Positions 1 to 32,299 of a DNA stretch of 32,299 nt are shown in pieces (position 1 is the stretch's first letter; each line of letters opens with the position of its first letter). The translations under genes were made by a program, and so were the position numbers. This DNA comes from Nitrososphaeraceae archaeon (GTDB lineage Archaea; Thermoproteota; Nitrososphaeria; Nitrososphaerales; Nitrososphaeraceae): contig JADDOW010000075.1 in assembly GCA_016782225.1 (NCBI GenBank), forward strand, positions 1-32,299, given 5' to 3'. Below the pieces are notes generated by a model. The model did no database searches. It was not told where the DNA came from and saw nothing but the letters and a program-made list of their open reading frames with translations.

Positions 1-566
1 ATATTGGGGCTCATATAGGACGATATACACTCATAAGTTCGAAAAGGGTCGGTCCTAGTGGAAAAGTAGTTGCTATTGAAGCCAATCCTTATAATTTTGA
101 AATGCTAAATCACAACATCAATCTAAACCAATTGACAAACACACTAACCTTAAACTGCGCTGCTTTTTCCAAGGAGACAAAGATTAGACTTTATGTTACA
201 AGCGAGAATCTAGACCCCACCATATACAATACCATACTCTTGGACAGGGCACCTTATAAAGAAAAGTTTGTGGAAGTTGATGCAAACACGTTAGATAACC
301 TGTTGCAACAAAACGGAATCAATGCAGAGGATGTCAACTGGGTAAAAATCGACGTGGAAGGGGCAGAGCTTGAAGTGCTAAAGGGATCTACCAATGTCAT
401 TTCCAAAAGCAAAGACATTGCTCTATTGATAGAAGTTCATAATGTTGCCAATGGTACCAATCTTTACAGTTCAATAATTGATTTACTCTCTCATTATGAT
501 TTTAAAATTGAATTTGAAAAGACATATCCTTCAGGAGAGAAACACGTTATTTTAAGGAAACAATAA
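1..566 (+). CDS. FkbM-family SAM-dependent methyltransferase, 5' end outside window
   Basis: C-terminal part of an FkbM-type methyltransferase, a family that usually O-methylates sugars or polyketides using S-adenosylmethionine. Reading starts at base 3 inside the SAM-binding loop (IGAHIGRYT), continues through the acidic ribose-binding strand (VVAIEANP), and reaches the family's C-terminal signature KIDVEGAELEVLKG at about 346-385. An ATG at 102 exists but lies in the middle of the domain, so it is not the real start. The stop is at 564-566. It is the first of five readable FkbM copies in the window. Bases 262-373 are almost identical to blocks in the copies at 9041 and 12188, and a decayed inverted copy of its middle lies at about 2640-2930. 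The acceptor cannot be read from sequence; a surface glycan is inferred from the neighbouring glycosyltransferases. Confidence 0.9.
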   Translation, partial: IGAHIGRYTLISSKRVGPSGKVVAIEANPYNFEMLNHNINLNQLTNTLTLNCAAFSKETKIRLYVTSENLDPTIYNTILLDRAPYKEKFVEVDANTLDNLLQQNGINAEDVNWVKIDVEGAELEVLKGSTNVISKSKDIALLIEVHNVANGTNLYSSIIDLLSHYDFKIEFEKTYPSGEKHVILRKQ

Positions 567-623
567 TTATCGATTTTTGCGTGTACGCAATTCCTTCTCA
601 ACCAATTCGAAAATTGCTTTTAG

Positions 624-773
624 ATGCCTTTTATATTGGTCTCGCTTTTCGTTGTGATTATAGTTCTTTATCAATTGTATTCCATAAACCGTGAGATTAC
701 CAATCAACAACAGAAGGTAGCAGCAGAGACAGCTACTAATAACCTGTCAAATAAAATCAAGATATTTCTATAA
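624..773 (+). CDS. Possible 49-residue single-TM peptide, or relic of a membrane sensor N-terminus
   Basis: ATG-initiated reading frame of 49 codons. Residues 2-19 form a hydrophobic segment (LVSLFVVIIVLYQLY), followed by a polar helical stretch rich in Gln, Asn and Lys. This is the usual look of the first membrane helix of a sensor protein. It stops at 771-773, and the following DNA has no continuing frame, so it may be the broken start of a lost sensor gene rather than a functional peptide. There is no clear ribosome binding site and I recognise no family. Confidence 0.25.
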   Translation: MPFILVSLFVVIIVLYQLYSINREITNQQQKVAAETATNNLSNKIKIFL

Positions 774-1290
774 TTCTGGTACTGCTGATGCTATTATTTT
801 GGTAATGTCAAATATTACCCCAGATGATGCCAATCTTAGGTGTGGCAAATAATGACACCATGATGAATGAAAACCACCGCCACCGCCACCACCACAAACA
901 TCCAAAAGAGAATGAATTTGTTAGATCGTGATACAATTTCATCTAAATTTGAATCTACACATCTAGAAGACTCATGAGGGGCATAAAGATAAAAAAGAAT
1001 AAGAACATGGAATATATTGCAAACAGAGTTGTGGCAAACGCAACAGAATTGAAACAATACTTTCAGATACCGGTCAAATTTTTGGAGAATACATAAGGTC
1101 AAGACAATAAAGATAAAGAATAGGGAAAAGGTCTTTAGGGTTTATCGCTGCACTATGGATACACCTATACGGGGTTGGTTATTGCAGTATGGTTTCTGTA
1201 TCGCCTTAAACTCTGGGTTCTAAAAGCGCTTTGCGGAGTGTGTAACAATGTAGCAAAGATAAAATAAACTTGGTAAGAGACCAACAAAAT
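774..1290. other. Gene-poor stretch with scraps of reading frame
   Basis: No convincing gene. It contains a CCACCG/CCACCA-rich stretch near 876-900 that would encode a His-rich run on the + strand (short frame from about 860, ended by TGA). A 40-codon frame at 974-1096 and a hydrophobic scrap ending just before 1270 are also present. All are short and unconnected, which fits decayed DNA. Confidence 0.4.
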
Positions 1291-2493
1291 ATGAAAATAC
1301 TGATGGTGTCTGCACCATATCCTCCAATGCCTGGAGGGGTATCTCGTTATACCTTAAATCTTACAAGGGCCATTCGGAAACTAGGATTTGAGGTATATAC
1401 TGTATGTGATGCCAAAGGCAATGGGGATTTTCCGGTACTTTCTTCTACCAATCAACAAGATAATTCAGATGTATTGTTAAATTTAATTGATGAGATAAAA
1501 CCTCATGCTGTTCATGTACAGTTTGAACCTGGTTTATTTGGAGGAACATTTGATCAAAGGCATCCAAAAAAACTCAAGACAAACATAGATGATTTTTATC
1601 TTAAAAGTAAAACTCCAATAGTAACAACTTACCATGTTGGCCATCCTACGCTAAGTCAATGGATATCGTCATCAGCTTTATCAAAAAAAGCATTATATAA
1701 AAGAAGTGGCAGAACAGGAAAAGCTGGAATTCCTGTGAGGGCATTGATTAGGATGTGGTCCTATTCCCTAATGTTTTATGCCATCAAAAATACAATTAAA
1801 GAGAAATTTAGATTGAGTACAGCAAACATAGTATTTTCATACTATCTATCAAAGATGCTTGGTGGGGGAAAAGTAATCTATCATGGAGCTGAGCCAGCAA
1901 TATATCCGCCAGTGGACAAGGCTGAAGCAAGAAAAAAACTTTCAATTCCTCTGGACAATGGCAATGCACAGCGACTAGTTTTAGCCATCGGGTATCGATT
2001 GGATAGTAAAGGTTGGGATATTATAAAGAAACTAACTCTGCCTGATGGATGGAAATTATTGGTAAATACCTCAAAAGGATTTTCTGAGGCGGAGGACCTT
2101 GTCCTTGACTGGGAGGGATCATCCTATATAATAGATCTGAAAAGAGGCTTTCTTGACGAAGAAGATCTATCTATGCTGTTCTATGCATCTGACGCAATAA
2201 TACTGCCATACAAACCTGAAGCTGGTCCATCGGGGACTATGATTGATGCTTTGGCTCATGGACTACCATTCATTGCAACGGATATGGGGTTTTTCAAAGA
2301 ATTTTCTGCCCTGGGAATGGGCATAACTGTCAAAAGGAGTCCTCAAGAGTTTTCAAAAGGTATTAGAAAATTGGAACAAAATTATTCCAATTATGTAAAA
2401 GCTGTTGATGAATTCAAAAATAAGATAAATTGGGGCATTGTAGCTGGAGAACATGCATCAATATATTCTTCCATAATGGATAACAAAGCATAA
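1291..2493 (+). CDS. GT4-family glycosyltransferase, paralogue 1 of 3
   Basis: Predicted GT-B fold glycosyltransferase of about 400 residues, moving a sugar from a nucleotide-sugar donor to a glycan acceptor at the cytoplasmic membrane face. The N-terminus MKILMVSAPYPPMPGGVSRY is the first Rossmann strand and acceptor-side Gly loop. VIYHGAEPA near residue 200 marks the linker before the donor domain, and SGTMIDALAHGLPFIATD is the donor-binding region. In that region the second Glu of the usual E-x7-E motif is Asp, as in both sister genes. A TTG seven codons upstream (1270) is open, but I chose ATG 1291 because it matches the start of the 7349 paralogue. Closest relatives in the window are the genes at 3133 and 7349; 2157-2186 is identical over 30 bp to 8203-8232. 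Confidence 0.9.
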   Translation: MKILMVSAPYPPMPGGVSRYTLNLTRAIRKLGFEVYTVCDAKGNGDFPVLSSTNQQDNSDVLLNLIDEIKPHAVHVQFEPGLFGGTFDQRHPKKLKTNIDDFYLKSKTPIVTTYHVGHPTLSQWISSSALSKKALYKRSGRTGKAGIPVRALIRMWSYSLMFYAIKNTIKEKFRLSTANIVFSYYLSKMLGGGKVIYHGAEPAIYPPVDKAEARKKLSIPLDNGNAQRLVLAIGYRLDSKGWDIIKKLTLPDGWKLLVNTSKGFSEAEDLVLDWEGSSYIIDLKRGFLDEEDLSMLFYASDAIILPYKPEAGPSGTMIDALAHGLPFIATDMGFFKEFSALGMGITVKRSPQEFSKGIRKLEQNYSNYVKAVDEFKNKINWGIVAGEHASIYSSIMDNKA

Positions 2494-2639
2494 TATAGAG
2501 TAAGCCAAACTACAATCCCATCGACTCACACCTTTAACTTGACCTATAACTGCAGATGGGTAAATATATAGATCTTGAGACATGGAGAAATATAAAATGA
2601 AATAAAGTTTTAATGGTGAGTAATAAAATATTGATTGGC

Positions 2640-2930
2640 CTGTGTTTGTAATTTTTGTAGTATTGCAAAAACATCATAATATATTTAGTTTTTAGGCCCG
2701 CATTAGCTCCCACAATCTTTACTTTATCTTGTGCCATGTTCAAGAGTATGGTATTGTATATGGTGGGATCGTTGAGCTTCTCGCTTGTAACTTAAAGTTT
2801 AATCTTTATCTCCTTGGAAAAAGCAGCGCAGTTTAAGGTTAGCGTGTTTGTCAATTGGTTTAGATTGATGTCGTTATTTAGCGTATTCTTATAATACCAT
2901 TTAACTCAAGAGTCATACTGCTATCCGTTG
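2640..2930 (-). pseudogene. Inverted, decayed fragment of an FkbM methyltransferase gene
   Basis: The reverse complement of this stretch follows the middle of the FkbM gene at 1-566. Bases 2790-2885 match about 104-195 with only a few differences (the part coding NQLTNTLTLNCAAFSKETK). Further down the relic's minus strand, about 2733-2790 matches 195-262, including a shared run with tatacaataccatactcttg. Beyond that similarity fades into scraps such as KIVGANAG, which corresponds to KFVEVDANTL. There are in-frame stops and no start. It lies between two same-strand glycosyltransferase genes, so it is a leftover of a duplication followed by inversion. The outer limits are approximate. Confidence 0.8.
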
Positions 2931-3132
2931 ATGTCTTAGTTAAAACCTTGTAGACATCTTGTTAATGGTTTGCAGTAACCTTGATTTTTTATCTAAACAA
3001 AAGTGTGTTTCTATTTAGACATCTGTTTTTTCCTCTTTAACCATGGCATGCATGTTAATATGGCAAATCCAAATTACTTTTATATTGTGTAAGTTTGGTA
3101 TTTGAAAAGGTGAAGACAGGGGAGAAATATTG

Positions 3133-4323
3133 GTGCGAGTGTTGATGGTGTCCACCGAATATCCGCCTATCACTGGAGGAGTGGGCCGTTACACCGAAAA
3201 TCTTACAAAATCCCTTAAAAAATTGGGAATGGAGGTTTATGTGGCTTGCAATGAAGCAGGAAAAGGCGATTTTTCTGGCCTATCTCCGCAAAATGACAAA
3301 AATTCTCAGGTTCTCCTCAAAATAGTCGATAGCATTAAACCTGACCTTGTTCATATTCAGTACGAGCCAGGGATGTATGGCTCGTCAAATAACCCTAAAA
3401 ATTCCAGAGGCAGTGAAACCTACATTGACTTATTCTATAGCAAATGTCCTGTTCCACTAATTACAACATACCATACTGCTTTTACGCTTAAACAATGGTT
3501 GAGCCAGGCAGAGTTGATAAAAAAGTCTGGCAAGGCAAAACAACTTGGAATACCCCTAAGGTTCCTGGTCAGATTTTGGAAATATTCTCTACTCTATAGG
3601 GCATTTCAAAACCAGAATAAAGAAAAACTTGCCTTAAGCAAAGAGGGAATAGTGTTTTCTCAATACACATCAAAACTGATTGGGGGCGGAAAAGTAATCT
3701 ATCATGGGGCGGAACCCGCGTTATCTACAGTTCCAAACAAAAAGGATGCGAGGAGATCATTATCTTTACCGGAAGGGGGAGAAAAAGAAGAAGAAGACAT
3801 TCGAATAGCCTTGGCCCTTGGGTATAAAACATCAAACAAGGGCTGGGATATTCTCAGAAAGATTAAACTGCCACAGGGATGGAGAATAGTGATTAACTCA
3901 TCTAAAAGCCATTATAACACTGAAAGTTACAAGATGAATGAAATACTAAGAAGCAACAAGAACATCATAGACATCCAAAAAGGGTTTCTTTCGGAGGAGG
4001 ATCTTTCGATGTTGTTCTACTCTGCAGATGCCGTTTTACTTCCTTACAAGGTAACTGCTGGATCTGGTGTGATGTTTGACGCAATTGCTCACGGTTTGCC
4101 GTTTGTAGCGTCTGATTTGGGTTTCTTTAAAGAATTTTCTGCCCAGGGACTAGGCATATCGTCTAAAAGAACATCCAAGGATTTTTCAAATGCCATTAAA
4201 AGGCTTGATACCGACTATGATCATTATGTTAAAAGAGTAGCTGATTTTAAAAAAAAGTTATCATGGGACTCTGTAGCTACGCAGCACCAGTCTATATACA
4301 CTGCTGCTGCATTTTCAAGCTAA
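3133..4323 (+). CDS. GT4-family glycosyltransferase, paralogue 2 of 3
   Basis: About 396 residues, predicted GT-B glycosyltransferase and clear sister of the genes at 1291 and 7349. It has the same N-terminus (RVLMVSTEYPPITGGVGRY), the HIQYEPGMYG segment near residue 75, GGGKVIYHGAEPA near 190-200 and the donor-site loop SGVMFDAIAHGLPFVASD. As in the sisters, Asp stands where most GT4 enzymes have the second Glu. I prefer the GTG at 3133 because it aligns with the ATG of the 7349 gene and has GGGGAG eight bases upstream; TTG 3130 is the alternative. It is followed after 30 bp by another glycosyltransferase gene on the same strand, so the two are probably co-transcribed. Donor and acceptor are unknown. 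Confidence 0.9.
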   Translation: MRVLMVSTEYPPITGGVGRYTENLTKSLKKLGMEVYVACNEAGKGDFSGLSPQNDKNSQVLLKIVDSIKPDLVHIQYEPGMYGSSNNPKNSRGSETYIDLFYSKCPVPLITTYHTAFTLKQWLSQAELIKKSGKAKQLGIPLRFLVRFWKYSLLYRAFQNQNKEKLALSKEGIVFSQYTSKLIGGGKVIYHGAEPALSTVPNKKDARRSLSLPEGGEKEEEDIRIALALGYKTSNKGWDILRKIKLPQGWRIVINSSKSHYNTESYKMNEILRSNKNIIDIQKGFLSEEDLSMLFYSADAVLLPYKVTAGSGVMFDAIAHGLPFVASDLGFFKEFSAQGLGISSKRTSKDFSNAIKRLDTDYDHYVKRVADFKKKLSWDSVATQHQSIYTAAAFSS

Positions 4324-4353
4324 TAGGACAATATGGTGGTGGGGTGCTTTAAT

Positions 4354-5457
4354 ATGAAAATTGGAATAATTGCAGATGGAAAAGAGCAGGAAGGGGGAAC
4401 CAAGGAGGTTATCGCCCATATTAAAAGAGCATTTCAAAATAGCGATATAGGGGTAGAATACGTTAATGAAGAAAACTATTTGCCAAAATTCTTTCCAATT
4501 AAATGGAAAGATGCATTCCGATTCTTTTATTTAAGAAAAATATCCAACATTGACCTTTCCAAATATGACATAGTCATAACTTTGCAGCCTGATTCTCACT
4601 GTATCAAACATAAAAATCACATTGTTTACTTTCAACATCACAAGAAACAGTATTATGATTTATTTTGGCAATCGCTGAAACTGAGGAAAAAATTAAGGAA
4701 AAAGATAATGTTTATTGTTTTAGCTGGAGCAACTAGAGTCGCAGACAGACTTTATCTCACACCAAATTTAAAAAAATCATTCATTGTAGTTAATAGCCCC
4801 GTAGTAGGTAACAGGCTGAAGAAATATAACAAAATAGCCAATCACATTGTTATTTTTCCTGGCTGTGATAGCGTAAAAGAATACATTCAAAATAATGATA
4901 TTACAGTATCTTCGATGGAAAAAGGAAATGGCATTCCGACCCTGTTGGCATTTTCCAGGCTAAATGTGACACAAAAAGGTATCGATATAATTCTCGAAAC
5001 TGCATTAATAATGCCACAATATAAGTTCGTTATAGCTGGCCCTTATGATAATACGATTGATAAAATCGATAGAAAAAATTTACCGGCCAACGTAAATCTT
5101 GTTGTCAAAGAATTTTCTGCACAAGAAAAGTTTAATTTATTTAGTAACAGCGACTTATTTTTAGCACCCTACGTGGAAGAGGATTTTGGCATTACGCCCC
5201 TTGAAGCCAATGCCTTTGGTAAACCGGTTGTATATTGCGATGATAGTGGCGGAATTGTTTACACCCAAAAACACCTTGAAACAGGATTTATGTGTAAAAG
5301 AAACACTTCCGATTTTGCCAAAGGGATAGAATATTGCATAAAAAATAGGGAAGATATGGAAATGGCGTGCATTAGCAATTCTGCAGAATATTCCTGGGTC
5401 AAGTTTGAGAAATGTTTCAAAGAGTATATCGACAAACTAAATTTGGTGGTATCCTAG
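4354..5457 (+). CDS. GT4-family glycosyltransferase with canonical E-x7-E motif
   Basis: A 367-residue GT-B glycosyltransferase not closely related to the three paralogues around it. It starts MKIGIIADGKEQEGGTKEVI, with the Gly-rich acceptor-side loop. FSRLNVTQKGIDIIL near residue 205-220 is the donor-domain opening typical of GT4. The donor site reads EDFGITPLE (Glu276 to Glu284, exact E-x7-E spacing), followed by ANAFGKPVV. ATG 4354 is preferred over an ATG seven codons upstream (4333), because it begins directly at the first beta strand and has a GGTGGTGGGG stretch in front of it. It probably shares a transcript with the gene ending at 4323. It converges on the methyltransferase gene at 5703-6686. 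Confidence 0.9.
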   Translation: MKIGIIADGKEQEGGTKEVIAHIKRAFQNSDIGVEYVNEENYLPKFFPIKWKDAFRFFYLRKISNIDLSKYDIVITLQPDSHCIKHKNHIVYFQHHKKQYYDLFWQSLKLRKKLRKKIMFIVLAGATRVADRLYLTPNLKKSFIVVNSPVVGNRLKKYNKIANHIVIFPGCDSVKEYIQNNDITVSSMEKGNGIPTLLAFSRLNVTQKGIDIILETALIMPQYKFVIAGPYDNTIDKIDRKNLPANVNLVVKEFSAQEKFNLFSNSDLFLAPYVEEDFGITPLEANAFGKPVVYCDDSGGIVYTQKHLETGFMCKRNTSDFAKGIEYCIKNREDMEMACISNSAEYSWVKFEKCFKEYIDKLNLVVS

Positions 5458-5702
5458 TAGCCCCCAGACCGTAAAGCCCAAACTATGTTCTTATTGATAC
5501 TTAAATATATACAATCTAAATTTTGTTTGTTTGTCTGATTCCATGTAATTATGTCGAGTTATACAAAATAATATCAGATCACTTGGCAAAAATATTTGAT
5601 GTGTCCAAAAGCATATGCGCTTTAATATCCGCATTAGAGTATCGGTTGATATTATGCAAGAATCTCAATCTGTTAATCAAAAAATTCGTTATTAATGAAT
5701 AT

Positions 5703-6686
5703 TTACGCTTGCTTTTGAAAGACAATCATGATTGATGTAAACAAAATATTTCGGATTTTAAGGAGTATGAGGGGATGACTTTTTTTGTATCCTTCATCCA
5801 TTTTGTCCCAGTTTGCATCAATGGTAAAGTGGTCTATGATGGTATCCAAAGTGTTTGTTGTTATTCTTAAGTCAAGTGGCTCCACAAGTTTTAATTTGTC
5901 TAACTTGTTAATTAAATCTGAATATATTGTTTTTTTATTGAAAAACTCCGGATGCTCTTTGTCATTGAGGATGTACTCTGTTGCTATTACGGCAATACCC
6001 CCTGGCTTTAGCACCCTTTCTATTTCCTTCATACTTTTTAATGCTCCGGAATGGTTTTTTCCACCAAAATGTTCTATGGAGGAAAAGGAAAATGCGATAT
6101 CAAATTTCTCGTCGGGGAAATCCATTTTTGTACCGTCCATTCTTACCACCGTTAATGCGTCTTCTTTGTAAGGAAATGACGCATACTTTTTAGGGTCTTT
6201 AAGAAATTCAATTGGTGCAGCTTTTTTCCATGACTCATTATCTTCATAAAGGTCTGTTGCGTAAACATGAGAAATTTTGTTTGCAAGGTAAAAAGGAATT
6301 GGCTCGGTGCCGCTCCCGACTCCTACAGCTGTACTTGATTTATTTAGTTTATCAAATCTTTTCATTGCTATTATACCAATAGCCCACTCCCAATCTTTTC
6401 TGTGGATAAATCCATGTGGATTGAGTTTTTGCAATTCGATAAGAGTTTCCTTTATTTCAGGATTTTGCCAGTCTTCTATATAGCATAACCTGTTTAACTT
6501 TGTTTTGGAGCTTGTGTCGATTTTGTAAGGGGAGCTATTCTTTAGATCTGACACAAAATCTTCTATTTCTTTTTCGTCTAGTGTTTTACATTTGTCTTCA
6601 ATTTTTGCCCATTCTCTGCCTTTTATGACGTCCTTCACAAGCGAAGGGTGACGTCTTATGGAATTTATTTTTCTTTTTAAAGTCAA
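5703..6686 (-). CDS. Class I SAM-dependent methyltransferase (Methyltransf_11 type)
   Basis: A 327-residue soluble protein with a Rossmann methyltransferase core in its second half. Motif I is VGVGSGTEP (residues 121-129), the acidic strand end is VYATDLYED (141-149), motif IV is FDIAFSFSSIEHFGG (195-209) and the post-core motif is RVLKPGGIAVIATEY (224-238). The first 110 residues are a family-specific N-terminal region. The frame opens with TTG at 6686; no ATG lies nearby upstream, so the start is uncertain. The product probably modifies a small molecule or a sugar in the glycan pathway encoded around it, since it sits between glycosyltransferases, but the substrate cannot be read. It is the only methyltransferase here that is not of FkbM type. 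Confidence 0.85.
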   Translation of the reverse strand: MTLKRKINSIRRHPSLVKDVIKGREWAKIEDKCKTLDEKEIEDFVSDLKNSSPYKIDTSSKTKLNRLCYIEDWQNPEIKETLIELQKLNPHGFIHRKDWEWAIGIIAMKRFDKLNKSSTAVGVGSGTEPIPFYLANKISHVYATDLYEDNESWKKAAPIEFLKDPKKYASFPYKEDALTVVRMDGTKMDFPDEKFDIAFSFSSIEHFGGKNHSGALKSMKEIERVLKPGGIAVIATEYILNDKEHPEFFNKKTIYSDLINKLDKLKLVEPLDLRITTNTLDTIIDHFTIDANWDKMDEGYKKSHPLILLKIRNILFTSIMIVFQKQA

Positions 6687-7348
6687 ATTAAATACCTAAT
6701 TGTTTTTCGTAATTGTTATTTAATCTTTAGACAGGCATATAACTATATGATGCAAATAATACAATCAAGTTTTGCAATTCAACTTGGTTTGCTAAAAGTA
6801 AAATAAGTTAAAATAAAGAAATTGTTTTTTACATCACACAAATAAAGGAAAAGCAATGCAAACAGCTCACAGAAAAAAGAACAACTATAAATAAATAACT
6901 CAAAACAGGGATGAAAGATTGAGATGATGCGGTGATGGGTTTTAACACCTAAAAGAGGCATTTCAGCAAATGGGATCTATTCAATAAAAATAAAGGAAAG
7001 TACAAATCCCAAATGTGTCCTATTGTCTTTATGGTACCATTAAACAGAATAGCTTGAATTCTTAGTAAGGACAAAAAATAAAATTCAATAATAGCGCTAT
7101 TATTGAATTTTGGGATTGGTTGCATGTGGCTATTTACTGAATAAAACTAGAATAAACGATAACCTATGAGCAAAAGACTTTATCTGAAACAACCTCTATT
7201 AAAAGTAAACACCGATATAAAAGACCTGAAAAAAACATTAGTGAACAACTAATTGTGAATCAAGCAGCTTTTTTTCAAACATAATCAGACAAGCCCACAT
7301 AGCAAGAAGAGATACATATAGAAAAAGTGATACACAATACAGAAAAAC
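6687..7348. other. Intergenic region of about 660 bp, no supported gene
   Basis: AT-rich DNA between a minus-strand methyltransferase and a plus-strand glycosyltransferase, so it must hold promoters for both. The only open frames are short hydrophobic AT-rich ones without start signals. The one structured element is a perfect palindrome at 7080-7111, listed separately. Confidence 0.5.
7080..7111. repeat. Perfect 32-bp palindrome
   Basis: The 16 bases on the left are the exact reverse complement of the 16 on the right, centred between 7095 and 7096, with no loop. The core is caataatagcgctattattg. A gap-free palindrome this long suits a dimeric protein-binding site or a cruciform more than an RNA terminator, which would need a loop. 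It lies in the divergent intergenic region about 240 bp upstream of the glycosyltransferase at 7349. Confidence 0.8.
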
Positions 7349-8551
7349 ATGAAAATACTGATGATATGTACAGAATATCCTCCTATGGCTGGAGGCATAG
7401 GTCGATATACGGCAAATTTGACAAAGAATATCCAAAAGTTAGGATTTGATGTATATGTTGTATGTAATGAGAAAGGTGATGGGCACTTTTCTGGCATATC
7501 ACCTTTAAATCAAGAAAACTCCTTTATCTTGTTAAAGATAGTCAATGATCTAAAACCCGATATCATTCACGTACAATTTGATGTTGGATTATACGGATTG
7601 AGGTTTGATCAAAAACAACCAAAAAAAGTAGAAACATATATTGATAGATTTTATAACGAATGCAAAATTCCCATAATAACAACTTTCCATTCTGGAAAAA
7701 AAGTTTATCGCAGTTATGTGACACTGGAATCTTTATTAAAAAAGGAAGGCAGGATGGGATTGGCAGGGGCGCCGGTGAGGATTTTGTTCAGGCTATGGAG
7801 ATATTCTTTAAACTATCTTGGGCTAAATAATATATACAGAGACAAATTAAGTAAAAGTCATTCGGGCATAGTGTTTTCACATTTTATGTCAAAGACACTT
7901 GGTGGCAGGTGCCAGGTAATTTATCATGGTGCTGAACCTGCTATAGACGATTTTAATTCAAATAAAGCGGAAGCAAGAAAGAAACTTGACATTCAAGATA
8001 TCAAAGACGGTGAAAGAGTAGCTTTAGCTGTTGGATTTACAACTGACGGAAAGGGATGGGATCTACTTCAAAAGATAAACCTGCCTAAGGGATGGAAATT
8101 AGTAATAAATTCTTCTAAAAGCTATTTTAATAACGAGAATATCACAATTAATTGGAAAGAATCATCATCAAACATAATAGATTTGAAGAGGGGCTATCTT
8201 GGCGAAGAAGATCTATCTATGCTGTTCTATGCCTCTGACGCAGTAATATTGCCATACAAGGCCGCTTCTGGTTCGGGTGTCATGTTTGATGCTTTGGCTC
8301 ACGGTTTGCCATTCGTAGCAACGGATTTGGAGTTTTTTAAAGAATTTGCAGCCCAGGGATTAGGCTTAGTGGTAAAAAGAAATTCTAGTGACTTTTCCAA
8401 AGCATTGGGTATTCTTGCTGATAATTATGATGAATATTCAAAAGCTGTAGACAAATTTAAAGAGAAAATAAGTTGGAGTAATATTTCTAAAGAACATTCT
8501 GATTTATATCATTACGTTATGGGAAGTAACTCAATAAAGGAACATAAATAG
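7349..8551 (+). CDS. GT4-family glycosyltransferase, paralogue 3 of 3
   Basis: A 400-residue predicted GT-B glycosyltransferase, third member of the set with 1291 and 3133. It begins MKILMICTEYPPMAGGIGRY, carries HVQFDVGLYG near residue 75 and QVIYHGAEPA near 190, and has the donor loop SGVMFDALAHGLPFVATD, with Asp in place of the second Glu of E-x7-E. The ATG is unambiguous and defines the starts chosen for its sisters. No Shine-Dalgarno is visible. It stands alone, without a gene close on either side, unlike paralogue 2. The family members probably add different sugars to related glycans; this is inference from copy number and context. Confidence 0.9.
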   Translation: MKILMICTEYPPMAGGIGRYTANLTKNIQKLGFDVYVVCNEKGDGHFSGISPLNQENSFILLKIVNDLKPDIIHVQFDVGLYGLRFDQKQPKKVETYIDRFYNECKIPIITTFHSGKKVYRSYVTLESLLKKEGRMGLAGAPVRILFRLWRYSLNYLGLNNIYRDKLSKSHSGIVFSHFMSKTLGGRCQVIYHGAEPAIDDFNSNKAEARKKLDIQDIKDGERVALAVGFTTDGKGWDLLQKINLPKGWKLVINSSKSYFNNENITINWKESSSNIIDLKRGYLGEEDLSMLFYASDAVILPYKAASGSGVMFDALAHGLPFVATDLEFFKEFAAQGLGLVVKRNSSDFSKALGILADNYDEYSKAVDKFKEKISWSNISKEHSDLYHYVMGSNSIKEHK

Positions 8552-9040
8552 TTTAGTGGCCCAAAACCGTTATACGCTGTGTAAACCGGTTAGATTTTAA
8601 GGCTGCCGTTTACATAAAAAAATCAAAGTTACCGTTTTACAAATTTGTATATCTGAATCCCCAGCAGTGGAATAGCCTTATTTTATCCAACAGTTTTAGA
8701 AATGCCTGTGAATAATATGTTTTAGTAAAAGTTACAGTTTAAAAGTAAAATCAAAAATGATGATGCTGTGATTAGATTTGTTTACTAGTTCGCTAATACG
8801 ATTTTTTTAATAGACGCCCTTTTTCTAATTATCACTTTAACCATGAAATTGCTTTTTAGCTTTATGATGAAAATACTGTAACAAATCTGTTAGAATACCC
8901 CGCAATTGATTAGTTTCTATTGATTTTACAATCCTGTTTGAAAAAACACGTGGTTTGAAAAAGAAAGGTTAATTCTTTTAAAACAAGGCATGGCATTAAT
9001 GTAATCAATCAATTAATCAATTAAAAATATAAATGAGATT
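8552..9040. other. Intergenic region of about 490 bp, nothing recognised
   Basis: AT-rich DNA with short direct repeats (atcaatcaattaatcaatt near 9004-9022) immediately upstream of the FkbM gene at 9041. No reading frame or hairpin stands out. Confidence 0.4.
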
Positions 9041-10027
9041 GTGGATTTAAAATATTCCTTGTATAAACTCCCCTCCAACAACAACAACAACAACAATGAA
9101 TATCCAATTGGTAGTAATAAATGGCTATTAAAAGAAATAAAAGGAGCTACCTTGTCTGATAAATTGGTAATACACTCTTTAAAATTTTTTTACCTGTTTT
9201 CAAGAATAGTTTTAAGAATAGTTTTAGGCAAAAGAAGGAGAGACAGGATGTGGATTGATAAGAAAATTAGTTTCAGCGGTTTTTTATATAAATCGATTGA
9301 ATATTTGGGCCTGGATAATACACTATTACTAAGGTTTGATAACCCAAACCATAATTTCAAGTTTTATAGCAAAGTCACAAATAAGATTGAAAATTTTTCA
9401 ATACATGACATGTATATGAGTATGTCTACTCATGAGGAGGACATATTGGAACAATTTTCGCCTAAAGAGGGTGGCATATTTGTAGATGTTGGAGCTGCTT
9501 TTGGTTTTTATACTATAGTTGGCTCAAGAAAAGTTACCAATACAGGGAAGGTAATATCAATAGAGCCTCACCCTGACATTTTTGATATGCTAAATCGTAA
9601 CATAAAGTTTAACCAATTAACCAATGTAGTTACCCTAAATTATGCTGTTTCTTCGAAAAAGACAAAAGTAAAACTCTATAGCAGCTATAGTATATTGCCT
9701 GAAAGAGACAGAAAAGGCAGCAAAAAGTTTGTGGAAGTTGATGCAAACACGTTGGATAACCTGTTGCAACAAAACGGAATCAATGCAGAGGATGTCAACT
9801 GGGTAAAAATCGACGTGGAAGGGGCAGAGCTTGAGGTTTTGAGGGGAGCTACCAATGTCCTATCCAAAAGCAAAAACATTGCTCTTTTAGTAGAAGTACA
9901 TGGCCATGAAAACTATGAACCGCTTTTGAAGTTGATTGATTCTTATGATTTTGTTATAGAATTTGAAAAAAACTATGAATGGGGGGACAAACACATAATT
10001 GCAAGAAAAACACCTATGCCGATATAA
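9041..10027 (+). CDS. FkbM-family SAM-dependent methyltransferase
   Basis: A 328-residue protein starting at GTG 9041. A short variable head with seven consecutive Asn, encoded by a CAA/AAC repeat near 9077-9097, is followed by a hydrophobic, basic-ended segment (FFYLFSRIVLRIVLGKRRR) that may sit on the membrane. The FkbM domain begins near residue 143. Motif I is FVDVGAAFGFYT, differing from the GAHIGRYT of its sisters. It is followed by VISIEPHPD, LNRNIKFNQLTNV and the C-terminal VKIDVEGAELEVLRG near 255-269. Bases 9728-9886 are identical over 159 bp to the copy at 12188. It is presumed to methylate a sugar hydroxyl of a surface glycan; the acceptor is unknown. Confidence 0.88.
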   Translation: MDLKYSLYKLPSNNNNNNNEYPIGSNKWLLKEIKGATLSDKLVIHSLKFFYLFSRIVLRIVLGKRRRDRMWIDKKISFSGFLYKSIEYLGLDNTLLLRFDNPNHNFKFYSKVTNKIENFSIHDMYMSMSTHEEDILEQFSPKEGGIFVDVGAAFGFYTIVGSRKVTNTGKVISIEPHPDIFDMLNRNIKFNQLTNVVTLNYAVSSKKTKVKLYSSYSILPERDRKGSKKFVEVDANTLDNLLQQNGINAEDVNWVKIDVEGAELEVLRGATNVLSKSKNIALLVEVHGHENYEPLLKLIDSYDFVIEFEKNYEWGDKHIIARKTPMPI

Positions 10028-10346
10028 CTGGAATACATCATATCAAATCTCGATAAAAAGTTCTTTTCCTCTTCTGCTTGATATGTATAATAGCGTTATA
10101 TAAAACGTCAAACGTAAAGTTTAATCATCTTGTTCTCCTTAGATGTCCCGGTGCTACCCCTGCTTCCCATGCTATGTGCGTTAATTATGGCCTTCATTAC
10201 CCAAAACATGTCATAAATAAATAAATAAATAAATAAATAGAAAATAATTTTTAATCCTGATAATTAGATTACACGAATATTCTGAAATAATGGTTTCCAG
10301 AGTTTGTTAGATGGCACCATAATCTCAAACAAAGGACTGACATTAT
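10028..10346. other. Intergenic region with an (aaat)n tandem repeat and a possible inverted FkbM scrap
   Basis: Bases about 10213-10240 are a perfect tetranucleotide repeat of aaat/ataa units (seven copies). On the minus strand around 10070-10160 there is a short resemblance to the FkbM SKETKIKLY region (tctaaggaga... ...attaaacttta), too short to be sure. No complete gene is visible. Confidence 0.4.
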
Positions 10347-10571
10347 ATGCAACAACATCTAACACTCGTACAAGAAATAATCGGTATCTGGGAGCTACCG
10401 GATAAAGCCCTAAAAAAGGCCCAACATAATCTTCAACCAATGAAAAAATTTATCAAACCCAAATCAACAGTCCAATCATTTAAACAAAAAGATGTTAAAA
10501 GTTTGTCTGTATTGCTACCAAAAACCATGTATCCTTCCAACTGTATTTCATTGAATGCTATAACAAAATGA
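10347..10571 (+). CDS. Hypothetical 74-residue basic protein
   Basis: ATG-started frame of 74 codons with a Lys- and Gln-rich, mostly helical product (residues 1-55). It has no cysteine pairs until the end, no membrane segment and no motif I can name. Its codons look more ordered than the AT-rich surroundings, which is the only support for coding. It sits between two FkbM loci and may be a remnant of something longer. Confidence 0.3.
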   Translation: MQQHLTLVQEIIGIWELPDKALKKAQHNLQPMKKFIKPKSTVQSFKQKDVKSLSVLLPKTMYPSNCISLNAITK

Positions 10572-10693
10572 AACATTATTTTTGACAGTAATATATTTTC
10601 TTTCAATTTTCTTGTTTTACATTTATTGCTACAGTACTTTTAAATAAATTAACATCAAGATGTGAGTTTGTAGATTCTGTAAGTATCAAGACT

Positions 10694-11584
10694 TTGCTTT
10701 TGAAGGAAGCAAAAGGCATGACTAAAAAAGACAGAATTGTATTATTTTCTTTTAAAAACATATATCTAATCTCGAGTTGTAAGTAGGATAGTTTTAGGAA
10801 AGAAAAAACGCTATCGTTTACATATTGAGAACGGGAGTACTTTTAAAAATATCTTATACAAATACATAAAATTTTTAGGAATGGGTTATTTGGCGCAAAA
10901 ATTAATGTCCCTAAATATGATTTTCAGGCCTATTGTCAAAGTGAAGATGATTTCAAAGATTTTGTAGTAATGACAAAACATGAAATTGACTAAATCACAC
11001 GCTTTTGCCCTGATGAAGGGGATGTGGTTGTAGACATTGGTGAGCACATGGATCTTTGACAATGGCCTCAAAGCGAGTTGGCCAAATTGAAAGGCTGTTG
11101 CCATTGAATCTAATCCTTCGGTATTAAAAATATTAAATAGAAATACTAAATTAAATAACTTGAATAATGTTACACCTGTCAAAAACATTGTATACTCTAA
11201 AGAAATGAAAATGGGATTTGCTGTGTATAATAAAATGTTTTTAGATGGATATGGTCAATCTGAAACTAAAAATAAAACTAAGGCTGTACATGTTAATACA
11301 TTAGATAACCTATCACGATGAAAAGGGTAAATGAGATCAATTGTGTCAAAATCGACGTTGAGGTAGCAGAACTGGAAGTTTTAAAAGGATCTCATAACAT
11401 ACTGCCTAATAGTAAGGATATCTCAATCCTTATAGAAATCCATGGTACAATTCATTTATGTGAGCCAATAATGGATCTGCTTAGATCATATAATATCAAA
11501 ATAGAGTTTGAAAAGACATTTGATGATTATAAACAACAGAGTATGAGAGGGGCCAAGAACGTATTATTGCGAAAATCTGTTTAG
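10694..11584 (+). pseudogene. Decayed FkbM methyltransferase gene
   Basis: Follows the other FkbM genes from end to end but with stops and frameshifts. The N-terminal part LLKEAKGMTKKDRIVLF ends in a TAG, then RIVLGKKKR resumes in another frame from about 10789. The SAM loop survives only as DEGDVVVDIGEH in shifted frames around 11010-11050. AIESNPSVLKILNRNTKLNNLNNV follows near 11100-11170, and HVNTLDNL runs into a stop near 11320. The last open piece (11318-11584) still reads VKIDVEVAELEVLKG, with Val replacing the highly conserved Gly of VEGAE, and it ends normally. The many independent lesions show true decay rather than a sequencing error. Confidence 0.85.
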
Positions 11585-12187
11585 TGAGAATGTATATATC
11601 AGTTGCATCACAATAAAATTGATTTCTGTTTCCTATATTCTATATGTCCTATTTTTTTATGTAAAACGATGGATTTTCCAAATCGTTTGTTTTGTATTGT
11701 ATTGTTTTTCACACATAAAAAGAGACTCAAATGAACATATTTGCTTTGAATTATATATCTCCTCTATATGATAATAATAGTTTTTATCAATGATTTTATA
11801 TTGATTAAAGTGTTTATAGAATACTCTTTTTCTCGTGAATGAATCCAGAAAAATATATAATATAACTTTAAAACTATGCTAAACATCCTTTGTAAATATT
11901 GCCATTCTTTTTTTGTGCATACATTGAGATCGTTGTTCAGGTTAAGTGTTGATTGTACCTATCTATTTCTGTATCTGATATATCTGCGTTCTTTTGTTTC
12001 GGATTCAGTTATAATAAAATACTTTTTGATGACAACAAAATTAAAGTTTTTTATACTACATGCTTTAAAGCCTTCTGTTTTTTTGACTATTGTATTTTTA
12101 CATCAAGTTTCAAATTTTCAATTCTATTTCAATATCAGACTTTACATCCCTGAAAATATTTATTAAACGGAAATAAAAAAATATGTG
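11585..12187. other. Intergenic region of about 600 bp, no supported gene
   Basis: Very AT-rich. A 96-codon frame from ATG 11876 and an overlapping 66-codon frame are hydrophobic and Phe-rich in the way random AT-rich DNA often is, so I do not call them. An A/T-rich TATA-like stretch (aaatatttattaaa, about 12146-12165) precedes the FkbM gene at 12188 and may be its promoter. Confidence 0.4.
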
Positions 12188-13162
12188 ATGCCTGAAAGGT
12201 TATCTGCGTGGTTACTGAAGGGACCTACTGGTGGTTTGGTTCTTCAATTTGATACATTCGTGTTATTTGTTTTAAGGATTTTTTATTTAGCAACAAGGGT
12301 TTTCCTCAGGGTTGTTTTGGGCAAGAAAAAAAGAGATGACCTGTATTCCAAAGGTAAACTTTCGTATTTTAATGATGACTTTAGCGCATCATTTCTAACC
12401 TTGATGTATTTATCCCATATTAAAAAATTCCTAAGGCTGGGTAATACTTTATTATTAAAATTAAGTGTACCCAAATACAATTACAGAGTCTATTGTCCTG
12501 CCAGTAAAGACGATTTCATAAATATGACAATACGTGAAGATGAGCTGTTAGAGCGCTTTAACCCCAAGGAAGGAGAGGTGGTTGTGGATGTTGGTGCCCA
12601 TATAGGACGTTATACCCTAATAAGCTCAAAACGTGTTGGCCCAAAAGGAAAGGTAATTGCCATTGAAGCGCATCCTTCGGTAATAAAAATGCTGAATAGA
12701 AACATCAAATTAAACCGCCTCACCAATGTTACAACGTTAAACTATGCTGTTTATTCAAAAGAGACAAAAATAAAACTTTATGATCACCGCAAAGAGGTAG
12801 ATGCAACTATTTACAATACGGTAATGACAGGCAGAGTAAAAGACCGGGGTGAATTTGTGGAAGTTGATGCAAACACGTTGGATAACCTGTTGCAACAAAA
12901 CGGAATCAATGCAGAGGATGTCAACTGGGTAAAAATCGACGTGGAAGGGGCAGAGCTTGAGGTTTTGAGGGGAGCTACCAATGTCCTATCCAAAAGCAAA
13001 AACATTGCTCTTATGGTGGAAATCCATAATGTTGATGGCAAGGGTAAAAACTTTTACAGCACAATAATGGATATACTGAATCATCATAATTTTAAAATTG
13101 AATTTGAGCAATCGTATAGTTCAGGAGAGAAACACGTTATTGCAAGGAAGCATCCGGTTTAG
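12188..13162 (+). CDS. FkbM-family SAM-dependent methyltransferase
   Basis: A 324-residue FkbM methyltransferase. The N-terminus (MPERLSAWLLKG) leads into a hydrophobic stretch ending in a basic patch (RVVLGKKKRDD, residues 39-50), shared with all FkbM copies here and possibly a monotopic membrane contact. The catalytic domain has motif I VVDVGAHIGRYT from about residue 131, VIAIEAHPS, MLNRNIKLNRLTNV, and VKIDVEGAELEVLRG near 248-262. ATG 12188 is taken; GTG 12185 is one codon earlier. Its segment 12854-13012 is identical to 9728-9886, while the flanking sequence is clearly different. The gene stands alone on the plus strand, with no close upstream partner. Confidence 0.9.
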   Translation: MPERLSAWLLKGPTGGLVLQFDTFVLFVLRIFYLATRVFLRVVLGKKKRDDLYSKGKLSYFNDDFSASFLTLMYLSHIKKFLRLGNTLLLKLSVPKYNYRVYCPASKDDFINMTIREDELLERFNPKEGEVVVDVGAHIGRYTLISSKRVGPKGKVIAIEAHPSVIKMLNRNIKLNRLTNVTTLNYAVYSKETKIKLYDHRKEVDATIYNTVMTGRVKDRGEFVEVDANTLDNLLQQNGINAEDVNWVKIDVEGAELEVLRGATNVLSKSKNIALMVEIHNVDGKGKNFYSTIMDILNHHNFKIEFEQSYSSGEKHVIARKHPV

Positions 13163-13515
13163 CAAATACTCGAATTTTATACGAAAAGACAATAGGATGT
13201 TTTTTTAATGATTTGTTTTGTTTTGTTATATGCCTAAAGCCACTCGATAGTGGTTTTTATCCGTTGATTCTAGGTTTTAATTAACATATCTTTATGGTGG
13301 TTTTGAAACACCCTTTTTTGGGTGGATGAGCCGAGATAGAATAGTGATAAAAAAAAACAAATAAAGATACTGTAATGCATGTTGTAGACTTTTGATAAGG
13401 GTCTGTTTTAAAAATTTAATTGATTGTGGTTCACTGACACAAATACTGCTCTTTTACTGCCAATTCTTAAAGAACAGTTTATTGAATGCCTAAAAGAAAT
13501 TATATGTTGATTATA
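13163..13515. other. Convergent intergenic region, nothing recognised
   Basis: About 350 bp between the 3' ends of a plus-strand FkbM gene and a minus-strand glycosyltransferase. T-rich runs after 13198 (ggatgttttttta) may serve as an archaeal transcription stop for the FkbM gene. There is no reading frame of note. Confidence 0.35.
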
Positions 13516-14586
13516 TCATCTTTTTCCGTTGTCAACAAGCCATTTTGATATAAACAAACCTAAATTATTTCTGAAAGACTCTGCAGAAAATTTTTTTGCG
13601 TATTCCCTTAATCTTTGAGACTCGGAAATACTCCATGATGACAATGCGATTTTTACCGAATCAACTGCTTCTTCAATATTGTTGTATCTGTATTTTTCTT
13701 CTATTATGGCGTCAATTTTTGCGGCGCCTGAATCATGTGCTACCGGAATTATTCCGGCACTCATCGCCTCAACATACGCAATTCCAAAGTGTTCTCCTAT
13801 GAAACCATGCAACATTACTTTTGATTTCTTTAGTACATCTATTTTTTCGTCGACTGTTGCATTGATGTGAAAAACAACGTTTTTTGGAGAATTTTTTTGA
13901 AGATTATCTAGGTACCATGCCTTGTCTGGAGTTATGCTTCCGACAAGTTCAAATTTTACATCCGGCAATCTCCTTGCCACTTCTAGTATTGTCTCATATC
14001 TTTTTTCTTCGGTGAACCTGCCTATGGAACAAACAACATCTTCTTTTACTTGAGCGTCATTTAGTGGAAACGAGTATTGAGGACAAGGGGGATATATGAC
14101 AACCGAATCCATTCCCCATGCGGATTTTATTGCATTTTTGGTATAGTTGCTGTTGGTAATTATGGTGGATTGTTTTATGTAATCCAAATTGTTTGATATA
14201 AACATCCATGGCCTAATGTACCATTTTTTCAATATTTTGCTCTGATACTTTTCGCTCGCTACTTCTAAATCCACGGGGTAATGCACATAGACAATTGTGC
14301 GTTCTGCAATATCTTTTGGGATGAGGCTGGATCCCCCTGTGACTAAAACAAAGTCAACTTTGTATCTCTTTATTAGTTTTTTAAAGAAAAAATAGGAATA
14401 AACAAGCCGCTGATACGCTCCTAGAAACGGAAGTATTTCATTTCTTCCAATTGATTTTACAAATCCACTTATGGAATCAGTAACATCTATTCCTATCCTA
14501 TCAAGAGTTTCGTTTCTTTCAGGATATGAACTGGAGCATAGAAAAACTTTGGAACTCATTTCATGCATAGCTTTGATTGAATGCAA
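13516..14586 (-). CDS. Alg11-like GT4 glycosyltransferase, N-terminus possibly frameshifted
   Basis: About 356 residues as read from TTG 14586. It is a GT-B glycosyltransferase resembling the Alg11-type mannosyltransferases. VYVHYPVDLE lies near residue 100, VVIYPPCP at 162-169, and CSIGRFTEEKRYETIL at 186-201 starts the donor domain. GFIGEHFGIAYVEAMSAGIIPVAHDSG at about 261-287 has Glu265 and Glu273 in E-x7-E spacing. The frame lacks a good start: upstream it still encodes VAIIIVIPVCGEHVGLHS but reaches a stop without an ATG. An adjacent frame opens with ATG 14692 and reads MDFNDISVGVVHYNM, a plausible first beta strand. A small indel near 14620-14650 would join the two. The function is presumably addition of a hexose to a lipid-linked glycan. 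Confidence 0.8.
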   Translation of the reverse strand: MHSIKAMHEMSSKVFLCSSSYPERNETLDRIGIDVTDSISGFVKSIGRNEILPFLGAYQRLVYSYFFFKKLIKRYKVDFVLVTGGSSLIPKDIAERTIVYVHYPVDLEVASEKYQSKILKKWYIRPWMFISNNLDYIKQSTIITNSNYTKNAIKSAWGMDSVVIYPPCPQYSFPLNDAQVKEDVVCSIGRFTEEKRYETILEVARRLPDVKFELVGSITPDKAWYLDNLQKNSPKNVVFHINATVDEKIDVLKKSKVMLHGFIGEHFGIAYVEAMSAGIIPVAHDSGAAKIDAIIEEKYRYNNIEEAVDSVKIALSSWSISESQRLREYAKKFSAESFRNNLGLFISKWLVDNGKR

Positions 14587-14986
14587 ACCAACATGTTCGC
14601 CACATACGGGAATTACTATTATAATGGCAACTCTCTCCGTAGGCTTCCATGTTGTAGTGCACTACTCCTACACTGATGTCATTGAAATCCATAGCATTTT
14701 CTGATTTTTTCATAACCTACCATTGTTGTATATTAAATTGTCAAAATTGTTATAAATCTTTATTAAGCAAAACTGTTAGTTATTATGCATCAAAAATTAT
14801 CTTTTAAGCACCGTAAAATAAAGGAATCTAATTATATTTATCATGTAAAATAGAGAATACAATGAGACCAATGCCAATGATGTCTTAATTTTTGACATAT
14901 GGTTTTTGTATTTATAGAATATGTATTTAGATATTTCTACGCTTATAAGAATTAATAAATGGATGATTGTTTAACTATCAATATCA

Positions 14987-15487
14987 ATGCGCATGATTAA
15001 AAGGAGCTTTTTAAACTCCGCTAAATTTTGGAGTTGGGTAGGCAGGAGATTTTGGGAGTCTCGTCAATTTTATGGTGCATATATTGCACTGTTCATAGCC
15101 ATAACTAACTGGATTACAATTCAGTATAGGTTACTTTTACAAAACATACCTGGGCTCAATATTCTCTTTAGCAATATCTTTGTATTTATGGTAGTTGCAA
15201 TATTGATTTTCTCTTTAGCTAGTGTTCTTGGAGGGCATTATATCCATAGAAAAAGGCAGTTTAGATTGGAAAATGCATTGGCGGTAGAAGAAAACCCATA
15301 TTTATACATGGCCGCACCCGGAAAAGAAAAAGATTTGATGATTCCTGTAATAATGTTGCAGATGGAAACCTTGGAGGAACTATTAAAGGCAAATAATACT
15401 TTAACAGACGAAAAGAAAAAGAAATTTGAATCGTTTAGACAAGATTTATTGAAACTAAAAGAAGGTGGACGTATAGAACGCAAATAA
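14987..15487 (+). CDS. Small membrane protein with two TM helices, unknown function
   Basis: A 166-residue protein. A basic, aromatic N-terminus (residues 1-28, many Arg and Trp) precedes two hydrophobic helices at about 29-51 and 61-83. A charged cytoplasmic-type tail follows and is helical and Lys/Glu-rich from 125 onward (MLQMETLEELL ... DEKKKKFESFRQDLLKLK), possibly a short coiled coil. ATG 14987 is taken; ATG 14993 is also possible. I do not recognise the family. Codon use and the clean topology make it a real gene. It stands between a glycosyltransferase and an FkbM gene, so a role at the membrane in glycan assembly is possible but unproven. Confidence 0.75.
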   Translation: MRMIKRSFLNSAKFWSWVGRRFWESRQFYGAYIALFIAITNWITIQYRLLLQNIPGLNILFSNIFVFMVVAILIFSLASVLGGHYIHRKRQFRLENALAVEENPYLYMAAPGKEKDLMIPVIMLQMETLEELLKANNTLTDEKKKKFESFRQDLLKLKEGGRIERK

Positions 15488-15646
15488 AACATCCGGATGT
15501 TGCAAAGCTAGTCATTCGTTATTTGAGTTTTCTATATTGCTATGCCCTTTGCTTAAACATATTGCATGTCTATATTCCCATATACATCGCCAAAAAATAT
15601 TATATTCCCTTTAATAAGTGGTTGATGACCATGAATACTCCTTGTT

Positions 15647-15827
15647 CTATGGATTTGTAAGTTGTAATTTACTTTCAAGGTTCCTCTTATCTTGTAAATG
15701 CGCCATGTGTTTGAAAGAGCATATTTCAGTACCCTTTGATTTAACATTTTCAAAAACTGTTTTGCATCCAAAGTCTTTTAAATAATCCTCTAATGTGGCG
15801 TTTATTTTATTATATGACTGTTATTTA
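15647..15827 (-). pseudogene. Unidentified gene fragment, no start codon
   Basis: Between two stops on the minus strand, this frame encodes about 57 residues that look like real protein: INATLEDYLKDFGCKTVF followed by a Lys/Glu-rich stretch ending QLTNP. There is no start codon, and the DNA directly upstream carries stops. A second minus frame (72 codons, 15553-15771) overlaps it but has a less protein-like composition. The source family is not recognised; a C-terminal piece of a methyltransferase or similar enzyme is only a guess. Confidence 0.3.
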
Positions 15828-15839
15828 TGTTTAGCATAG

Positions 15840-16778
15840 ATGGAAAGGATACTTTCATGGTTAATATTGAACTCGGAAGGAATTACCCTCTCTGATAAAA
15901 TATTACTGTTTTTTATAAAACTTGTTTATCTGGGTTTAAGAGTCATATCTAGAATAGTATTAGGTAAAAAGAGGCGAAATAAATTATATCTTGAGCGAGA
16001 TCTCGATTTTGGGTCACTATGGCTTAAATTTTTCAAGTACCGGAAAAGAGGTAAAAAAGATTCAGCATTGTTAAAATTTAAAATGCCAAAATATAATTTC
16101 GAATTCTTTTGCAGGAAGAATAAAGACGATTTCAAAATAATGACATTTCATGAAGATGATATACTAGAACATTTTACTCCAAGGGAAAACGACATTGTTA
16201 TAGACGTTGGCGCGCATATTGGTCCATATGCTATAATCGCATCAAAACGTGTTGGCCCAAACGGAAAAGTAGTTGCCATTGAAGCAGACCCAAGCAATTT
16301 TGATATACTAAATCGCAACATACGTCTCAATAAACTTACAAATGTGTTGGCATTGAATTATGCTGCATACTCTAAAGAAGATGTCGTTAAACTATACTTG
16401 CCAGGTAAAGGGGATTACGATTCCTCTTATACAAAATACAATACTGTGATGGTGGACCGAGACATTGGCGAAAAAAAATTTGTAGAGGTAAAAGCAAATA
16501 CACTGGATTTTCTTTTGCAGTCAAATCAAATAAAACCAGAAGATGTAAACTACATAAAAATCGATGTTGAAGGGGCGGAATTTGAAGTTCTGAAGGGGGC
16601 AAAAGATATACTTTCTAAAAGCAAAAGAATCTCACTTTTAATAGAGGTCCATCACATTTCTAGCGGCATTGATCTATATGAGTCCATAAGTAAATTCCTT
16701 GGTCTATACAGTTTTAAAATAGCATTTGAACAGAAATATGAGAGCGGAGAAAGACATATAATTTTACACAAGTATTGA
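15840..16778 (+). CDS. FkbM-family SAM-dependent methyltransferase
   Basis: A 312-residue FkbM methyltransferase starting at ATG 15840 (MERILSWLILNSEG). Residues 20-50 are the shared hydrophobic-plus-basic element (FFIKLVYLGLRVISRIVLGKKRR). Motif I VIDVGAHIGPYA starts near residue 119, the ribose-binding acid is in VVAIEADPS, LNRNIRLNKLTNV follows, and the C-terminal signature IKIDVEGAEFEVLKG lies near 238-252. It shares long identical DNA runs with the next gene (for example 16548-16600 with 17659-17711), and the two are probably a recent tandem pair. The T/A-rich tract around 15804-15822 may be its promoter. The gap to the next gene is about 190 bp, so co-transcription is possible. Confidence 0.9.
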   Translation: MERILSWLILNSEGITLSDKILLFFIKLVYLGLRVISRIVLGKKRRNKLYLERDLDFGSLWLKFFKYRKRGKKDSALLKFKMPKYNFEFFCRKNKDDFKIMTFHEDDILEHFTPRENDIVIDVGAHIGPYAIIASKRVGPNGKVVAIEADPSNFDILNRNIRLNKLTNVLALNYAAYSKEDVVKLYLPGKGDYDSSYTKYNTVMVDRDIGEKKFVEVKANTLDFLLQSNQIKPEDVNYIKIDVEGAEFEVLKGAKDILSKSKRISLLIEVHHISSGIDLYESISKFLGLYSFKIAFEQKYESGERHIILHKY

Positions 16779-16971
16779 TAATTATAAATATCGACATTAA
16801 ATCTCTGATTCTAAAGATATGTCAAAAAATACGGTCAAGTCATTTCATTATCTGCAACCACAATCTTTCCCTTCTCTTTCCCTTCCCTTCATTTGTCTTT
16901 AGCCCTAATGAAGAAAAGCAAAAAATATTCATTCTTAAAGATATTTACAATAGATGCATAATAAAAAGAAG

Positions 16972-17883
16972 ATGGGAAACCTTACTTCTTGGTTCATGCG
17001 AGAGTCGCAAGGAGTAAACGCTTTTGATAACCTCATCTTATTATTTCTAAAAGTTATATATTTGGGTAGAAGGGTCTTATTTAGAATATTTTTAGGCAAG
17101 AAAAGAAGAGATGAATTATACATTGAAAGGGGTCTTGACTTTGCGGAATTTCTGTATAGACATATCAAGTTATTCAAACCCTGGTCCAAGTTATTGACTT
17201 TCAAAGTGCCAAAATACAACTACAAATTCTATTGCAGAATTAACAAAGATGACTTCATTGTTATGACAAGACATGAGGATGTGATAATAGATTATTTTCA
17301 TCCTAAAGAGGGAGATGTGGTTGTAGACGTTGGCGCGCATATAGGTCGTTATACTATAATAGCCTCACAACGTGTTGGCCCAAACGGAAAAGTAGTTGCC
17401 ATTGAAGCTGAGCCAAGCAATTTTGAGTTATTGAATCGTAACATACAGTTGAATCAATTATCAAATGTCACAACCCTGAACAATGCTGCCTTTTCCAAAG
17501 AAACAAAAATAAAACTCCACTTGCCAGCTGGAGATATTTTCACCAAATTCAATACTGTAATGCCTGATTTGTCATGGATAACACCCACAAATAACTTTGT
17601 AGATGTGAATGCTAACACATTGGATAATTTGTTGCAACAAATTGGAATAAAACAGGTCAACTACATAAAAATCGATGTTGAAGGGGCGGAATTTGAAGTT
17701 CTGAAGGGGGCTCATAACCTGCTAGTAAATAGCAATAACATTGTACTTCTTATAGAGGTCCATGGGCATGTAAATGATTATAGACAGAAGATAGACGAAT
17801 TCATTAGAACATACAATTTGAAAATAGAGACTGAAAAGATCTATGAAATGAATGGATATATAATCGCACGAAAATCTGCTTAA
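16972..17883 (+). CDS. FkbM-family SAM-dependent methyltransferase
   Basis: A 303-residue FkbM methyltransferase. ATG 16972 (MGNLTSWFMRESQG) aligns with the start of the preceding paralogue and is chosen over ATG 16954, which adds six Lys-rich residues. The shared N-terminal element (YLGRRVLFRIFLGKKRR) precedes the catalytic domain. Motif I VVDVGAHIGRYT starts near residue 115, then VVAIEAEPSNFELLNRNI, then IKIDVEGAEFEVLKG near 231-245. The loop before the last motif is shorter than in the other copies (QIGIKQVNY instead of QNGINAEDVNW). It is the last gene of the glycan island; about 1 kb of gene-free DNA follows. Confidence 0.9.
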   Translation: MGNLTSWFMRESQGVNAFDNLILLFLKVIYLGRRVLFRIFLGKKRRDELYIERGLDFAEFLYRHIKLFKPWSKLLTFKVPKYNYKFYCRINKDDFIVMTRHEDVIIDYFHPKEGDVVVDVGAHIGRYTIIASQRVGPNGKVVAIEAEPSNFELLNRNIQLNQLSNVTTLNNAAFSKETKIKLHLPAGDIFTKFNTVMPDLSWITPTNNFVDVNANTLDNLLQQIGIKQVNYIKIDVEGAEFEVLKGAHNLLVNSNNIVLLIEVHGHVNDYRQKIDEFIRTYNLKIETEKIYEMNGYIIARKSA

Positions 17884-17949
17884 CAATTCAGCGACATTTG
17901 AAAAAGCACATGCATTTTGTTATTGGCGGAACAATAAAAGAAAAACGGA

Positions 17950-18190
17950 CAGTGCTCTGTTCACCTGGGCAATTTTGATAATTCGCTATGGACATCTGCA
18001 AAAACACATTCAACCAATTTTTTGCACATGCTTAATTTACACTTCTTATTCTTGCATGAAATATCTGCAATGGTTCTGCACTGCCTTAACACATTGGATT
18101 GTTGTCTCCATAATAATTTTCTCAAATGGGGAATTCAAATAATGCTGCATCACATGTTTCAATATACCCATAATTTGATATCCATGTGGT
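17950..18190 (-). pseudogene. Possible transposase C-terminal relic
   Basis: On the minus strand, broken frames resemble the end of a DDE-type transposase. One piece reads FEKIIMETTIQCVKAVQNH. After a frame change comes CKNKKCKLSMCKKLVECVF followed by ADVHSEL, with stops between. The order (an E-x-x-x-Q helix, then a Cys/Lys-rich piece, then a His-containing helix) recalls archaeal transposase tails, but I cannot name the IS family and saw no terminal inverted repeats. Confidence 0.3.
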
Positions 18191-18939
18191 TGTAGCAACA
18201 CCGGTATCAGGCATAAAATAATTCATAATAATCCCATACACAATCCTGTATGCTATTTCTGACATTGAAGCAATGAATTTTAAATAAATGGACTGCAGCA
18301 ATTATAGAACACTGTATTACCTGAAATCACTTAACGATTCACTAAATTAATTCAGTGTAACATAGCCAAAGAGACTTTTTGTTATTATGATGTTTCAAAC
18401 ATCAAACTTCTGTATGAAACATAAAAAACGAGGGGCTCAATAAAAATCAGATAGTTGCGATTGTGAAAACTCCTATGCTATTTTTGGAATTGATGAGGAT
18501 GGTGAATCTTTATAACAATCACATATGGGAGAAGCGCCAAAAAAACTAAAACTGGAAAAGGAAATAGGTGGCAGGATGAAAAACATGGCAGTAGAAATCA
18601 ATATGGCACATAAAAATAATATGCAAATAATTTAGGCCTGTAGTATTATGAAACAGGGGCCGCCTACAATTTGAGAATTTGAACCACTTACTGCTTTTAC
18701 ATTACCTGGTGTATCTCTTTTTTTACCTAAGCGATGGATAAATTTGACAAGCGGTCTCAACCTGCTTTGTTGAACTGCATGTCTATTCCAGCAACCCGGC
18801 TCAATCGTTTTGCCCCTCAGTGACCTATGGTCCCAACGCCTTGATTAAGCTGCGGTAGCCCCGATAAGTTGTTATTTGCCGTGTTTGGCATTTATATCCT
18901 CTATCAATACTCGGCTAAAGCAGATTAGTTATTAATCAA
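18191..18939. other. Gene-poor stretch of about 750 bp
   Basis: No complete gene. A small plus-strand frame from ATG 18525 (about 35 codons, Lys-rich, MGEAPKKLKLEKEIG) follows a scrap reading CDCENSYAIFGIDEDGESL in the same region and could be the remains of a gene. The last 250 bp, up to the MgtC stop, are more GC-rich but show no structure that I can assign. Confidence 0.35.
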
Positions 18940-19416
18940 TCATTCGTCATCGGATATCCTATCCTTCATTCTTTTTATGTTAGGTAGGCGCGAAACAAGT
19001 ATGAAATACCCAACGCCAACAAGCGCAATAAAATGATAATCAAAGCCAATTGCCATTCCAATGGCCCCGGAAAACCATATACTTGCGGCGGTTGTTAGGT
19101 TCAATACCTTGTTTGGCTTGCTTTGTATTTCAGAATCTGTTCTGCCTTCAAGTTCACCCTTAAGTATTACCCCTGCACCAAGGAATCCTATCCCGCTGAC
19201 AATCTGTGCTGCAATTCTTGAAGTAGAATTTGGGTCTACCGAAGCAGACAGAAACGTAAAGATCATTGAACCGCCGATCACAAGGGAATGAGTTCCTACT
19301 CCTGCAGGCTTACCTTTAGATTCCCTTTCGGACCCTATAACATAGCCAGCAAGCAATGAAATGCCTATGTTGATTAATAAATTTAGCTCATATCCTTTAA
19401 AGAATGTCTCAATCAT
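18940..19416 (-). CDS. MgtC/SapB family membrane protein
   Basis: A 158-residue polytopic protein of the MgtC/SapB family, linked to survival at low magnesium and to control of membrane ATP synthase or ion balance. Hydrophobic helices lie at about 12-28, 43-60, 68-86, 108-123 and 127-143. Family hallmarks are IGSEREsKGKPAGVGTHSLV (residues 27-46), RIAAQIVSGIGFLGAGVILK (67-86) and LTTAASIWFSGAIG (107-120). The size equals the core domain without the C-terminal ACT-like extension of long MgtC. It starts at ATG 19416 and stands alone. Confidence 0.9.
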   Translation of the reverse strand: MIETFFKGYELNLLINIGISLLAGYVIGSERESKGKPAGVGTHSLVIGGSMIFTFLSASVDPNSTSRIAAQIVSGIGFLGAGVILKGELEGRTDSEIQSKPNKVLNLTTAASIWFSGAIGMAIGFDYHFIALVGVGYFILVSRLPNIKRMKDRISDDE

Positions 19417-19447
19417 GTTTTACTGATAAAGTTAATGCCTTTTTATA

Positions 19448-19949
19448 TCAATCAGAAAAGGGTATGCACAATACAATACAACACACATTTAGATCAAGAA
19501 AAAAATCATTAATATCCAAGGTGTCAAAATCAGTCCACAATCTATACCCTGTAAATACAAATACCTGAAAGTGAAGATAGGGAGTATAGGTATAGCCTGT
19601 CATGCCAACCCTGGCTATCTCCTAGCCCGCCCGAACCTGTTGACCTGCCCTTACTTTCGGACCGTTATGCTCGAAGTGGTCATATCTTGTATACTGATCA
19701 TTTTGGTGCATAATTGCAATAAAATTGGAATAGTTCCAGTATGACAGATTTGGACCCTACTTTGGAGTCATCCTTGACGTATGAGACCGTACCGTCCGCA
19801 GATGCAAGAAACGGAGTGTTATGTGGTACAATAAAATCAATTGCGTTTCTGAGATTGCCTAAATGCGCCGGAGATGTTATATCGATTCGCTGTAGATGGT
19901 TTTGAGGCAAGGATATCCTATATTTGTTCTTGGTGCTCATTAGGAACAC
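19448..19949 (-). pseudogene. Broken M23 (LytM-like) metallopeptidase gene
   Basis: The N-terminal frame (from ATG 19940 or 19949) encodes RIDITSPAHLGNLRNAIDF, with the His and Asp of the first zinc motif, then TPFLASADGTVSYVKDDS. A shift near 19740-19750 moves the rest to another frame, which reads YDHFEHNGPKVRAGQQVRAG, an in-frame TAG at 19622-19624, then VGMTGYTYTPYLHFQVFVF. That last piece is the M23 HxH motif with Tyr in place of its first His. The frameshift, the stop and the lost zinc ligand together mean the gene is dead. Functional M23 enzymes cut peptide cross-bridges; archaeal ones are of unclear use. Confidence 0.8.
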
Positions 19950-20066
19950 GCTCTATTTTTGGTGTAGTTTAATAAATTGTAAAATGAAAAATGAGTAGTT
20001 GAGTCAGCTTGCATCTTTTAAAAAAGATGATTTTAGACGCTGTGAGTCTGTGTTTGTTTTTTGTTT

Positions 20067-20786
20067 TTATTGTTTTTTTGTTGCTGCTGTTGTTGTGGTG
20101 GAGTAGGAGGTTTTGTTGGCAGAAGAGTCATTGCTGTTGCCTTGGTTGCCTTGGTTGTTGTCTGAGTTAGTAGTTTCTGAAACTGCTGATGCTATTTGCC
20201 TTGAGTTGTTCTCAAACGTCCTTGCTGCGTTTACGTTTATGTTGGAAAGGTGTTTTGAGTTGTCTCTTGCTTGCTGTAATGTTGATTTCCATGAGTCAAG
20301 GTTTGAGAAGATCATGTTGTTTGTCAGTCTTATCGCTGAAACTGCGTTGTCTGCAAAGCTGCTGACAAACTTGGTGTATGCTTGGGTAATGGAGTCTGGA
20401 GATGCAAAGCTGCTAACCATACCATTGAAGCTTTCATTGTATGGCCTCCATGCTGACTGAAGTGAGTTAATCACTGCTTTTTGAGACTCCATATATTGTT
20501 CTGAAATCTCTTTGGCTGTTTGCAGTGATTGTTCTTGGTAGCTGTTGACAATGTTGTTGTAACGTGGGATTTGGTTTCTCGACTCTTCTATTGACCTGTT
20601 GATGTTGTCCTTGGTCTCGTCAAGTGATCTGTTTATTGATTCACTCAAATCATTAGAGTTTTGGCTGTTTTGGCTGTTGTTGTTATTTGATTTAGTTTCA
20701 TGGGAGTATTTTGATGTGTTGTTGTTGTTGTTGTTTTTGCTGCTAGTTGAAGTTGTTGTTGAGTTATCAGATTTAAATGAAATCAC
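20067..20786 (-). CDS. Low-complexity helical protein, possibly phasin-like
   Basis: A 239-residue soluble protein starting at GTG 20786. Residues 1-45 are Asn/Ser/Thr-rich, a long amphipathic helical core spans about 46-200, and the tail (201-239) is again Asn/Ser/Thr-rich and ends basic. The core has no Cys, is rich in Gln, Asn, Ser and Ala, and contains heptad-like segments (SINRSLDETKDNINRSIEES; YQEQSLQTAKEISEQYMES). This architecture is seen in granule-coating phasins and other helical-bundle proteins. No synthase gene for storage polymer is nearby, so the assignment is tentative. The low-complexity ends come from TTG/CAA-type triplet runs. A TATA-like box close to the start suggests a leaderless mRNA. 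Confidence 0.75.
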   Translation of the reverse strand: MISFKSDNSTTTSTSSKNNNNNNTSKYSHETKSNNNNSQNSQNSNDLSESINRSLDETKDNINRSIEESRNQIPRYNNIVNSYQEQSLQTAKEISEQYMESQKAVINSLQSAWRPYNESFNGMVSSFASPDSITQAYTKFVSSFADNAVSAIRLTNNMIFSNLDSWKSTLQQARDNSKHLSNINVNAARTFENNSRQIASAVSETTNSDNNQGNQGNSNDSSANKTSYSTTTTAATKKQ

Positions 20787-20802
20787 TATATATTGGGAGC
20801 AT

Positions 20803-20812
20803 ACTTTATAAG
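20803..20812 (-). promoter_or_regulatory. TATA-like box for the helical protein gene
   Basis: On the minus strand CTTATAAAGT lies about 17-26 bases upstream of the GTG start at 20786. This is the spacing expected when an archaeal transcript starts at or within a few bases of its start codon. Assigned by position and sequence only. Confidence 0.4.
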
Positions 20813-20886
20813 CATGGGTATTTCATGGAATTTAGACCCTCCCAAAACCCAAACATAATCTAATATTGTGCTATTCAGGTAGTTTG

Positions 20887-21051
20887 ATGGAAGTTTCATT
20901 AGAAAATATAATGAACTTATCATTCTTAAGATGCTGTAATTATACGCCTTTGTTCATAGGTTTTGGCACGTTAATCGGCGTCAGTTTATTGTATCCTTTA
21001 ACTATGTGTGAATATGATGAATTTGGTGTTTATTGCATGTTAATGATATAA
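20887..21051 (+). CDS. Possible 54-residue single-TM peptide
   Basis: ATG-started frame. A polar head (MEVSLENIMNLSFLRCCNY) precedes one hydrophobic helix (LFIGFGTLIGVSLLYPL) and a short acidic tail with Cys residues. The frame extends upstream to TTG 20866. Size and composition fit a small membrane peptide, but AT-rich DNA gives such frames by chance and there is no recognised family. Confidence 0.3.
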   Translation: MEVSLENIMNLSFLRCCNYTPLFIGFGTLIGVSLLYPLTMCEYDEFGVYCMLMI

Positions 21052-21404
21052 TATTTGCAACCAGGCATTATTATAGTATATCAATAAAGTCTGTACTATT
21101 TGACTTGACGGATTTAGCAAAAATACTTCATTGTGTTAATTGTTTTTTTATTATCCTTAGCCACTTTCCCGCATAGATTGATGGTTTATAGATATTTTTG
21201 TGAAATAACTAATGCAGACCAAGCTATTATTGCTACACCTTTAGATCCGCTACATTTAAAACAAGTATTCTTTATGTCAAAAGTAATCAAAATATTATAA
21301 TTTTATAGGAAAAACTTCAAATGTTTTAGAAGTAGGATATCATAAGGAGTAATGTATCCTCTTTTAACCTTATTCTTATCTACTTTATTGTGCATATAAT
21401 TACT
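21052..21404. other. Intergenic region of about 350 bp with a minimal frame behind a strong Shine-Dalgarno
   Basis: Nothing recognised except AAGGAG at 21344-21349, two bases before ATG 21352, which opens a 15-codon hydrophobic peptide ending at 21399, just before the GTG of the charged peptide gene. The spacing is too short for an efficient site. It could be a leader peptide, a chance match, or a misplaced signal. Confidence 0.3.
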
Positions 21405-21521
21405 GTGTCGGAAATAAAAGAATCTATTGAAAGTGCCGGAGAAAAGATGAAAAGAGGTACAAAGAAAGCTGGGCATAGTATGGAAGAAGGCGCCGAGGAA
21501 ACCAAAGACAAAGTAGACTAA
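21405..21521 (+). CDS. 38-residue charged amphipathic peptide
   Basis: GTG-started gene of 38 codons. The product is almost entirely a charged helix: SEIKESIESAGEKMKRGTKK, then an Ala/Gly/Glu/Lys-rich second half ending TKDKVD. Repeated 11-residue-like patterns of Lys/Glu with Ala and Gly recall LEA-type or CsbD-like stress peptides, which are disordered until they meet a membrane or partner. The strong composition and clean TAA favour a real gene despite its size. It precedes the PspAB gene by about 560 bp, so a shared stress theme is possible. Confidence 0.55.
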   Translation: MSEIKESIESAGEKMKRGTKKAGHSMEEGAEETKDKVD

Positions 21522-21775
21522 TCATTTTATTTTTTTGTCTATATGTATTTTACCTCGAGAAATATAATACAATAAGTTTGCTTTACATTACTTTACATTT
21601 GCCCTCTCAATTTATTTAGTGGATATAACTAGATGATGGTGATGATGGCCAATTTTGAAATTATTAATATGGATGGAAAACTGAATACACTAATAACTAT
21701 AGGGAAAACAAAATCATGTAGTTATGTTATCAATAGTAATATCATTATTTGGTAATAGTTGCATTATGGGTGGCA

Positions 21776-22027
21776 ATGGTGTTCCCTTTCCATTTACTCA
21801 TTCTGCTTCTCCTTTTTTTCAATGTCTTTTGTGACTTACCTTTATGGTGTGATTTGTTATTTATGAGTGGGGTTTTTTTATATAATTATGGCGATAAATT
21901 CAAATTTCATTCTCGTTGTTTAAAATTAGAATTATTTGTATTCTCTGTAATTTTTTACAGTCTCAAATCAATTTACTTTTACTGGTATGCTATAGAACAC
22001 TATGTTAGCGGTTTGTTGAGCCACTAA
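21776..22027 (+). CDS. Possible small membrane protein, weakly supported
   Basis: A frame of 83 codons from ATG 21776 (open further to TTG 21749) encodes a very hydrophobic N-terminal half (LLILLLLFFNVFCDLPLW) and a second aromatic hydrophobic stretch (FVFSVIFYSLKSIYFYWY). AT-rich DNA can yield such frames by chance. I see no ribosome binding site and no family. Without this call, 21522-22085 is empty. Confidence 0.25.
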   Translation: MVFPFHLLILLLLFFNVFCDLPLWCDLLFMSGVFLYNYGDKFKFHSRCLKLELFVFSVIFYSLKSIYFYWYAIEHYVSGLLSH

Positions 22028-22085
22028 TTGATCGAATAGATGGATAGATAAAAAGCATATATCAATTTAAATAATAACATTAGTA

Positions 22086-22781
22086 ATGGGATTTTTTAGT
22101 TTTTTAAGAAAAGAGGGGGAGAACAATGGCCATAAATATAACAACCGGATCGACAATTCATTTATTGATAACCAGGCAGTCTCCTCATTATTGAAGTCTT
22201 ATGTTAAATTAGATGATTCATTAGGGCTAAAAAGTACAGGCAGGTGTGGGATATTGGTTAAAAATATGAATATACCTAAATTCACTGATATGAAGCAATA
22301 TATCGATAATGTTATTGCAAATATATCTGACAAGCAAAAGATGGGTTGGGAATTGACATGTCGATCAGCAATTGATAATTATGGTTATCTTTGGTTCATA
22401 TTGGAAGGAAAGGCAATTGAGGAAATAGTAGTTGCATTAAATGCAATTGGAGATATTGTCCATGAAAAGGGATTCTCAAGACAGTTATTGGCCGCAGTAT
22501 TTGAATTAACTAGTGGTTATGGAGTTAGCAAGAATGCATTTTTAAATAATAACATATTTACCACAGATAATAACACAAGTCAATACCTTATATACAATTA
22601 TAAATATGACAAATTCTATCCATTTATTCCATTATCTTCACCTAAAGGCATGGAGGTGACTGGTTCTGGAAAAAAAAGAAATTATGATCAAGAGTTAAAA
22701 ATAATGGCTCATATCAAGGATGATTTGCCATGCGAAAAAGATGCAAACCTTTGGTACCCCATTTGGAATATGCCATTTTAA
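22086..22781 (+). CDS. pspAB: PspA-associated protein PspAB
   Basis: A 231-residue soluble protein matching what I know of the PspAB family, a partner of PspA/ESCRT-III-type membrane stress proteins in actinobacteria and archaea. The characteristic order is present: MGFFSFLRK at the start, LGLKSTGRCGILVK (46-59), DNYGYLWFILEG (97-108), VHEKGFSRQLLAAVF (125-139), YLIYNYKYDKFYPFIPL (167-183), and the ending DDLPCEKDANLWYPIWNMPF (212-231). An Asn-rich insertion lies at about 150-165. It starts at ATG 22086 after an AT-rich leader. Neither pspA nor pspAA is visible within this window, so the partner must be elsewhere. Confidence 0.8.
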   Translation: MGFFSFLRKEGENNGHKYNNRIDNSFIDNQAVSSLLKSYVKLDDSLGLKSTGRCGILVKNMNIPKFTDMKQYIDNVIANISDKQKMGWELTCRSAIDNYGYLWFILEGKAIEEIVVALNAIGDIVHEKGFSRQLLAAVFELTSGYGVSKNAFLNNNIFTTDNNTSQYLIYNYKYDKFYPFIPLSSPKGMEVTGSGKKRNYDQELKIMAHIKDDLPCEKDANLWYPIWNMPF

Positions 22782-23318
22782 GGTAATTCCCAAATAATTC
22801 TGTTAAATCATTCCAATTATACCTACTGTCCTTTCAAAATAATCATTTTTGCATTTACATTAGAAAAGCCAGCCAGAACCTGTCTGTATTTTCCCGTTTC
22901 TGTGTCAGTTTATTTGTTGAAATGATGGCATTAATTCTTTATATTGTCTTTTTTAAAATTTTTTGATTTAGTTTAAATTGTTGTTATCAACACTGGTAAA
23001 ATATATTATGTGCTATTTGCTACTTGATTATCTGCCAGCTGCCTTGTAAAGGATTTCTTTATTGCATTTGTTTGGTCATTTATACTCATGATTACCGGTT
23101 ATGGTGACTTTTTCACTAAATTTTTCATATGGACCCTAATCACTTTTATAGTTAATTTTGATGTGTTTTAAGTTAACATGTGCCATAATATTTTACGTTA
23201 AGTCAGGTCTTTATTTGGCACCCATGTGAGTATAAGTTAATACTCTTTTTTTAGTAATTTGTCTTCAATTGGTTGTACTAAAGTATTAATCTGTAAAGCA
23301 ATGTGATATTACTATCGA
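22782..23318. other. Intergenic region of about 540 bp, nothing recognised
   Basis: AT-rich, both flanking genes on the plus strand. No frame above noise, no clear hairpin, and no tRNA-like pattern. Confidence 0.4.
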
Positions 23319-23360
23319 TTGAAAGAGGCTGCAAATAAAAACAAAAAGGAAGTGGCCCAT

Positions 23361-23801
23361 ATGGTTAAAGACTGGTTAGAGGAAGAAGGGTTAGCAATAG
23401 AATATTTGGATGATGAGGATACGGATGTCAAATGCGTTATTATCAAAGACAATATAATATTGAATATCGGTTTCCTTAAAGCCTCAAAGGATAGTCTCAT
23501 AGTAAGTGGAAAAGTGGGACTTCAACTTTACGAGCAGGATATGCAGGAACTAGCAAAAATAAAAAGGGACTTGCTATATGACTTGGAAACTGTTTTTCTG
23601 CAAATGAACTTGGACTTTACTATTGATACTACCGGAAGTTCCGATAAGGATGTCTCAATATCTGATATACAAATTCAAAAAACAATATTTTTTGACGGTC
23701 TAACAAAAGATAGACTTTTTGATATAATGGTGTCTATATTTAACTGCATGAATGTTGTCAGAATGAAGTTTAATCTATTGGGCATGAATAAAAGTATCTA
23801 G
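23361..23801 (+). CDS. DUF2299-like archaeal protein
   Basis: About 146 residues from ATG 23361 (MVKDWLEEEGLAIEYLDDED), preceded by AAGGA about ten bases upstream. The frame is open to TTG 23319, adding 14 Lys-rich residues. The layout resembles DUF2299: an N-terminal DWLxEEGL helix, a strand reading VKCVIIKDNIILNIGF, a long central helix with LLYDLETVFLQMNLDFTI, and a final segment with FFDGLTKDRLFDIMVSIFN, the region I associate most with the family. It is soluble, acidic and without metal-binding motifs. The function of DUF2299 is not known. Confidence 0.65.
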   Translation: MVKDWLEEEGLAIEYLDDEDTDVKCVIIKDNIILNIGFLKASKDSLIVSGKVGLQLYEQDMQELAKIKRDLLYDLETVFLQMNLDFTIDTTGSSDKDVSISDIQIQKTIFFDGLTKDRLFDIMVSIFNCMNVVRMKFNLLGMNKSI

Positions 23802-24215
23802 TACCTGCGCATATGGCAACGTTCTATATCATTACATCAGGCATTCTGTTGACCGCATTTGAGTAAAAATCCACGCAATATTAATGAAAAATGTCCTAAT
23901 CCTGAACAATGCCGTCCAACCATGTAATTTCAAATAAACTCATGTCTCTATTGTCAATTGTACGATATAATCATGATTTGTTGTAGTTTCATCTCATCAC
24001 TTGGACATTGAAATATTTTCTGTATGATCTGATGCAGAAGATTACTGTGCTATACGCACACAAGACCATGATATTCTACCCGGAAATTCCGTTGCCTTGG
24101 TATCGGTATCGATAGGCATTCCCATAAGTGGAGTCAATTTTTAAACCAAGAAATAAAATGACTATGTTATTGTCTGTTGCCGGTAATGTTTTTGCGATTA
24201 GTAAAATAGGGGTTA
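23802..24215. other. Gene-poor stretch with a short protein-like scrap
   Basis: Mostly empty. From about 24031 to the TAA at 24142-24144, the plus strand reads 37 codons without a start, including TQDHDILPGNSVALVSVSIG. The pattern loosely recalls the C-terminal OB-fold of NfeD-type proteins and could be a relic, but it is too short to prove. Confidence 0.35.
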
Positions 24216-25501
24216 TTAACTCCTATGTTGTTTCACAGGCAAACTAAATCTAAATGCAGATCCCTTTCCATCATCGTTATTCTTTGCCCAAATGCGTCCA
24301 CCATGAGATTCTACAATGTTTTTGCAAACATACAATCCCAATCCTGTGCCTCCAGATCCGTCTTTGAATGTATAAATTGAGAACAGTCTTGGTAATAACT
24401 TTGTCTATTCCATCACCTGAATCCTTTATATTTACGATGATTTCTTTTGATTCGCCACAAGAATTACCTTTATTGTTATTGATGATGTTTGTGTCCATAC
24501 TAATGGTAACTGTGCCTTCCTTCACAAACTTGGCAGCATTATCAAAAATTTTGGAGATTACCTGTACAATCCTCTCTTTGTCTCCCTCTATAACAACACC
24601 TTTTTCTGACATTATTAGGTTCACTGCATCATAAATGATGTTTCATTCTTATTGTCGCGAGTAATTTGATTTCTAGTGTCCTCTGCAACCTGCAATATTG
24701 TTTTTGGCAGACTGAACCTTTCATGTTTAGCGTTAGCATGTTATTGTCAACCTTTGAGATGTACAGTATGTCGGATATTACCTTTTGAAGTCGTATTGCA
24801 TTTCTCATAATGGGTTCTCCGTACTCAAAATTTGATTGAGGTTCAGAAAGCAAGAATTCAACATATCCCAAAATGGATTGAACCGGTGTTCTTAGCTCTT
24901 GGGATGCAATGTTGATAACTCTTTTTGCTTTATATTGTGGCGTCTCATCTGCTCATTGATTTGCGCAAGCTCTTTGTTCACTGAAGCAAGCTCTTTGTTC
25001 ACTTTTACGAAACTCTCATTAGTTTTTGCAAGTTCCTCATTGGCTATCAAAACACTATTATCGGATTTCATTAAATCATTTTTTGAATTTTTTAACTCGT
25101 CTATCTTTGCATGAAGATCACTGTTTAAAAGATAAAGAGACTCATTTGCTTCATCAGTTCTTCAGTCTTTGCAATTAACTCCCCCGTCTTTATTGTATAG
25201 AGGTCCTCTGTGGTTAAGCCACTGCATTTACCATCGTTTTTATTTTTGTCGGGAGTTAACGTTTGACTTTCAATCAATATTAAAGAAAATGTTTTATATG
25301 GTGTAACAACTAATGGCGGATATTGAGAATTGCCATACAAACCATAAAGAGTTGAGATGCCCAAGTTAAAGGAAATGTCAAGAAAACTGCAATAATATTC
25401 GACACCCAAACTAATTTGTAAATGGCAACATGATTGAAATAGCAGTTGATAAAATATTTCGAATAATAAATATTAATCATCATTGTTATGTTTGGCCACA
25501 T
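24216..25501 (-). pseudogene. Histidine kinase pseudogene with Gln at the phosphoacceptor position
   Basis: Minus-strand remains of a membrane sensor kinase spread over several frames. A hydrophobic N-terminal part runs from about 25501 (VWVSNIIAVFLTFPLTW). It is followed by a coiled-coil region full of Glu/Leu/Lys (24950-25200), then the dimerisation box NIASQELRTPVQSILGYVEF, where Gln occupies the place of the conserved His. The N-box QVISKIFDNAAKF and G1 box IKDSGDGI come next. After a shift near 24390 the G2 part reads [19 protein letters not shown], ending RFSLPVKQ before a stop at 24216. At least three frame changes are needed to connect the pieces, so the gene is inactive. Confidence 0.85.
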
Positions 25502-25683
25502 TTAATTCACTTTGGGTTATTAGCGGTTTGGGTTTGGGTTTTCTTGCTGTCAGTTTCGCCATTGTCACTGTCTGCATTCTTTTGTGGATTGGCATGAGGT
25601 TTTCTACTGCAGTGTCGAAATTTTATACTTTTTCTAGGATCAACTGATGGTAGAAACAAAAAGTATGGGGTAAAAACGCTGTA

Positions 25684-25922
25684 TTGCTCGTAGTATTGGC
25701 AGTATCAAGTAAAAATTCTGAACATGATGGAAAATATTCGAATTCCCATCAATATGATGCTGAAGAGGCACGTGAAAATTTAGCTTTGGGATCATCAATA
25801 AGCGGATTGATAGGTCATGGAGTGCAGGGATTTGACTATGAGAAATCAAGATTAGATTTGGGAATTCCAGTACCTTTGATGTATTGTCTATGATTGCAAT
25901 TGGAAAGATGGGCCCTAAATAA
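25684..25922 (+). pseudogene. Short frameshifted gene relic, possibly a glycine-zipper DUF1269/DUF6325-like protein
   Basis: The plus strand reads LLVVLAVSSKNSEHDGKYSN, then AEEARENLALGSSISGLIGH and QGFDYEKSRLDLG. A one-base shift near 25868 then continues STFDVLSMIAIGKMGPK to a TAA at 25920-25922. The Gly/Ser-spaced helix after an alpha/beta start, and an ending with IAIGK, are reminiscent of small DUF1269/DUF6325-type proteins. There is no proper ATG, and the piece between helix and tail is shortened. The opposite-strand 126-codon frame over the same DNA looks like a shadow. Confidence 0.35.
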
Positions 25923-26473
25923 AACATGCCAATTAATTTGCAAGAAAAAGAAATCCAATATGAACGGAAACCATTAAAGAAAATAGCTATGGAAGGTGCC
26001 TCAAAAAAAGCTTGATCCATCTGATTTTATCTGCTCTCTTTTTAATTTATGCTTGTTACTCTTCATTTGCGAGATGACGCACTTTGGAACTCACTATGGC
26101 CACTATTAAAAAAGATCCCAATTTTTAATCAAACCAATTGATGCCATTATCGATGCGAAAGCCAATAGAAACAAAAGATAAGGGTATAGCTTGGTATATG
26201 AAATAATGTCGATTCCGTCAACACGATGCAGATCAAATTTCCTTAGGCAAGAATTACAAAATGCCCGCGTAACTTTTAACGCATGGCATTGTAATCCAAT
26301 TGTAACCTTGGTGTCATGTCAAGTCAAGTCAAGGGATGAAAAAGAATTCATGCCCTCCATGGCAATAATCTATGATTTAGGGTAGGCGATTATTCCGCCA
26401 TCACCATCACCATCATCATCAAGGCGAAGCGCGAATGAGGTTGTCTTGTGAATACTGGGGTGACCACTGTTCC
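25923..26473. other. Intergenic region of about 550 bp with short repeats
   Basis: No gene supported. Simple repeats occur: catcaccatcaccatcatc from about 26400, and a tandem tcaag motif near 26320-26333 (gtcaagtcaagtcaag). A 64-codon frame starting at TTG 26191 has no protein-like features. Confidence 0.4.
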
Positions 26474-26932
26474 CTATGATATTGTAGACAGAATACCCTT
26501 CACCATGACAAGATAGTCTGATATTAGCCTTCTATGACAACGCCATGGCATAGCTTCCGAACACTTGATGGCAAGGTAACTGTTGCACTTTTCTATGTGC
26601 AACAGCAATTCTTGTATGCCCTCCTTAAACGATATTGTTACCATATAATCTGCATAAGATCTAAAGGACTTGTTTTGCCATCCGCTATTATTATGTGTTA
26701 CTGACGCTTTAGCGTTTTCTTTGCGTCTTCCACCAAGCTTTTCGATATGTGCATATCTGATATCTTTTGCCAATAGTTCCTTTGCCATATTTTCTTTGTT
26801 AAACTGTGGAAAAGATTTGGAACCTGGGTGTCGCCTTACGTCAGCTATTGCGATCACATGGTTTTCCTCCAAAAGGCGGATAAACTCATTCCATTGACGA
26901 TTTGAATGCCCTATAGTAAATATTTGGGTCAT
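26474..26932 (-). CDS. DUF488 family protein
   Basis: A 152-residue DUF488 protein. Hallmarks are FTIGHSNR (residues 5-12) at the first strand, ADVRRHPGSKSFPQFN (30-45), KLGGRR (65-70), FRSYADYM (90-97), and the closing CSEAMPWRCHRRLISDYL (124-141), whose Cys and His residues suggest metal binding or a reactive thiol. ATG 26932 is taken because the family begins right at this strand; the frame is open to TTG 26947. The family is widespread but its reaction is not settled; links to DNA- or RNA-related stress have been proposed. It stands alone on the minus strand. Confidence 0.9.
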   Translation of the reverse strand: MTQIFTIGHSNRQWNEFIRLLEENHVIAIADVRRHPGSKSFPQFNKENMAKELLAKDIRYAHIEKLGGRRKENAKASVTHNNSGWQNKSFRSYADYMVTISFKEGIQELLLHIEKCNSYLAIKCSEAMPWRCHRRLISDYLVMVKGILSTIS

Positions 26933-27262
26933 AAATACATTTATCAATCATATGGTGTTCTCGCCTTTTATTTATTAGGCATGTTATTTGATTTACTTGT
27001 TGTACATTTGGTGTGACCCTGATGTCCATTTTTTTTCAATTGGCCTGGTCTTTTGATATTTTTTTTATTGTAATTATGTGACTGATATATAGATCCTATG
27101 CTGCAGGTAAGTAGCAGATCCCTAAAAAAATAAAAAAATGCCGAAAAGACTAGATGTGGTTTTATGTTGCCATAAATTGTAAATATGGCGGTGTTTTTTT
27201 ACCAATGTTATCATTAATGATGTCGATCGTTTACCAGGGCCTTTTCAGTTCGCCAGAAAAGA
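26933..27262. other. Intergenic region of about 330 bp, nothing recognised
   Basis: Leader of the DUF488 gene and 3' flank of the next minus-strand gene. It contains an A-rich tract at about 27124-27138, read as a T-run on the minus strand, and no reading frame of note. Confidence 0.35.
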
Positions 27263-27913
27263 TTAGGGAAAAGTAGCCTCAAATTGTTGTGTTCCGCCAT
27301 ATGATTGAATGTTGCTTATTTGCTTATAAAACACTGTTCCATTAATTAGTTGGTGAGCATTACCACTTAAAATATTGATGAACGCTTCATTGTCTATTTC
27401 GCTACTACCTTTCTCAAACTTTTGCTTGTCCTTTAACACCAGGGAACTATTTCCTACTATTGGGAATTCTGACTTTGACTGAAATATGTCACTAACTAAC
27501 TGACTTCCAATACTTCCTGCAACTATACGGTGATTGTTGTAATACAGGTTATAGTTTAACCCCTCCAACAATATGGTGTTTTGATTGTGATTTCTGATGT
27601 CAAAAGCAATAAAAATTGTTGATGTGTTATTATTTGTGGGATTACTTACCGCCGTTATGTTTTGGATTTTGATGCTCAAAGGTTCGGATGAATGCTCTGC
27701 TAGTGCTGTTTGGATTAGTGATGATTTGGAAAACTTGCGTAATTGTGATTCTGGCTCATTTTGCGAGTTTTCAATCTGTTTTTTGAAATCTTTGTCCATG
27801 ATAATTGGTTGGGTGTTATACGCAGCAAAAAAAAACCCAAACATTACAACCAGGGATATAGCTATGATTGTTATAGAAATTATCAAAACATTGTTAAAGT
27901 ATTTCATTTGCAT
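27263..27913 (-). CDS. Membrane-anchored protein with LEA14-like extracytoplasmic domain
   Basis: A 216-residue protein with a single N-terminal hydrophobic helix at about 9-31 (VLIISITIIAISLVVMFGFF), a flexible linker to about residue 75, and a beta-rich outer domain. Within it, LSIKIQNITAV, then TIFIAFDIRNHNQNTILLEG and LNYNLYYNNHRIVAGSIG, have the alternating pattern and order of LEA14/LEA_2 domains. Several Asn-x-Ser/Thr sites fit archaeal surface glycosylation. The start is ATG 27913. It is transcribed divergently from the sensor gene at 28075, with about 160 bp between, and may share regulation with it. The function is unknown. Confidence 0.75.
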   Translation of the reverse strand: MQMKYFNNVLIISITIIAISLVVMFGFFFAAYNTQPIIMDKDFKKQIENSQNEPESQLRKFSKSSLIQTALAEHSSEPLSIKIQNITAVSNPTNNNTSTIFIAFDIRNHNQNTILLEGLNYNLYYNNHRIVAGSIGSQLVSDIFQSKSEFPIVGNSSLVLKDKQKFEKGSSEIDNEAFINILSGNAHQLINGTVFYKQISNIQSYGGTQQFEATFP

Positions 27914-28019
27914 AGGTAGACACTGAATGCATATAATGTTTATCGTTACTATGCGTGGGTTATATGATGCATCAGGTATAACCTAAGGTAAAATGTAATC
28001 GCATGGGCTTACAATCTGT

Positions 28020-28034
28020 TTTAAAAATTTTATA
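28020..28034 (+). promoter_or_regulatory. TATA-like box upstream of the sensor/kinase genes
   Basis: The A/T tract ttttaaaaattttat lies about 45 bases before ATG 28075 and would place transcription start about 20 bases before the gene. It is the best TATA candidate in the divergent intergenic region; assigned by sequence and position only. Confidence 0.3.
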
Positions 28035-28074
28035 CTGACGTTATGGTAAACAAAATGTATAAGAAATCATAATT

Positions 28075-29634
28075 ATGGAGAAGTTTATTGCATTAATATA
28101 TAGTATATATATATTTTTATATACTAGTTTCAATAATTTTTCATTTTCTGTGTCCAGTGTTGGAAATAACCATGCCGCGCAAAACATAAATGATGACCCA
28201 AAGACCGAGGTCTTTTATGATAATGGTAAAATACTTCATAAAATCATTGAAATATTTTCGTTAACCAATGAATCACTTGACGGCTGCATGGACAATATTG
28301 ACCTGTCTGTGCATGTTTTAGTTGAACCATTGTGGGATGGATTGGGCCATCTAAAAGCAAAAGGCGTAAACTTGAGGATAATCACGGAAATGACAAACCA
28401 GAACATTTCATATGTCGAGAAAATGATGCGTGTCACTGAAGTTCGCCACATGGATGGCATAAGGAGTGATTTTAAAATTGTGGGCGGAAAGAAATGCCTG
28501 CTTTACGTAATATCCCTAGAGAACAGTCCCTCGTCACATGCCATCATAAGCAATGTCAGTGAAATGGTGGATGCGCAGAGATACCTGTTTGAACCCCTAT
28601 GGGATAAGGCAATACCTGCCGAAGAAAAGATGAAAGAGATAGAGTGTGGACATATAAATGAAAAAACAGATATCTCTTTTGGAATTGAATCGGCCACCAC
28701 AACGATACTAAACATTCTCCATAACTCTCAACAAGAAATGAATATTTGTGCGGATAAGATCTGGCCTTCTGTAGCAATGGGTGTGGATGTTTTCAGGCTG
28801 GCAATGTTTGATATTATCGATAGGCACAGCCAATCAAGATTTATCACTGAAATAACTAAAGACAATATCAATTTCTGCAAAGAATTGCTAAAAGTAGGAA
28901 AACTAAGGCATTTAGAAGGAGTAAAAGGGAATTTTGCAGTTAGCGAAAAAGAGCATATTGCGTCTGCAACAATGAGGGAAGCACAACTATTGGTTCAGGT
29001 TACCTATAGTAATGTAAAGGCGGTGGTAGAATCACACCAATACCTTTTTGAAACACTGTGGAATAAGGCAATACCTGCAGAACAAAAGATAAAAGAAATC
29101 GAAGAGGTGATAGACCCAGTCAGAATAGAAGTCGTTTACGATAGCAGCAGAACCAAAAAACTTTACGCGGAAATGATAGAGAACGCAAGCAGCGAAATAA
29201 TGGTGCTCTTTCCCACAGCCAATGGATTTATCCGGCAAGAAAAAGCCGGAATAATACAGATACTAAGACAAGCCGTAGAAAAACATCACATAAAGGTGAG
29301 GATACTTATGCCTGCTCACTCCTCTATGCTTATTCAGCAACATTCTCAAACCCATCCTAAAGATGACTCATTACCAGGTGACCATAATTTAGATAGTTTT
29401 TTAAGTATCAGGCATATCCAACCTTTGGTGGGCTCAGCCCAAACATCCTCAATTCTTGTCACAGACAAAAAACATTCTTTGGTTGTGGAGCTAAAAGATG
29501 ATGCAAATACGATATTTGAAGAAGCTGTTGGCTTATCAACCTACTCTAACAGCAAACCCGGTGTATTGTCCTATGTTGCGATTTTTGAAAATTTGTGGCT
29601 AGTTACGAACTATATGAGCATATCAGAAACGTGA
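28075..29634 (+). CDS. Multi-domain sensor protein, N-terminal half of a split histidine kinase
   Basis: 519 residues. After a hydrophobic N-terminal segment (about 5-28, a possible anchor) come two copies of one sensor unit (about 44-188 and 204-342). Each has an alpha/beta core, a RHM/LDGI/EGV-type strand (VRHMDGIRSDF and LRHLEGVKGNF), and a closing helix: AQRYLFEPLWDKAIPAEEK against SHQYLFETLWNKAIPAEQK. A third, different domain (about 350-500) starts VRIEVVYDSSRTKKLYAEMI and includes VRILMPAH. In related kinases the final SYVAIFENLW leads straight into a coiled coil and H-box. Here the frame runs into 11 unrelated residues and stops, while the kinase continues in another frame. Confidence 0.85.
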   Translation: MEKFIALIYSIYIFLYTSFNNFSFSVSSVGNNHAAQNINDDPKTEVFYDNGKILHKIIEIFSLTNESLDGCMDNIDLSVHVLVEPLWDGLGHLKAKGVNLRIITEMTNQNISYVEKMMRVTEVRHMDGIRSDFKIVGGKKCLLYVISLENSPSSHAIISNVSEMVDAQRYLFEPLWDKAIPAEEKMKEIECGHINEKTDISFGIESATTTILNILHNSQQEMNICADKIWPSVAMGVDVFRLAMFDIIDRHSQSRFITEITKDNINFCKELLKVGKLRHLEGVKGNFAVSEKEHIASATMREAQLLVQVTYSNVKAVVESHQYLFETLWNKAIPAEQKIKEIEEVIDPVRIEVVYDSSRTKKLYAEMIENASSEIMVLFPTANGFIRQEKAGIIQILRQAVEKHHIKVRILMPAHSSMLIQQHSQTHPKDDSLPGDHNLDSFLSIRHIQPLVGSAQTSSILVTDKKHSLVVELKDDANTIFEEAVGLSTYSNSKPGVLSYVAIFENLWLVTNYMSISET

Positions 29635-30434
29635 ATGAAGATCTTCAAAAAGCAAATGAGCATTTAAAAATAAATGACAAAATGCAAAAAGAGTTCATCA
29701 ACATTGCGGCCCATGAGCTAAGAACACCAACACAAGCCATATTGTCATTTGCAGACTTGTTGCCGCTATATCCGGACAATAAGGAATTGGGCATAATGAT
29801 TCAAAGAAACGCTAAAAGGCCCCAACGATTAATTAAGGATATACTGGACGTTACAAAAATTGAAAGCCAGCAATTAGTATTGAGAAAAGGTACTGTCAAC
29901 ATACATGATTTATCTAATTTAATCCAAGATTATGGGCAACAATTAGAAAAATTAAATACAAAAAAGATAATAAATCTGTTCACCCAATTCCCTGAAGAAA
30001 AAAACATTTTCCTTATCGCTGATAAGGAACGGTTATTGGAGGTTATTTCAAACATGATGGATAACGCCATAAAATTTATCGAAAAGGAAGGGTCTATTTA
30101 TTTTCATGTAAAAGTGGAAGAGACGGAAAACAACAACGACGAAAATGATTTTGCCGTTGGCAGTCACGTTTTGATAACAATAAAGGATACTGGGATTGGC
30201 ATATCTGAAGAAATTTTTCCAAGGTTGTTTACAGGATTTGCCTCCAAGTCCATCAATGGAACCGGCCTTGGCTTGTATATCTCCAAAAGTATCATTGAAG
30301 CTCATGGCGGCAAGATATGGGCAGAAAACAATAAAAATGGCAATGGCGCAACATTTACTGTTAGGTTACCATTAAATACTAACAATAAGATTAATTATAA
30401 ACAGAATGAGGGGAAAGAAGGCGAAGACGAATGA
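29595..30434 (+). CDS. Histidine kinase catalytic half (HisKA plus HATPase)
   Basis: 279 residues from GTG 29595. A short coiled coil (ELYEHIRNVNEDLQKANEHL) leads to the H-box EFINIAAHELRTPTQAIL with phosphoacceptor His40. The ATP domain has N-box EVISNMMDNAIKF (Asn156), G1 DTGIGI (197-202) and G2 GTGLGLYISKSIIEAHGG (221-238). All catalytic residues are present. The gene overlaps the upstream sensor by 40 bp in a different frame, and its first residues match what should follow the sensor's last helix, so the two are probably one kinase of about 785 residues broken by a single indel near 29598. Translation from the GTG could still give an active kinase without its sensor. Its stop overlaps the next start as ATGA. 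Confidence 0.88.
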   Translation: MASYELYEHIRNVNEDLQKANEHLKINDKMQKEFINIAAHELRTPTQAILSFADLLPLYPDNKELGIMIQRNAKRPQRLIKDILDVTKIESQQLVLRKGTVNIHDLSNLIQDYGQQLEKLNTKKIINLFTQFPEEKNIFLIADKERLLEVISNMMDNAIKFIEKEGSIYFHVKVEETENNNDENDFAVGSHVLITIKDTGIGISEEIFPRLFTGFASKSINGTGLGLYISKSIIEAHGGKIWAENNKNGNGATFTVRLPLNTNNKINYKQNEGKEGEDE

Positions 30435-30808
30435 AAACAAAGAAAATTTTAATTGTATATGATGAACCTGACAACACATTAGCTTTTAATATGCTTTTGA
30501 GACGAGAGGGTTTTGAAGTTGACGCTTTCAATGATCCAGTTTTAGCGCTATCAAAATTCACGCCAAATTATTATGATATTGCATTACTTGATATCAAAAT
30601 GCCAAAAATGGATGGTTTCTCCTTATATGGGGAAATAATCAAAAGAGACAATAGCATAAAAATATACTTTCTGACCGCCAGCGAAGAGTATTATGAAACA
30701 TTCCGAAATGAAGAATTCGCCAAAATAGACAAAGATTTGTTTATCCAAAAACCAATTGCCAACAAGGAACTTGTAAAGCGAATAAACCAAATATTAGATA
30801 AAAATTAA
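30431..30808 (+). CDS. Single-domain response regulator (CheY-like receiver)
   Basis: A 125-residue receiver domain without output domain. Phosphoacceptor Asp54 is in LLDIKMPKMDG, the switch Thr82 is in FLTAS, and Lys107 is in IQKPI. The acidic pocket reads IVYDEPD: the first Asp of the usual DD pair is Tyr10, so magnesium binding and phosphorylation may be altered. The start codon overlaps the kinase stop (ATGA), a sign of translational coupling and of a kinase-receiver pair. With no output domain, it would act by protein contact or as a phosphate relay or sink. Confidence 0.9.
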   Translation: MKTKKILIVYDEPDNTLAFNMLLRREGFEVDAFNDPVLALSKFTPNYYDIALLDIKMPKMDGFSLYGEIIKRDNSIKIYFLTASEEYYETFRNEEFAKIDKDLFIQKPIANKELVKRINQILDKN

Positions 30809-30869
30809 TAAAAAACAAAAATCATGTTCCTTCAATATTTGATATAGGTAAAATAAAAGATGAAGTGGC

Positions 30870-31579
30870 ATGGTAAATTATAGTGACATAATTGAATTAG
30901 TTGAAATCCAAAAGAACCCTAAAACAATTGAAAGCATGGCAAAATTTGGAATTAACGTAACTAATGCATATGGAATCCCAATCCCATTTCTGAGATCAAT
31001 TGCAGGACAGATAGGCAAGGGAAATGGGGAAAACGATCATTTATTGGTGCTGCAATTATGGTCCTCAAGAATCCATGAATTGAGGATACTCTCTAGCATG
31101 ATAGGTGATCCTGACAGGGTTACAGAGAATCAAATGGATGAATGGGTTAGGGAATTAATTCATGGGATATTTGCGACCAATGCTGCGGTAACCTGTTTAG
31201 TAAAACCAAATATGCATTTAAGAAGGCAATGGAGTGGAGTGGGAGGAAAGAAGAGTTTGTAAAGAGAGCGGGGTTTGTATTGATGGCTGCAGTATCTATA
31301 CATGACAAAAATACGGGAGACATCGAGTTCATAAAGCTCTTGCCACTAAAAAATATAATTCTACGGATAACAGAAACCTTGTTAAAAAAGCCGTTAATTG
31401 GGCATTAAGACAAATTGGAAAGAGGAATTGCATATTGAATAAAGAGGCAAATAGAAACCGCTAATGAGATCCTGAAAATAAACTCAAAACACGCAAAATG
31501 GATAGAATCAAATGCAATTAGAGATCTGACAAACCCTGCAACACAGAATAGGGTCAATAACATAAAAAAAAGAATTTGA
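30870..31579 (+). pseudogene. AlkD-like DNA alkylation repair glycosylase pseudogene
   Basis: Pieces of a HEAT-repeat DNA glycosylase of the AlkD type lie in successive frames. The first 97 residues from ATG 30870 (NVTNAYGIPIPFLRSIAGQI; LVLQLWSSRIHELRILSSMI) are intact. A shift near 31165-31175 then leads to CDQCCGNLFSKTKYAFKKAM and KEEFVKRAGFVLMAAVSIHD. A second shift near 31345 leads to NRNLVKKAVNWALRQIGKRN. A third near 31450 leads to ANEILKINSKHAKWIESNAI and a normal TGA at 31577-31579. The segment before CDQCC, where family members have a Trp-Asp motif, is shortened. Three shifts mean a dead gene unless the sequence is poor here. Confidence 0.85.
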
Positions 31580-32113
31580 CGAGAATTTTGATACTGTTAT
31601 GCTGAGCCTCTATTATTTAGATGAATTTGCCCAACCCTATTGTTGTAAAATCTGTTCTCATGATGCTACATTCCCTTTTTTAATGTGTTATACCAATGTA
31701 GCATATGTGGACAATATGAAAATATCCATTCTTAAAGGAAACGATTATAGATGTATTTTAAGATTATCGTTACAGTTAAATGATTCAACTTCGTTAATTC
31801 TTCAAAAAATGTCAAAAGAAATATAATATTGGTGATGAAAACTAAATCTTTACAACACTCGGTTGAAATCAATCTACATTCAGAACCGAAATGACGATAC
31901 TTATTGCTCCTCAGAACAGAACTGATTTGAAGTTAAGGAAACAGTTGCATTTAACTTATATGGCTGTTATAAAGGATTTTTTTAGATGTAATCCATCTAA
32001 TGAACAGTTAAACAGAAAAATATTTCTTATATTATACTTTTATATAGTATAATGATACTTGTGTAGAATAATTTTCATAAAATCCTTTATTGTATTGTGA
32101 TGGTATACAATGA
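31580..32113. other. Mostly non-coding stretch with two small hairpins
   Basis: A 75-codon frame (31599-31826) has no protein-like support. Perfect stems occur at 31982-32000 (ttagatg / catctaa, 5-base loop) and 32031-32053 (attatac / gtataat, 9-base loop). The second lies about 60 bp before the secreted-protein gene and overlaps TATA-like DNA, so it may belong to that gene's promoter. Confidence 0.4.
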
Positions 32114-32299
32114 ATGATAACGATTTTATCATTTAATGTACTATTCTTATTTTTAGTATTGGTTATAACAGGTACGTCTACAGCAGCAATTTTTCATCAA
32201 GACATTGAAGGACAGAAATTTAACCATGGTGGTTCCAATGGGATAAGCTTTGGTATGGGTGGCCTATTCGGTACAACAAACCCAGTCCTGTTTGATCCT
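32114..32299 (+). CDS. Secreted or surface protein, 3' end outside window
   Basis: The first 62 codons of a gene from ATG 32114. A hydrophobic signal segment (VLFLFLVLVITGTSTAA, residues 8-24) with a small-residue cleavage-like site is followed by IFHQDIEGQKFNHGGSNGIS and a Gly-rich part (FGMGGLFGTTNPV). No further domain is visible before the edge. Open in all 62 codons and with a typical export signal, it is most likely a real exported protein of unknown function. Confidence 0.6.
   Translation, partial: MITILSFNVLFLFLVLVITGTSTAAIFHQDIEGQKFNHGGSNGISFGMGGLFGTTNPVLFDP

Follow-up and report, generated by a model that had tools for sequence, protein, structure and literature searches.

Evidence for recurrent gene conversion in the methyltransferase cores of FkbM paralogues from a Nitrososphaeraceae glycan cluster

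Introduction

Long-lasting concerted evolution of protein-coding paralogues has been reported to be rare in prokaryotes (PMC6053082). In the survey by Wang and Chen (2018, PMC6053082) such evolution is documented for seven genes of archaea, all of them from methanogens; no gene from a glycan cluster and no representative of the Thaumarchaeota is among these archaeal cases. In methanogens mtrA-1 and mtrA-2 undergo a concerted evolution by gene conversion which is limited to a domain (PMC4632066).

The locus presented here resembles mtrA in several respects: the paralogues are archaeal, a conserved part is overwritten, the remainder stays divergent, and the process recurs across species. The dimensions differ. 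In mtrA a whole domain is exchanged between two copies over a very long time, whereas here the tracts of 110-160 bp lie inside one domain, involve several copies and are seen in two closely related genomes. With the prokaryotic cases of concerted evolution (PMC6053082) the locus shares that paralogues within a genome are closer to each other than orthologues and that synteny is preserved; it differs from them in that the exchanged unit is a short intragenic tract. The enzymes themselves are typical members of the FkbM family (PF05050) with no unusual properties, and a literature search retrieved no paper which links FkbM with gene conversion. The case is a fresh instance of a known process, not a new kind of system.

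The glycan cluster and its sister locus

The window, i.e., the whole stretch of DNA that was analysed, is an entire contig of 32,299 bp (G000:C37) from an archaeal genome of 2.6 Mb in 118 contigs. It contains a cluster of glycan type with GT4 glycosyltransferases and methyltransferases. Five FkbM genes are present, the first of which is truncated at the end of the contig, together with a single decayed copy; an additional FkbM gene is located on a different contig of the same genome. Every intact FkbM copy scores above the curated cut-off of the PF05050 profile. All are encoded on the forward strand: gene 1 (W1, 3-566, PF05050; truncated here and complete in the sister genome, L038:1239-2285), gene 2 (W2, 9041-10027, PF05050 E=2.4e-20), the decayed gene 3, which was not homogenised (10898-11584), gene 4 (W4, 12185-13162, PF05050 E=3.2e-24), gene 5 (15840-16778) and gene 6 (16954-17883). 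The sister copy of gene 3 (L036 6785-7533) is broken too and is about 130-160 bp longer. Near the start of gene 2 a run of asparagine codons (9041-9100) differs between window and sister by one repeat unit, in frame.

Three GT4 glycosyltransferases of the cluster are related to each other, i.e., GT-A (1270-2493), GT-B (3130-4323, a mosaic) and GT-C (7349-8551), all on the forward strand. Two others are more distant (4333-5457, and 13516-14586 on the reverse strand). A class I methyltransferase is encoded at 5703-6686 on the reverse strand. Further, a protein of 519 aa has an internal repeat (28549-28643 and 29008-29102, 75%) and is followed downstream by a histidine kinase-like reading frame.

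Among 70 genomes of the family that were searched the locus was found in two, that of the window and a sister genome (G001), the public MAG Nitrososphaeraceae archaeon YB3_2 (JADDOQ01). In the sister the locus is distributed over two contigs, C181, with 94-96% identity across most of 4115-19459, and C110, with 92% identity across 1-3985. The gene order over both contigs is that of the window, i.e., there is no sign of unequal crossing-over. A study of Atacama boulders described Ca. Nitrosodeserticola with two species and with genomes that share 93.0-99.8% ANI (PMC8627038). Judging by its sample label, AB19_YB3, the sister presumably belongs with this study; that the window represents its other species is a guess. 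A compact cluster with two FkbM genes and GT4 genes exists in another archaeal genome (L083, G025:C1 1298000-1315000), which also encodes a homologue of the small protein at 14987-15487. It may resemble the window cluster prior to its expansion.

A 159-bp tract common to diverged FkbM genes

The earlier note on this DNA had reported that positions 9728-9886 in gene 2 and 12854-13012 in gene 4, both on the forward strand, agree base for base. This is correct: 159/159 positions are identical and the match ends immediately at both edges. The 5' part of the tract recurs in gene 1 (262-373, forward strand) with a single difference from gene 2 at position 293, as also noted earlier; the match of gene 1 to gene 4 begins at 267. 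The strong divergence on either side of the block is evident from the numbers. Between genes 2 and 4, 39.3% of the sites are different in the 5' flank (the portion aligned from column 150) and 44.7% in the 3' flank, compared to 0/159 in the block. Genes 5, 6, and 7 do not carry the tract. When trees are calculated separately for 5' flank, block and 3' flank, gene 2 joins gene 4 exclusively in the block; in either flank it is separate from genes 1 and 4.

Given that unconverted copies of this core are 70-74% identical, an uninterrupted run of 159 bp has a chance probability of ~1e-21 to 1e-25. Codon constraint, which the earlier note had considered insufficient, does not account for the identity either. 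Where the codons of genes 2 and 4 specify one and the same amino acid, none of 52 differs synonymously in the block, whereas 57/105 (~54%) differ outside. Had silent divergence been equal in block and flanks, the proposal of the earlier note would have had to be abandoned; it is 0% versus ~54%. In the block, the very same motif is encoded in genes 5, 6, and 7 with synonymous differences from gene 2 in 39-61% of the same-amino-acid codons. The gene-conversion test that had been proposed was carried out as a GENECONV-type permutation. In the window the run of 73 polymorphic sites shared by genes 2 and 4 was reached in 0/2000 shuffles, and the run of 41 sites obtained with third positions alone likewise in 0/2000. 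The sister genome gave the same result (0/2000). Thus, the paralogues are far more alike in the tract than in its flanks, silent sites included, as is expected of gene conversion.

A search with the block yielded no match in the PLSDB plasmids. Among the 70 family genomes it retrieved the sister and, in a single additional genome, a weak remnant, but no others. The remnant (L062, G010:C216, 1982-2214) derives from an FkbM gene and is 83% identical to 129 bp of the block; the genome which holds it was without any FkbM match when the family was searched. In further archaeal genomes that contain several FkbM genes (G016, G025, G044) the longest exact shares are just 9-18 bp, so that tract sharing is no general trait of the family. 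The possibility of an inserted or mobile element was considered and rejected because homologous sequence occupies the corresponding place in the unconverted copies, hence nothing was inserted.

Timing and direction of the exchange

The comparison with a sister strain, also suggested earlier, turned out to be informative. In the same locus with the same gene order, sister genes 2 and 4 carry an identical 159-bp tract with the same ends as in the window, and sister gene 1 agrees with sister gene 2 over 112 bp without any difference. That a second genome repeats the tract is a strong argument against an assembly artefact. When the blocks of genes 2 and 4 are compared between the two genomes, the sole difference is an A (CTA) in the window versus a G (CTG) in the sister at position 9862 of gene 2 (forward strand, alignment column 308) and at its counterpart in gene 4, 12988 (forward strand). 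Within each genome both genes have the same state. Accordingly, paralogues are closer to each other than orthologues at one FkbM block site in both genomes and, in the window, in a patch of GT-A.

Assuming no conversion after the split, the probability of identical paralogue blocks in both genomes is 2e-4 to 1.2e-2, dependent on the rate. When the shared site 9862/12988 is included it falls to 5e-6 to 8e-5, again dependent on the rate; in the FkbM block the post-split signal consists of this one shared site plus the lack of other differences, in two genomes. The identity of the paralogues in both genomes together with the shared site argues that homogenisation went on after the species had separated, and, judged by sequence, the copies in genes 2 and 4 were most likely homogenised after the split of window and sister. 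The tract ends common to both species suggest an older, first event before this split. Alternatively, the ends mark points where homology drops too low.

Gene 1 serves as a reference for the direction. In the final 48 bases of the block its distance to both genes 2 and 4 is ~21%. Further downstream it differs from gene 4 by 22.5% and from gene 2 by 41%. These distances point to gene 2 as the recipient of sequence of the gene 4 type; for the 3' part of the block copying of the gene 4 type into gene 2 is most likely, as far as distances to gene 1 can tell.

Further tracts in the cluster

GT-B contains a segment of about 350 bp of the GT0 type (3810-4159, forward strand; the 5' limit is between ~3775 and 3810), which is ~2% different from sister C110:1-478. 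Up to ~3775, and again for ~70 bases past 4159, GT-B is orthologue-like. Between 3810 and 4159 it differs from its own sister orthologue by 22-33% across most of the comparable part, and the mosaic segment is not present in this orthologue. The GT0 counterpart of the window is not in the window assembly. The ends of the sister contigs C110 and C181 fall inside GT-B in a stretch where the two paralogues concerned are identical, which suggests a common repeat of ~200 bp. In principle the mosaic could be a chimeric join; against this, the 5' junction shows no extended run of identical bases. In GT-A the patch at 2138-2208 (forward strand) differs from the paralogue GT-C at 3/48 positions and from its own sister orthologue at 8/48. 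The exact core match between FkbM genes 5 and 6 is 53 bases long in the window and does not exceed 23 in the sister.

An orphan fragment of gene 1, the counterpart of 104-283, is located between genes in inverted orientation (2700-2882, reverse strand). In the window it is 88% identical to gene 1, in the sister 180/180 positions are identical. In this region sister gene 1 is 94% identical to the window gene and 89% to the window fragment. As the sister gene is near the window gene and less near the window fragment, these identities indicate that in the sister the fragment was probably the recipient and was overwritten by gene 1. A shufflon with an invertible C-terminal cassette was rejected: the three frames on the fragment's own strand hold stops, and an FkbM C-terminus is absent after it. 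Neither for GT-B nor for the inverted fragment do the two species have the same tract, so exchange continued after the split.

Consequences for the proteins

The FkbM tract encodes FVEVDANTLDNLLQQNGINAEDVNWVKIDVEGAELEVLRGATNVLSKSKNIAL. This portion of the FkbM domain is highly conserved and includes the strand-helix core KIDVEGAE with invariant residues. A structure model, used solely for placing the block, positions it in a strand-helix-strand core (gene 4 residues 224-276) with low confidence (mean pLDDT only 62.6). A PDB sequence search returned just distant methyltransferases, which aligned at the SAM-binding part. In genes 2 and 4 the protein sequence of the block is identical; conversion therefore homogenises and does not diversify. 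The earlier note had envisaged paralogues that swap internal cassettes and thereby diversify glycan methylation. Conversion is retained from this proposal; a diversification of the FkbM enzymes is not, since the block protein is identical and the flanks stay divergent. The cassette-swap reading fits better with the neighbouring GT4 glycosyltransferases than with the FkbM genes. Among the tracts found, only that in GT-B alters the protein, i.e., many residues of the C-terminal glycosyltransferase domain are replaced, and by sequence an altered function could result.

Relatives of the genus Nitrosocosmicus have no S-layer, possibly a glycocalyx and multiple glycosyltransferase genes (PMC11559005). 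By analogy, a role of the cluster in a surface glycan is plausible. A much bolder proposition, which we consider unlikely, is that recombination at this locus drives variation of the archaeal cell coat. Segments would then be swapped continually among decayed copies, inverted fragments and the paralogues of both GT4 and FkbM, and new glycosyltransferase specificities would arise between neighbouring populations.

Discussion

With a probability of roughly 0.9 the block is a gene-conversion tract, the product of recurrent ectopic gene conversion within a glycan cluster. The earlier note had arrived at recent conversion or recombination between archaeal FkbM paralogues, and the silent-site signal and the tract in the sister support this. 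We propose that genes 1, 2, and 4 are old FkbM paralogues of one glycosyltransferase/methyltransferase cluster. Through homologous recombination one copy would repeatedly receive 110-160 bp of the methyltransferase core from another while the gene order is kept. A first event would predate the split of window and sister, and at least one more would have followed it. The neighbouring GT4 genes and the inverted gene 1 fragment would be subject to the same process. A non-reciprocal conversion of the RecA/RadA type appears to be the probable mechanism, and for FkbM the presumable outcome is a homogenised core, either passively or aided by selection against core damage.

Could the identity merely be inherited from a single conversion before the species split, with no later exchange? 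Equal tract ends in both species, the preserved gene order and the few substitutions in the core of every gene are compatible with this. Yet genes 2 and 4 should then have drifted apart by ~2-4 bases per genome, and zero differences are observed in both; the sole species difference is common to both copies (P 5e-6 to 8e-5), and the GT-B and inverted-fragment tracts are not the same in the two species. We consider this improbable. Marginally less credit still is due to a dedicated cassette-swapping system, similar to antigenic variation, with silent fragments as donors for expressed glycan genes. The orphan inverted fragment homogenised in one species, the decayed gene 3 and the GT-B mosaic with its altered protein segment would suit such a system. 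However, the FkbM block encodes the same amino acids in genes 2 and 4, the tracts of the FkbM and GT4 genes sit between intact ORFs and not in a promoterless donor archive, the sister orphan fragment looks like a recipient instead of a donor, and a recombinase or switch site was not identified.

A fragmented assembly in which repeats were collapsed or a consensus was copied would be suspected from 118 contigs and from contig ends within these very genes (gene 1 at window base 1, GT-B at the ends of sister C110 and C181). The earlier note had named collapsed repeats in the assembly as a ground for refutation. The separately assembled sister genome has the tract in both copies with a different, species-specific base, and the differing flanks demonstrate that the genes were not collapsed. 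An artefact is thus very improbable. Least credible of all is an extreme constraint on the nucleotides of the block by codon usage, RNA structure or an embedded signal. The block does encode a highly conserved protein segment, but the silent differences of genes 5, 6, and 7 from gene 2 over the same motif refute such a constraint family-wide.

Recurrent ectopic gene conversion in this cluster adds a case from an ammonia-oxidising soil lineage, with short tracts limited to catalytic cores. It is also a warning that in clusters of this kind both trees and orthology assignments can err from one tract to the next. With two close species at hand the size and rate of conversion tracts become measurable.
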